Source of the DNA: Spirochaetaceae bacterium | Lineage (GTDB): Bacteria; Spirochaetota; Spirochaetia; WTKD01 | Length of the DNA stretch: 43,500 nucleotides | Assembly (NCBI GenBank): GCA_011524535.1 | Contig: WTKD01000006.1 | Coordinates: 1-43,500 of the forward strand | Direction of reading: 5' to 3' | Shown: positions 1 through 43,500 of the stretch, piece by piece | How the letters are laid out: every line of letters starts with the position of its first letter | Numbering within the stretch: the stretch's first letter is position 1 | Program-made: the position numbers and the translations under genes | Notes under the pieces: generated by a model | Told to the model about the DNA's origin: nothing | What the model saw: the letters and a program-made list of their open reading frames with translations, nothing else | The model's database searches: none

Positions 1-18
1 AAAAAATAATGCACACTA

Positions 19-506
19 TAAATACCTCCGGTGCTTCTTACCCCACAGGCAACGAGTCTTTCTTCAGGACACGCAACCGCTTAGAAGAGGCTGCGGTAGC
101 ACCTCAAACACATCGATCAAACCGATAAAAAGCTCTGTCTCTGTCGTAGATTCAAAAAAAAGCGGTCAAAACGATCATGGTCGTCTTGACGTACTAATAA
201 ACAATGCCGGCTATGGACTCTTCGGAGCCGTTGAAGAAATTACTATTGAGGATACTAAGCACCAGTTCGAAGTAAATTTGTTTGGACCCGAACGTCTAAC
301 GCAATTGGTGATCCCCATAATGAAAAAACAAAGAGAAGGGAAAATTATCAATATTTCTTCGGTGGAGGAAAAATATACACCCCTTTCGGCGCTTGGTACA
401 TAGCTACAAAGCGCGCTACTCGAAGGGTAGTCCGATTGCCTTAGAATAGAACTCGCACAATTTAATATAGATGTTGTCGTCATCGAATCCGGTGCAATCG
501 AATAAG
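19..506 (+). pseudogene. Short-chain dehydrogenase/reductase (SDR) pseudogene
   Basis: Three reading frames together spell the N-terminal two thirds of a classical SDR oxidoreductase. A degraded cofactor loop (TSGAS) is near 24-38. At 173-214 the sequence reads [13 protein letters not shown], the NNAG motif of SDRs, and it continues through a readable helix to IINISS (about 343-360). The catalytic Tyr-x-x-x-Lys region appears in another frame near 365-400 ([11 protein letters not shown]), and a third frame gives SDCLRIELAQFNIDVVVIE up to about 489. At least two frameshifts and a TAG codon where Trp would be expected break the gene. The C-terminal third is missing, and the stretch runs into the 3' end of the oppositely oriented lipoprotein gene. 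What is seen is SDR homology with multiple lesions; loss of function is a firm inference. Confidence 0.8.
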
Positions 507-601
507 TCGGGGCTTGCTATTTTTGCATGCATCACGCAGCTACACTACCTTGCAAAGGCAGAACAACGATGTTGCGTTCGGGCAACTCCGCTATACGGCG
601 G

Positions 602-1126
602 TTAGGCTTGATCCGAACTCGGTTTTTCTTCGTCGCTTTTTGGCGGCTTCTCAGAACTTGATGCCTCTTTAGAATTGGAAGATTTCTTCTTTTTTGGTTC
701 ATACTCAAAATGCACCGAAGCTCTGCCCCCTTCACTTTCAACGGAGGCTCCTGTTTCTTCTTCCTTTACCTCGTATCCGCTCCAAGATTCTTTTTTCTTT
801 TTCTGCGAAGAATGGCGACTACCGAACATCCCGCCACCAAACAATATACCCGAGCCAAGTACAAATCCAAAATCGTACCATCCACCATTGTTATATACTT
901 CATACAGCGATACATTGTCGGTAAGCAAAGAAATGACAAACGATACCGGAGAAATAATTCCGTGCCATAGTCCTCTAAAAAATCCAACTCGAGTTCTAAT
1001 ATCCTCGACGTCAATAAGTTCCAATTTTTCATTGAGTGTGTCGACTAAATTCCTCTCAGGAAAGCAACCCACCAATACTATTACAATACAAAAACAAATA
1101 ATCCATTTATATAAGAACTTCGTCAT
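602..1126 (-). CDS. Small lipoprotein of unknown function with charged C-terminal tail
   Basis: 174 aa. An N-terminal signal with a short basic start and hydrophobic core ends in the lipobox LVGC (Cys near residue 21), so it is probably a lipid-anchored envelope protein. The middle holds GLWHGIISPVSFVISL and a glycine-rich segment. I recall similar WHG...P.SFI.SL segments from small uncharacterised bacterial lipoproteins, but no function is assigned to them. The last 60 or so residues are Lys/Glu/Ser-rich low complexity and probably disordered. An AGGATT element lies a few bases upstream of the ATG. It is convergent with the SDR relic and follows the trehalose gene on the same strand after about 58 bases. 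Function unknown. Confidence 0.7.
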   Translation of the reverse strand: MTKFLYKWIICFCIVIVLVGCFPERNLVDTLNEKLELIDVEDIRTRVGFFRGLWHGIISPVSFVISLLTDNVSLYEVYNNGGWYDFGFVLGSGILFGGGMFGSRHSSQKKKKESWSGYEVKEEETGASVESEGGRASVHFEYEPKKKKSSNSKEASSSEKPPKSDEEKPSSDQA

Positions 1127-1184
1127 TTAATTAATCCTATGCACAAGTATATCACGTAGTTACGTCACTGCCCATAACATAATT

Positions 1185-3347
1185 TTATTTCGACGCATTA
1201 GAAAGCAAGGATAACAATTGCTCGACGGCGTCCGTATCCTGAACCCGATACCTGGCCTTGGTCAATTGTTCACCTACCTTGATAGTCCACGCAGCATCCG
1301 GAAGCGATGCAAACATATCTTCGTCGGTTCTATCGTCCCCCATCGCAACGATGCAATCGAAGGGCTCCTCCAATTCGGTCAGTACCCGATAGGCTAGACC
1401 CTTATGCAAACCCTTCACCCGAATTTCAATATGCTTATTGCCATGGAGAACTTCTATCGGGTATGCCTGAAAAAATTCGGTCACATGATGTACAAGCTCC
1501 TTTGCTTGTGTCATCGCATTTTCTTGTTCGGCTCCTCTATAATGCCACACCAAGGATGCTTCTTTTTCTTCGATGAGGGTTCCTGGAGTTTGGTCGATAT
1601 ATTCTTGCAATAGCTTTCTTACATTTTGTTTCCAAGAAACATCCACATTGGTCAACAATGGTTCCCATGAGTCCCCGTGAGGTCTACGCATCACAAACCC
1701 ATGCTCCGCAATGATATACAAAGGTATATCGCCTAGCCAATTTCCGATGGTATCACGATCTCGCCCACTAATAATAACGGGCAACACGCTCTGATCGCTG
1801 GCAAAGACTTGTAATATAGACCTGATCGCTGCGCTCGGAACCGCTTGTTCTGGTTTTTGTGTGAATGGACGCAATGTTCCATCATAATCGAGTAATAATA
1901 ATCGTCTTTTCGATGTATTCCACACCTTGTATAATTCATCTGGTTCTAATGTTGTCGCTTTCTTGGTATACATCAACGAAACTTCCTCCAACGCCTCAAG
2001 GTAGGAACGAGCCCATTTGTGGACATCTCCTCGCTCTATCTTAGACCGCAGCACCGATATACGGGAACTCTTCTCTTCAAACTCCATATGGAGTGCTTTA
2101 TGCATCGCCTCTGCGATTGCTTCTTCATCAAGCGGATTGACCACCAGAGCCTCACCCAGCTCTGCATAGGCTCCTGCAAATTTACTCAAAATGACGGCCC
2201 CCGTGTTGTCTTGTCTCGTCGCTATATATTCTTTTGCAACAAGATTCATACCATCACGTAAAGGGGTCACAACCAATACATCTGCTATTTGATACATTGC
2301 ATAGAGTTCTTCGGGGGCTACCGATGTGTACATATACTGAATAGGGGCCTTGGTTCTCTTCCCATACAATCCGTTTATTTCACCAACAAGCCGCTCAACT
2401 TCACTCTTAAGTTCTTGGTAACGCGGAATGATTTCTCGTGTAGGCACCGCGAGTTGTACAAATAATAATTTGTCTCGCCAAAATGGATATAGTTCCAATA
2501 ATCGTTTGAAGGCACGAAGCCTGTGCGGGATACCCTTGCTATAATCCATGCGATCGACCCCTAGCAATACCGTGCGATTTTCTACTTCGTTCTTCCAAGA
2601 GGTCAGGGCTTGCTTCGTTTTTGGTTCGCTCAGTTTCTCGACGATCGCTGGATAATCCACACCGAGCGGAAATGCATCAACTCTAACCTCACGATTGTTT
2701 GCAACCAGTTTATCTTCTTTAAATTCGGCTCCAATAACCCTTCTGCACGAAGAAACAAAATGTCGCGCATAATCGAATGTATGTACTCCTACAAGATCTG
2801 CATGGCACAGAGCATCCAATAATTCGGAGGCCATGGGTAACATGCGGAAAAATTCAGACGAGGGAAAAGGGATATGCAAAAAATACCCAATAACAATATC
2901 AGGGAAATACTCACGTATATACCGTGGCAAAAGCATCAGATGGTAATCATGAATCCATACACTGTCGCCGGGTTCGATGATCTTTATCAAAGATTCGGCA
3001 AAAATAACATTCGCCTTGCTATAGGCAGCATAATCAAGAGGATCAACGACGATTGTTTCTAGGAAATAATGACACAGGGGCCACAACACACCGTTTGAAA
3101 AACCGTTATAATACCGGGAATATACGTCATCATCCAGTTCTACGGGGATCAAACGATCCTTGTGCCATTGCTCAGCATCGGAAACTGGACCTGGACCCAG
3201 GGTTCCAACCCAACATGCCTCACTCTGCTCCCAGACGGGGCGTAGTCCCGATACAAGCCCCCCCGCACTACGCGAAAGCCCCTTGGCAGAACCCGCACTA
3301 TCGAGTGACACCGGCAATCTATGAGAAATTATGTGTACACGACTCAT
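1185..3347 (-). CDS. otsAB: Bifunctional trehalose-6-phosphate synthase / trehalose-6-phosphatase
   Basis: 720 aa fusion. The N-terminal part (about 1-470) is a GT20 trehalose-6-phosphate synthase: SHRLP and GGLVSGL at the start, WIHDYHL in the middle, then GVDRMDYSKGI and RDGMNLVAKEY, the usual donor- and acceptor-site motifs. The C-terminal part is a HAD-family trehalose phosphatase with motif I LLLLDYDGTL, a later ISGRD and the acidic MGDDRTDEDMF motif. The protein should convert UDP-glucose and glucose-6-phosphate to trehalose-6-phosphate and then to trehalose in the cytoplasm, usually for osmotic or stress protection. A good Shine-Dalgarno (AGGAAACC just before the ATG) supports the start. 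Such fusions are known in several bacterial groups and in eukaryotes. All motifs look intact. Confidence 0.93.
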   Translation of the reverse strand: MSRVHIISHRLPVSLDSAGSAKGLSRSAGGLVSGLRPVWEQSEACWVGTLGPGPVSDAEQWHKDRLIPVELDDDVYSRYYNGFSNGVLWPLCHYFLETIVVDPLDYAAYSKANVIFAESLIKIIEPGDSVWIHDYHLMLLPRYIREYFPDIVIGYFLHIPFPSSEFFRMLPMASELLDALCHADLVGVHTFDYARHFVSSCRRVIGAEFKEDKLVANNREVRVDAFPLGVDYPAIVEKLSEPKTKQALTSWKNEVENRTVLLGVDRMDYSKGIPHRLRAFKRLLELYPFWRDKLLFVQLAVPTREIIPRYQELKSEVERLVGEINGLYGKRTKAPIQYMYTSVAPEELYAMYQIADVLVVTPLRDGMNLVAKEYIATRQDNTGAVILSKFAGAYAELGEALVVNPLDEEAIAEAMHKALHMEFEEKSSRISVLRSKIERGDVHKWARSYLEALEEVSLMYTKKATTLEPDELYKVWNTSKRRLLLLDYDGTLRPFTQKPEQAVPSAAIRSILQVFASDQSVLPVIISGRDRDTIGNWLGDIPLYIIAEHGFVMRRPHGDSWEPLLTNVDVSWKQNVRKLLQEYIDQTPGTLIEEKEASLVWHYRGAEQENAMTQAKELVHHVTEFFQAYPIEVLHGNKHIEIRVKGLHKGLAYRVLTELEEPFDCIVAMGDDRTDEDMFASLPDAAWTIKVGEQLTKARYRVQDTDAVEQLLSLLSNASK

Positions 3348-3421
3348 GGTTTCCTCTGTGTGTAATCGTATTTACCTCGTTGTACGCTACCTGTGGCATC
3401 ATACATTCTTTGGGTATGCTT

Positions 3422-3862
3422 CTATGAATTATTCGAACAGTTTACCAGCCAAGTAATACCGTAGCGGTCCTTTAGTGAACCAAAATAAGCGTCCCAAAAC
3501 ACCGTGTCCATAGGCATGGAGACCTCTCCTCCCTCGGATAATTCTGCAAATAGTCGATCCGCTTCGACCTTGTCATCTGCTTCGATGGTGATGCTTATGT
3601 TGTTTCCAGGGTTAACCGTAGAGCCAAACACTTCAAGGATATCGGAGCCAAGCAGAACGGCCTGCCCATTGACTGAAAGTTCCATATGCAAAATCTTTGC
3701 TCGATCTTCTTCCGTAAGCTTCGTATCGGCTGGCATTTCATCAGAAGGTAAGTCCCGATAATATAGGCGAGATGTAATTTCTCCACGAAGGACATTAGCA
3801 TAAAATTCAAAAATTTTCTCTGTATCTTTTTCAAAATTTATATAAGGAACAAGGGATTTCAT
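3422..3862 (-). CDS. VOC (glyoxalase/PhnB-like) family protein
   Basis: 146 aa. The opening SLVPYINFEKDTEKIFEFY, the central DRAKILHMEL...GSD and the ending DAYFGSLKDRYGITWLVN match the PhnB/3-demethylubiquinone-methyltransferase-like branch of the VOC superfamily. These are small metal-binding or metal-lacking folds of varied function, and the substrate cannot be told. I start it at the ATG at 3862 rather than the upstream ATG at 3928: family members begin with this MKSLVPYI-type segment, and GGAGT lies about 12 bases upstream. It follows no gene closely and is divergent from the GLUG lipoprotein gene. Confidence 0.82.
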   Translation of the reverse strand: MKSLVPYINFEKDTEKIFEFYANVLRGEITSRLYYRDLPSDEMPADTKLTEEDRAKILHMELSVNGQAVLLGSDILEVFGSTVNPGNNISITIEADDKVEADRLFAELSEGGEVSMPMDTVFWDAYFGSLKDRYGITWLVNCSNNS

Positions 3863-3979
3863 GATCTTATTGGTACTCCTTTTTTTGAGTATATCTATAT
3901 TTACTCCCTGGGGGAAGAATTCGCGCACCCACGGAAGTATAGCCTCTCTTTTCTCTTATTAAAAATATTTAATAATTAG

Positions 3980-4007
3980 TTGATTTTAAATTAAAATTAA
4001 TTATAAT
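3980..4007 (+). promoter_or_regulatory. Sigma-70-like promoter of the GLUG lipoprotein gene
   Basis: TTGATT (3980-3985), 16-base spacer, TATAAT (4002-4007). The ATG at 4016 is only 8 bases beyond the -10 box and no Shine-Dalgarno is present, so the transcript is probably leaderless or has a leader of one or two bases. Confidence 0.6.
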
Positions 4008-4015
4008 ATATACGT

Positions 4016-5788
4016 ATGTTATTTGGAAAATATAATAAACGATATCTTGGTGTTTTTCTGCTACTTGTGATGCTTGGATGCAGCCCGCAATCTGATAATA
4101 CTCAAGTATTCGATGAGCCCGCGGGCAACACCGATTCTACTACTCCTACCAATGAAAATCTGTGGGAAACCGAAGAGGTCACCGAATTGTGGGAGTCGGT
4201 GATGAATGTGTACGAAATAGAAAACTGGCGACAATTGGAGTATATAAGTAATCAACACAGCGACGACGAAACCATCATGGGGGCTGATTTTGTACTTGTA
4301 AACGATATCTATTTTCCATCGCGCACGGATGTTCCAGAAGAACATGAATTTAGTTTCTATGTTTTGCGTGGTTTTGTCCCGATCGGAACCATATCTACGC
4401 CATTTACAGGAACCTTCGATGGACAAAATAACAAGATAATTGATATAGAGATAGAAAACAGAGATTCTGATGCTGTAGGTCTATTTTCTCATATCGATGG
4501 AGACACCGCCTCTGTTTCGAATATACTCATTAAAAACAGCAAAATATACGGAAGGAACGAAACCGGAACCCTCGCAGGGTGTATTTCAACCGGAGTGCAT
4601 ATAGAAAATGTGCGTGTCGATACCGGTCATGTAGAGGGAGATAACTCTACTGGGGGTCTTGTTGGGGTTACCGAAAGCGGAACAACCATCCTGGATGGGT
4701 ATTTTGAGGGTCTGGTAATGGGTGTCAATTCGGTGGGGGGAATATTGGGCGATGTTTCTCTAACGGATTCCGTCTCGGGCACTATAATTGATAACAGTCA
4801 TGCGCAAATCACAATAGAGGCAAGCGGAGATAGTGTAGGGGGTTTGATCGGACGTTCGAACAGTGCCAATATAACAAACAGTAGCGCAATGGGAACCCTC
4901 GAAGGTAAATCGTCGATCGGGGGATTAATCGGCGATCTTTACGGAGGGTCTGTCCTAGATAGCCATGCCGATGTTGATGTTGATGGTTCAAAATCAACGC
5001 GTGTAGGGGGGCTTATTGGACAGGCTCAAGACGCACTCATTTCAGAAAGTTATGCCGTTGGAGATGTAGATGGCGGCACTGAAACAGGAGGACTCATTGG
5101 AGCAGCCCAAGCAGGCAATGTCATAGAAAAAACCCATACAAGTGGCTTTGTACAAGGAAGCTCATTGGTTGGTGGTTTGATAGGTACATCGAATTCCCCG
5201 ATACGAGAAAGTTATACATATGGAGATGTTACCGGCACTGAACATTCTGTTGGAGGTTTGGTGGGAATAAATCAATCCATCGGATCAATAGAAAATAGCT
5301 ATGCGAGTGGGTATGTGTCGGGAGTTACTTCTGTTGGAGGCCTTATAGGCGAATACCATGGTGTTTTCGAATTTGGAAAAGACCATGGTATTATACGGAA
5401 TAGCTATTTTGTTGGTGCTGTCTCTAATTATAAAGATACTAATTCCTTGATGCCCAATAGTTCGGGGGCAATAATCGGTCTATATAATGCAACCAATCTG
5501 GACGCTCTTCAATATGTATATTGGGCCCGTTCTGCGGTTGAAGTGTTTCCCATTACGTTCGATCATGTAAGGTCAAGCGAAGCGATCGGAAAAAACTTAA
5601 GCAACACCCCACCTTCCAGCAATCAGATATATTCGGTAAACCTAGATATCTATATTATCTCCGATAACGGTGTATACAGGGACTCTTCTACCAACGGTCA
5701 AATATTCGTCGGCTGGGATTTTTCTAATGTTTGGCAATGGAATGGCGAGAAATCATGGCCTACCCTTACCCAAACACACATGCCATAA
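4016..5788 (+). CDS. GLUG-repeat lipoprotein (paralogue of 12813-14552)
   Basis: 590 aa. A basic N-terminus, hydrophobic core and lipobox VMLGC mark it as a secreted lipoprotein. After a conserved segment (WRQLEYIS..., then GFVPIGT...PFTGTFDGQNNKI) comes a long run of GLUG-type repeats of about 20-25 residues, with cores such as VGGLIG, TGGLVG and SVGGLVG followed by NSYASG or ESYTYG. This series suggests a right-handed beta-helix or similar solenoid on the cell surface. The protein ends in WDFSNVWQWNGEKSWPTL, shared in form with its paralogue. GLUG repeats occur in adhesins and IgA-peptidase-like proteins, so adhesion is a reasonable but unproven guess. The start has no Shine-Dalgarno but lies just after a strong -10 box. 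Confidence 0.88.
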   Translation: MLFGKYNKRYLGVFLLLVMLGCSPQSDNTQVFDEPAGNTDSTTPTNENLWETEEVTELWESVMNVYEIENWRQLEYISNQHSDDETIMGADFVLVNDIYFPSRTDVPEEHEFSFYVLRGFVPIGTISTPFTGTFDGQNNKIIDIEIENRDSDAVGLFSHIDGDTASVSNILIKNSKIYGRNETGTLAGCISTGVHIENVRVDTGHVEGDNSTGGLVGVTESGTTILDGYFEGLVMGVNSVGGILGDVSLTDSVSGTIIDNSHAQITIEASGDSVGGLIGRSNSANITNSSAMGTLEGKSSIGGLIGDLYGGSVLDSHADVDVDGSKSTRVGGLIGQAQDALISESYAVGDVDGGTETGGLIGAAQAGNVIEKTHTSGFVQGSSLVGGLIGTSNSPIRESYTYGDVTGTEHSVGGLVGINQSIGSIENSYASGYVSGVTSVGGLIGEYHGVFEFGKDHGIIRNSYFVGAVSNYKDTNSLMPNSSGAIIGLYNATNLDALQYVYWARSAVEVFPITFDHVRSSEAIGKNLSNTPPSSNQIYSVNLDIYIISDNGVYRDSSTNGQIFVGWDFSNVWQWNGEKSWPTLTQTHMP

Positions 5789-5919
5789 TTACATTATAAT
5801 GTCTCTGCGCATAGTATAGGTATTTCTGTGCTACATTTTACTGCAATGAAGATAATTGTCTACTAGGATGTCCTGGTTTTTCGTTACCCTAACAAGAGCG
5901 TAGTTTCCTGCCGTTTTGG

Positions 5920-5948
5920 TTGAGAATCGCACCGCAATTTAGTATTAT
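5920..5948 (+). promoter_or_regulatory. Promoter of the tRNA cluster
   Basis: TTGAGA (5920-5925), 17-base spacer, TATTAT (5943-5948), placed 11 bases before the 5' end of the first tRNA gene. The three tRNAs are only 1-3 bases apart and are probably cotranscribed from here. Confidence 0.6.
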
Positions 5949-5959
5949 ATATCTCTATA

Positions 5960-6046
5960 GGAGAAGTGCGAGAGCGGCTGAATCGGGCTCCCTGCTAAGG
6001 AGTTGTACTCGTTCGGGTACCGAGGGTTCGAATCCCTCCTTCTCCG
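5960..6046 (+). tRNA. tRNA-Ser (anticodon GCT)
   Basis: 87 bases. Acceptor arms GGAGAAG / CTTCTCC with discriminator G, TGCGAGAGCGGC-type D arm, anticodon loop CTGCTAA (GCT), long variable arm and T arm GAGGG-TTCGAAT-CCCTC. The long variable arm and discriminator G are typical of class II serine tRNA. It reads AGC/AGT codons. No CCA is encoded. Confidence 0.95.
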
Positions 6047-6047
6047 T

Positions 6048-6121
6048 GTGCCCATAGCTCAGCTGGATAGAGCGTTAGGTTGCGGACCTAAAGGTCGAAG
6101 GTTCAAGTCCTTTTGGGCACG
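6048..6121 (+). tRNA. tRNA-Arg (anticodon GCG)
   Basis: 74 bases. Acceptor GTGCCCA / TGGGCAC with discriminator G, D arm TAGCTCAGCTGGATAGAGC, anticodon stem TTAGG / CCTAA with loop TTGCGGA (anticodon GCG), and T loop TTCAAGT. Most bacteria read CGN with an ACG anticodon edited to ICG; a genomic GCG anticodon reading CGC/CGT is less common. Confidence 0.9.
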
Positions 6122-6124
6122 AGT

Positions 6125-6211
6125 GGAGAGGTGCGAGAGCGGTTGAATCGGGCGGACTCGAAATCCGTTGTACTCTTTTGAGTACCGAGGGTTCGAATCC
6201 CTCTCTCTCCG
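6125..6211 (+). tRNA. tRNA-Ser (anticodon CGA)
   Basis: 87 bases. Acceptor GGAGAGG / TCTCTCC with a final G-T wobble, anticodon loop CTCGAAA (CGA, reading TCG), long variable arm, T arm GAGGG-TTCGAAT-CCCTC and discriminator G. It closes the three-gene tRNA cluster. No CCA is encoded. Confidence 0.94.
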
Positions 6212-6426
6212 TTGTTGTTTAAACCGATGCGCTTAGATCCATCGTAGTCGATTCCCCTGGGCCGGACACAGTCTATTGGTTTCTAGACAGATACAGTAAT
6301 ACCCGAAATAAAGAGATCCAATTTTTCGCCTTATATTCAAAGGCTATACGTGAAGATCGATAGGGTCCGAAATACTTATTTTTGGTGATGCGTGTAAATC
6401 ATTCAATCAGACTTTTCTATTAACCG

Positions 6427-7285
6427 CTAATCAAAACGCACCTCTACCAATCCTTCAAAATTGAAATTGATATAAGTCTTTTGATTCACATAGGGTTTCG
6501 AACAAAGGAGGAAAACAGTTTTAGGATAGTTATCGGCGAGCTTTTCTAACTCGCTGACCTTGAAACCTGATTCAACGAGCTGTTCAAGTGGCATATAGGT
6601 TGATGGCCGTTTGGTAATGTCTGCCGATGTCAGTGTGTTATCAAAGACAATGGAATAGCCGTTTTCCTTCTTGTTAAACCAAGCTTTACCATAATACACT
6701 CGAACTTCCTCTGGGAATTCAGATATATCTTGACCATTTATCTCGATAAATAATTCTTTGATGTCATTGTAAGATTTTTTATTAAACCTTACGCCGAATG
6801 TCTCATTCGCCAAAAATGAATCTACGAGACTTGAAAAACCCATAGAAGGCTTGGTGTCCCGCGTGCCCGAATCTAGTGTATTACCAGTTTTTGCTTTTAT
6901 TTCATCATCCTCTCCACTTTCATGTTTGACTACTGGTTCTAATCCTCTTGTGTTGTATGGCTCGAAAATTACCTCGCTCTCAGAGATATTCGTATCGCTT
7001 CTTCGACTCTTGCCGGTTGAATTTCTTGATTGTTTTTTTGAGGCTTACTATCTTTTGCAATGGCGCATTCGCTGCCATGGCTGCCAACTACCCTATAATA
7101 TGGGTGACGTTTTCTTTGCTCGATAGGCCGGTTCAAATTAGCGCAGGTCACCGGTGCTTTGCAGGTTTCATCGGGGCATTGAAAACGAAATTTGGACGTG
7201 ATATTTTTTTTCTATACCGTATATCTGCTTCTTTTGCCGTAATACATCTGCCCAGCTCTTCAGAGTAAGCCTTATCTAATTTCAT
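6427..7285 (-). pseudogene. Frameshifted gene for a CPxxxC zinc-cluster protein of unknown function
   Basis: Three frames on the minus strand join into one protein of about 286 aa. The start (ATG at 7285, preceded by AAGGAG at proper distance) reads MKLDKAYSEELGRCITAKEA. After a frameshift near 7190-7196 the next frame gives FRFQCPDETCKAPVTCANL, PYYRVVGSHGSEC and then a basic segment ending in RVEEAIRIS. A second frameshift near 6983 leads into SESEVIFEPYNTRGLEP and on, without a break, into the open 138-aa frame that ends at 6427. The CPxxxC plus His/Cys pattern suggests a small zinc-binding domain like those at the N-terminus of some uncharacterised bacterial proteins. The 138-aa C-terminal frame alone (start 6843) has no obvious Shine-Dalgarno and is best seen as the tail of this gene. 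Either the gene is dead or there are sequencing errors. Confidence 0.65.
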
Positions 7286-7628
7286 ATTTCACGTTTCTCC
7301 TTTTTTATAACACTCATTATCTTTCTCTTTCTTCTCTACCTCAAAATTACTCGCATATATTGCATACAGTATCGCAGAACGAACAAGCCGAAGAACAAAA
7401 ATGTATTTCTCTTCCAAGTCTTCGGTCCTTGCATCGCAGTCATCATTTATTTTATACCTGTATTTATATACTGCACATTATTAAAGCGTATGTTTTTGGA
7501 ATTCTCCAGTTATCAGCGGGACTACAGACATAGGCTTTTTAGGATGGTAGAAAGCCGACCGTTCACTCCAAAACCATTCTCTCAGAAATTCTGTTTTTTC
7601 TTATGTGATCACAAGAATGCGGATAGTT
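7286..7628. other. Intergenic stretch without recognisable gene
   Basis: About 340 AT-rich bases between the frameshifted zinc-cluster gene and the YgjP-like gene. I see no conserved protein segment in any frame, no tRNA and no strong hairpin-plus-T terminator. Confidence 0.5.
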
Positions 7629-8354
7629 TTACGTCTTTCCATCCATGATGACCGGCAATGGGAATGCATTCAATGTCTTGCGCAGACTTCTCCATTGGGG
7701 GAGCAATCTGTCCATATGTCCCTTGAATACATGGTTATGCGATGCTTCTAGAAAATGAACGATTTCGTGCACAACAACGTATTCTATGCACTCGATCGGT
7801 TTTTTTATCAATTCAAGATTCAACCAAATCCGTTTTGTGCTTGGATTACAACTGCCCCACCTGGTTTTCATACGTTTGATGCCCCAAGACCCAACCCTAA
7901 GGTTCATCACCGATTCCCATTTTGCGATGAGTGTTATAATAATCGCATGTAACTCAGCCCGATACCACCGCATCAATACGCGTGCTTTTTGCTCAAAACC
8001 GGCGTTTGCCTTCGCCCGAAGCACGAGCGTTTGATCGCCTGAAATAGAAACCGAAGGAGGCCCGGAGCCATTCACAAGCTCTAATCGATACAATGCACCA
8101 AGATAATACAGTTCTTCCCCCGGTTCTAATGTCTTCTCTGCTTCTCGACCTTGCTGTACGTATCTATCCTGCTTGGCTTTGATCCAGTTGATTTTCGATT
8201 GTACCGCGCGTATGACCTCTGTATCGCCGAGGAACGAAGGAACCGTAACCCTGACCCACCCATCGGGTGGAAGAATCGCCACGTATAGATGTTTTATGTT
8301 CTTGCGGATTATGGTTATGCGCACGTCGTTGACGTATAAATAGGTGCATTTCAT
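7629..8354 (-). CDS. YgjP-like (DUF45) zinc metallopeptidase
   Basis: 241 aa. The C-terminal half holds the gluzincin-type motif VVHEIVHFLEASHNHVFKGHM, in which HEIVH gives two zinc ligands and the glutamate, and a downstream His gives the third. It is preceded by the family-typical MKTRWGSCNPSTKRIWLNLEL. The N-terminal IRKNIKHLYVAILPPDGWVRVTVP is also typical of the family, whose members are cytoplasmic M48-like hydrolases of poorly known substrate, often near restriction genes. The length is normal. It stands alone on the minus strand between degenerate regions. No Shine-Dalgarno is obvious at the ATG. Confidence 0.88.
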   Translation of the reverse strand: MKCTYLYVNDVRITIIRKNIKHLYVAILPPDGWVRVTVPSFLGDTEVIRAVQSKINWIKAKQDRYVQQGREAEKTLEPGEELYYLGALYRLELVNGSGPPSVSISGDQTLVLRAKANAGFEQKARVLMRWYRAELHAIIITLIAKWESVMNLRVGSWGIKRMKTRWGSCNPSTKRIWLNLELIKKPIECIEYVVVHEIVHFLEASHNHVFKGHMDRLLPQWRSLRKTLNAFPLPVIMDGKT

Positions 8355-8574
8355 GGTTCAGCGCCCTGCATCCCCGATCTCACACAAAAAAATCGACCGG
8401 CTCTATAATATGTTTCTACAACAAAGCCCATTTATTATGGTGCAAATTTACGCCCACAATGTTTAGCCCGTATGGGCTTTTATCCAAACCGCTTAGAATT
8501 CGATGTAATACCGGTTTGCTAACTCCATTATGTTTTGCTAAAACTAGTATAGTTTCTCACTCTACCCTATGCTG

Positions 8575-9789
8575 CTACGCAGCTCTCTTCTTTGAAAGAA
8601 CGCGTTTTTTATTTCTCTTGCGTTTGTGAAAGGAAGCGTTGTCGCTTTTGCGCTTGCCTTTGAAATGTTTCTTGTTTGTTGGTCTCTCTATCTCAGAACG
8701 TTCCGCATCTGGATTGAGTAAGCGATCGATCGCGTTCCATTTCCCTCTATCTGCAGGGGTCACGAGACTGAGCGCCTTTCCTTCAGCCCCTGCCCTTGCC
8801 GTTCTGCCGATGCGGTGAATATAATCCTCAGCGCATTGCGGTAGGTCATAATTGATAACATGCTCAATATGTGGAATATCCAATCCCCTTGCTGCAACAT
8901 CGGTCGCCACAAGGATTCGATATTTTCTACTTCTGAATGCTGCGAGCACACGGTCACGCTTATTTTGGCGCAAATCTCCGTGGATAGCATTCGCACTATG
9001 CCCCTCTTTTGAAAGCCTCTTCGCCATTCTTTCCGTACCATATTTCGTTTTCACAAATACAAGCACCGAGCCTTGGCGTTCATCAAGCTGTGTGAGTAGG
9101 CTAGGATATTTTTCCCCTTCGCTGACCCTAAGGTTATCCTGTTTGATATTGTCTGCGGGTGAAAAGGTTTCATCAATCGCGACGCGGACCGGATTATCGA
9201 GGTATTTCTCCGCGATACGAATGATATTCTTTGGTAACGTAGCAGAAAAAAGCAATGTCTGACATTTGGTCGGTATGTATTTCACAATATTCTCGATCTG
9301 AATCGTAAAGCCCATATCGAGCATCCGATCGGTTTCATCCAAGACCAGAAAATCGGTATCCTGCAAGCTGAGGCTTCCGCGTTTTAGGTGGTCATTGATC
9401 CGGCCAGGCGTGCCAACGATCACACGGGGGCGGTTACGCAGCTGCGTAAGCTGCTTCGGCATTGGCGCACCACCAATCAATAACGCCGATTTTATCTTCG
9501 ATCTTTTCCCAAGCATCGCCTGTAAATGATTTATAACTTGTGTGGCGAGTTCGCGCGTTGGTGTCATAACAAGAGCAGCGCTGCGCGGATTTGATAAAAG
9601 CCTCACAATAAGAGGTATCCCGAAGGCGCCCGTTTTTCCCGTCCCGGTCTGTGCCGATCCAAGTATATCTTTACCCTGGAGGGCAAGGGGAATAGCCTCG
9701 GACTGGATAGGGGTAGGTTCGTTAAACTGCATATGCTGCAATGTGTGTGTTAGAGACTCTGGAAGTCCCATTTCTTTGAACGTAGTCAT
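8575..9789 (-). CDS. DEAD-box ATP-dependent RNA helicase
   Basis: 404 aa from the ATG at 9789, chosen over the ATG at 9834 because AAGGAAAAGAC directly precedes it and MTTFKEMGLPESL is a typical Q-motif start. Helicase motifs in order: AQTGTGKTGAF (I), PTRELA (Ia), VGTPGR (Ib), VLDETDRMLDMGF (II), FSATLP (III), VFVKTK, TDVAARGLDIP (V) and HRIGRTARAG (VI). The tail is Lys/Arg-rich, as in RhlE-type cold-adaptation helicases that remodel ribosomal and messenger RNA. Motif II reads DETD instead of DEAD, an Ala-to-Thr change at the third position. A cold-shock-gene relic lies just upstream on the same strand, so the two may once have formed a csp-helicase unit. Confidence 0.93.
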   Translation of the reverse strand: MTTFKEMGLPESLTHTLQHMQFNEPTPIQSEAIPLALQGKDILGSAQTGTGKTGAFGIPLIVRLLSNPRSAALVMTPTRELATQVINHLQAMLGKRSKIKSALLIGGAPMPKQLTQLRNRPRVIVGTPGRINDHLKRGSLSLQDTDFLVLDETDRMLDMGFTIQIENIVKYIPTKCQTLLFSATLPKNIIRIAEKYLDNPVRVAIDETFSPADNIKQDNLRVSEGEKYPSLLTQLDERQGSVLVFVKTKYGTERMAKRLSKEGHSANAIHGDLRQNKRDRVLAAFRSRKYRILVATDVAARGLDIPHIEHVINYDLPQCAEDYIHRIGRTARAGAEGKALSLVTPADRGKWNAIDRLLNPDAERSEIERPTNKKHFKGKRKSDNASFHKRKRNKKRVLSKKRAA

Positions 9790-9907
9790 GTCTTTTCCTT
9801 GTTTAGATAAGCGCCTGTACGAATCAACACACAATTACGCTTCTATTTTAAATGATCAAAATTTATCTGTGGTTTTAGGCAAAGTCTTACCTTCGTGTGT
9901 CTTCATT

Positions 9908-10057
9908 TTACAAAAACCTCTTATTCATATGTAGCTCATAAACCCTCGGTTTTTCTAATGAACTGATATGAACAAAGACGTCTTTTGATCCATAATCAGA
10001 AGCAAGTAAGTCAAAGTCCTTTATGGTGAAGAATGTTACTGTACCGTTTGCCGCAAC
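9908..10057 (-). pseudogene. Relic of a CspA-family cold-shock gene
   Basis: The minus strand reads VAANGTVTFF, then [25 protein letters not shown], before running into unrelated residues and a stop. This matches the start of a CspA-type OB fold (GTV.FF, the RNP1 region degraded, the RNP2 region DVFVHIS intact). The intact paralogue at 11702 has [15 protein letters not shown] at the same place. There is no ATG/GTG/TTG at the expected start, the RNP1 aromatic motif is damaged and the C-terminal half is absent. It sits about 120 bases upstream of the helicase start on the same strand. Confidence 0.72.
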
Positions 10058-10405
10058 ACTTTGTTTTTCGTTTAGAAAGAGTATTTATCCATTACGAAAC
10101 ATATCGTGTGACTCATCGGCTTACTCTCATTCAAAGTTTGGGAACGACAATATAGGGAAGATTTTTGACAGAATCCTCTTCAGGGCGTATACCATCATCT
10201 AATTACATCATCTTAGCAAGAATAACAAATACGCAGTTGTGTGTATAGAGAACAATCGTTTATAAGTCAAAAAATTCTCTTATTTTTTCATTCCAACAAA
10301 GATTTCGAGTATTCGGAGGCAAGATAAAAACGTATCGACTAATGATGCAGTATACATATGTCTTAGGCGGTTAGAGATCGCCATATTCTTGGTCTTTTTT
10401 CAATT
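10058..10405. other. Intergenic stretch without recognisable gene
   Basis: About 350 bases between the cold-shock relic and the promoter of the PhzF gene. I found no conserved protein segment, tRNA or strong terminator. It may contain the old promoter and long leader of the cold-shock relic. Confidence 0.4.
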
Positions 10406-10433
10406 TTGCACATATCATTCTCCGTGATACTAT
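10406..10433 (+). promoter_or_regulatory. Promoter of the PhzF-family gene
   Basis: TTGCAC (10406-10411), 16-base spacer, TACTAT (10428-10433). The ATG at 10463 follows after 29 bases that contain AGAAGG, so this transcript has an ordinary leader. Confidence 0.5.
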
Positions 10434-10462
10434 AAAAGAAATCGAAAGAAGGATACCCATCA

Positions 10463-11266
10463 ATGAAAGAAATAAAATTTTGGCACATAGATGCCTTTGC
10501 AAAAACTGCATTTTCTGGCAACCCAGCGGTTGTCTGTCTTCTCGAAGAACCTCTTGAACCATCCCTCATGCAAAGTATTGCTATGGAGATGAACCAATCT
10601 GAAACCGCATTCATAACACTGGACCCCAACGACAACCCACTCATCCGGTGGTTCACCCCAACCCTTGAAATTGATTTATGCGGACATGCGACTCTAGCAA
10701 GCTCCTTCGTTTATTTTTCTGCGGTAAAACCAGAAGCAAGCAGCGTAACATTTCGATCGATGTTCAAAGGGCCTCTCAGCGTCACAAAAAAAGATTCCGA
10801 GCTCACCCTCAATTTCCCCTCACAACCCGCTACCGATCTGTCCTTGGATGCAGTTCCTTCTTATGTTCTTGATTCTCTATCAAAAAAACGCCCAACTCAG
10901 GTCCTGAAGGAAAGGGATTTATTGCTAGTCTATGAACATGAAGACGATGTCAGAGCCATGAACCCCGATTTCTCCCTATTGAGCCAGTACACGGACAGTG
11001 TCATCGTGACAGCCCCATCATCAGACCCGCAATTTCAATTCATCTCCCGCTTCTTTGGTCCAGCGATTGGTATTTTGGAAGACCCCGTAACCGGAGCTGC
11101 ACACTGCACCCTGGTTCCGTATTGGGCAAACCGCCTGAAAACAAACACCATGCGGGCCTATCAGGCTTCTAAACGGGGAGGGGTTCTCTCTCTTGAATTG
11201 CTAGGTGACCGAGTAGCCATAAGCGGAAATGCCGTAAAGGTTTCTGAAGGAACTCTATGGGTCTAA
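10463..11266 (+). CDS. PhzF family isomerase/epimerase-like protein
   Basis: 267 aa. The N-terminus FWHIDAFAKTAFSGNPAVVCLL and SETAFI hold the conserved glutamate region of the diaminopimelate-epimerase-like fold. IRWFTPTLEIDLCGHATLAS and the later EDPVTGAAHCTLVPYW are the family's hallmark motifs. Members include PhzF of phenazine synthesis and many uncharacterised housekeeping isomerases. No phenazine genes are nearby, so only the family is claimed. AGAAGG lies at proper distance before the ATG. Length is near normal, with both halves of the duplicated fold present. Confidence 0.92.
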   Translation: MKEIKFWHIDAFAKTAFSGNPAVVCLLEEPLEPSLMQSIAMEMNQSETAFITLDPNDNPLIRWFTPTLEIDLCGHATLASSFVYFSAVKPEASSVTFRSMFKGPLSVTKKDSELTLNFPSQPATDLSLDAVPSYVLDSLSKKRPTQVLKERDLLLVYEHEDDVRAMNPDFSLLSQYTDSVIVTAPSSDPQFQFISRFFGPAIGILEDPVTGAAHCTLVPYWANRLKTNTMRAYQASKRGGVLSLELLGDRVAISGNAVKVSEGTLWV

Positions 11267-11327
11267 TCTGATCCAGGTCATTCTTTCATCTAGCACGATC
11301 TTCTATCAGCGAAGTAAAAATACGTTT

Positions 11328-11510
11328 TTGGAAACCGATTTCTGCGATGCTCTCTACTATTACAGTATGCCAAAGACACAATTATACGATGCAAAAAGCG
11401 CAATAACCGACGACCAATTAATACGAGAAACCATCCTGCATACCAATAGATGTTCGAATTCCTCTGAAAATCCAAATATTACTTGTCTTTTATTCGATAG
11501 TAGGGTATAA
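11328..11510 (+). pseudogene. Possible nitroreductase-family N-terminal relic
   Basis: A short frame reads SAITDDQLIRETILHTNRCSNSSEN followed by a hydrophobic TCLLF and a stop. The pattern of a helix ending in HT, then .NS., then a hydrophobic strand resembles the start of some FMN-dependent nitroreductases (..IKHTPSAFNSQS..VVLL). Nothing of the rest is seen and there is no good start. The remainder of the 11267-11701 gap shows no other gene. Low confidence: it could be a chance frame. Confidence 0.25.
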
Positions 11511-11701
11511 ATTGTACATATAGGATGTTTCTTTACTCCTACTCCTTATGCGGTTGCCGAGGTTAGACTTCTTGAATACACATTCCTCAGTCGCTCAATT
11601 CTACATAAGATGAGTAAGGGAGAAACCAATGGGCATGTAGCGTGGCTTTTTTGGCTAGAGACTCTTAATAAAATAACTAACAACGCGCTAAAGGAAATTA
11701 C

Positions 11702-11911
11702 ATGGCAAGTGGAACAGTAAAATGGTTCAACCCGACAAAAGGATACGGCTTCATCACCCCCGAAGACGGATCAAAAGATGTGTTTGTACATATTAGTACT
11801 CTCGAAAAATCGGGAATAAACCAGTTGAATGATGGACAAAAAGTATCTTTTGAGATTGTAAACAACAAGGGAAAGCCTTCAGCTTCCCAAGTACAACTCG
11901 AAGACGAATAA
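11702..11911 (+). CDS. CspA-family cold-shock protein
   Basis: 69 aa, normal length for the family. It is a single OB-fold nucleic-acid-binding domain with GTVKWFN at the start, RNP1 KGYGFI and RNP2 VFVHIS, and the usual GQKVSFE and SASQVQL strands. It binds single-stranded RNA/DNA as a chaperone, often after cold shock. GGAA lies six bases before the ATG. The leader upstream is long (about 100-190 bases), which suits cold-regulated csp messages. It is the intact relative of the relic at 9908-10057. Confidence 0.96.
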
Positions 11912-11918
11912 CATAAAA

Positions 11919-11975
11919 GCCTTGTTCGTGATAGAACCGTCTATACCGGACAGGGCTCATTACTTCTATTTTTTA
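11919..11975 (+). terminator. Possible terminator after the cold-shock gene
   Basis: GCCTTGTTCG (11919-11928) can pair with CGGACAGGGC (11947-11956), a ten-pair stem with several G-U pairs. A T run follows only at 11969-11974, so the arrangement is not canonical. Confidence 0.35.
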
Positions 11976-12120
11976 TACCCCGTTCAAGCTTCGCTAGCGG
12001 GTCTTTCTCGCCCTTCTTCTCTAATATTCTTCGCAGATCATGTTAGAAATGTCAAGCTTGTGTGTAATAATTATTGAAGCCAGACCCAGCGTTTTTTTGC
12101 ATACATGCTCGAGATATATC

Positions 12121-12149
12121 TTGAAACACACGTTTATGTTTGATACGAT
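12121..12149 (+). promoter_or_regulatory. Promoter of the VOC gene at 12160
   Basis: TTGAAA (12121-12126), 17-base spacer, TACGAT (12144-12149). The ATG at 12160 is ten bases further on, without a Shine-Dalgarno. The position supports this start over the upstream in-frame ATGs. Confidence 0.5.
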
Positions 12150-12159
12150 ACGATCAAAT

Positions 12160-12585
12160 ATGAAAAAAATAACGAGCTATTACCCCGTTTTATGCGTCGA
12201 TGACGTAAAAACATCTTCAGAATTCTTTAAAAAGAATTTTCAATTTGAAGCAGGATTTGAAAGCGATTGGTATGTCCATCTCCATCGAGCAGAACAAGAA
12301 TCCGAAGTAAATATCGCATTGGTAAAAAAAGACCACGATAGCGTCCCTAAATCTATGCAAAAATCTGCACAAGGGATTCTTATAAATTTTGAATTTGAAG
12401 AAGTCGATGAACTTTACCAGCATTTTCTATCAGAGAAATTCGAAATATTAACTCCTCTCAGAGATGAACCTTGGGGGCAACGTCATTTTATTTTGGGAAC
12501 CCCATTTGGAATTATGATCGATATAATCAAATTCATCCAACCTTCCGAGGAATTCATCACACAATACTCCGAGCAATTTTCCTAG
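12160..12585 (+). CDS. VOC (glyoxalase-like) family protein
   Basis: 141 aa. It has the VOC pattern: YYPVLCVDDVKTSSEFFKKNF at the start, WYVHLH in the first module, ILINFEFEEVDELYQHF and then EPWGQRHFILGTPFGIMIDII. It is clearly related to the gene at 40429 (YVHL, WG..HF, IDI in the same order). Function cannot be told; members include bleomycin-binding, dioxygenase and lyase proteins. The open frame extends upstream to 12040, but the homologous part begins at the ATG at 12160, and a promoter lies at 12121-12149, inside the longer frame. Confidence 0.8.
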   Translation: MKKITSYYPVLCVDDVKTSSEFFKKNFQFEAGFESDWYVHLHRAEQESEVNIALVKKDHDSVPKSMQKSAQGILINFEFEEVDELYQHFLSEKFEILTPLRDEPWGQRHFILGTPFGIMIDIIKFIQPSEEFITQYSEQFS

Positions 12586-12736
12586 AAATTATTCATCGTA
12601 AATTGGGCATTACTGTTACTTAATTTCTCATGATACGAACAAGACACTAGATACATTGCAGCGATAGCAAATATTTGGCTAGCCTTAGAACCTGCAAACA
12701 AATAATACAGATATCGTGTAATTAATGCTTTGTAAT

Positions 12737-12766
12737 AAAAAGGGGTCAGCAAAATGACCCCTTTTC
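12737..12766. terminator. Bidirectional terminator
   Basis: A near-perfect hairpin: AAAAGGGGTCA (12738-12748), loop GCAAAA, TGACCCCTTTT (12755-12765). The A run on one side and the T run on the other make it work for both strands, between the convergent VOC gene and the second GLUG lipoprotein gene. Confidence 0.88.
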
Positions 12767-12812
12767 ATATCAATACATACTATGTTTTTCTATGTCATGA
12801 TGACTCTCATCA

Positions 12813-14552
12813 TTAAGATCCGTACATCTCTGACATGTGGAAGATCGGCCAAAGCACCTCTCCGTCAAATTTCCAGGTTGAAGAAAAATCCCACTGTCCA
12901 AACGAAGATTGACTGACCTCAGAATCCGTTAACGGTTCTGCCCCTGAATTGCTTGTTTGTACTCCGATTCCCGTAATCGGTCTTCTCAAATTCCTACTGT
13001 TCAAAGGAGTTTGCGCATCAGCACTCCAATAACTGTTTTCGATGATATTCTTACCCGGAGCGTCACCCACTAAGCCCCCAATGTGTTGTTCACCTTGGAC
13101 TGCTCCTGCAGAATAGCTATTTATGATTGACTTTGATGCCTCGTGAGACCCCACCAATCCGCCTATAAATTGCACTCCTTTAACTTCTCCAAGTGCATAG
13201 GTATCGATAATGCTAGATTTTTTCACCTGCCCAACAAGACCACCTATAAATTGGACTCCTTCTACCTGGCCTGTTGCATAGCATTTTGTAATATCCTGTG
13301 TGGAAGTATGCATTCCAACGAGTCCTCCTACGAATTGGACTCCTTTTACTTTCCTGCTGGCCGCATAGCTATTAGAAACAACTACTGTAGACTTCATATG
13401 GCCAACCAAACCACCAACATTATTTACTCCATCTACTCTTACCTGAGCATACGCGTTTACGATTTGACTGCCCCCTTCAGATAATCCTATCGCACCTCCT
13501 ATATCACTTCCTCCAGCTTCCACTGTACCACTGACAAAAACGTTTCTTATCACGGCACTATGGATGTCTCCTGCCAAACCTCCAACTTTACTGTCTCCTT
13601 TCACGTATACGCTTGTTAACTGGAGATCATGTATTTCTCCTCCAGACTGACCATTGCGTTTTACACCACCAAAAAAGCCAACTCCATCTTCACTCGCTTG
13701 ACTAATAAAAACATTTCTTATTTTTTTATTATTGCCATCGAAGACCCCGGTAAATGGCTGATTATCCGTTCCAATTGGAAGAAATCCATTTCGTGCATAG
13801 GATTCTGATTGTCCTTGTGGGAGAGATTCAATACTTGGAAATTTGATCGAACCAGAAAGTTCATACCTATAATCAAGGACTTCTCTACTTGATCGAGATT
13901 TTTCGCTCAAGTATTCAAGATCGCGCCAGGTAGAAAGGAGATATATTGTAACGCCTCTTTCTTCTCTTGATCGTAATCCTGTTGTTTTCTCAAAAGCCCA
14001 CAGTTTTGCATTATTATCGGAGTCTCCATCGTCTTCATCATCGCCAGAGTTGCCGTTTCCTGAGCCTCCGCCATCACTTCCTCCAGACCCGTCACTTCCA
14101 CCAGTACTTCCGCCATCGCTTCCTCCAGACCCGTCACTTCCACCAGTACTTCCGCCATCGCTTCCTCCAGACCCGTCACTTTCACTAGTACTTCCGCTAT
14201 CACTTCCTCCAGACCCGTCACTTTCACTAGTACTTCCGCTATCACTTCCTCCAGACCCGTCACTTCCACCGGTACTTCCGCTATCACTTCCTCCAGACCC
14301 GCCCCCGTCATTATCACTATTGTTGCCCCCTAGGTCAGCCTCATTACTACCTTCACCGGTTTTTTCATCGGAATTATTTCCGCCGTTATCGCCAGCATCA
14401 TTCGAGGCTTCTGTCGTAGAGTTCACATCGTTTCTGTTCTCATTGCCCTCTAAACTACTGATCGTACTAGAGCTATTTCCTAACCCTTCACAAGTACTCA
14501 ATAAAAAAATCACACCTATACAGGCAACTAGCCATGCTGGACTTTTTTTCAC
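12813..14552 (-). CDS. GLUG-repeat surface lipoprotein with Gly/Ser/Asp tandem-repeat linker
   Basis: 579 aa, starting with GTG at 14552; AAGGAG lies seven bases upstream. The signal segment ends in LLSTC, a slightly unusual lipobox with Thr before Cys. Residues of about 60-180 are a Gly/Ser/Asp/Glu-rich linker containing a 14-residue tandem repeat. There follow the shared segment TWRDLEYLS, GFLPIGT, PFTGVFDGNNKKI and about ten GLUG repeats (VGGLVG, IGGLVG with NSYAAS or KCYATG). The end, QWDFSSTWKFDGEVLWPIF, mirrors the paralogue at 4016-5788. The likely layout is a lipid anchor, flexible stalk and solenoid head, which would fit adhesion or surface display; that role is inferred. Confidence 0.88.
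   Translation of the reverse strand: MKKSPAWLVACIGVIFLLSTCEGLGNSSSTISSLEGNENRNDVNSTTEASNDAGDNGGNNSDEKTGEGSNEADLGGNNSDNDGGGSGGSDSGSTGGSDGSGGSDSGSTSESDGSGGSDSGSTSESDGSGGSDGGSTGGSDGSGGSDGGSTGGSDGSGGSDGGGSGNGNSGDDEDDGDSDNNAKLWAFEKTTGLRSREERGVTIYLLSTWRDLEYLSEKSRSSREVLDYRYELSGSIKFPSIESLPQGQSESYARNGFLPIGTDNQPFTGVFDGNNKKIRNVFISQASEDGVGFFGGVKRNGQSGGEIHDLQLTSVYVKGDSKVGGLAGDIHSAVIRNVFVSGTVEAGGSDIGGAIGLSEGGSQIVNAYAQVRVDGVNNVGGLVGHMKSTVVVSNSYAASRKVKGVQFVGGLVGMHTSTQDITKCYATGQVEGVQFIGGLVGQVKKSSIIDTYALGEVKGVQFIGGLVGSHEASKSIINSYSAGAVQGEQHIGGLVGDAPGKNIIENSYWSADAQTPLNSRNLRRPITGIGVQTSNSGAEPLTDSEVSQSSFGQWDFSSTWKFDGEVLWPIFHMSEMYGS
14068..14312. repeat. 42-bp tandem repeat inside the GLUG lipoprotein gene
   Basis: The string CTTCCTCCAGACCCG recurs at 14077, 14119, 14161, 14203, 14245 and 14287, an exact 42-base period: five full units plus flanking partial ones. 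Each unit encodes 14 residues of type GGSDSGSTSESDGS or GGSDGGSTGGSDGS. Copy-number change would keep the reading frame and only alter linker length. Confidence 0.92.
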
Positions 14553-14773
14553 ATTTTAACTCCTTACATTAGAATTTAATAATAAGTAAAAATAAAATAT
14601 ACTCATTATTCAATAAGGATTGTATCAAAAAAATTATTTTGAGTAAACATAGTAATTATAATATTATTATTGGAGTTTTTTAATCATGTATTCAGAAGAA
14701 GATTTCTGAGAAAAAATCACTTAATCCACGAGAAATAAAAGTATTTCATTCGTTTGAATCGCCTATGTACAGG

Positions 14774-16036
14774 CTATTTATTATGTTGACCTAGTGTAGA
14801 CGGCAATACCAATTGATAATACCGAAAACCACCACCGCCCTGCCATTTCACCACCTTGGATATCCCCGTCAGGTCTTCGCCATCGATAATACCCCTTAGT
14901 CGCGGGACAATGTGAGTTCGACAATGATCCCCCATCTCGATCATAATCCATCTACGCCCCATCTTATGCGCCACCGCCCCGGTTGTTCCTGAACCAGCAA
15001 AACTATCGAGTATGATATCACCAGGATCAGAAGACATTTCGATGATTCTTTGTACCATTTTCTCAGGTTTTTTGTTCTTTTTAAATACAACACCACCCTC
15101 TTTGGCAATTCCTTGGAAGGGTATATCGAGCCAAAGATTCGTAACCTGTTCCGCTGTCTTATAGCCCCCGTCAATTAACTTCAATTTATCCTTATAAAAA
15201 AGAATCCTATTTCCCTTCACAAGGTAGATGTCCGGATGATTCTCTCTACGTTGCACAAACACTCTCTTGGGATTTTCTTTAGATTTTAGGATCAATTCCC
15301 TGGTCTCTCTCCCCACCCCTTCAAAATGTGGCTGGGCAAACCGAATTATCTTCTCGGGCTCGGTGTACATAATCTCCTGTGTCGTTTTTCCCTCTTTTTT
15401 TAAGAAAGATTTTAAAGGAATGAATCGCCAATGCTCAACACCCTTATCGTAGTTTGCTATGTATTGATTATAGGCTTTGTCGTAATCTCTCTCTGTATAC
15501 TGAGGCTTGTAATTCCAGTGCTGTTTATTCTTTGCATAGCACAACAAATAGTCGCACACCTGTACTGGTCCCTGATTTATAGCCTTATGGCCCGTCGGAG
15601 CGCTTCTTTTTATCGTAGATTGTATAACAAAGTTCTTTCTACCAAATATTTCATCACAAAGGATCTTTAAATAATGGCATTCTCCATCATCGATTGAAAT
15701 CCAGATGCTCCCATCCTCGCTCAGCAGGGTGAATAAGACCTCTAGCCGATTGCGCATCAAAGAGAGCCATTGTGAATGTTCGACCCTGTCATCGTAATAT
15801 TCAAAAGCACTCCCCGTGTTATAGGGCGGATCGATATAAATGCATTTCACTTTGCCAGTATATTCGCCTGCAAGGGCCTTTAATCCAAGAAGATTATCCC
15901 CGTGGATTAAGATATTTCCATTCGCCTCCTCTGATTTATACGATTTTTCTGTATCTTCCAGCAAAACACACGGATTATGCGGGGGGGTATCCTCTTTTCC
16001 AGCCCATACCAATTCTAATTTTCCGTATTTACCCAT
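14774..16036 (-). CDS. Solitary beta-class adenine-specific DNA methyltransferase (type III Mod-like)
   Basis: 420 aa from the ATG at 16036 (MGKYGKLELVW..., the usual start of this group; an in-frame ATG at 16108 gives 24 more residues). Catalytic motif IV YIDPPYNTG comes before motif I DSFAGSGTTGAVAHKMGRRW, the beta-class order for N6-adenine methylation with S-adenosylmethionine. SEDGSIWISIDDGE and the target-recognition region lie between. The protein stops at GGGFRYYQLVLPSTLG, where related Mod proteins usually go on for another 100-200 residues, so it may be shortened. No res partner is seen. It lies about 290 bases from the broken type I restriction gene on the same strand. Confidence 0.85.
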   Translation of the reverse strand: MGKYGKLELVWAGKEDTPPHNPCVLLEDTEKSYKSEEANGNILIHGDNLLGLKALAGEYTGKVKCIYIDPPYNTGSAFEYYDDRVEHSQWLSLMRNRLEVLFTLLSEDGSIWISIDDGECHYLKILCDEIFGRKNFVIQSTIKRSAPTGHKAINQGPVQVCDYLLCYAKNKQHWNYKPQYTERDYDKAYNQYIANYDKGVEHWRFIPLKSFLKKEGKTTQEIMYTEPEKIIRFAQPHFEGVGRETRELILKSKENPKRVFVQRRENHPDIYLVKGNRILFYKDKLKLIDGGYKTAEQVTNLWLDIPFQGIAKEGGVVFKKNKKPEKMVQRIIEMSSDPGDIILDSFAGSGTTGAVAHKMGRRWIMIEMGDHCRTHIVPRLRGIIDGEDLTGISKVVKWQGGGGFRYYQLVLPSTLGQHNK

Positions 16037-16325
16037 GTTGATCTTCTTTACTGTTTTGAGATGCCTGCCAGTCTTCTTATTCTGTTTCAAAAAGCTGCAT
16101 TGCCACAATGCTCATAGAATATTTCGTAATTTTCTTATCGGTTTTCGAATGTTTCATACAAAACATTTAATTACTATTTCATTTTAAAACTTCCACTTAA
16201 TCCGCAAGACGGGAGTATAGTGTTGTATATGGGGGCTTTTTGGGTATTGAATCACCTCGATATCAGAGAGTAATTAGGAATGAACTCGATTGTTTGCTGG
16301 CATCATTGTCCATGATTAATCCATC

Positions 16326-18962
16326 TTATAAATTCATATACTTTTCAAAAAAAATGGTTAATTTTTTAAACACGTTTCTCTTTTTCTTTGCCCGAGTTAA
16401 GTCGAGATAAGCATTCTGGTAATCTTGAAATTCACGTTCAGACAAAATTTCATTTCCGGCAAATTCGTCGAATGAAGTCAGAATGTTGCGTAGGCGTAGA
16501 ATCGCCCCCATAGTCTGATGAAATTTTTTTCAGCTTGCTCACTCTCGATAAACACAGGAAGAGGGAAACGTTTTTGCAGTTCGGTAATAAGGTCGACATA
16601 CCCTTTCTGAGGCTTGTAGTCTTTCTCCCAACCGTTATAGTATCCATGAAACGATTTCAGTAGGACAATACCCCCTGCTTCCTTATTGCCAAAAAGTGAA
16701 AATACGTCATTGATGACCCGCTCAAAATCGTTAAAACAAATGACGTTACCAAAAGTTTTGACAGAATTCAAAATTCAATTGCTGCGTGAAAAAGTCTATA
16801 ATAGACCATGGTGATACAGATTTTTATCTACCCCCAAGGTGTTCAGTGTGGTGGCATCGAAACCGTTCAGAAACATATTGACGACAATCAGCAAATCGAT
16901 TTCACGGTTTTTCATGTGAATTGATACGTCTTTGTAATGATTCTGAAACTTATCCACGCTGGTGTCGTAATTCGTACCGAAACCTTGGTTGTAATTGCTA
17001 ATGGCGCTATCAAGGAAATCACGAGAGGATTGATCCAGTCCTGCGGTATTAAAATACTCGTCGGGTAAGAGTTCATCTTCGCTTTCATATTCATTCGCAC
17101 CAAAACTATAGATGATGGCAATCTTGAATCCTGCATCACGTAATTAAAAAGTATGATAATATTTTTTAGCCACATCGATTGATGCTAACCGCAAAGATGG
17201 AGTTAAATCCTATTCAAGCGTACTTTATTTCTGATTTCTTTGATCTTTTTAGCGGCATCCTTTTCTTTATCAGCCGCCACATCGGCAGTATTCATTAATT
17301 TGCTGAAGTCATAAAAGCCGCCATCGCGTTCGGTTTTCTGTTCAAAATTCTCAAGGATGTAGTTCGTCACTTGTGCAATACGTTGCGGCGAACTGGTGAT
17401 CGCTTCACCATCGATAGCGTGAATTTTTTTGTCTTTACCCCGATCTTTCATTTTCAGAGCGTTGATGTAATCAATTCTAAACGGCACTATATTCTCATCG
17501 TTGATAAAATCACCAATGATGTACGCATGAAGTTTTTTCCCGAAAGCTTGCTCGGTTGTTTTAAGCTGTGGATTGCCGCCAGAAGCCGCGTTGACCGAGA
17601 AAATGAACGTGCCCGTGAAATAAAACAAATGGTAGTGCTTAAACGCTTTCGTGATTGCCGTGTGCATCTCTCCAAGTTGTGAGCGATGACATTCATCAGA
17701 TATCAACACATTATGGTCATTGAAAACACGATGTCCTTTATTTGCTGCAACAAACTTGGCTAATTTCTAGATGATGGTAATGATTATTTTCACGTTCGGG
17801 TCGGCGAGCTGTTTACTCAGAACAGCGGTGCTCGTATTGGAATTGACCGAGCTTTTTTTGAATTTGTCGTATTCCTTCATGTTTTATGTAGCCAAGTTCT
17901 TTTCGATCCTCTACAAACAATACCTTATCCATCCCTTCAAGCTGACCGGCAGGCTGAGCGGTTTTGAAACTAGTCAGCGTTTTACCACTGTCTGTGGTGT
18001 GACAGATATAGCCACCTGCATCGACTCCACCGAGTTGCCTATGATTAGTGACCATAGCAATATGATTCATAATGCGCTCTGTAGTCACTATCTGATAGGG
18101 GCGCATGACCAACAACAATGTGTCCGAAGTAAACACGCAATATTTTGTCAAAATCGACAGCAATGCATGCTTGGAGAAAAAGATTTTACTGAAATCAACC
18201 AGATCGACAATGCGTTTGCTCTTCGCATTTGTCCACCAGCAGGTAAACTCAAAGCTATTTCTCGTTTTCTTGCGTGATTTTTTACTCTGTTGTTCTTTTA
18301 AGTGTGCACTTCGAGTGGTATTGGAGTAATACTTGGTATGGGTGCCGTTAGAAATGACAAAGAGCTGTACGTGTTCAAATAAACCGCTGTCTGACCAGAA
18401 GCTATCGCGCTGGTAACGATTAATTTGGTTGAAGGCTTCGCGTATGACCACACCGCGCCGTTTTAATTCCACAGGCCCCATCGGCAACCCATTAATCAGA
18501 ACCGTCATATCATGCCGGTTTTTGCGTGCGCCTTCGGCTTCATATTGATTGATGATCTACACGCTGTTGTTGTGGACATTGGCCTTATCTGGAATCCGTA
18601 TATTTTTGGTGGAGCCATTATCGGGTTTAAGATTGAAGATATAATCATCTTGTACTTTGGTACTTTTTTCATCGATACCTTCGTTTTTATTGATCAGATA
18701 ATGCGTTACCATCTGCTGCCATCCGGCATCTGAAAACTCAAAGGCATTGAGTTTTGCCAGTTGAACGCGACAGTTTTGTAATAAGTTGTCGTTATGAGTA
18801 ATAGCGAGATACTCATAGCCGTTGGTTTGTAATAGCCGGATTAATTCGCGTTCCAATTCATATTCGGATTGGTGGCGTTCTCGATCGACACGATATTCCG
18901 AATATCTACTCGGCTACAACGGTGCTATTGGGGTTTTCGGCAATGGTTTTATGAATCGCCAT
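16326..18962 (-). pseudogene. hsdR: Type I restriction enzyme R subunit, multiply frameshifted
   Basis: Fragments in all three minus-strand frames line up with an EcoR124-type HsdR. From the start at 18962: MAIHKTIAENPNSTVVAE then stop; SEYELERELIRLL; DRxxHDxTVLINGLP and ELKRRGVVIREAFNQI; LLVMRPYQIVTTERI and GKTLTSFKTA (helicase region); ISDECHRSQLGE (DEAH-like box) and TGTFIF (a damaged TGTPIF); FKIAIIYSFGANEYE; REIDLLIVVNMFLNGFDA (motif VI region, altered) and finally LRLRNILTSFDEFA. At least five frame breaks or stops occur and the usual C-terminal domain is absent. Its start codon overlaps the hsdS stop (TAATG), so it was the last gene of an hsdMSR operon. Restriction must be lost. Confidence 0.92.
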
Positions 18963-20212
18963 TATGTCACCTCCCGAAAGGTCAGCAATCGGTCGCAATA
19001 ATATTTGTACTGTTTGCGCCGTGCAACAATCTCAGCCGATAACCCCGTGGAAATATCATTGACCAGTGCATCGAACCTGTCGAGAATGGCAACGATACGG
19101 GCTTGTTCATCAAGAGGAGGGATGGGGATTTTATATTTTCTTATAATTCTAGCATTTAGGTTAGATTGACTTCCTTGTCCAAGATTTTTTAATTTGCTGT
19201 ATTCATTTGAAATCCAGTAATAAACAAATTTATAGTTAGCTTTTTCATGGTCAATCTCTAGGTTACAGCATGCTTGGTTAGTTGTCAGCTCAATTGAGTT
19301 GGTCGCCGCTTTTGCAGCGGTTGCTCCATACATTGCAACAATCACACAGTTTTCTGGAATCCATTTTGCTGCAGAATTTTTTAGCCCTTTCTCTGTTATT
19401 GTCATGCTTGTTGATAAGATTGGCTTATAATCAATGTCTTGTGTTCTTAGCCAGGGTATCTGACCCCCATAGTAACTTTGATTGGTAGATTCTGGAGTGC
19501 CCCCAGAGCAAACTTTTTTGCAAATGCTTTCGATTGTCCCATACTCTACTCCATCCGGGCAATGCTTTTCTATCAACTCATCATTAAACGATAGGAGGAC
19601 CTTGCGATAATATTCGTACTGTTTGCGCCGAGCCTCTAGCTCCGCCTCTAGCTCCATCTCTAGCTCTGCCTCTAGCGTAGTGAAGCGATCAAGAATAGAA
19701 ACGATTTCTTGCTGGACTGACAGAGGCGGGATGGGGATTTTTATTTTACTGATGTTTTTCGCGCTTATACTTCTTACTTTAACTCCTGTTATATAAGGCC
19801 TTTTTTGTTGTTGAAATTCATCCGTTTGGAAGAAATAGGAAACATATTTAGGATTCAATGAATGTTTATAGATAAAAGTGTGGTTACTTATCGCAATTTC
19901 TTCATCACCTAACCATACAACCGCTTTGCATAAGTCTTCATCATCTTCACTAGTGTCGGTAATAATTAAGTCTCCTGTTTGAGCCTTTTTTGCTTTATTC
20001 GCGATAGCTGTAGATATAAAGGTTTTTGTCTGCTTTGCGTAAATCCCATAATGCGTATACAGTTGACCATAATGAATGCAACCAACTCCACTCTCGGTAA
20101 AATCTTTTTTCTGAAAACCATTCCCGTGAACAAACATGCCTACTTCTCCGAGTGTTTTCCACTCCACTCCATCCGGGCAATGCTTTTCTATCAACTCATC
20201 AATCTGGCTCAT
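18962..20212 (-). CDS. hsdS: Type I restriction-modification specificity subunit HsdS
   Basis: 416 aa with the usual two half-subunits. The first target-recognition domain begins ELIEKHCPDGVEWKTLGEVG and the second, about residue 215, begins ELIEKHCPDGVEYGTIESIC. Each is followed by a conserved segment: IPIPPLSVQQEIVSILDRF and IPIPPLDEQARIVAILDRF, then a helix (ARRKQYEYY / ARRKQYKYY). These long helices set the distance between the two half-sites. The first helix holds a four-residue repeat (LEAE LEME LEAE LEAR). It overlaps hsdM by 14 bases and hsdR by one. The subunit looks complete, so with HsdM it could still direct methylation. Confidence 0.94.
   Translation of the reverse strand: MSQIDELIEKHCPDGVEWKTLGEVGMFVHGNGFQKKDFTESGVGCIHYGQLYTHYGIYAKQTKTFISTAIANKAKKAQTGDLIITDTSEDDEDLCKAVVWLGDEEIAISNHTFIYKHSLNPKYVSYFFQTDEFQQQKRPYITGVKVRSISAKNISKIKIPIPPLSVQQEIVSILDRFTTLEAELEMELEAELEARRKQYEYYRKVLLSFNDELIEKHCPDGVEYGTIESICKKVCSGGTPESTNQSYYGGQIPWLRTQDIDYKPILSTSMTITEKGLKNSAAKWIPENCVIVAMYGATAAKAATNSIELTTNQACCNLEIDHEKANYKFVYYWISNEYSKLKNLGQGSQSNLNARIIRKYKIPIPPLDEQARIVAILDRFDALVNDISTGLSAEIVARRKQYKYYCDRLLTFREVT
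19632..19679. repeat. 12-bp repeat (x4) in the hsdS spacer helix
   Basis: CTAG recurs at exactly 12-base steps (19636, 19648, 19660, 19672) in GAGCTAGAGGCG-type units that encode Leu-Glu-Ala-Glu. The repeat lies in the central helix of HsdS between the two target-recognition domains. Confidence 0.9.
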
Positions 20213-21779
20213 GCTCAGCTCCCTCTAAATCAGCAATGATGGCATCAATCTGCGTGCGTAATTCACTTTGACGGGCAGCAATGTGTTCAATCTCAATATT
20301 CAGCGTTGTGATGTCGATCACTTCCTGGGTGTCTTCCGATTCCACATACGTACCGACGCTAATATTGTAATCCTTGTCGGCGATCTCCTCGTGTTTTGCT
20401 AGATAAGAGAAGTGTTTGATTACCGTACGTTTGGCGTAGCAGTCCAGTATTTTCTGCATATGCCCGTCATTAAGCTTGTTTTTCGCCGAACCACGTACGA
20501 ATTCCTGAGTAGCATCGATAAACAAAACCTGGCTGTCGAACTTGTTCTTTTTCATCACTAAGATACAGGTGGCAATGGTAGTGCCATAAAACAAATCGGT
20601 TGGCAGTTGGACTACGGCGTCGACATAGTTGTTATCGACCAGATACTTACGGATTTTTTGCTCCGCTCCGCCGCGATACATTACGCCCGGGAAAGAAACA
20701 ATGGCCGCTGTCCCATTCGTGGCCAGCCATGACAGAGCGTGCATTACAAACGCCAAATCAGCCTTGGATTTTGGCGCAAGTACACCCGCCGGCGTAAAAC
20801 GATCATCATTGATCAAGATTGGGTTGGCATCACCATCCCATTTAATTGAATACGGTGGATTGGATACGATTGCTTCAAAAGGTCCCTCATTCTCATATTG
20901 TGGATCTGTGAGCGTATTCCCGTGGGCAATATCAAACTGTTCGTAGTTAATATCGTGCAAGAACATATTGATACGACAAAGGTTGTAGGTGGTGATATTG
21001 ATTTCCTGACCAAAGAACCCATTGCGGACGCATTCCTTGCCCAGCACCTTGGCGAACTTCAACAGTAATGAACCCGAGCCACAGGCGGGGTCATAGACTT
21101 TATCGATTTCCTGTTTATCAACCACGGTGATACGCGCCAGCAGTTCGGAGACCTCTTGTGGGGTAAAGAATTCACCACCCGATTTGCCCGCATTGGCGGC
21201 ATACATGGTCATCAGGTATTCATAGGCATCGCCAAACAAGTCAATGACGTTACCGTCATAATTGCCGATGGGTAGATCGCCGATAGCATTCAGCAGTTTC
21301 ACCAATGTTTCATTGCGTTTGGCTACCGTGGCACCCAGCTTATTGCTATTGACATCCAAGTCGTCAAATAGTCCCTCCATATCGCTTTCGCTATCGGTGC
21401 CTTGAGCAGAGGTCCCAATGTTGTTAAACACCGTTTCCAAGGTCTCATTTAGATTGGCGTCGGTAGCAGACTGCTTGCGAACATTTTCAAATAGTTCGCT
21501 GGGATGTATAAAAAAGCCTTTTTCCTCTAAGATAAGATCGCGAGCACGCTTTGCCTCGCTATCGCTTAAACAAGCATAATTGAAATCGTTCTCGCCCGCT
21601 TCTTGCTGTTTTTTATTGATGTAGGCACTCAAATTTTCACAGATGAAACGATAGAACAATATGCCCAGCACATACTGCTTAAAATCCCAACCATCAACAC
21701 TCCCGCGCATATCATTGGCGATACGCCAGATGGTTGCGTGCAATGCTGAGCGTTCTTGTTCTTTTTGTGTATCAACCAT
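20199..21779 (-). CDS. hsdM: Type I restriction-modification methyltransferase subunit HsdM
   Basis: 526 aa from the ATG at 21779, preceded by AAGGAG nine bases upstream (the open frame extends to 21815). The N-terminal helical domain has HATIWRIANDMRGSVDGWDFKQYVLG, typical of EcoR124-type HsdM. The methyltransferase core has GGEFFTPQEVSELLARI, VYDPACGSGSLLLKF (motif I, S-adenosylmethionine binding) and VSNPPYSIKW (motif IV NPPY, N6-adenine). The C-terminal part keeps the partner-binding helices. Length is normal and all motifs are intact. It heads the hsdM-hsdS-hsdR series, and a small HTH gene lies just upstream on the same strand. Confidence 0.95.
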   Translation of the reverse strand: MVDTQKEQERSALHATIWRIANDMRGSVDGWDFKQYVLGILFYRFICENLSAYINKKQQEAGENDFNYACLSDSEAKRARDLILEEKGFFIHPSELFENVRKQSATDANLNETLETVFNNIGTSAQGTDSESDMEGLFDDLDVNSNKLGATVAKRNETLVKLLNAIGDLPIGNYDGNVIDLFGDAYEYLMTMYAANAGKSGGEFFTPQEVSELLARITVVDKQEIDKVYDPACGSGSLLLKFAKVLGKECVRNGFFGQEINITTYNLCRINMFLHDINYEQFDIAHGNTLTDPQYENEGPFEAIVSNPPYSIKWDGDANPILINDDRFTPAGVLAPKSKADLAFVMHALSWLATNGTAAIVSFPGVMYRGGAEQKIRKYLVDNNYVDAVVQLPTDLFYGTTIATCILVMKKNKFDSQVLFIDATQEFVRGSAKNKLNDGHMQKILDCYAKRTVIKHFSYLAKHEEIADKDYNISVGTYVESEDTQEVIDITTLNIEIEHIAARQSELRTQIDAIIADLEGAEHEPD

Positions 21780-21819
21780 TTTTCGGTTTCTCCTTAATCG
21801 ATACTTTTCGCTCAACGAT

Positions 21820-21969
21820 TCATTGTTCTATATCGGTTTGTTTAAAGCGCCAGCTTCCACCGACTGTAAAACCGGGCAGTTTACCTTCTGTTACTAGGCG
21901 ATCAGCGGTTTTTTTAACCAGTTTTAGATATGCAGCACCCTCTTCCAAGATCAAAATTTCATCCGTCAT
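21820..21969 (-). CDS. Small excisionase/MerR-type HTH DNA-binding protein
   Basis: 49 aa: MTDEILILEEGAAYL, then KKTADRLVTEGKLPG and FTVGGSWRFKQTDIEQ. This is the common HTH_17 form of DNA-binding protein (helix-turn-helix followed by GG.WRF and an acidic helix) found beside many type I restriction systems and mobile elements. GGAG lies about 11 bases before the ATG. It ends 40 bases before hsdM on the same strand and is probably the first gene of the operon. It may regulate the operon through the inverted repeat upstream; that is inference. In related proteins the repeated tail is sometimes longer. Confidence 0.8.
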   Translation of the reverse strand: MTDEILILEEGAAYLKLVKKTADRLVTEGKLPGFTVGGSWRFKQTDIEQ

Positions 21970-22031
21970 ATGTTCACTTACTCCATATGCATCACTATAT
22001 TTTATGAGAATATTGAGGAATAAATAACAAT

Positions 22032-22061
22032 ATTATACTTTATTCAGATATAGCAAGCGAA
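22032..22061 (-). promoter_or_regulatory. Putative promoter of the HTH-hsdMS operon
   Basis: On the minus strand TTCGCT (22056-22061), 18-base spacer, TATAAT (22032-22037), about 60 bases before the HTH gene start. The -35 box touches the inverted repeat at 22059-22075. Confidence 0.4.
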
Positions 22062-22075
22062 TATTTCGAATATTC
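22059..22075. repeat. Perfect 7-bp inverted repeat upstream of the hsd operon
   Basis: GAATATT TCG AATATTC: perfect seven-base arms around three bases. It overlaps the putative -35 box of the HTH-hsdMS operon, as an operator would. Confidence 0.55.
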
Positions 22076-22222
22076 ATGCATGTATTTGTTATTAAACATG
22101 GTAGGATATTTGCGGTATTGGTGATTCTTAAGGGGACTCCTTTTCAAGGATAATTAATAAACACCGTCTCAATGTGAATTGAGTCAATGTCTAGATCACT
22201 CAGGGTAGAGAGTAAATTAATG

Positions 22223-22311
<89 letters not shown>

Positions 22312-22408
22312 ACAATGTGCCATTATACAGCGGTTTTTTGCACTACGGAAAGAGTACTAGGCAAACTCGAATAACTCGCCAGAGAAAAAACAACCCAATA
22401 CCATTTAT

Positions 22409-22436
22409 TTGCCAAACCCCGTCTCCGTGCTATACT
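22409..22436 (+). promoter_or_regulatory. Promoter of the M23 peptidase gene
   Basis: TTGCCA (22409-22414), 16-base spacer, TATACT (22431-22436). The ATG at 22444 follows after seven bases without a Shine-Dalgarno, so the message is probably leaderless. Confidence 0.6.
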
Positions 22437-22443
22437 TCCCACA

Positions 22444-23613
22444 ATGAGATTGTCTCGTATTATCGCATGTATTATTACGTGTTTACTCTCTTGCTCCCTG
22501 CAGGCGCATCCAGACGAGCCAACCGAAACCGAAGCAACTACCGTTTTTTCCGAAGCCCGGGAAGACGGAAGCCTTGTCTTTTTTGCCAAGAATCCCTTGG
22601 TAATTCCAGTGTGGATCCAGGTAGCTTTCTCAGAAATGAGCAATCTGGTATCGCCCCAAACCCTCCCCTTCGAAGGACCCGTTCCTGAAGAAAGCACCAA
22701 ATTTGAATTGTTCACCCTAACAAAAGCAAACCAATCCCTTGGATATTCGTACCGTCTGACCATAAAAACTCTGTATAGCAAACCCCAATCCGACTATGCA
22801 TCAACGCACACCTATCTCTTGCCCTTTGAACACGGGAAAAAATACAAACTCAGCCAAGGGTTTAATGGAAAAAGTACACACTCGGGAGCAAACACCTTTG
22901 CAATAGACTTTGAAATGGACACAGGAACAGCGATACACGCGGCACGTGGTGGAACCGTTTTTTATATCAAAGAAGATTCAAACGTCGGCGGATTTTCCAG
23001 TCGATATTCTGACCACACAAACCTTATAAAAATAATGCACGATGATGGGAGCGTTGGAAACTACGCACATTTGATGTATAACGGCGCGATCGTTGATATT
23101 GGCGATACCGTAGCTGCGGGAGCTCTCATAGGGTTTAGCGGTAACACAGGTGTTAGCTCCGGCCCCCACCTTCATTTTGACGTGCGAATCCCTCGCACCG
23201 ACACATTCGAGATGTATTCTACACCCTTCACCATCCTCACCCACACCGGCGAAACTGCGACCCCCGAAGAAGGAATCTATTACTATGCCTTCCACCCAGG
23301 GAATCCACCTTTCGAAGCTACACTCGGAACAGACCTAAAAAACGAAGACTTTGACGGATATATACGATCTACAAATGCATCAAACGTTAGTATCCGCGAA
23401 GAGCGGGTTGATGATACGAGCATACTATATATATACAACGGGCTCAGCAGAGACATTAGCTCCACTGTGACACTCAGCCTCCAAAACATGGTCGCAAGCA
23501 CTGCCACAACCTTGACCATCGATATCCCAGCAAAAACCGAATATTTCTTGTCACTCCTTCGCCCAACACCCGGCTCAACTCAATATCGCTATTCCACTCA
23601 ATTGCGATATTGA
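22444..23613 (+). CDS. Secreted M23 (LytM-type) metallopeptidase
   Basis: 389 aa. The N-terminal signal ends near LLSCSLQAHP, which could be a lipoprotein (Cys 17) or an ordinary signal peptide. Residues of about 130-250 form an M23 domain: H146 and D155 (HSGANTFAID), H209 (YAHL) and H242/H244 (PHLHFDV) are the zinc and catalytic positions. LytM-like proteins cut peptidoglycan cross-links or, when regulatory, activate amidases. The region before the domain is beta-rich, and the 140 residues after it match nothing I recognise. The gene stands alone after the tRNA-Ser. Confidence 0.9.
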   Translation: MRLSRIIACIITCLLSCSLQAHPDEPTETEATTVFSEAREDGSLVFFAKNPLVIPVWIQVAFSEMSNLVSPQTLPFEGPVPEESTKFELFTLTKANQSLGYSYRLTIKTLYSKPQSDYASTHTYLLPFEHGKKYKLSQGFNGKSTHSGANTFAIDFEMDTGTAIHAARGGTVFYIKEDSNVGGFSSRYSDHTNLIKIMHDDGSVGNYAHLMYNGAIVDIGDTVAAGALIGFSGNTGVSSGPHLHFDVRIPRTDTFEMYSTPFTILTHTGETATPEEGIYYYAFHPGNPPFEATLGTDLKNEDFDGYIRSTNASNVSIREERVDDTSILYIYNGLSRDISSTVTLSLQNMVASTATTLTIDIPAKTEYFLSLLRPTPGSTQYRYSTQLRY

Positions 23614-23675
23614 TAATTACTCCAAAAACACATTACGCGCTGCTCACTAGATTATACCTACACCCAAAAATACAT

Positions 23676-23705
23676 CTGTCATTATGAGTGATTTCCACAT
23701 ACACT
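23676..23705 (+). promoter_or_regulatory. Possible promoter of the EamA transporter gene
   Basis: CTGTCA (23676-23681), 18-base spacer, TACACT (23700-23705). The ATG at 23711 follows after five bases, so the message may be leaderless. Confidence 0.4.
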
Positions 23706-23710
23706 AGGGC

Positions 23711-24598
23711 ATGGGCTTCCTACAAACAAAACGTGGCGCTGAATCCATGCTCATCATATTAACCGTATTATGGGGATCAACCTTTTATGCAAGCCAGGAA
23801 GCCATGAAATCGGTCTCACCGATCTTGCTAACCAGCGTTCGATTTTTTATAGCTGCTTGCATTACATTGATCGGGTGTCGATCGTTCTCTTTGCGAAAAC
23901 TCCCCTTGCGCTGGGCCCTTCTCCTTGGATTACTCTTCGCCCTTGCAATTAGTCTACAAAACATCTCACTCAGCTTGGTATCAACCGGGCGAGGGGCATT
24001 CATTGCTTACAGCTATGCTCTGTTCATCCCTCCGCTACAATACCTGCTATTACGAAAACCGATAAACCCAATAAACACCCTAGGCATAATACTGGCCCTA
24101 ATCGGGGTTGGTATATTGTCGTTTCAATCGAGTAATGGAAGCTTCAGCATAGCCTGGGGAGAAATCGCTATGATCGCAAGCTCCTGTGTCTTTCCGTTTT
24201 ATATCATATACCTCGATCGCCTGCCTCCCATAGAAAACTTTCCGCTTTTTATGTCCTGCGTATTTTTCATCATATCGCTTGCGAATCTCCCCTTTGTATT
24301 CTTGTTTGAAACTCCGCGCTTTTCTCCATCATTACGAGGAATGCTCTGGCTAGGCTATTTGGCAAGCATTGGTACTGCCATTTCATTATCGATTCAGTTC
24401 AATTTTCAAAATAAAACGACCCCGGTACGTGCAACAGCAATATATGCTCTAGAACCTGTATTCGCAGCCCTCATCGCTTTTTTTATTGGGGCTCAGATAA
24501 TGACCCTACAAGAATTACTCGGCGCCGCCCTCGTTATGTTCGGGGTTTTGGTTATAGAATTTCTGCCCTGGTTTATCACCAAGCGAAAAAGAACATGA
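23711..24598 (+). CDS. EamA/DMT-family inner-membrane transporter
   Basis: 295 aa with about ten hydrophobic segments in two repeated EamA halves. The first starts ILTVLWGSTFYASQEAM and reads SVRFFIAACITL. The second starts IAMIASSCVFPFYIIYLDRL and has TTPVRATAIYALEPVFAALIAFF, the hallmark helix of drug/metabolite transporters. Substrates of such proteins are usually metabolites or amino acids exported from the cell and cannot be told from sequence. It is convergent with the MATE gene (70 bases between them). Confidence 0.9.
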   Translation: MGFLQTKRGAESMLIILTVLWGSTFYASQEAMKSVSPILLTSVRFFIAACITLIGCRSFSLRKLPLRWALLLGLLFALAISLQNISLSLVSTGRGAFIAYSYALFIPPLQYLLLRKPINPINTLGIILALIGVGILSFQSSNGSFSIAWGEIAMIASSCVFPFYIIYLDRLPPIENFPLFMSCVFFIISLANLPFVFLFETPRFSPSLRGMLWLGYLASIGTAISLSIQFNFQNKTTPVRATAIYALEPVFAALIAFFIGAQIMTLQELLGAALVMFGVLVIEFLPWFITKRKRT

Positions 24599-24668
24599 CT
24601 TATACAGCTTTCCGGCACTCTTGCTTTTCTGCAATTTTCTAATCGCTATATGTAATTCCTAGGAATCA

Positions 24669-26036
24669 TCAAACATTTGCATGCAATGTTTTTATCCAGG
24701 CATCGCTGCGCAATCGATATAGACCAATCGCCAATTTTACAATTTCCTCGGTGGCAAGACCGATCATCGTGATTACTGGGCCGGCCTCTAATACAAGCCC
24801 AAGAAGGAAGGCAAAGGGAACCCCAATGCCCCAAATGGACAATATTTCCAAATACATAGCAAATTTCGTATCAGCCCCACCCCGGAGTATCCCAATGATG
24901 ATATGAAGATTTACAATACGCAAAATAAACAAGGGAGTAAGCCCAAATATTGCATAAGTCAACAAGGCCTTTGTTTCTCCTTCCAGGTTATATATGTTCG
25001 GAATAACCCATGCTAGAGAACATAAAATCCCGGAAAGCCCCACCGCCACCAGAAAGGAGGCAGGTAACAATTTTGAGATATATCTCTTCACGATGTGCAG
25101 CCGGTTTCCTCCAACCATTTTTCCAATCAGGACCGTTGCCGCCTGTCCAGAACCGATACCACCCACAAGAACCAGTCGAAACAACAAAGACCCGATATTG
25201 AATGCTGTTATCGCTCGCGTCCCCATTCTACCAAATACTATGAAATACATCGTCGTTCCCAACGACCACAAAACTTCATTGACAATCACCGGTGAAACCA
25301 CGCGTAAAAACTGTGTTATGCTTCGTTTTGTCCAGTGAAAAAAATCAGAAATCGGTCCGCGTATTTCGTTCTTGGTAAACAAAACAATCCCAAAAATAAC
25401 CCCCAGCTGCACCACCATCGTTATGACCGTCGCATAAGCCGATCCAACCACACCCATTGCTGGAAATCCCAGATACCCAAATACCATAACAATATCGAGC
25501 ACAACATTCATGACCACAGCCCCGAGAGCAACGGGAAACATCGCACCCGCACGTTCGATAGAACGAAATCCAGATATGAATATAAATGCAATCGCCTGAA
25601 AAGGATACGAAAACAAGACCGCACGAAAATATTCAACGCCAACGGCAATAACCTCAGTATCTGTCGTGTACAATCGCAAAATGCTTGGAATAAAAATACC
25701 AACCACCACACAAAACACCAATGACCCCGAAAACGAAATCAATGAAGCAAACCCAAGCGAGCGTCGAATTCCCTGCAACTCTTTCTGACCCCAAAACTGG
25801 CTCAATAGTGTAGAAGCCCCACTACCAATACCAAATAGGAACAAAATGTATATAAAAAACACCTGGTTTGATATGGCAACCCCGGCAACTGCCGTTTCCC
25901 CTAATTGTCCTACGACGACATTATCAACAAATTGGATCAAAAAACGCAATAAAATTTGTAGCGAAATAGGAATCGATAAGCGTAGATGCCTGCTTAGCAG
26001 CACGCGTGTAAGCGAATGAGATTGTATGTTATTCAT
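24669..26036 (-). CDS. MATE-family multidrug/cation antiporter
   Basis: 455 aa with 12 hydrophobic segments in two halves. SIPISLQILLRFLIQFVDNVVVGQLGETAVAGVAISNQ is the typical first MATE helix pair, followed by GASTLLSQFWGQKE. The second half repeats it with SPVIVNEVLWSLGTTMYFIVFGRMGTRAITAFNI. These exporters use a Na+ or H+ gradient to expel organic cations or other compounds. Length is normal. AAAGG lies about nine bases before the ATG. It is divergent from the IMPDH/GMP reductase gene. Confidence 0.94.
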   Translation of the reverse strand: MNNIQSHSLTRVLLSRHLRLSIPISLQILLRFLIQFVDNVVVGQLGETAVAGVAISNQVFFIYILFLFGIGSGASTLLSQFWGQKELQGIRRSLGFASLISFSGSLVFCVVVGIFIPSILRLYTTDTEVIAVGVEYFRAVLFSYPFQAIAFIFISGFRSIERAGAMFPVALGAVVMNVVLDIVMVFGYLGFPAMGVVGSAYATVITMVVQLGVIFGIVLFTKNEIRGPISDFFHWTKRSITQFLRVVSPVIVNEVLWSLGTTMYFIVFGRMGTRAITAFNIGSLLFRLVLVGGIGSGQAATVLIGKMVGGNRLHIVKRYISKLLPASFLVAVGLSGILCSLAWVIPNIYNLEGETKALLTYAIFGLTPLFILRIVNLHIIIGILRGGADTKFAMYLEILSIWGIGVPFAFLLGLVLEAGPVITMIGLATEEIVKLAIGLYRLRSDAWIKTLHANV

Positions 26037-26240
26037 ATAAAAAACCTTTCATGATTATACATCCACTACCAGAATAGTTATATAGCAAAATTGCACCCTA
26101 TACACAAAAGTATGAACGAAACGCATCCGCAAAATCCTTCCATTTTCGGCATCTACACACAGAAGACATCCATCAAAAGCAGCCTTGTCTTCTTTTCTTT
26201 TTTAAGTAAATTGTATACGATGTAGCGTCTATGAGCTCGC

Positions 26241-26246
26241 AGGAGG
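26241..26246 (+). promoter_or_regulatory. Strong Shine-Dalgarno before a non-canonical start
   Basis: AGGAGG followed by TATT-ATC-ATC. The only codons at suitable distance in the frame of the downstream enzyme are ATC (26251 or 26254); ATT at 26248 is too close. Confidence 0.7.
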
Positions 26247-26253
26247 TATTATC

Positions 26254-27270
26254 ATCCAGTCGCTATCTCGAGGACTGACATTCAGTGACGTATGTCTTGT
26301 CCCGCAATTTAATAACGTACCATCTCGTACGGAACCGCTACTCGAAACATGGCTAACAAGGAATAGAAAACTAGGATTACCCATCGTACCCGCAAACATG
26401 GATTCATGTGTATCCCTCGAATTGGCGACCATTTTCGTTGCGCATGGCGGAATACCGATCTTTCACCGATTTGCTCCCTTAGAAACCCAGCTGGGTTGGG
26501 TTAAAAAATTGAAGGAAAATATGTTCATCTCCTGTGGTATACAAGACGAACACATCGCCCAGGCAAGAAAACTCCTCGATGCCGGGGCTGGAGGTGTATG
26601 TATCGACGTTGCCCATGGACATTCCCTAAAAATGCTCCAGCATATAGAAGCACTGAAATCATCCCATCCAGACAAAGATATTATAGCGGGGAACGTCTGT
26701 ACCCCCATGGCATATCAAGACCTCGTCAACGCAGGAGCGGATGCGGTAAAGGTTGGCATAGGCGCCGGGGCTGCCTGCACCACGCGCATTGTTACCGGAT
26801 TTGGGGTCCCACAATTTACCGCAATATACGAATGTGCGAAGGTTGCAGAAAAACTCCGTATTCCTCTTATCGCCGATGGAGGCATTTCCTCAAGCCGTGA
26901 AATAGTTCTAGCTATAGCAGCCGGGGCCAGCTCGGTGATGATTGGCAAACTGTTTGCTCTTACAGAAGAAAGCGCTGCAAAAAAAAGAGATCACAATGGT
27001 GAACGCCAAGCTCTATACCGGGGTCAAGCCAGCAAACATTTTCAAGACGAATATTATGGCGGAATGAAAAAAGGAACCGTATCGGAAGGAATCGATTTTT
27101 GGAAGAAAGTGTCCGGCAGCACAGAAGAATTGATACACGAACTTCTGGGCGGTATACGTAGCGGACTCACCTATGGCGGATCACGGAACATAAAAGAGCT
27201 CCAAAGAAAAGCCGAGTTCATGGAAGTAAGCCCTTCCTACGCAGAAGAAAGCAAACCGAGAACCACATAA
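26254..27270 (+). CDS. CBS-less IMP dehydrogenase/GMP reductase family enzyme
   Basis: About 338 aa. The barrel starts with [21 protein letters not shown] and continues with [37 protein letters not shown] (the flap with catalytic Cys), [11 protein letters not shown] and MIGKLFA, and ends with [21 protein letters not shown]. No CBS pair lies between the barrel strands, so it has the size of a GMP reductase or of the rare CBS-less IMP dehydrogenases. Motifs do not settle which reaction it does. The first ATG in frame (26398) would cut off the conserved first strand. No ATG, GTG or TTG lies upstream before an in-frame TAA near 26200, yet a perfect AGGAGG precedes the first codons, so start at ATC (26251/26254) or a point mutation must be assumed. 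Confidence 0.85.
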
Positions 27271-27346
27271 TACGACAAATCATCGATTTCAGCAGATTTC
27301 TTTCATAGGAGAGTCTTCAAGAGTCCTAGGAGAACCCTATTGTTCA

Positions 27347-27375
27347 TTGAATCGAGACGTGACATCTGGTATAAT
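27347..27375 (+). promoter_or_regulatory. Promoter of the small membrane protein gene
   Basis: TTGAAT (27347-27352), 17-base spacer, TATAAT (27370-27375). The ATG at 27381 follows after five bases without a Shine-Dalgarno, so this is probably a leaderless message. Confidence 0.65.
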
Positions 27376-27380
27376 CTGCC

Positions 27381-27800
27381 ATGCCTAGGCAAAAACTGTA
27401 CGGAACGACAAATGATTCAATACGATCGCTAATTATCAAAAAGCATAAACGAAGACTTAGAGATTACAGCCTCCCCATTTCTATATTGGCCTCTACCCTC
27501 GCTTTCACTTTGTATGTCATCAGGAACATATTAATAGTTGTTCTTCAGCGTTTTTCACTGGACTCCTTTGGAAGCCTCACCTACATGATAGCCTTCATTG
27601 GCGTAATTGCTATCACCGCCTTGGTTGTTTTATCTCTAATCACCAGTCTCTTGGCCACAGCTTCTGCCACTCCCCATAGTCGCGCCTTTACATCGGCTAT
27701 TATTTCTATTTCATTGACGGTCTTATCCGCGATCTTTCTTTCATCATTAACTGAGACGTTTCTCGAACTCACTACAGCGGTATTGAGACCCCTTCTCTAA
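27381..27800 (+). CDS. Small membrane protein of unknown function
   Basis: 139 aa. A basic N-terminal 28 residues (KKHKRRLRDY) is followed by three long hydrophobic segments of about 20 residues each (near 30-52, 65-90 and 103-122), so it is probably an inner-membrane protein with a cytoplasmic basic N-terminus. I do not recognise a family. A consensus-like promoter directly before the ATG supports it as a real gene. It lies between the IMPDH-like gene and the NadR-like gene, 79 bases before the latter. Confidence 0.6.
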   Translation: MPRQKLYGTTNDSIRSLIIKKHKRRLRDYSLPISILASTLAFTLYVIRNILIVVLQRFSLDSFGSLTYMIAFIGVIAITALVVLSLITSLLATASATPHSRAFTSAIISISLTVLSAIFLSSLTETFLELTTAVLRPLL

Positions 27801-27845
27801 AAACTGGCTCTAAACAGCGCGATACATCGCCTCCTATTTCTTTCT

Positions 27846-27874
27846 CTGACAAAATACATTCTCCATGACACAAT
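27846..27874 (+). promoter_or_regulatory. Promoter of the NadR-like gene
   Basis: CTGACA (27846-27851), 17-base spacer, CACAAT (27869-27874). The ATG at 27880 follows after five bases without a Shine-Dalgarno. Confidence 0.45.
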
Positions 27875-27879
27875 AAGTC

Positions 27880-28764
27880 ATGACCGGTCTCATTCTTGGC
27901 AGATTTATCCCGCCACACAACGGACACCTACAATTGATCAACACCGCCCTGGCACAATGCACACGGGTATACCTCGTAATTTGCTCTCTAAAAACCGATG
28001 CAATCCCTGCCGGCTCTCGCATATATTGGATTAAACAGTTGTTCGCACAAGAAATCGCCATATCATCCCTCGTGCTCATTCATATAGACAAGGAACTACC
28101 TGCTGCGCAGAGAAATCGCCCTCACGCCCCCGAAATTTGGGCCGGAGCCATCACCGAGCACATCCCCGGCCATATAGATGCCGTTTTTTCATCCGAACCC
28201 TATGGCGAAGAATTATCGCATGCGCTTGGGGCGCAATGCATTCAATTTGATACCAATCGCCCTCATGTCCCCGTTTCTGCATCAAACATACTCGCCGACC
28301 CTCAGCACCATTGGGAGCACGTTCCGATAAATGTCCGTCCCTATTTTGCAAAAACAGTATACTCGCGCTGCCCCAACATGTGCTACACAACATTCATCCA
28401 TGTACCAAGCTCCCCATTGGCAGTGCATATCTCGGAGATCTTATCTATTCCCGAATACAACGAATCATCCCCAAAGTCATGGGCCTTTGTATCCTCTCTG
28501 GATATCCCAAAACTCCTCGAACTTTCCTCTAGTATCGGTGCTGGGATCATCTCCACGCTTCTATCTACTGAGAACATCAGAACAACCAAATGCTTGCCTT
28601 TTTCCACAGAAGAAACTCGATCCAAACAAGAGCCTCTCTCCCTGACTGCCAGTATCGAACAATCAAAAATATATCTAACAATGATAACCAATCACATACT
28701 TACCGTATTACGCGATGTATATTCTATACATATAAGCGTTCCTAATTATCCGCTCGATGAATAG
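27880..28764 (+). CDS. NadR-like nucleotidyltransferase with a degenerate kinase region
   Basis: 294 aa. Residues 1-158 are a nicotinamide-nucleotide adenylyltransferase domain of NadR type: GRFIPPHNGH (7-16, the GxxxPxHxGH nucleotide-binding motif), RPHAPEIWAGAI, then VSASNILADPQHHWEHVPINVRPYFAKTV (two pieces of one conserved segment, about 132-160), corresponding to the ISGA.IR.NP..YWEYIP..V.PFF.RTV part of NadR. In NadR a ribosylnicotinamide-kinase P-loop (GGESSGKST) follows at once. Here the sequence reads YSRCPNMCYTTF, and no Walker A or later kinase motif is seen in the remaining 135 residues. It may still make NAD from NMN, while the kinase part has been lost or reshaped. No HTH regulator domain is present. 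Confidence 0.75.
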   Translation: MTGLILGRFIPPHNGHLQLINTALAQCTRVYLVICSLKTDAIPAGSRIYWIKQLFAQEIAISSLVLIHIDKELPAAQRNRPHAPEIWAGAITEHIPGHIDAVFSSEPYGEELSHALGAQCIQFDTNRPHVPVSASNILADPQHHWEHVPINVRPYFAKTVYSRCPNMCYTTFIHVPSSPLAVHISEILSIPEYNESSPKSWAFVSSLDIPKLLELSSSIGAGIISTLLSTENIRTTKCLPFSTEETRSKQEPLSLTASIEQSKIYLTMITNHILTVLRDVYSIHISVPNYPLDE

Positions 28765-28817
28765 ACTCTTATCTATGGGGCAAACGATTATTGCAAAAAT
28801 GTAGTGTGTATAGCTGA

Positions 28818-30101
28818 TTATGGGCGGGTACGTTTACGATCCCTGGGAAATGCAGACGCTTCTTTTACATTTTTTAATCTCAAGATTTTTTGCGCAAGCC
28901 GTTCAAGACCAATAGCAAATCCGCCATGGGGTGGGCATCCATACGAAAATATTTTAACATAATCTCTCAGCGAAGATTCTGAAAGCCCATTGACCGAGAT
29001 AGACTCCTTCAGCATTGTTGTGTCGTGTATACGCTGACCGCCCGTTGTAATCTCCACCCCTCCATACAGGAGGTCGAAACTACGCGAATATTTTTCCTTC
29101 GGATATGTGTAGAATGGTCTTTTTCGTATTGGGAATTCGTATACGAACACGGCAGGAACATTGTGTTCTTCTTGAGCCCACAAGCATAATTCACGTTCAG
29201 CCTCTGGGTCGATATCAAAGACAACCTTTTTTGTGCGTTTTTTTAACAATTTTTTTGCCTCGGCGTAAGTACATCTCGGTATCTTAGACAGCGCCTCACT
29301 GTCTGGTACCGTTACATTCCACATATCCAAAGCGGGTGCACACCGCTCTGCAACGGTAGATATTATATGCTGCAACAACTGCGTCTCAAGGTCCATGAGA
29401 TCGTGTTCATCCTGTATGAATGCCATCTCAACATCAAGAGAAATATATTCATTGAGATGCCGAGAAGTTTCATGTTTTTCCGCACGGTAGGCGGGACCTA
29501 TTTCAAAAACCCGCTCCAAACCCGATGCAACCATCGCCTGTTTATAGAACTGTGGCGATTGTGCCAGATACACGACCTCATCGAAATAGGAAACAGAAAA
29601 CAACCCTGTTCCCCCTTCGGTCCCCGTTCCTATAAGTTTGCTCGTTTTTATTTCGGTAAAGCCATTCGAACGCAAAAATGATCCAAAGGCGTCGATGATC
29701 ACGGATTCTAATTCAAAAATACTCCGCACCATTGGATGTCGAAGACTGCTAATACGCTGATCGAGTAGCAATTCTAGGCTATAGGATTCAGCCGATTGTG
29801 CGGGATTTACCGGAACGGGTTCATAGGAAACCCCGAGAATCTCGGTATTATCTACATGGATCTCTATTCCACTAGGAGAACGCTCGTTTGAAACCACCGT
29901 TCCCCAGACACGAATAACGGATTCCTGAGCAAATGTCTGACTAGAATCATTGTACACAAGCTGTACAACACCACTCCGATCACGGAGCAAGACAAACTGT
30001 ATTTTTCCAAAATCGCGGATACGGTGCACCCATCCCTCGAGGCATATCCTTGAATTTAGATGCTTACCGACATCGTTAGCGAGAATTCTCTGTTCGTTCA
30101 T
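28818..30101 (-). CDS. aspS2: Archaeal-type aspartyl-tRNA synthetase (AspRS2), probably non-discriminating
   Basis: 427 aa, the size of archaeal AspRS without the bacterial GAD insertion. The anticodon-binding OB fold has LEGWVHRIRDFG and VLLRDRSGVVQ. Class II motif 2 is FEIGPAYRAEKHETSRHLNEY, and motif 3 is GFAIGLERLAQKIL with SAFPRDRKRTRP at the end. Residue 26 is His (GWVH). Published archaeal work links Trp at this site to Asp-only charging and His to relaxed charging of tRNA-Asn. The gene overlaps gatB by 26 bases and is the last of a gatCAB-aspS2 operon, which fits charging tRNA-Asn with Asp for amidation by GatCAB. A separate bacterial AspRS is at 35917. Relaxed specificity is an inference. 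Confidence 0.93.
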   Translation of the reverse strand: MNEQRILANDVGKHLNSRICLEGWVHRIRDFGKIQFVLLRDRSGVVQLVYNDSSQTFAQESVIRVWGTVVSNERSPSGIEIHVDNTEILGVSYEPVPVNPAQSAESYSLELLLDQRISSLRHPMVRSIFELESVIIDAFGSFLRSNGFTEIKTSKLIGTGTEGGTGLFSVSYFDEVVYLAQSPQFYKQAMVASGLERVFEIGPAYRAEKHETSRHLNEYISLDVEMAFIQDEHDLMDLETQLLQHIISTVAERCAPALDMWNVTVPDSEALSKIPRCTYAEAKKLLKKRTKKVVFDIDPEAERELCLWAQEEHNVPAVFVYEFPIRKRPFYTYPKEKYSRSFDLLYGGVEITTGGQRIHDTTMLKESISVNGLSESSLRDYVKIFSYGCPPHGGFAIGLERLAQKILRLKNVKEASAFPRDRKRTRP

Positions 30102-31518
30102 CTACTACCCTTTGGAGTATTTCTTTACCTCGCTGAGGTTGAATCTGCCCCTTACTCAGGCGCATCAATGCCCCCATAAGAAAATCGACTCCCTTGGCGG
30201 AGCCCGATTTGATCTGCTCAATAATCGTAGGATTGGTATCACAAACTTCTTCAGCCATTGTTTTTATCGAAACTTCGTCGGTGATCAATGTCCATCCTTC
30301 CGCCTTGAGAATATTTCGAGGAGACCCCTTCCCCTCGGTCATGGCATGTATCAACTGCTTCGCTTTGCGTCCGCTAATCAATTCTTCTTGTAATAATTCA
30401 AAAAACTCTTTTAAATCTTCAAACCGTATGGGCACATCGCCAAGCGTCGATCCTACAACGCTCAAGGAGCCACGCAGATCACCAGCCAGCCATTGGGCAA
30501 CCGCCTGTGCTTCCAGACCGGACTCACACAATCTATAGAACATATCGCCAAATTCTTTTTCGTCGACAAATATCATGGCAACTTGTTCGCTGAGCCTATA
30601 TTGTTCGAGTAAATCGACCAAGCGCGAAACCGGCAAAACAAGTTTTTTTTCTTTTGCAGCCTTTATCACATCTTGAGAAATCGAAACTTCGGGTATATCT
30701 GGTTCTTGAAAATAGCGATAGTCATGCACCTCTTCCTTGCTTCTCATCCCCTCGGTAATATCCTTGTTGGCATTCCATAGCCTTGTTTCAAGTTTCACAG
30801 GCATGCCTTCATTCAAAAGTTCGGTTTGCCGCTCTATTTCAAACAGAAGCGCCTTTTTTACAAAATGAAAACTATTGAGGTTCTTTATTTCTACTTTTGC
30901 CCCCAAAGTCTTGGCATCTTTGCTCAACGAAATGTTAGCATCGCAGCGGAAAGAACCTTCTTCCATCGTTGCATCGGAAACATCAAGGTATTGGATCGTT
31001 TTGTGGAATTGCCGAATCATTGCTTCGGTTTCCTCGGGGCTGCGCAATTCGGGCTGCGTTACAATTTCAACCAGCGGATATCCAGCGCGATTGTAATCAA
31101 CATAGCTTTCACTCTCAGCATGTACCAACTTTCCAGCATCTTCCTCTAAATGGAGCTCCCGAATAGCAATATGGCGGAGCTCTCCCGCATAATAATACGA
31201 AAATTTTCCCTCTCCACCAACAGGCTGACGATACTGACTAATTTGATAATTTTTTGGCATATCTGGATAGAAATAATTTTTCCGATCAAAGACCAAGGTT
31301 TCTGCCAACTTACACTGTAAAGAATCGATTATTTGGATCGCCTTAACAATCGCTTCTTTATTTGGAACGGGAAGAGTCCCTGGCAGCCCCATACACACGG
31401 GACAAATATACGCGTTTGCTTCTTCCCCAAACTGCGCTCTGCACCCGCAAAACATTTTGGTGTTAGTATTCAGGTGTACGTGTATCTCAAGCCCAATATG
31501 CACACAATATGACATCAT
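30076..31518 (-). CDS. gatB: Asp-tRNA(Asn)/Glu-tRNA(Gln) amidotransferase subunit B
   Basis: 480 aa. It has the GatB hallmarks: VHIGLEIHVHLNTNTKMFCGC, CPVCMGLPGTLPVPN (zinc and tRNA-binding part), RKNYFYPDMPKNYQISQY, ELHLEEDAGKLVH, VDYNRAGYPLVEIVT and RCDANISL. It ends in the YqeY-like helical tail (DFLMGALMRLSKGQIQP). GatB phosphorylates the misacylated aminoacyl end and passes ammonia from GatA to it. ATGATG overlaps the stop of gatA by four bases, a sign of translational coupling, and gatB overlaps aspS2 by 26 bases. Length is normal. Confidence 0.97.
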   Translation of the reverse strand: MMSYCVHIGLEIHVHLNTNTKMFCGCRAQFGEEANAYICPVCMGLPGTLPVPNKEAIVKAIQIIDSLQCKLAETLVFDRKNYFYPDMPKNYQISQYRQPVGGEGKFSYYYAGELRHIAIRELHLEEDAGKLVHAESESYVDYNRAGYPLVEIVTQPELRSPEETEAMIRQFHKTIQYLDVSDATMEEGSFRCDANISLSKDAKTLGAKVEIKNLNSFHFVKKALLFEIERQTELLNEGMPVKLETRLWNANKDITEGMRSKEEVHDYRYFQEPDIPEVSISQDVIKAAKEKKLVLPVSRLVDLLEQYRLSEQVAMIFVDEKEFGDMFYRLCESGLEAQAVAQWLAGDLRGSLSVVGSTLGDVPIRFEDLKEFFELLQEELISGRKAKQLIHAMTEGKGSPRNILKAEGWTLITDEVSIKTMAEEVCDTNPTIIEQIKSGSAKGVDFLMGALMRLSKGQIQPQRGKEILQRVVDERTENSR

Positions 31519-32918
31519 TCACTCCCCATCATTCCTAACGATGTATATCCCGAAGGTCTCATGATTTTCTCTTCTGGGCGCATACTTTGAACCAAGGAAA
31601 ATAGTTTTGATTCACTGTGTGCCGGCCCTACAAATTGCATACCTACGGGCAATCGCTCGTCTTCTCCCATTGGGAATGACAATGCCGGCAAGCCGCCAAG
31701 ATTCGCCAAGACATTAAAAATGTCTCCGTATTTTATGGCCACTTCATCCAAACTATCTTCGACTGAAAACGCTTCGATCGGATATACCGGAAGAAATACC
31801 GCATCATAGGAAGCAAACAACCTTCGAAACGCGCTAACAAGATCTCGCCGGACGGCCAAGGCCTTGCCGTAATATTGATCATAAAACCCGCTTCTCAGTA
31901 CATAAGTTCCGAGTAATGTTCGAAACACAACCTCATTGCCAAACGCCTGACTACGCGTATCAAATAAATACTCGAGATAGGTGTCCGCCTGCCCCTTGCG
32001 TTTTCCGTAACGTATGCCATCGTACCGCGCAAGGTTACTAGAAGCCTCTGCCGTTGCAATAATATAGTAGGCTGCTATAGCATTTTCTATCAGGGGAAAA
32101 TCTACCGTCTCAATTTCATATCCTTGGGCAAGGAGCATGTCGCATCCTTTGCGGTATACTCTATGCGTTGATTCGCTCAGAATGCCCCGATCAAACGAAA
32201 GCACCGCAATGCGTGCCGATAATGATTTTTTTTCTGTTGATGGAGAAGATGAAGAATCGCGTGCGTTGGAGATATCCACCGAGCTAGCATCCCGCGGATC
32301 CATTCCTTTACTGAGAGAAAAAATCTGCTCAATATATTCAAGACTTTCACCCAATACCCCAATACAATCGAGTGAGGAAGCAAAAGCAACCAAGCCGAAA
32401 CGAGACAAGGCTCCGTATGTGGGCTTCAATCCATATACGCCGCAAAAAGAAGCAGGCTGCCGAACAGATCCTCCTGTATCAGAGCCAAGTGCCAAGGGAG
32501 CCATTCCAGACGCAACCGATGCTGCCGAACCTCCACTTGAACCGCCGGCACTCCGAGAAAGATCCCAGGGATTTTTTGTTTTTCCATGAATGCTATGAGT
32601 TGTTGAAGCTCCCATGCCGAATTCATCTAAATTCGTTTTTCCTACAACATGGAGACCTGCATCAAGTAATCGCTCAACCACCGTTGCATTGTAAACAGCC
32701 TTGTAGTTTGCCAATATAGGAGAACCGCAGGTGAGGGGTAGCCCAGAAACAGATATGTTATCCTTCACTAAAATTGGAATTTCACTCAATGGGTGAGTCG
32801 TGGGACGAGCTGGAATAGCGTCGCAATCGAAATGGCAAATCGATCGAATGTTTTTGTTCATGGCTTCGACCGCTGCCCGGTATTGTTCTTTATGCCGAGA
32901 AGTAACACCACTCCACAT
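31515..32918 (-). CDS. gatA: Asp-tRNA(Asn)/Glu-tRNA(Gln) amidotransferase subunit A
   Basis: 467 aa amidase-signature enzyme. The catalytic triad is visible as Lys52 (ILVKDN), cis-Ser127 (GGSSGGSAA) and Ser151 (DTGGSVRQPA), with the same spacing as in Staphylococcus GatA. It releases ammonia from glutamine or asparagine and passes it to GatB. KTNLDEFGMGAS and LKPTYGALSRFGL are GatA-specific. It starts two bases after the gatC stop and overlaps gatB by four bases. Slightly shorter than the usual 480-490 aa, but nothing essential is missing. Confidence 0.97.
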   Translation of the reverse strand: MWSGVTSRHKEQYRAAVEAMNKNIRSICHFDCDAIPARPTTHPLSEIPILVKDNISVSGLPLTCGSPILANYKAVYNATVVERLLDAGLHVVGKTNLDEFGMGASTTHSIHGKTKNPWDLSRSAGGSSGGSAASVASGMAPLALGSDTGGSVRQPASFCGVYGLKPTYGALSRFGLVAFASSLDCIGVLGESLEYIEQIFSLSKGMDPRDASSVDISNARDSSSSPSTEKKSLSARIAVLSFDRGILSESTHRVYRKGCDMLLAQGYEIETVDFPLIENAIAAYYIIATAEASSNLARYDGIRYGKRKGQADTYLEYLFDTRSQAFGNEVVFRTLLGTYVLRSGFYDQYYGKALAVRRDLVSAFRRLFASYDAVFLPVYPIEAFSVEDSLDEVAIKYGDIFNVLANLGGLPALSFPMGEDERLPVGMQFVGPAHSESKLFSLVQSMRPEEKIMRPSGYTSLGMMGSE

Positions 32919-32920
32919 CG

Positions 32921-33205
32921 CTACAACACCGATGGAATGACAACATACCCATCTTCTTCACCCTCTGAAGCGTTAATTATATCTGTTGCATAATGGGATG
33001 CTTGTACTGTATCTTTACGAAGCGTTTGACTCGAATCCTTACTGGCTGCATCATCATTTGTTTCGCTAGAATACTGCGAAAGCTTATCGAAATGTTTTGA
33101 CAACCCATATAGCTGCTGATGAACGTACGCCTCAAGTGACTCATTAATACGAACACGATACATATACTGTGTGGATGCAAACTCTTCGGTCGATTGCTCG
33201 AGCAT
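32921..33205 (-). CDS. gatC: Asp-tRNA(Asn)/Glu-tRNA(Gln) amidotransferase subunit C
   Basis: 94 aa, weakly conserved as is usual for this subunit. The C-terminal ASEGEEDGYVVIPSVL matches the end of GatC (EEDGYF.VP.V), and the N-terminal helix with ESLEAYVHQQLYGLSKHFDKL fits the helical GatC start. The middle is Ser/Asp/Thr-rich and looser than normal. GatC wraps around the GatA-GatB interface and holds the complex together. It is the first gene of the gatC-gatA-gatB-aspS2 operon; a consensus-like promoter ends eight bases before the ATG. Confidence 0.85.
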   Translation of the reverse strand: MLEQSTEEFASTQYMYRVRINESLEAYVHQQLYGLSKHFDKLSQYSSETNDDAASKDSSQTLRKDTVQASHYATDIINASEGEEDGYVVIPSVL

Positions 33206-33213
33206 GGAACTGT

Positions 33214-33242
33214 ATAATACTCCAGAAATGTGACCTCGTCAA
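33214..33242 (-). promoter_or_regulatory. Promoter of the gatCAB-aspS2 operon
   Basis: On the minus strand TTGACG (33237-33242), 17-base spacer, TATTAT (33214-33219). The gatC ATG follows after eight bases with no Shine-Dalgarno, so the operon message may be leaderless. The promoter sits in the short gap after the HisA-HisE fusion gene. Confidence 0.65.
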
Positions 33243-33260
33243 ATCTCTTCGGTCACGATT

Positions 33261-34604
33261 TTATCGCTGTTGATGCCTCTCCTCTAACTCTTCAAGCACA
33301 TCATTCCAGCTAACCCCCTCGGCCAATAAAAGTACAAGCATGTGGTAGAGCATGTCGCTGCATTCTAAAACGAGCTCTTTTTTATCCTGCGCCAAGGCAA
33401 TTTCTATCCCCTCTTCTGCAAGTTTCTTGCGTATGACCTGAGTCCCCTCTTTCAACAAATACGTAGTATAACTACCTTCGCTTGGATTTTTTTGTCGTGT
33501 TTTAATCGTCTCCCACAAGGCTTCCATAACCGCTGCCTTATGAGGTGATGTATCATTCGAGATAATGGGCTGGCTGTCCTTGCCCGCATTACTTGGAATC
33601 TCTGCAGGAGTAGAAACAAATAGTGCATCGAATGGCGGTGCGTTCTGACTAGCCACCTCATACCACTGTAGATGATCGGCTATAGCTCCGAAAACAAATC
33701 GCTCTTTGTATACCTCTTCATAGGGAAGCACACGACCGGTTTTTTCGTGTACTACCCATAACGTTTCTTCTTCAAGTGTCTTTTTGTAGGATTTCTCATT
33801 TCCCATCGCATAGATGAGCCTTTTTCTCAACCTATCGCTGTTTCGAATAACAATGGGTTTATATTTTGTGTGTTGCTCGTTAAGCAAATCCTCGAGAGTT
33901 ATTCGATTTTCATAAATCGCCTTGCCCATGATAACACCCGATAATGATGCTTCTCCCTGCGAAAAGACCTTCCGCACATCTTCATCAGACCCAATCCCTC
34001 CCGATAAAATAACCGAAGCCCCTTGTTCCTGCGCAAGCAATGTGATCTCATTTGTTCGTGTGATATCTGGCCCTTCGAGCGTTCCATCTTTCGCAATATT
34101 GGTAAAAATTATTTGCTCTACGCCCCAAGAACATACCTGATTTACCAAGGAATTTGTTTTATATTGAGCATTCATACTCCATCCAGCGATATACGCATTC
34201 CCGTCTTTCTCATCTATCCCTGCAATAATTCTCCCCGGATACGCATGAACCCACGATTGCACTTCACGCTGAGATTTAACAAGCGCAGAGCCAACGATAA
34301 CATAATCGATTTCTAAGGCGAGTAATTCTTCAACATCTGCCTGGGTCCTCACCCCTCCACCAACTTCAAGAATCATAGACGAAGCAGATCGCATACGTCT
34401 AATAACCGAACGATTATTACCCGTAGAAAAAGCAGCATCAAGATCAACCACATGCACACGGTGTATTCCCACCGAGGCATACGCTTTTATTTGCTCTACT
34501 GGGTCTACCTCATAAAATGTTGCTTCTTCTCTTCGCCCTTTATGCAATCGGACGCATTTTCCATCCAAAAGATCTATCGCAGGAATGAGTGATTTATAGC
34601 TCAT
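33261..34604 (-). CDS. HisA-HisE fusion with a degenerate HisI-like middle
   Basis: 447 aa. Residues 1-240 are HisA, the ProFAR isomerase barrel: IPAIDLLDGKCVRL with Asp11, VGGGVRT, AGIDEKDG with Asp131, NIAKDGTLEGPD and LSGGIGSDEDV. Residues of about 358-447 are a phosphoribosyl-ATP pyrophosphatase (HisE): EALWETIKTRQ, SYTTYLLKEG, KLAEEGIEIALA and ECSDMLYHMLVLL. Between them, residues 250-335 keep the outline of HisI (KRLIYAMGNEKSYKKTLEE, then TGRVLPYEE). They lack the CDxDxD and CHTG...C residues that bind Mg and Zn in phosphoribosyl-AMP cyclohydrolase; there is no Cys at all. It overlaps the upstream DtxR-family gene by 11 bases. Three histidine steps seem once joined, with one lost. Confidence 0.88.
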   Translation of the reverse strand: MSYKSLIPAIDLLDGKCVRLHKGRREEATFYEVDPVEQIKAYASVGIHRVHVVDLDAAFSTGNNRSVIRRMRSASSMILEVGGGVRTQADVEELLALEIDYVIVGSALVKSQREVQSWVHAYPGRIIAGIDEKDGNAYIAGWSMNAQYKTNSLVNQVCSWGVEQIIFTNIAKDGTLEGPDITRTNEITLLAQEQGASVILSGGIGSDEDVRKVFSQGEASLSGVIMGKAIYENRITLEDLLNEQHTKYKPIVIRNSDRLRKRLIYAMGNEKSYKKTLEEETLWVVHEKTGRVLPYEEVYKERFVFGAIADHLQWYEVASQNAPPFDALFVSTPAEIPSNAGKDSQPIISNDTSPHKAAVMEALWETIKTRQKNPSEGSYTTYLLKEGTQVIRKKLAEEGIEIALAQDKKELVLECSDMLYHMLVLLLAEGVSWNDVLEELEERHQQR

Positions 34605-35112
34605 TGCCGGTGATCATACTCGTATAATATTTGCACATCGTACATCGGGTTTGGCGCACACAGGCTTCATTCAAGGGCACACGAATATTTGGTAATCCCA
34701 AGATGGCTTTGTTGCTTTTCAATTTTTTCACCAAGGCATTCATCCTTGTAGCAGAATCCGAACTCATTGCCTCTCCAACCCGAGAAACGATATCGTGCGC
34801 TTCGGATTCATTCATTCCAAGAATATCATAGAAAAAATCAAAAAGAGCCCGCTGATGATGCAGTATCTCCTGTGTCATTACAAACCCGTTTGGGGTAAGT
34901 GCTATGGTCCGATAGGGCTTGTGTTCTATGAGATCGCTTTTTATAAGAGAACTGAGCGCCTCTGTGACCGACGCACTCGTAACTTGTAGGGCGGCCGCCA
35001 CATCTTTTACTCTAACGGTATCCTGCTTACGGCTGATGAAATATATCGTCCGTAAATAGGCCTTCAAACTTTGCGAAAGGGTACAATGTGTGACTCTCGT
35101 GTTATATCCCAT
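34594..35112 (-). CDS. DtxR/MntR-family metal-dependent transcriptional regulator
   Basis: 172 aa. The N-terminal winged helix LSQSLKAYLRTIYFISRKQDTVRVKDVAAALQVTSASVTEALSSL, followed by LIEHKPYRTIALTPNG, is the DtxR-family DNA-binding domain. HHQRALFDFFYDILGMNESEAHDI begins the dimerisation and metal-binding helices. The usual pattern there has His and Glu/Asp ligands (HHQ...E...H). The end carries CVRQTRCTMC, an unusual Cys cluster that may bind a metal. It probably senses Mn2+ or Fe2+. AGAGAAG precedes the ATG. It overlaps the HisA-HisE fusion gene downstream by 11 bases and is divergent from the Bax-inhibitor-1 gene. Confidence 0.88.
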   Translation of the reverse strand: MGYNTRVTHCTLSQSLKAYLRTIYFISRKQDTVRVKDVAAALQVTSASVTEALSSLIKSDLIEHKPYRTIALTPNGFVMTQEILHHQRALFDFFYDILGMNESEAHDIVSRVGEAMSSDSATRMNALVKKLKSNKAILGLPNIRVPLNEACVRQTRCTMCKYYTSMITGNEL

Positions 35113-35179
35113 TCTTTCTTCTCTCTGTTGTTTTATGGTACAATGTATGACATCGTATTCTCAATGCAAGGGAGCAGTA

Positions 35180-35914
35180 ATGAACAATGTAACTGAATTT
35201 ACACGCGGTAATAACCTCGGTCAAAAACTAACACTTAGCACCGACAAAACTTTGGCTTCATCATTTTTGAGAACCATTTTCAATTGGATGGCCATAGGTC
35301 TCCTCATAACGGGGCTATGTTCGTGGGCTTTTTCAAGTATATTGATCCAACGCGGAGCGCAGCTTGGAAATCTCGCCTTGATTGGTCTCGGAGCGATGAT
35401 TGCTGACATTATTCTCGTCTTCTCTTTTGCAAGACGCATACATACCATGCGCCCTACGCAGGCACGCTTATTCTTCCTAATACACTCTGTACTCGAGGGC
35501 ATAGGTCTATCCTACATATTCCTTGTCTACACGGTTTCCAGTATCGCGACAACATTTTTTGTTTGTGCAACAACATTCGCGGTAATGAGCCTCTATGGAA
35601 TGTCAACAAAAACGGATCTCACCAAAATGCGCAGCTATTTCATTATGGGATTCATAGGCTTGCTCATCATGTCGGTTGTGAATTGGATTATCGCTTCAAG
35701 CGCCTTGTATTGGTTTATTTCAACGGCAGGGGTTGTCTTGTTCTGCGGAATTACCGCATACGATGTTCAAATGTTGCTACGACTCGGTGATGACCTAAAA
35801 AGTGCCGATCAGGCATCCTACAAAAAATATGCCTTGTTTGGCGCCTTGAAACTTCATCTCGATTTCATTGGCTTATTTTTGTATCTCTTACGCTTCTTAG
35901 GAAAAAGAAACTAA
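35180..35914 (+). CDS. Bax inhibitor-1/YccA family membrane protein
   Basis: 244 aa from the ATG at 35180, which has GGGAG six bases upstream; the open frame extends to 35090 without support. There are seven hydrophobic segments. FNWMAIGLLITGLCSWAFSS, SVLEGIGLSYIFLVYT, SLYGMSTKTDLTKMRSYFIMGFIGL and the end ITAYDVQMLLRLGDD followed by ALKLHLDFIGLFLYLLRFLG are the BI-1/YccA signature segments. Relatives include YccA, which interacts with the FtsH protease, and YetJ, a pH-gated calcium leak. It is followed two bases later by aspS and may be cotranscribed with it. Confidence 0.95.
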   Translation: MNNVTEFTRGNNLGQKLTLSTDKTLASSFLRTIFNWMAIGLLITGLCSWAFSSILIQRGAQLGNLALIGLGAMIADIILVFSFARRIHTMRPTQARLFFLIHSVLEGIGLSYIFLVYTVSSIATTFFVCATTFAVMSLYGMSTKTDLTKMRSYFIMGFIGLLIMSVVNWIIASSALYWFISTAGVVLFCGITAYDVQMLLRLGDDLKSADQASYKKYALFGALKLHLDFIGLFLYLLRFLGKRN

Positions 35915-35916
35915 CA

Positions 35917-37683
35917 GTGCGGACCCTCATTGCGGATATTTCCGAACAATCGACCGAAAAGCCCTTTACTATCAAAGGGTGGATACACCAGCATCGAAGC
36001 CATGGCTCTGTCATATTCTTCAACCTACGTGACCACACTGGAATTATACAAATCGTTGCAGACGAAAGCTCTCCTCAAGAAGCACACGATATAGCCCAAA
36101 CCCTCCGGCTTGAATATTGCGCGCGTATAACCGGTGTATTACGAAATCGTCCGGACTCCATGATAAATGAAACCGAAGCCCGCGGAAATATCGAACTCTT
36201 GGCAAAGGAAATTCATATATATTCACAGTCTCCTCCATTGCCTTACCATATCCACGAATATGCGCGAGAGGAATCTCGTTTGCTTCATCGATACCTCGAT
36301 ATTCGTTCAAAAAACATGCAGCAAGCATTGAGTCTGAGAAGCAAGGCCTCACAAATATGTCGAAACTTCCTGCATACCGCAGAATTTCTTGAAATAGAAA
36401 CCCCAACCATGATCCGCTCGACCCCCGAAGGGGCACGTGATTTTTTGGTTCCTAGTCGGTTGCATGCGGGCTCTTTTTATGCACTGGCTCAAAGCCCCCA
36501 ACTATACAAACAAATGCTCATGGTTGGCGGTGTACATCGCTATATGCAATTCGCAAGATGTTATCGCGATGAAGACATCCGAGGAGACCGACAACCCGAA
36601 CATACGCAAATCGATATCGAAATGTCATTCCTAGAAGATGAAACCGAACTCCATACCATTATAGAATCTATGGTTTCAGAACTCTTTTCGGCATGCACCA
36701 ACGCACCCCTCTCTACCCCCTTCCCACGCCTCACATACGAAGAAATTATGAACAGATTCGGAAGCGACAAAGCCGATATACGCACCGATTATGCATTGGT
36801 CACCTTTTCTCAATTGGCAAAAAAAATAGAATTTGGCATATTCACCAATGCCCTGTCTTACGATGAAGGTGTGATAAAAATGCTGCGTATCCCAGAAGGG
36901 GCTTCTACATCACGAAAACAAATCAGTGAACTAGAAGATCGAGCAAAACAACATGGTGCGAAGGGATTGGCCTGGACAAAAATTGGATCTGCCGAGTGCG
37001 AGGGAGGAATAGCCCGCTTCTTGAACCCAGTGTACTCCGAGATGGTGGCAGAATATTCCTTAGAACCAGGAGATCTTTTACTCTTTACTGCAGACTCATG
37101 GACAACCGCCTGCACATCTCTCGGCGCGGTACGATCCCTGTTTGTAGAGAAAGAAATTCAGGAACATCCTGAAAAATATCCTGCCTATGCGTTTGCCTGG
37201 GTAACCGATTTTCCTCTTTTTGAAAAAACCGACCAAGGAACATGGACCGCCTTACATCATCCATTTACCCGCCCCCAGGACAGAGATCTTGAACATCTCG
37301 AGACCAATCCAGGAAGAGTCCGAGGACATCTATACGATCTTGTCTGCAATGGGTATGAACTCGGATCGGGCTCTTTACGTATACACAGCAAAGAAATGCA
37401 ACAACGCATATTCTCCGTCATGCAAATAGAACAAGTAGAAGCAGAGCAACGTTTTGGATTCTTCTTAAATGCCCTTCAATACGCACCCCCTCCCCATGGC
37501 GGTATCGCGTTGGGATTTGATAGATTGTGTATGCTTCTCATGAATAAATCCAGCATCCGTGATGTAATTGCTTTTCCTAAGAACAACCAAATGGCCTCAT
37601 CGCTTGATCATGCTCCATCCCCAGTACACGAAGAACAACTCAATGAATTACACATGAAACTAACAAAACCCACCACCGAATAA
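35917..37683 (+). CDS. aspS: Aspartyl-tRNA synthetase, bacterial type (AspRS1)
   Basis: 588 aa, GTG start two bases after the preceding stop. The OB-fold anticodon domain has IKGWIHQHRSHGSVIFFNLRDHTGIIQ, followed by class II motif 1, motif 2 (YMQFARCYRDEDIRGDRQPEHTQID, in two overlapping conserved pieces) and motif 3 (HGGIALGFDRLCMLL). A GAD-type insertion domain fills about 280-420. The flipping-loop DFLVPSR and catalytic QSPQLYKQ are intact. This is the usual bacterial enzyme and may be the Asp-tRNA(Asp)-specific one, next to the AspRS2 at 28818. It is followed 31 bases later by serA. Confidence 0.97.
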   Translation: MRTLIADISEQSTEKPFTIKGWIHQHRSHGSVIFFNLRDHTGIIQIVADESSPQEAHDIAQTLRLEYCARITGVLRNRPDSMINETEARGNIELLAKEIHIYSQSPPLPYHIHEYAREESRLLHRYLDIRSKNMQQALSLRSKASQICRNFLHTAEFLEIETPTMIRSTPEGARDFLVPSRLHAGSFYALAQSPQLYKQMLMVGGVHRYMQFARCYRDEDIRGDRQPEHTQIDIEMSFLEDETELHTIIESMVSELFSACTNAPLSTPFPRLTYEEIMNRFGSDKADIRTDYALVTFSQLAKKIEFGIFTNALSYDEGVIKMLRIPEGASTSRKQISELEDRAKQHGAKGLAWTKIGSAECEGGIARFLNPVYSEMVAEYSLEPGDLLLFTADSWTTACTSLGAVRSLFVEKEIQEHPEKYPAYAFAWVTDFPLFEKTDQGTWTALHHPFTRPQDRDLEHLETNPGRVRGHLYDLVCNGYELGSGSLRIHSKEMQQRIFSVMQIEQVEAEQRFGFFLNALQYAPPPHGGIALGFDRLCMLLMNKSSIRDVIAFPKNNQMASSLDHAPSPVHEEQLNELHMKLTKPTTE

Positions 37684-37714
37684 GGATATAGAGCCAAAAG
37701 CATCTCGAAAAATC

Positions 37715-38896
37715 ATGTATACAATAAGAACATTAAACAACATACACAAAAAAGGTATTGAAAGCCTAACAACTGCGGGTATCACCCTTGCGGAGGAAGA
37801 TCAGGATTATGATGCTCTAATTCTCCGTAGCCATTCTCTCCATGATTACCCATTACCCGATTCGCTTCGGGCCATCGCCCGGGCAGGAGCAGGAGTAAAC
37901 AATATCCCTATCGATCTTTGTTCACAGAAAGGAATTGTTGTGTTTAACACCCCTGGAGCAAACGCCAATAGCGTAAAAGAGTTGGTTTTGGCCCTCATCA
38001 TTATGTCATCGCGTAACCTTTTTGAATCGATGCTTTGGACCCAATCCCTCGCAGGAAGGGCAGACGAAATCCCCGCTCTTATAGAAGAGCAAAAAAAGAA
38101 TTTCCGTGGCCCAGAAATAAAACAAAAAAACCTCGGTGTTATAGGTCTTGGAGCCGTAGGTTCTCTTGTCGCAAACTCCGCTGTCTCCTTGGGTATGAAG
38201 GTTCTTGGATACGATCCCTATATCTCGATCGAAACAGCGTGGAACCTTTCACACAAAGTAACCCGAGAAACATCTTTGGAAGCCCTCGTTAGGCATTCGG
38301 ATTATATAACCCTTCACATCCCCTATACGGAACAGACCAAACATTATATCAATGCAAAAACATTGGCTCCCGCAAAGCAGAACTTGGTCCTCCTCAATTT
38401 TTCACGAGAGAATATCGTCGACACCGATGCCATTCTTGAAGCTCTGCAGCAAAAAAAGCTTGCCCGCTACGTAACCGATTTTCCCGAAGATTCACTCCTC
38501 GGAACGCCGGGCATCCTTTCCACTCCGCATCTGGGAGCATCAACTCCAGAAGCCGAAGAAAATGCTGCCGTCATGGCTTCCAAAACACTCATTGATTATC
38601 TTTACAAAGGAACTATACAAAACAGCGTGAATTTTCCAAACGCTATGATCGACAGCACAAGCCAACATCGCCTCGCAATAGGAAATCAAAATATACCTTC
38701 CATGGTGAGCACTATAACGTCCTTGATAGCGCGATATACTATAAATATAGAAAACATGATCAACCAGCATAAGCAAGATATTGCCTATACACTCATAGAC
38801 ATCGATCAGCCCATCCCCTACAAACTTATTCAAGAACTAACCGCCCAAGAAGGTATTTTGTTTGCCCGTTACCTAAAAACAACACCTCCCCAGTAA
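37715..38896 (+). CDS. serA: D-3-phosphoglycerate dehydrogenase
   Basis: 393 aa. The order of motifs fits SerA: ARAGAGVNNIPIDLCSQKGI (substrate-binding), FNTPGANANSVKELVLALII, the NAD fold LGVIGLGAVGSLVANSAVSLGM, then LHIPYTEQTKHYI, LLNFSRENIVD, and STPHLGASTPEAEENAA with the catalytic His. A short ACT-like end (about 320-393, DIAYTLIDIDQPIP) would give serine feedback. It makes 3-phosphohydroxypyruvate, the first step of serine synthesis. The open run AGAGARPEF is replaced by other loops. No Shine-Dalgarno is obvious. It follows aspS and may share its message. Confidence 0.93.
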   Translation: MYTIRTLNNIHKKGIESLTTAGITLAEEDQDYDALILRSHSLHDYPLPDSLRAIARAGAGVNNIPIDLCSQKGIVVFNTPGANANSVKELVLALIIMSSRNLFESMLWTQSLAGRADEIPALIEEQKKNFRGPEIKQKNLGVIGLGAVGSLVANSAVSLGMKVLGYDPYISIETAWNLSHKVTRETSLEALVRHSDYITLHIPYTEQTKHYINAKTLAPAKQNLVLLNFSRENIVDTDAILEALQQKKLARYVTDFPEDSLLGTPGILSTPHLGASTPEAEENAAVMASKTLIDYLYKGTIQNSVNFPNAMIDSTSQHRLAIGNQNIPSMVSTITSLIARYTINIENMINQHKQDIAYTLIDIDQPIPYKLIQELTAQEGILFARYLKTTPPQ

Positions 38897-38906
38897 TCAA
38901 CGAAAT

Positions 38907-38935
38907 TTGACATCTTTGCTTAGATATACTATACT
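38907..38935 (+). promoter_or_regulatory. Promoter of the DUF2177 gene
   Basis: TTGACA (38907-38912), 17-base spacer, TATACT (38930-38935), the best match to the sigma-70 consensus in the window. The ATG is 20 bases further, so the leader is about 14 bases and contains no Shine-Dalgarno. Confidence 0.65.
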
Positions 38936-38955
38936 GTTTAGCATTAGTTACTATT

Positions 38956-39354
38956 ATGATTAAGTCTTTGATTCGCTATATATTAACGTTCGCTTCTTTT
39001 ATTGTTATAGACCTCATCTGGCTGGTGCTAATCGCAAATGGAATATATCGAGGATTACTCCAGGAGTTTATGACCGATTCCGTCCGTTGGGGGGCAGCCA
39101 TGATTTTCTATGCGATGTTTATTGCTGCTTGTTCGGTATTTGTCATAACCCCTGCTAGAAAAAAGCGATCTTGGACTCAAGCATTGGTACGAGGAGCCTT
39201 TTTTGGACTTGTAACCTATGCAACATACGACCTTACGAATTATGCAACCATTGATGGATGGCCTCTACAACTTGTATTTATAGACTTGGCATGGGGAACC
39301 TTTCTCACTGCGACGGTCTGTACAATTGGCTATGGTATCCATTCACGCATATAG
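38956..39354 (+). CDS. DUF2177 family membrane protein
   Basis: 132 aa with four hydrophobic segments. VIDLIWLVLIANGIYRGLL, then AMIFYAMFIAACSVFVI, GAFFGLVTYATYDLTNYATIDGWPL and a closing DLAWGTFLTATVCTIGY are the DUF2177 signature. Function unknown. In several bacteria DUF2177 genes are near DUF1295 and cyclopropane-fatty-acid synthase genes in light- or stress-linked lipid clusters. Here only the DUF1295 neighbour is present, 71 bases downstream. Confidence 0.9.
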   Translation: MIKSLIRYILTFASFIVIDLIWLVLIANGIYRGLLQEFMTDSVRWGAAMIFYAMFIAACSVFVITPARKKRSWTQALVRGAFFGLVTYATYDLTNYATIDGWPLQLVFIDLAWGTFLTATVCTIGYGIHSRI

Positions 39355-39425
39355 TTATTTAACAACAACACTTGGCATAACTTTATTCAAAATATGGATG
39401 CATTTATTTATACATGGAGGAATGT

Positions 39426-40232
39426 ATGTGGAGTTATATTGGATTTTCTGCGCTATGCTTGCTGGCATACGCCGTTTTTTGCTTCATTATTTCGGTTATC
39501 ATAAAGAGAAATGATATTGTAGATATAGCCTGGGGGCTTGGATACAGTTTTCTTTTTCTTGCTCATATCATTAGAAGTGGGTCTTTTCCAACGAACCCAC
39601 TGGTAGTCTTCCCATTTCTGTTGGTTTTGTTGTGGAGCCTCCGATTAGCTGGATACCTTGCAATCCGTATGGGAAAAACCGAAGATTTTAGATATCTGAA
39701 TTGGCGAAATGAATGGGGCAAACGCGTCTATATTATTTCGTTTTTCAGGGTTTATATCCTTCAAAACATATTTTTGCTCTTGGTGAGTCTTCCCATTACC
39801 GTCATTATGTATTCCTACAACAACCAATTGCTGCCCGCATCTCAAGAGATTTCATCAATCTTGTGGGTGTTTTTTGCCATTGGATTGTTCGGACTCTTGT
39901 ATGAAAGCATAGCAGATCTGCAAATGCACCGATTTAGAAGAAATAAGAGCAACAAGGGAACAATTATCACGACCGGTCTTTGGAAATATTCTCGACACCC
40001 AAACTATTTCGGGGAAATGGTTGTCTGGTGGGCTGTATGGGCATTTACGCTGCCATCTTTGTGGTACATTGCCATCATTGGACCAACAATCATAACTCTT
40101 CTTCTTCGATTTGTTTCTGGTGTCCCGTTTCTTGAAAGAAGGTTTGGAAAACATCCTGATTTTCCTGCCTATGCTGCGAAAACACCAGCAATTGTCCCTA
40201 TATTGGGTCGCTTACTCATGAAGAAATCGTAG
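39426..40232 (+). CDS. DUF1295 (steroid 5-alpha-reductase-like) membrane protein
   Basis: 268 aa from the ATG at 39426; GGAGG lies six bases before it and contains the upstream ATG (39414), which is therefore less likely. There are six or seven hydrophobic segments. [40 protein letters not shown] and [21 protein letters not shown] are the conserved segments of DUF1295, a group related to steroid reductases and isoprenylcysteine methyltransferases. It may act on a lipid or isoprenoid. It is downstream of DUF2177 on the same strand. Confidence 0.92.
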
Positions 40233-40411
40233 GATCTGTATGTCTTTTTTTCTCAACTCGCACTTGATTAGCAAAAGCTATTCTTTGATATTGAGACAGA
40301 CTTTGTCCAAAAGAGGAGTCGTACAAAAGATATGTAGTTTTTCGCACGGCTCCCTAACTCTATTTGCTATGAGTATATTCCCCTGCTCTGGCTTTTCGGA
40401 TAGTAAAAAGG

Positions 40412-40417
40412 TATAAT
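40412..40417 (+). promoter_or_regulatory. TATAAT -10 box of the VOC gene at 40429
   Basis: A perfect TATAAT 11 bases before the ATG; no clear -35 box and no Shine-Dalgarno. It belongs to the same short-leader pattern as other genes in the window. Confidence 0.4.
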
Positions 40418-40428
40418 AATTTTTCTAT

Positions 40429-40824
40429 ATGGATGTGGCATCACCGGTAAGACAACTATTTCCTTTGTATGTAGTAGAAAATCTTTCTCTGCAAATTGAT
40501 TTCTACAAGCGGTACTTTTCGTTTTCTTTGATTTTTCACTCGGAGCATTATGTGCATCTTGTGAATGATTCTGGAGCGCAACTCGCTTTTATGTCTCCAA
40601 ACCAAAAAGATAGACCCAACCATATGCGCAACACCTATACTTCGGGGGGCGCTATATTATCCTTTGAAGTTGATGATGCGCAATATGAATTCGAACGCCT
40701 CTCTAATGAGGATATTACCATCGTATCTCCATACACAGAAGAAAAATGGGGGTACAAACATTTTCTAGTCCAAGATCCATCAAACATTATTATCGATATC
40801 GTTTGCTCATCGATAGATCATTAA
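40429..40824 (+). CDS. VOC (glyoxalase-like) family protein
   Basis: 131 aa. VRQLFPLYVVENLSLQIDFYKRYF, HYVHLVNDSGAQLAFMSP, ILSFEVDDAQYEFERL and EKWGYKHFLVQDPSNIIIDIV trace both beta-alpha-beta modules of the VOC fold. It is a paralogue of the gene at 12160 (YVHL, WG..HF and IDI in the same places). Function unknown; related proteins include antibiotic-binding and small-molecule enzymes. It is convergent with the zinc ABC permease gene. Confidence 0.8.
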   Translation: MDVASPVRQLFPLYVVENLSLQIDFYKRYFSFSLIFHSEHYVHLVNDSGAQLAFMSPNQKDRPNHMRNTYTSGGAILSFEVDDAQYEFERLSNEDITIVSPYTEEKWGYKHFLVQDPSNIIIDIVCSSIDH

Positions 40825-40900
40825 TACTCTCTAATTAAGTACTCTGACCTTATAATGTACCAAACAATCCAAACGCATTGTCAGTACTGTGAGCTTTCAT

Positions 40901-41719
40901 CTACTGCCGATTTCTGCGAGAAAGTCGTGATCGCAAGAGATACACAAGAAAAACAAACAGAAAAATAACCCCATGTACAACTACAACCGCTGGGATCGGT
41001 GGAACATCGATATAAAAAGAATACATAACTCCCGATACAACCGCGAATACGCTGACACACACGCTATATACCAACATTCCTCGCGGTGATTTTGCCAAAT
41101 AACGTGCCGAACTAGAAGGAAACACCAACACAGTAGAAATAAGTAATGTCCCCGTCATGCGTATAATAACTACAACAATCGTTGTCAAAAGAACCAAAAA
41201 AGCACCGTTCACAAACCCAACTTTTACCCCTTCGGCACGAGCCAAATTTGCATCTATGCTAAGGAACAGCAAATCTTTCCATAAAAATATAAGAAAGAAC
41301 CCTGTCACAAGAGTAAGAACCCCCAGAATAAACAAATCAACAAAAGTAATTCCCAGAAGATTACCAAAGAATAATCCATGTAAATCGATGGATTGTGGCG
41401 AAAACATGTACATAAGAAGAATCCCTATTGCTAGAGAGGTATGTGCAATCATGTGCAATGCTGTCGCATGTCCAGAAAACAACATTTTTTTCTGCATACC
41501 GTAAATGGCAAGCATAAACAAAATGCCGACTACTATCAGGCCCCATTGAAAACCAGAAAAAAGAAGCAAATTTAATGCTATCCCCAGACTAAGGCTGTGC
41601 GCTAATGATTCTCCAAAAAAAGTCATTCGGCGCCACACAACAAAACTTCCAAGGCTTCCCGTTGTACTTGCAATCATTATCGCGGCAGCCAACGTTTTCC
41701 AAAACAAAAATTCCAGCAT
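40901..41719 (-). CDS. znuB: Zinc/manganese ABC transporter permease (ZnuB-like)
   Basis: 272 aa with about eight hydrophobic segments. The start ALAAAIMIAS-like helix, GSFVVWRRMTFFGESLAHSLSLG and the later ARAEGVKVGFVNGAFLVLL and TGTLLISTVLVFPSSSARYLAK are typical of ABC-3 family metal permeases. AGGATAG sits just before the ATG. It follows znuC by 13 bases and is the last gene of the zur-znuC-znuB unit. Substrate zinc is inferred from the Zur-like neighbour and the His-rich binding protein. Confidence 0.92.
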   Translation of the reverse strand: MLEFLFWKTLAAAIMIASTTGSLGSFVVWRRMTFFGESLAHSLSLGIALNLLLFSGFQWGLIVVGILFMLAIYGMQKKMLFSGHATALHMIAHTSLAIGILLMYMFSPQSIDLHGLFFGNLLGITFVDLFILGVLTLVTGFFLIFLWKDLLFLSIDANLARAEGVKVGFVNGAFLVLLTTIVVVIIRMTGTLLISTVLVFPSSSARYLAKSPRGMLVYSVCVSVFAVVSGVMYSFYIDVPPIPAVVVVHGVIFLFVFLVYLLRSRLSRRNRQ

Positions 41720-41732
41720 CTATCCTAAAGCC

Positions 41733-42470
41733 TCATTTATTTATTGTTTCTCGTTCGGTATGCTGGGGAATACTATGATGGTATACTGCGAAGGTTTCTG
41801 CTATTTCTTGCCCAAATAAATCCGCAAACTCACGACTATCTTTTACAGCTTGCGGGGACCCGGAACAGCATACTACATTATTAAGACAATATACTTCTTG
41901 TGTGCTAGATACAACAAAATGAATGTCGTGCGAAACCATCAGTATGGCGCATCCATAATTTTGATATATCGATCGAATAATATCGTACAAAGCAATTTTT
42001 CCCCCAACGTCCAGATTTTGATCGGGTTCGTCTAAGATCAATAATTCAGGATTATTCAACAATGCTCTAGCGAGCAGAACTCTCTGATGCTCTCCTCCCG
42101 ACAATGTATGCATCTGTTTGTTCAAAATAGGGTCTATCTGAAATGTTTGTATTACAGGATTATTGTGCACATCCAGGGGTCTTCGATATAAACGCAGCAT
42201 ATCTACCACGCGTAATGGAATATCTTTCGAAACCTGTAAATGTTGAGGAACATAGCCTATACTCAAATTCTTTTTTCTTGTGATGGACCCCGAAATTTCT
42301 CGTTCAATCCCCAACAGCGTGTGCAGTAGCATCGTTTTACCAGCTCCGTTCGGACCAATAATGGTTTTAAAACTATTCTTCTCTATAGAAACGGAAACAT
42401 CCTTAAGAATGTGTTTCCCGCCTTTAACCACAGAAATGTTATGAGCATGAATCAGGCTCTCACTCTTCAT
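41733..42470 (-). CDS. znuC: Zinc ABC transporter ATP-binding protein (ZnuC-like)
   Basis: 245 aa from the ATG at 42470, which has AGGA seven bases upstream inside the end of zur (the open frame extends to 42518). Walker A is GPNGAGKTMLL, the signature is LSGGEHQRVLLARALL, Walker B is LLILDEPDQNLD, and the switch His is in VSHDIHFV. QHLQVSKDIPL is typical of metal ABC ATPases. It supplies energy for znuB. It overlaps zur by 11 bases. Confidence 0.93.
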   Translation of the reverse strand: MKSESLIHAHNISVVKGGKHILKDVSVSIEKNSFKTIIGPNGAGKTMLLHTLLGIEREISGSITRKKNLSIGYVPQHLQVSKDIPLRVVDMLRLYRRPLDVHNNPVIQTFQIDPILNKQMHTLSGGEHQRVLLARALLNNPELLILDEPDQNLDVGGKIALYDIIRSIYQNYGCAILMVSHDIHFVVSSTQEVYCLNNVVCCSGSPQAVKDSREFADLFGQEIAETFAVYHHSIPQHTERETINK

Positions 42471-42939
42471 CGCAGTTCCTACATATCCCAACAATCTCAC
42501 ACAATTGCTCAACCACATTTAGGTCATATTTATCGCAGACATTTTGCAATGCAGTTCTAACGTTCTGCTGACACAATTCTTGGACTTCATGACAGCTGTT
42601 GCAATAAAAAAGGATACAATTATTGTGCTCGGCTGGATGTGAACATCCAATATAGGACTTTACCATATGTATTTTGTGGATTAGTTGTTGTTCACAAAGA
42701 AAATCTAAAGCCCGATATACATTCACAGGTTCAACTGAAGCGATGCGAGGATCGAGTTGGGATAATATCGCATAGGCCTTGACAGCGCGATGGGATTTCC
42801 AAATAATTTTGAGTACTTCCTTTCTAAGCTCTGTGAATTTTTCACCTCTTGTATCACAGATACGTTGAGCTTCTTCCAGGGCAAATGAAATACAATTGTT
42901 ATGATTGTGTTCTTCTAGCCCATCACCGTGTAAGTTCAT
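42460..42939 (-). CDS. zur: Fur-family regulator, probably Zur
   Basis: 159 aa from the ATG at 42939 (GGAAG six bases upstream); an in-frame ATG at 42960 would add seven residues but has no Shine-Dalgarno. The winged helix TELRKEVLKIIWKSHRAVKAYAILSQLDP and VEPVNVYRALDFLCEQQLIHKIHMVKSYIGCSHP is closest to Zur (PPTVYRALDFLLEQGFVHK). FYCNSCHEV and GICRNC give the structural zinc CxxC pairs. It should repress zinc uptake when zinc is ample. It heads zur-znuC-znuB and is divergent from znuA, with a palindrome in between. Confidence 0.9.
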   Translation of the reverse strand: MNLHGDGLEEHNHNNCISFALEEAQRICDTRGEKFTELRKEVLKIIWKSHRAVKAYAILSQLDPRIASVEPVNVYRALDFLCEQQLIHKIHMVKSYIGCSHPAEHNNCILFYCNSCHEVQELCQQNVRTALQNVCDKYDLNVVEQLCEIVGICRNCDEE

Positions 42940-42970
42940 GAAATTCTTCCAAATATGCATAAAGAAAATG

Positions 42971-42999
42971 TTGACCGAGACTCATTGATGTTATAATAT
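42971..42999 (+). promoter_or_regulatory. Promoter of znuA
   Basis: TTGACC (42971-42976), 17-base spacer, TAATAT (42994-42999). The -10 region is inside the palindrome at 42986-43006, and the ATG at 43009 follows nine bases later without a Shine-Dalgarno. Confidence 0.5.
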
Positions 43000-43006
43000 T
43001 ACGTCA
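42986..43006. promoter_or_regulatory. Putative Zur operator between zur and znuA
   Basis: An imperfect 21-base palindrome of form TGAyGTwATA-w-TATwACrTCA: 16 of 21 positions agree with its reverse complement. It covers the -10 region of znuA and lies 47 bases from the zur start, in the gap between a Zur-like gene and zinc uptake genes. AT-rich palindromes of this sort are normal Fur/Zur boxes. Confidence 0.7.
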
Positions 43007-43008
43007 TT

Positions 43009-43500
43009 ATGAATAATGTAAAGACATACCCTCGTTTAAATATCCTTTGGATATCTTCGCATCTATCCCTAGTTTTATTATTTTTGCTAGTGATTGCTCC
43101 ACTATCCTTCCTTTCTGCTGCTCCAAGTGCAGAACAGGATTCAGAGAACGCCGTCGATATTCTCACGTCCATTCCACCTATCGAAGGCATTGTGCGTGCC
43201 TTGGTTGATGAAGCCCTTTCAGTTGATTCTTTGATTTCTGGTGACCCCCATGCCTACCTGCCAAGTCCAAGTGATGCATTGGCTGTCCAAAATGCACCTG
43301 TTCTTGTGTTGCTAGAGCCATCTTTTGAATATCATCTTGGTAAGTTGCTCCCGTCTCGAGCAGACTCTAAAGAAACTATTATTCTTGGGGAGACTCCTTC
43401 TCTTGATTTACTCGAAGTGTCTCATGAACATCATCACCACGGTGACGAAGAGCACGATGATCACGACGAAGAGCACGATGATCACGACGAAGAGCACGAT
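43009..43500 (+). CDS. znuA: Zinc-binding periplasmic protein ZnuA (N-terminal part, cut by window end)
   Basis: 164 codons are visible before the window ends. A basic start and long hydrophobic core (SLVLLFLLVIAPLSFLSAA) form a signal peptide or anchor. TSIPPIEGIVRAL and GDPHAYLPSPSDALAVQNAPVLV follow the metal-binding lipoprotein (TroA/ZnuA) pattern with the first metal-ligand His (PHAY). At about residue 138 the His/Asp/Glu loop begins (HEHHHHGDEEHDDHDEEHDD...), a zinc-collecting loop typical of ZnuA. It is divergent from zur and probably forms the transporter with znuC and znuB. Confidence 0.88.
   Translation, partial: MNNVKTYPRLNILWISSHLSLVLLFLLVIAPLSFLSAAPSAEQDSENAVDILTSIPPIEGIVRALVDEALSVDSLISGDPHAYLPSPSDALAVQNAPVLVLLEPSFEYHLGKLLPSRADSKETIILGETPSLDLLEVSHEHHHHGDEEHDDHDEEHDDHDEEHD
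43453..43500 (+). repeat. 21-bp tandem repeat in the znuA histidine-rich loop
   Basis: CACGATGAT starts at 43453, 43474 and 43495, a 21-base period encoding His-Asp-Asp-His-Asp-Glu-Glu. The array runs beyond the window. Confidence 0.85.

Follow-up and report, generated by a model that had tools for sequence, protein, structure and literature searches.

The nadR-like gene analyzed here, from a Spirochaetaceae bacterium, probably encodes the NMN adenylyltransferase (NMNAT) of a spirochaete NadR subfamily that has no P-loop, a protein that would recycle internal NMN and whose kinase half would be an eroded pseudokinase. We give this reading a probability of roughly 0.58. NadR is a two-step enzyme, with kinase and adenylyltransferase halves acting in sequence. 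The gene lies in a stretch of 43,500 nucleotides that was analyzed as a whole (the window), in a 1.42-Mb genome assembled in 14 contigs and 96% complete, whose listed relatives are of the same class only. The gene and its conserved flank are described in Table 1.

Table 1. The nadR-like gene of the window, the parts of its product, and the conserved flank.
Feature	Position	Strand	Basis
nadR-like gene, 294 aa, single open frame without a stop	27880..28764	+	
NMN adenylyltransferase domain, residues 1-160, with PHNGH (HxGH) motif	27880..28359	+	TIGR01526, AF2, Foldseek
Codon 138, Leu in place of the ISxTxxR Arg of relatives	28291..28293	+	alignment rows
Tail, residues 161-294, at the position of the riboside kinase; no P-loop, no recognizable kinase; Ser-rich (16%)	28360..28761	+	Pfam, AF2, composition
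aspS2, non-discriminating aspartyl-tRNA synthetase, convergent neighbor	28818..30101	-	NF003483, 513 bits
gatB, second gene of the conserved flank	30076..31518	-	profile match, neighbor comparison
gatA, third gene of the conserved flank	31515..32918	-	also in L095

The N-terminal module is a NadR-type NMN adenylyltransferase

The N-terminal part of the protein is matched by the NadR model TIGR01526 over residues 2-160, with an E value of 2.2e-29. The score of 102.7 bits is below the cut-off of 341.15 because only half of the profile is covered. NadR of known structure (1lw7) matches with an E value of 4e-12, and no match extends past residue 160, whether to a NadR model or to one of the three best solved NadRs. 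AF2 predicts residues 1-160 with a pLDDT mostly above 90, and in a Foldseek search the best match among those listed is again 1lw7. The HxGH motif is present, 29 of the 33 columns that are near-invariant in the clade are retained, and the codon signal of the NMNAT part is 13.5 bits in frame. These results bear out the first-pass annotation of this DNA, which had matched the adenylyltransferase half to NadR.

When the NMNAT half was compared with four relatives, the value obtained was 0.425, versus 0.566 for those four among themselves. The same comparison of divergence gave 0.56-0.59 (window) versus 0.71 (relatives) for aspS2, and 0.28-0.45 versus 0.58 for gatB. On these figures, the NMNAT half is diverging about as fast as the neighboring aspS2 and gatB, and an unusually rapid decay of this half is unsupported.

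As for the ISxTxxR motif, it reads VSASNIL in the window protein, with Leu at position 138. The Arg is found in all 30 other P-loop-less rows. A mixed set of 28 rows has it in 26, and only the window protein and the NadR of Sphingomonas vulcanisoli (L140) depart from it. This Arg probably contacts the ATP phosphates, a role known from work on the NMNAT of M. thermoautotrophicum; an R136A structure of that enzyme (1m8j) is among the Foldseek matches of the window protein. ISSTxxR is named as a conserved motif of these enzymes in PMC12599879, and it is not found in the main text of PMC7136026. The Sphingomonas protein has an intact P-loop and ISGAEIL in place of ISxTxxR, i.e., the same Arg-to-Leu change as in the window protein. 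Given that Leu is found here even in a NadR whose P-loop is intact, inactivity does not follow from R138L, which was rejected as unique proof of a dead enzyme. We infer that NMN is the substrate and that the NMNAT site works despite R138L.

The P-loop is missing throughout a spirochaete subfamily

A profile search of 394 genomes of the window's class found subfamily members in 36, distributed over nine family codes (f1, f27, f31, f34, f38, f40, f41, f43, and f44). The P-loop is absent from all 35 readable tails, the window protein's included. In G295, a contig end cuts the gene before the tail, which is thus unreadable, while the tail of G112 is cut near its end and was read as far as the contig goes. 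In a protein search of 98 genomes, its own among them, 13 had a match, and five genomes other than the window's have the same type of P-loop-less tail; a first contig scan with the window protein alone as query found nothing. A GTDB-based collection, which overlaps the 394-genome set so that the counts were not summed, gave 42 loci; all 29 spirochaete loci with readable tails were without a P-loop, and all 12 loci of other groups or of an unplaced bacterium had one (L142 is cut). Normal NadRs with GxxxxGK[ST] occur in other genomes of the class, at 13 loci (ten different genes) as well as at L059, L060, and L148-L150. Loss of the P-loop is not specific to the window cell, the only one that the first-pass annotation had considered; it is common to all readable members of the subfamily (35 of 35). 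No description of a P-loop-less or pseudokinase NadR was found in the open-licence literature (titles and abstract openings, among the best matches of longer lists).

Stand-alone NadR-type NMNATs, in which the frame ends after the NMNAT domain, are found at L008/L052 (G063), L053 (G168), and L057 (G221). Their open frames are 165 aa long in G063 and G168, and 210 aa in G221. They represent a second route of kinase loss within the same class.

In the tree, all 34 other P-loop-less rows cluster together (98/94), and the window protein is placed outside it, at an unresolved fork and on a long branch of 1.6-1.9 changes per column. In trees of the NMNAT half only, for which the bootstrap had not settled, the free tree requires the P-loop-less label to change four times, and a single P-loop-less clade is not rejected (p-AU 0.39). 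The rows nearest to the NMNAT half of the window protein are L002 and L003, with 49% identity to L002 over 150 columns. Three genomes with a P-loop-less copy (G187, G295, and G259) also have a normal NadR, and these normal NadRs group with those of G024 and G017 (98/88). The P-loop-less protein is thus a separate lineage and can coexist with normal NadR. The normal copy of G259 (L100) diverges from its relatives soon after the P-loop and may be broken or misassembled.

The aspS2-gatB flank of the nadR-like gene is shared with L083, L085, L087, and L095, and extends to gatA in L095, which supports the orthology of the window gene. The non-discriminating enzyme beside gatB and gatA is one of two aspartyl-tRNA synthetases in the window, the other (35917-37683, + strand) having a GAD domain. 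Directly upstream of the nadR-like gene lies a frame of 139 aa (27381-27800, +) that looks hydrophobic and matches nothing in Pfam or NCBIfam at E≤0.1. It is preceded by a 290-aa IMPDH/GMP-reductase-like protein (26398-27270, +) whose match begins at profile position 42 of 345, suggesting either a short N terminus or a start elsewhere. Farther away, a 447-aa protein (33261-34604, -) is a fusion of HisA (residues 6-236) and phosphoribosyl-ATP pyrophosphohydrolase (362-444), with about 125 residues between them that have no Pfam match at E≤0.1. A type I restriction locus (17203-21815, -) encodes HsdM, HsdS, and a 168-aa piece that matches the SNF2/ResIII ATPase part; HsdR is therefore possibly broken. 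Two large proteins (4016-5788, +, and 12813-14552, -) have the GLUG motif as their sole Pfam match at E≤1e-5.

Recycling of internal NMN as the probable role in NAD metabolism

The window genome encodes a separate NadD (G000:C4:13563-14105), which scores 113.8 bits against a cut-off of 112.45 and has both HxGH and SSSEIR. NadE and the nicotinate phosphoribosyltransferase PncB are also present. PncB is the sole PF04095 match of the genome, so a NadV replacing the kinase was rejected. NadA, PnuC, and the NMN deamidase PncC gave no match in this genome, in which, at 96% completeness, single absences are no proof. These are the outcomes of the search for NAD genes that the first-pass annotation had advised. 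A separate riboside kinase was also rejected, the AAA_28 search having returned one unconvincing match of 22.6 bits in a 399-aa frame. The profile search gave no second NadR-type NMNAT in the genome, the other match being a CoaD-like protein of 158 aa. From this gene content, the main NAD supply looks like nicotinate, via PncB, NadD, and NadE. The missing P-loop, the lack of a PnuC match, and the lack of a convincing AAA_28 kinase support the loss of riboside salvage, and the window protein cannot be expected to phosphorylate nicotinamide riboside.

Among the 36 P-loop-less genomes, PnuC is present in one (G187, which also has a normal NadR), versus 10 of the 14 genomes with normal NadR only, a contrast that rests on related genomes and is close to one evolutionary event, with some of the 36 being less than 80% complete. 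The P-loops of all 14 were read, and those without PnuC are G222, G234, G137, and G056. Wherever PnuC occurs (11 genomes), the normal NadR gene is no more than about 1 kb away. All 8 genomes with normal NadR that were tested have PncC; the window genome and four of 13 other P-loop-less genomes do not. Since nine of the 13 do have PncC, its absence does not track the subfamily.

NAD-dependent DNA ligase is general in bacteria. This enzyme releases NMN and is inhibited by it, and either PncC or an NMN adenylyltransferase recycles the NMN (PMC3680494 and PMC3855486). In the reading we favor, NMN freed inside the cell, for example by this ligase, would be recycled to NAD, the most likely step being conversion of NMN and ATP to NAD by the window NMNAT. 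Where PncC is missing, such an adenylyltransferase would offer a route back to NAD. In the subfamily's ancestor, the kinase half would have turned into a pseudokinase, of which the window genome has a vestigial, probably disordered tail left. The first-pass annotation had suggested a switch from nicotinamide riboside to NMN salvage. The loss of riboside salvage stands, but salvage of external NMN found no backing (PnuC, the only transporter family searched, was not found), and recycling of internal NMN is more likely than uptake of external NMN.

We regard as unlikely the reading in which both activities have been lost in a small-genome cell, the protein is decaying or non-enzymatic, and NAD is made only from nicotinate via PncB, NadD, and NadE. 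R138L, the eroded tail with its low-confidence prediction, the genome size of 1.42 Mb, and the existence of the nicotinate route all speak for such decay. However, the frame is intact, most near-invariant clade columns are kept (29 of 33), and the NMNAT half evolves at about the pace of aspS2 and gatB. Moreover, the Leu is shared by the Sphingomonas protein, which has a P-loop, and no PncC match was found, so that other means of NMN removal are not evident.

Relatives appear to keep a folded kinase half

Tail profiles built from 34 P-loop-less and 13 normal rows (ten different genes) align to each other in hhalign with a probability of 98.9% and an E value of 1.8e-17. The alignment of the subfamily profile with NadR of known structure spans positions 3-307 of 309. 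AF2 produced a confident two-domain model for one relative (L115, pLDDT 88.5), which superposes onto H. influenzae NadR (1lw7) with a Z of 28.2 and an rmsd of 2.9 for 312 aligned residues. The tail region of this model also matches thymidylate kinases (Z 14). When the sequences are aligned, GNDVDRRV stands opposite GGESSGKS of NadR, which shows that Walker A is gone in L115, and VTTD stands opposite IDTD. According to this model and these alignments, the subfamily is a NadR pseudokinase lineage, in which several relatives appear to keep a folded but inactive kinase half.

Purifying selection seems to act on both halves in six non-overlapping close pairs (L020/L021, L026/L027, L028/L029, L037/L038, L041/L045, and L047/L048), where dN/dS ranges over 0.04-0.20 in the NMNAT half and over 0.07-0.30 in the tail, which has the higher value every time. 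The only close pair of normal NadRs at hand (L010/L012) gives 0.09 and 0.19, respectively. In more distant pairs, where dS is high, tail dN/dS reaches 0.99. The median ratio of tail to NMNAT identity is 0.54 in the subfamily (528 pairs, 33 proteins), versus 0.99 in normal NadRs (45 pairs, ten proteins). Purifying selection on the relatives' tails makes some role there likely. For the window protein, the new role of the tail suggested in the first-pass annotation has no such support, its tail having neither a confident fold nor a homolog.

We also surveyed the neighborhoods of 16 loci of relatives, several of which are cut by contig ends. On one side, neighbor families recur in 11, 10, and 8 loci; those identified on this side in L085 are a polyphosphate kinase (Ppk1), a Ppx/GppA exopolyphosphatase, and a ROK kinase. 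On the other side, families found in 7 and 8 loci are NfeD-like and SPFH/Band-7 proteins in L085. These identities come from scanning the L085 copies only. None of these genes, neither Ppk/Ppx/ROK nor NfeD/SPFH, is found beside the nadR-like gene of the window.

These recurrent neighbors, together with the folded tail predicted for a relative and the tail dN/dS of 0.07-0.30 in the close pairs, would suit a regulatory or partner-binding pseudokinase that senses ATP, NAD, or a protein, perhaps tied to the polyphosphate or SPFH/NfeD neighbors, the window tail being a remnant. We think this improbable, because those neighbors are missing beside the window gene and its tail has no confident fold. 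In addition, the Ppk1 side is divergently transcribed, purifying selection may merely maintain the solubility of a two-domain protein, and tail dN/dS exceeds that of the NMNAT half in all six pairs. It is just as doubtful, in the more specific form of this idea, that a selected pseudokinase controls the NMNAT, as an adenine-nucleotide/NAD sensor or as a dock for polyphosphate or SPFH/NfeD, and that the window tail is a late stage of its melting.

The tail of the window protein is unrecognizable and probably eroded

In the window protein, a Pfam search with the tail alone gave nothing at E≤0.1, and no homolog of it besides its own gene was found in the 394 genomes, so that the tail was rejected as a known domain. 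No P-loop pattern exists in the six frames of positions 27701-29000, and no alternative P-loop was found elsewhere in the gene. The first-pass annotation was thus right that the kinase P-loop is gone and that no Walker motif follows. It had also proposed structure prediction, in which AF2 gives a pLDDT below 50 over residues 167-201 and 215-294, i.e., no confident fold. Against the profile of the clade tails, residues 161-294 score -2.1 bits, a value equaled or exceeded by 323 of 500 shuffles, and a detectable relationship to these tails is unsupported; the score is 3.9 bits when linker residues 149-160 are added. The tail, eroded past recognition, is probably disordered. That it descends from the pseudokinase we infer through orthology and synteny, and not from its own sequence.

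The codon signal of the tail is weak (1.9 bits in frame), and one minus-strand frame of the tail reaches 9.4 bits. Nevertheless, when the tail was shuffled 20,000 times by mononucleotide, only 28 of the products were free of stops, so the open tail exceeds chance. We consider it very unlikely that the kinase was deleted and replaced by unrelated read-through sequence. The weak codon signal, the lack of resemblance to clade or canonical tails, and the stand-alone NMNATs of G063, G168, and G221 are what this scenario has in its favor. However, the window gene shares orthology and synteny with two-domain relatives, its tail is of similar length, and the relatives' tails also diverge fast, as seen from their median identity ratio of 0.54.

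A real kinase hidden by a sequencing or assembly error is close to refuted, for despite the draft state of the genome (14 contigs), the six frames hold neither a P-loop nor a convincing match to a kinase profile, and other subfamily members have no P-loop either. A search with profiles of degenerate and of true NadR kinase tails gave the reading frame, taken together with about 20 linker residues, a score of 3.3 bits, which two of 900 translations of shuffled DNA exceed; the remaining frames are either unreported or at -0.9 bits or below. A simple frameshift thus does not restore the kinase; a frameshift or sequencing error was rejected by these six-frame searches with shuffled controls and by the P-loop loss across the subfamily. 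The first-pass annotation had named a recognizable kinase fold with an alternative P-loop, or an error restoring the kinase frame, as findings that would speak against it, and neither was found.

Discussion

The protein described here has its closest known counterpart in bifunctional NadR, as represented by H. influenzae NadR (1lw7), L. lactis NadR (PMC7221760), 8x7f, and 6gye/6gyf/6gzo. It shares with these the N-terminal NMNAT, the HxGH motif, and the linker, and the model of its relative L115 can be superposed along its whole length. Normal NadR is described with Walker A and B (PMC7221760). In contrast, Walker A is absent in all readable subfamily members, the window tail is unrecognizable, and PnuC has no match. 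The window protein also has no N-terminal extension that could hold a DNA-binding domain. We therefore class the subfamily as a NadR derivative carrying a pseudokinase and not as bifunctional NadR, because the results for the Arg motif, Walker A, an AAA_28 match, and the TIGR01526 cut-off were all negative.

Other systems are more distant. The archaeal-type NMNAT of M. thermoautotrophicum (1ej2/1m8j) and NadM have the same single NMN adenylyltransferase fold (TMt 0.70-0.72 for 1ej2 and 1m8j), but the window protein has an extra tail of 134 aa and is closer in sequence to NadR. NadD, the NaMN adenylyltransferase, catalyzes the same type of reaction and is encoded separately in the window genome. 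The stand-alone NadR-type NMNATs of the class are likewise without a working kinase, but their frames stop after the NMNAT domain.

These findings have two implications. First, annotation as "NadR" in these spirochaete genomes would be wrong as evidence for salvage of nicotinamide riboside. Second, a subfamily that seemingly keeps the kinase fold under selection without the catalytic loop would offer a natural test of a non-catalytic role for this fold.

Follow-up and report, generated by a model that had tools for sequence, protein, structure and literature searches.

Histidine biosynthesis is a classic example of gene fusion and channelling, and it also includes a pseudoenzyme, HisZ, the dead histidyl-tRNA-synthetase-like subunit of the short-form HisG. 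The his gene fusions listed in one survey are hisA/hisF, hisIE, hisHF, hisNB and hisIED (PMC1963479). In bifunctional HisIE (NF002747/PRK02759), a HisI domain is N-terminal to HisE; the HisE and HisI domains form swapped dimers, and a HisI monomer is considered improbable (PMC8102479). The conserved ligands of the cyclohydrolase are three Asp, three Cys and one His, and its phosphate-binding stretches are SRS and WxKGExS (PMC8102479). According to the same paper, which describes the plant enzyme, the beta-grasp fold suits small-molecule binding, and AMP was bound in the HisI domain. A single sentence of the paper also refers to Spirochaetia sequences with HisA, HisI and HisE activities (PMC8102479, 2021). 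The HisIE of Acinetobacter passes PR-AMP preferentially to its own HisI site (PMC10242683).

Here, we describe a fused HisA-HisI*-HisE protein, in which HisI* stands for a segment of predicted HisI fold without the metal ligands. It is encoded in the window, that is, the whole stretch of 43,500 nucleotides analysed from a Spirochaetaceae bacterium (contig WTKD01000006.1). This combination is not among the fusions of the survey cited above, and a dead HisI domain was described nowhere in the literature covered by a search of limited range.

One reading frame joins HisA, HisI* and HisE

The fused gene starts with ATG, ends with TAA and is open throughout, without an internal stop (Table 1). In the fused frame, no Met codon lies close to where the middle domain begins. 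The open frame and the lack of such a codon indicate that one chain is made, provided that the assembly is correct. The original prediction, made from the DNA alone, had described one protein joining HisA and HisE around a HisI-like segment, and this architecture was recovered by Pfam for the two ends and in a predicted model for the middle. It had also noticed that the gene overlaps a metal regulator gene; the overlap with the DtxR/MntR-like gene amounts to 11 bases. No relative of this regulator was found in the loci of the fetched relatives. A divergent Bax1-I family gene lies near the fused gene both in the window (35090-35914) and in genome G026 (L071), and Bax1-I relatives are also close to unfused copies in L038 and L090.

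Table 1. Features of the fused gene and its upstream neighbour in the window
Feature	Position	Strand	Basis
hisA-hisI*-hisE fused gene	33261..34604	-	Open frame, 447 aa
HisA domain, TIM barrel, residues 6-236	33897..34589	-	PF00977, TIGR00007, motif positions
HisI* domain (predicted HisI fold without metal ligands), about residues 247-320	33654..33869	-	Match to HisI* profile (E=2.2e-22), Foldseek HisI matches, columns with little or no variation
Linker between HisI* and HisE, poorly conserved	33522..33653	-	Low confidence at model residues 88-98; loosely constrained in relatives
HisE domain, residues 362-444	33273..33521	-	PF01503, TIGR03188, metal-ligand motif
DtxR/MntR-like metal regulator, upstream of the fused gene	34594..35112	-	Pfam; membership in the unit putative

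The HisA domain matched Pfam His_biosynth with 213 bits (cut-off 23.6) and TIGR00007 of NCBIfam with 217 bits, slightly below the 229-bit cut-off. Its TIM barrel carries two Asp and a Thr (D11, D131 and T168) at the catalytic motif positions, which we take to be the counterparts of D8, D127 and T164 of T. maritima HisA. The HisE domain matched Pfam PRA-PH with 65 bits (cut-off 21.3) and TIGR03188 of NCBIfam with 83.9 bits against a cut-off of 42.7. It contains the EExxE...ExxD helices, with E398, E401, E414 and D417 as metal ligands by motif, following the pattern given in PMC8102479. The fusion is the only HisA of the genome, the other strong PF00977 match being HisF. It is also the only clear HisE; two weaker HisE matches sit in one 273-aa frame on C14, presumably a MazG-type protein.

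The middle segment has a predicted HisI fold

Pfam gave no HisI (PF01502) match between HisA and HisE in the fused protein, and only chance matches, none to HisI, for 20 single HisI* domains. The NCBIfam HisIE model matched the fusion only via its HisE half. In many of 60 related genomes, however, a second gene 3' of hisA matched residues 241-446 or thereabouts with 31-42% identity. Alignment of these relatives yielded the HisI* consensus PLV....G......NEKG..KSLE..LW..HPETGRLLP....WYEA, in which K, E and W are invariant, and the window HisI* retains K271, K275, E278, W283, R291 and P294, which are conserved across the HisI* family. In whole-genome searches, a profile of 20 HisI* segments retrieved canonical standalone HisI (E=5.3e-5 in G112 and E=5.5e-4 in G145), and profile-profile comparison of HisI* with canonical HisI gave 89.9%. 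Against the sequences of solved structures, HisI ranked third with the HisI* profile, at an E of 1.4, which is not significant alone.

An AlphaFold2 model of the window HisI*, made from 21 HisI* sequences only, reached a pLDDT of 88.5 and a pTM of 0.77. The first 14 PDB matches of this model in Foldseek were all HisI or HisIE chains (probability 1.00, query TM 0.56-0.68), and the first 12 PDB matches of HisI*E were HisIE, which is the best structural match of the model. The solved HisIE structures compared were 6J22/6J2L (SfHisIE in PMC8102479) and Medicago HISN2 (7BGM/7BGN). Comparison of the predicted structure with HisI had been proposed as a check on the original prediction, and it returned a HisI-like fold, not an unrelated one. 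By profile similarity, the middle segment is HisI-derived by descent, beyond chance, and it is HisI-like in its predicted fold. An hhalign alignment of HisI* with HisI opened a gap of 10 residues behind the helix; we rejected this gap, since the intermediates described below and the predicted strand order favour an ungapped register.

The active site of HisI is lost in HisI*

Residues 245-360 of the fused protein contain no Cys, no DxDxD and no CHxG motif. The ligand residues are absent from the window protein and from the HisI*E proteins tested, the C-terminal loop carrying two Cys and the His is missing from HisI*, and both SRS and WxKGExS are replaced. As originally noted, the HisI part thus lacks Cys and CDxDxD, and no HisI active site was found by alignment. 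Judged by these losses, HisI* is predicted to be catalytically dead, and PR-AMP cyclohydrolase activity is unlikely. HisIE and HisI*E share the position of the HisI-fold domain in front of HisE, but HisIE keeps the three Cys, the three Asp and the His, whereas the window protein has none of them, has lost the CHxG loop and carries HisA fused in front.

In the same phylum, outside the class, HisI*E proteins are longer and less decayed and align with live HisI without gaps. An example is ETGKTWFWSRSRNSLW against the live HisI ENNVLWEYIPENGRVV; where live HisI has DCDND, remnants such as IDDENN are left close by. Six of these outer-class genomes contain the intermediate form of HisI*E, with a live HisI in each.

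A separate HisI and most of the histidine pathway are encoded elsewhere

The existence of a separate HisI was the first of two alternatives offered by the original prediction. A standalone HisI was found at G000:C6:135165-135389 (E 2.9e-31), and it passes the NCBIfam equivalog cut-off (158 against 126 bits). This HisI keeps SCHVG...SCFY and has DDDQD where 23 other aligned standalone HisI have DCDxD, so that the third Cys ligand is an Asp. Genome-wide family searches also found HisG, HisB, HisD and HisF, which like HisI are located elsewhere, in line with the original remark that the window has no other his gene; HisH, recognised by reading only, adjoins HisF. All four genes that had been suggested for searching (hisI, hisF, hisH and hisG) are therefore present. 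The his genes are scattered in the genome, and the set, of which HisA, HisB, HisD, HisE, HisF, HisG, HisH and HisI were covered, is near-complete. In L070 (8418-9510), a listed MsrB-like ORF shares about 145 bases with the end of hisI; the actual start of this ORF is probably an internal one.

HisI* is widespread in Spirochaetota and under constraint

HisI* matches were obtained in 119 of 395 sampled genomes of the class (counts ignore shared ancestry); because the G020 match lies in a different protein, this number slightly overstates HisI*E. That protein (L192, G020:C1:2215000-2220000) is a 526-aa frame unlike HisIE with a HisI-like segment, LTNAEGLERSREEHCLWLWHPQLNELRP, and a normal HisIE is encoded elsewhere in the same genome. 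Live HisI was present in 57 of the 58 good-quality genomes with HisI* (again ignoring shared ancestry). A scan of genome contigs with the fused protein alone found no relative, whereas the family alignment as query did find relatives. Among the best 80 loci of the latter search, there was no HisI* outside Spirochaetota. L121, a metagenome bin from a cave, also has a HisI*E gene; the taxon in its title, Borreliella garinii, is probably wrong.

In a tree of 127 HisE domains, built on only 90 columns, HisI*E and HisIE were separated by a single branch (support 96/94), a split recovered in 98% of bootstrap trees. The HisE of HisI*E is thus not on the HisIE branch, and HisI*E falls outside bifunctional HisIE by this placement.

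For the same pairs in family f22, dN/dS was 0.009-0.079 in HisI*, 0.060-0.152 in HisE and 0.075-0.86 in the linker. HisI* mostly changes no faster than HisE; the reverse is true of a few pairs outside f22. A domain as constrained as HisE, next to a looser linker, is good evidence that HisI* does something, and purifying selection on HisI* in the relatives is strongly supported. The window lineage is fast-evolving and has no close relative; hence, we infer constraint on the window copy from the relatives and from the invariant residues that it has kept. To judge from these sequences, a dead domain has long been kept by selection across much of the spirochaete phylum, and HisI* probably has a structural or regulatory role.

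hisA is paired with hisI*E and fused to it in two loci

In 49 of the 51 loci with both genes in view, hisA is a gene of its own directly upstream of HisI*E. The two often overlap, and in most cases they are no more than about 45 bases apart. These Spirochaetia pairs have the same domains and order as the window protein and a homologous HisI*, encoded by two genes instead of one frame. The one-chain form occurs in only 2 of the 51, the window and G026. These two fusions were united in no bootstrap tree, although a single origin was still not rejected (p-AU 0.257). A 488-aa frame of G217 was considered as a third fusion and rejected, as HisA is in another frame. Within about 1.1 kb on each side, no hisA was seen beside HisI*E in the outer class. 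Pairing with HisA is therefore probably later than the dead domain and was not the original reason for keeping it.

The same three-part order with live HisI was found in one frame of 428-458 aa in six f24 genomes and in G104 of f37 (L201-L207), where DCDRD/DCDGD and CHxG...CF are present; HisI is live there and dead in the window. The HisA of the window matched that of f24 with E values of about 1e-11 to 1e-13 and that of G104 with 4e-21, compared with 1e-50 or below for most neighbours in HisI* genomes. Because the HisA of f24 and G104 is only distantly like that of the window, the live-HisI proteins look like a separate fusion. With a middle domain without an active site and a HisA that is not of f24 type by pairwise score, the window protein does not group with trifunctional HisA-HisI-HisE. 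The Spirochaetia sequences mentioned in PMC8102479 may be of f24 type. The original prediction had called the arrangement unfamiliar. This holds for the one-chain form with dead HisI, for which a search for homologues of the same order added only G026 among the loci with both genes in view, but not more widely: HisA-HisI-HisE with live HisI exists in the same class, Spirochaetia sequences with the three activities are mentioned in PMC8102479, and dead HisI is common in the class.

Discussion

The domain order, the predicted HisI fold, the ligand loss, the presence of live HisI, the single HisIE split, the purifying selection in relatives and the hisA adjacency are all shown or strongly supported by the computation. 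We favour, with moderate confidence, an explanation in which a working HisE and a working HisA would be joined by a retained HisI* pseudoenzyme domain acting as a dimerisation or docking scaffold. A single chain would carry out step 2 through HisE (PR-ATP to PR-AMP) and step 4 through HisA (isomerisation of ProFAR), and step 3 would be left to the separate HisI. HisI* would derive from an ancestral bifunctional HisIE, whose HisI half may have lost its metal sites and yet been retained while a separate HisI covered step 3; in the window, separate hisA and hisI*E genes would then have become one reading frame. HisI* may still dimerise and hold the HisE dimer beside HisA. Perhaps it also gives free HisI a HisI-type surface, so that PR-AMP and ProFAR would pass between neighbouring active sites, but the docking of free HisI on HisI* is a guess. 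A more general proposal, which we offer tentatively, is that Spirochaetota might have in HisI* an ancient pseudoenzyme subunit whose partner is free HisI (or HisA) and which brings steps 2 to 4 into one HisE-HisI-HisA complex.

Scaffold and ligand-binding roles of HisI* predict similar conservation. HisI* could be a ligand sensor in which the binding of PR-AMP, AMP or ProFAR (phosphoribosyl or adenine nucleotides) or of another effector tunes HisE or HisA. The beta-grasp shape of HisI, suited to small molecules and seen with AMP in the plant domain (PMC8102479), and the conserved basic and aromatic residues K271, K275, W283 and R291 speak for this role, but both phosphate-binding stretches are replaced, and we regard it as rather unlikely. 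Somewhat less likely still is a plain tether, a leftover that helps the HisE half to fold or dimerise and has no partner-specific role. As HisI forms domain-swapped dimers and its monomer is improbable (PMC8102479), losing the domain could destabilise HisIE-type proteins; however, standalone HisE proteins exist, with solved structures, and HisI* is under selection of roughly the same strength as HisE, beyond what a tether needs.

Recruitment of the fused protein to another pathway, such as ProFAR or AICAR supply or sugar-phosphate chemistry, was the second alternative of the original prediction. The scattered his genes and the overlap with the metal regulator gene would agree with it. It is nevertheless highly improbable, because HisG, HisB, HisD, HisF, HisH and a separate HisI are present and the fusion supplies the only HisA and the only clear HisE, with their active-site motifs kept, all of which points to the histidine pathway. 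Retention of cyclohydrolase activity by HisI*, through a metal-independent or relocated active site, would account for the kept fold and the strong constraint, but with all metal ligands and the general-base His gone, and a separate live HisI in nearly every good-quality HisI* genome, we give this the least credence.

The retained scaffold that we favour has a parallel in HisZ, which, like HisI*, is a pseudoenzyme in histidine biosynthesis that partners a live enzyme. The fold of HisZ is unrelated to that of HisI*, and its role is established, whereas that of HisI* is proposed. Annotation may credit HisI*-type proteins with a HisI activity that is unlikely to be there. The long retention of a dead domain is more interesting than the fusion, which by itself is of modest interest. 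HisI* is joined to HisE in every case and, in one class, has HisA as a neighbour in nearly every case, while a free, live HisI persists, so that it offers a natural test of the physical coupling of steps 2 to 4. If the proposed role is true, assembly or regulation can be reason enough for a domain to persist.
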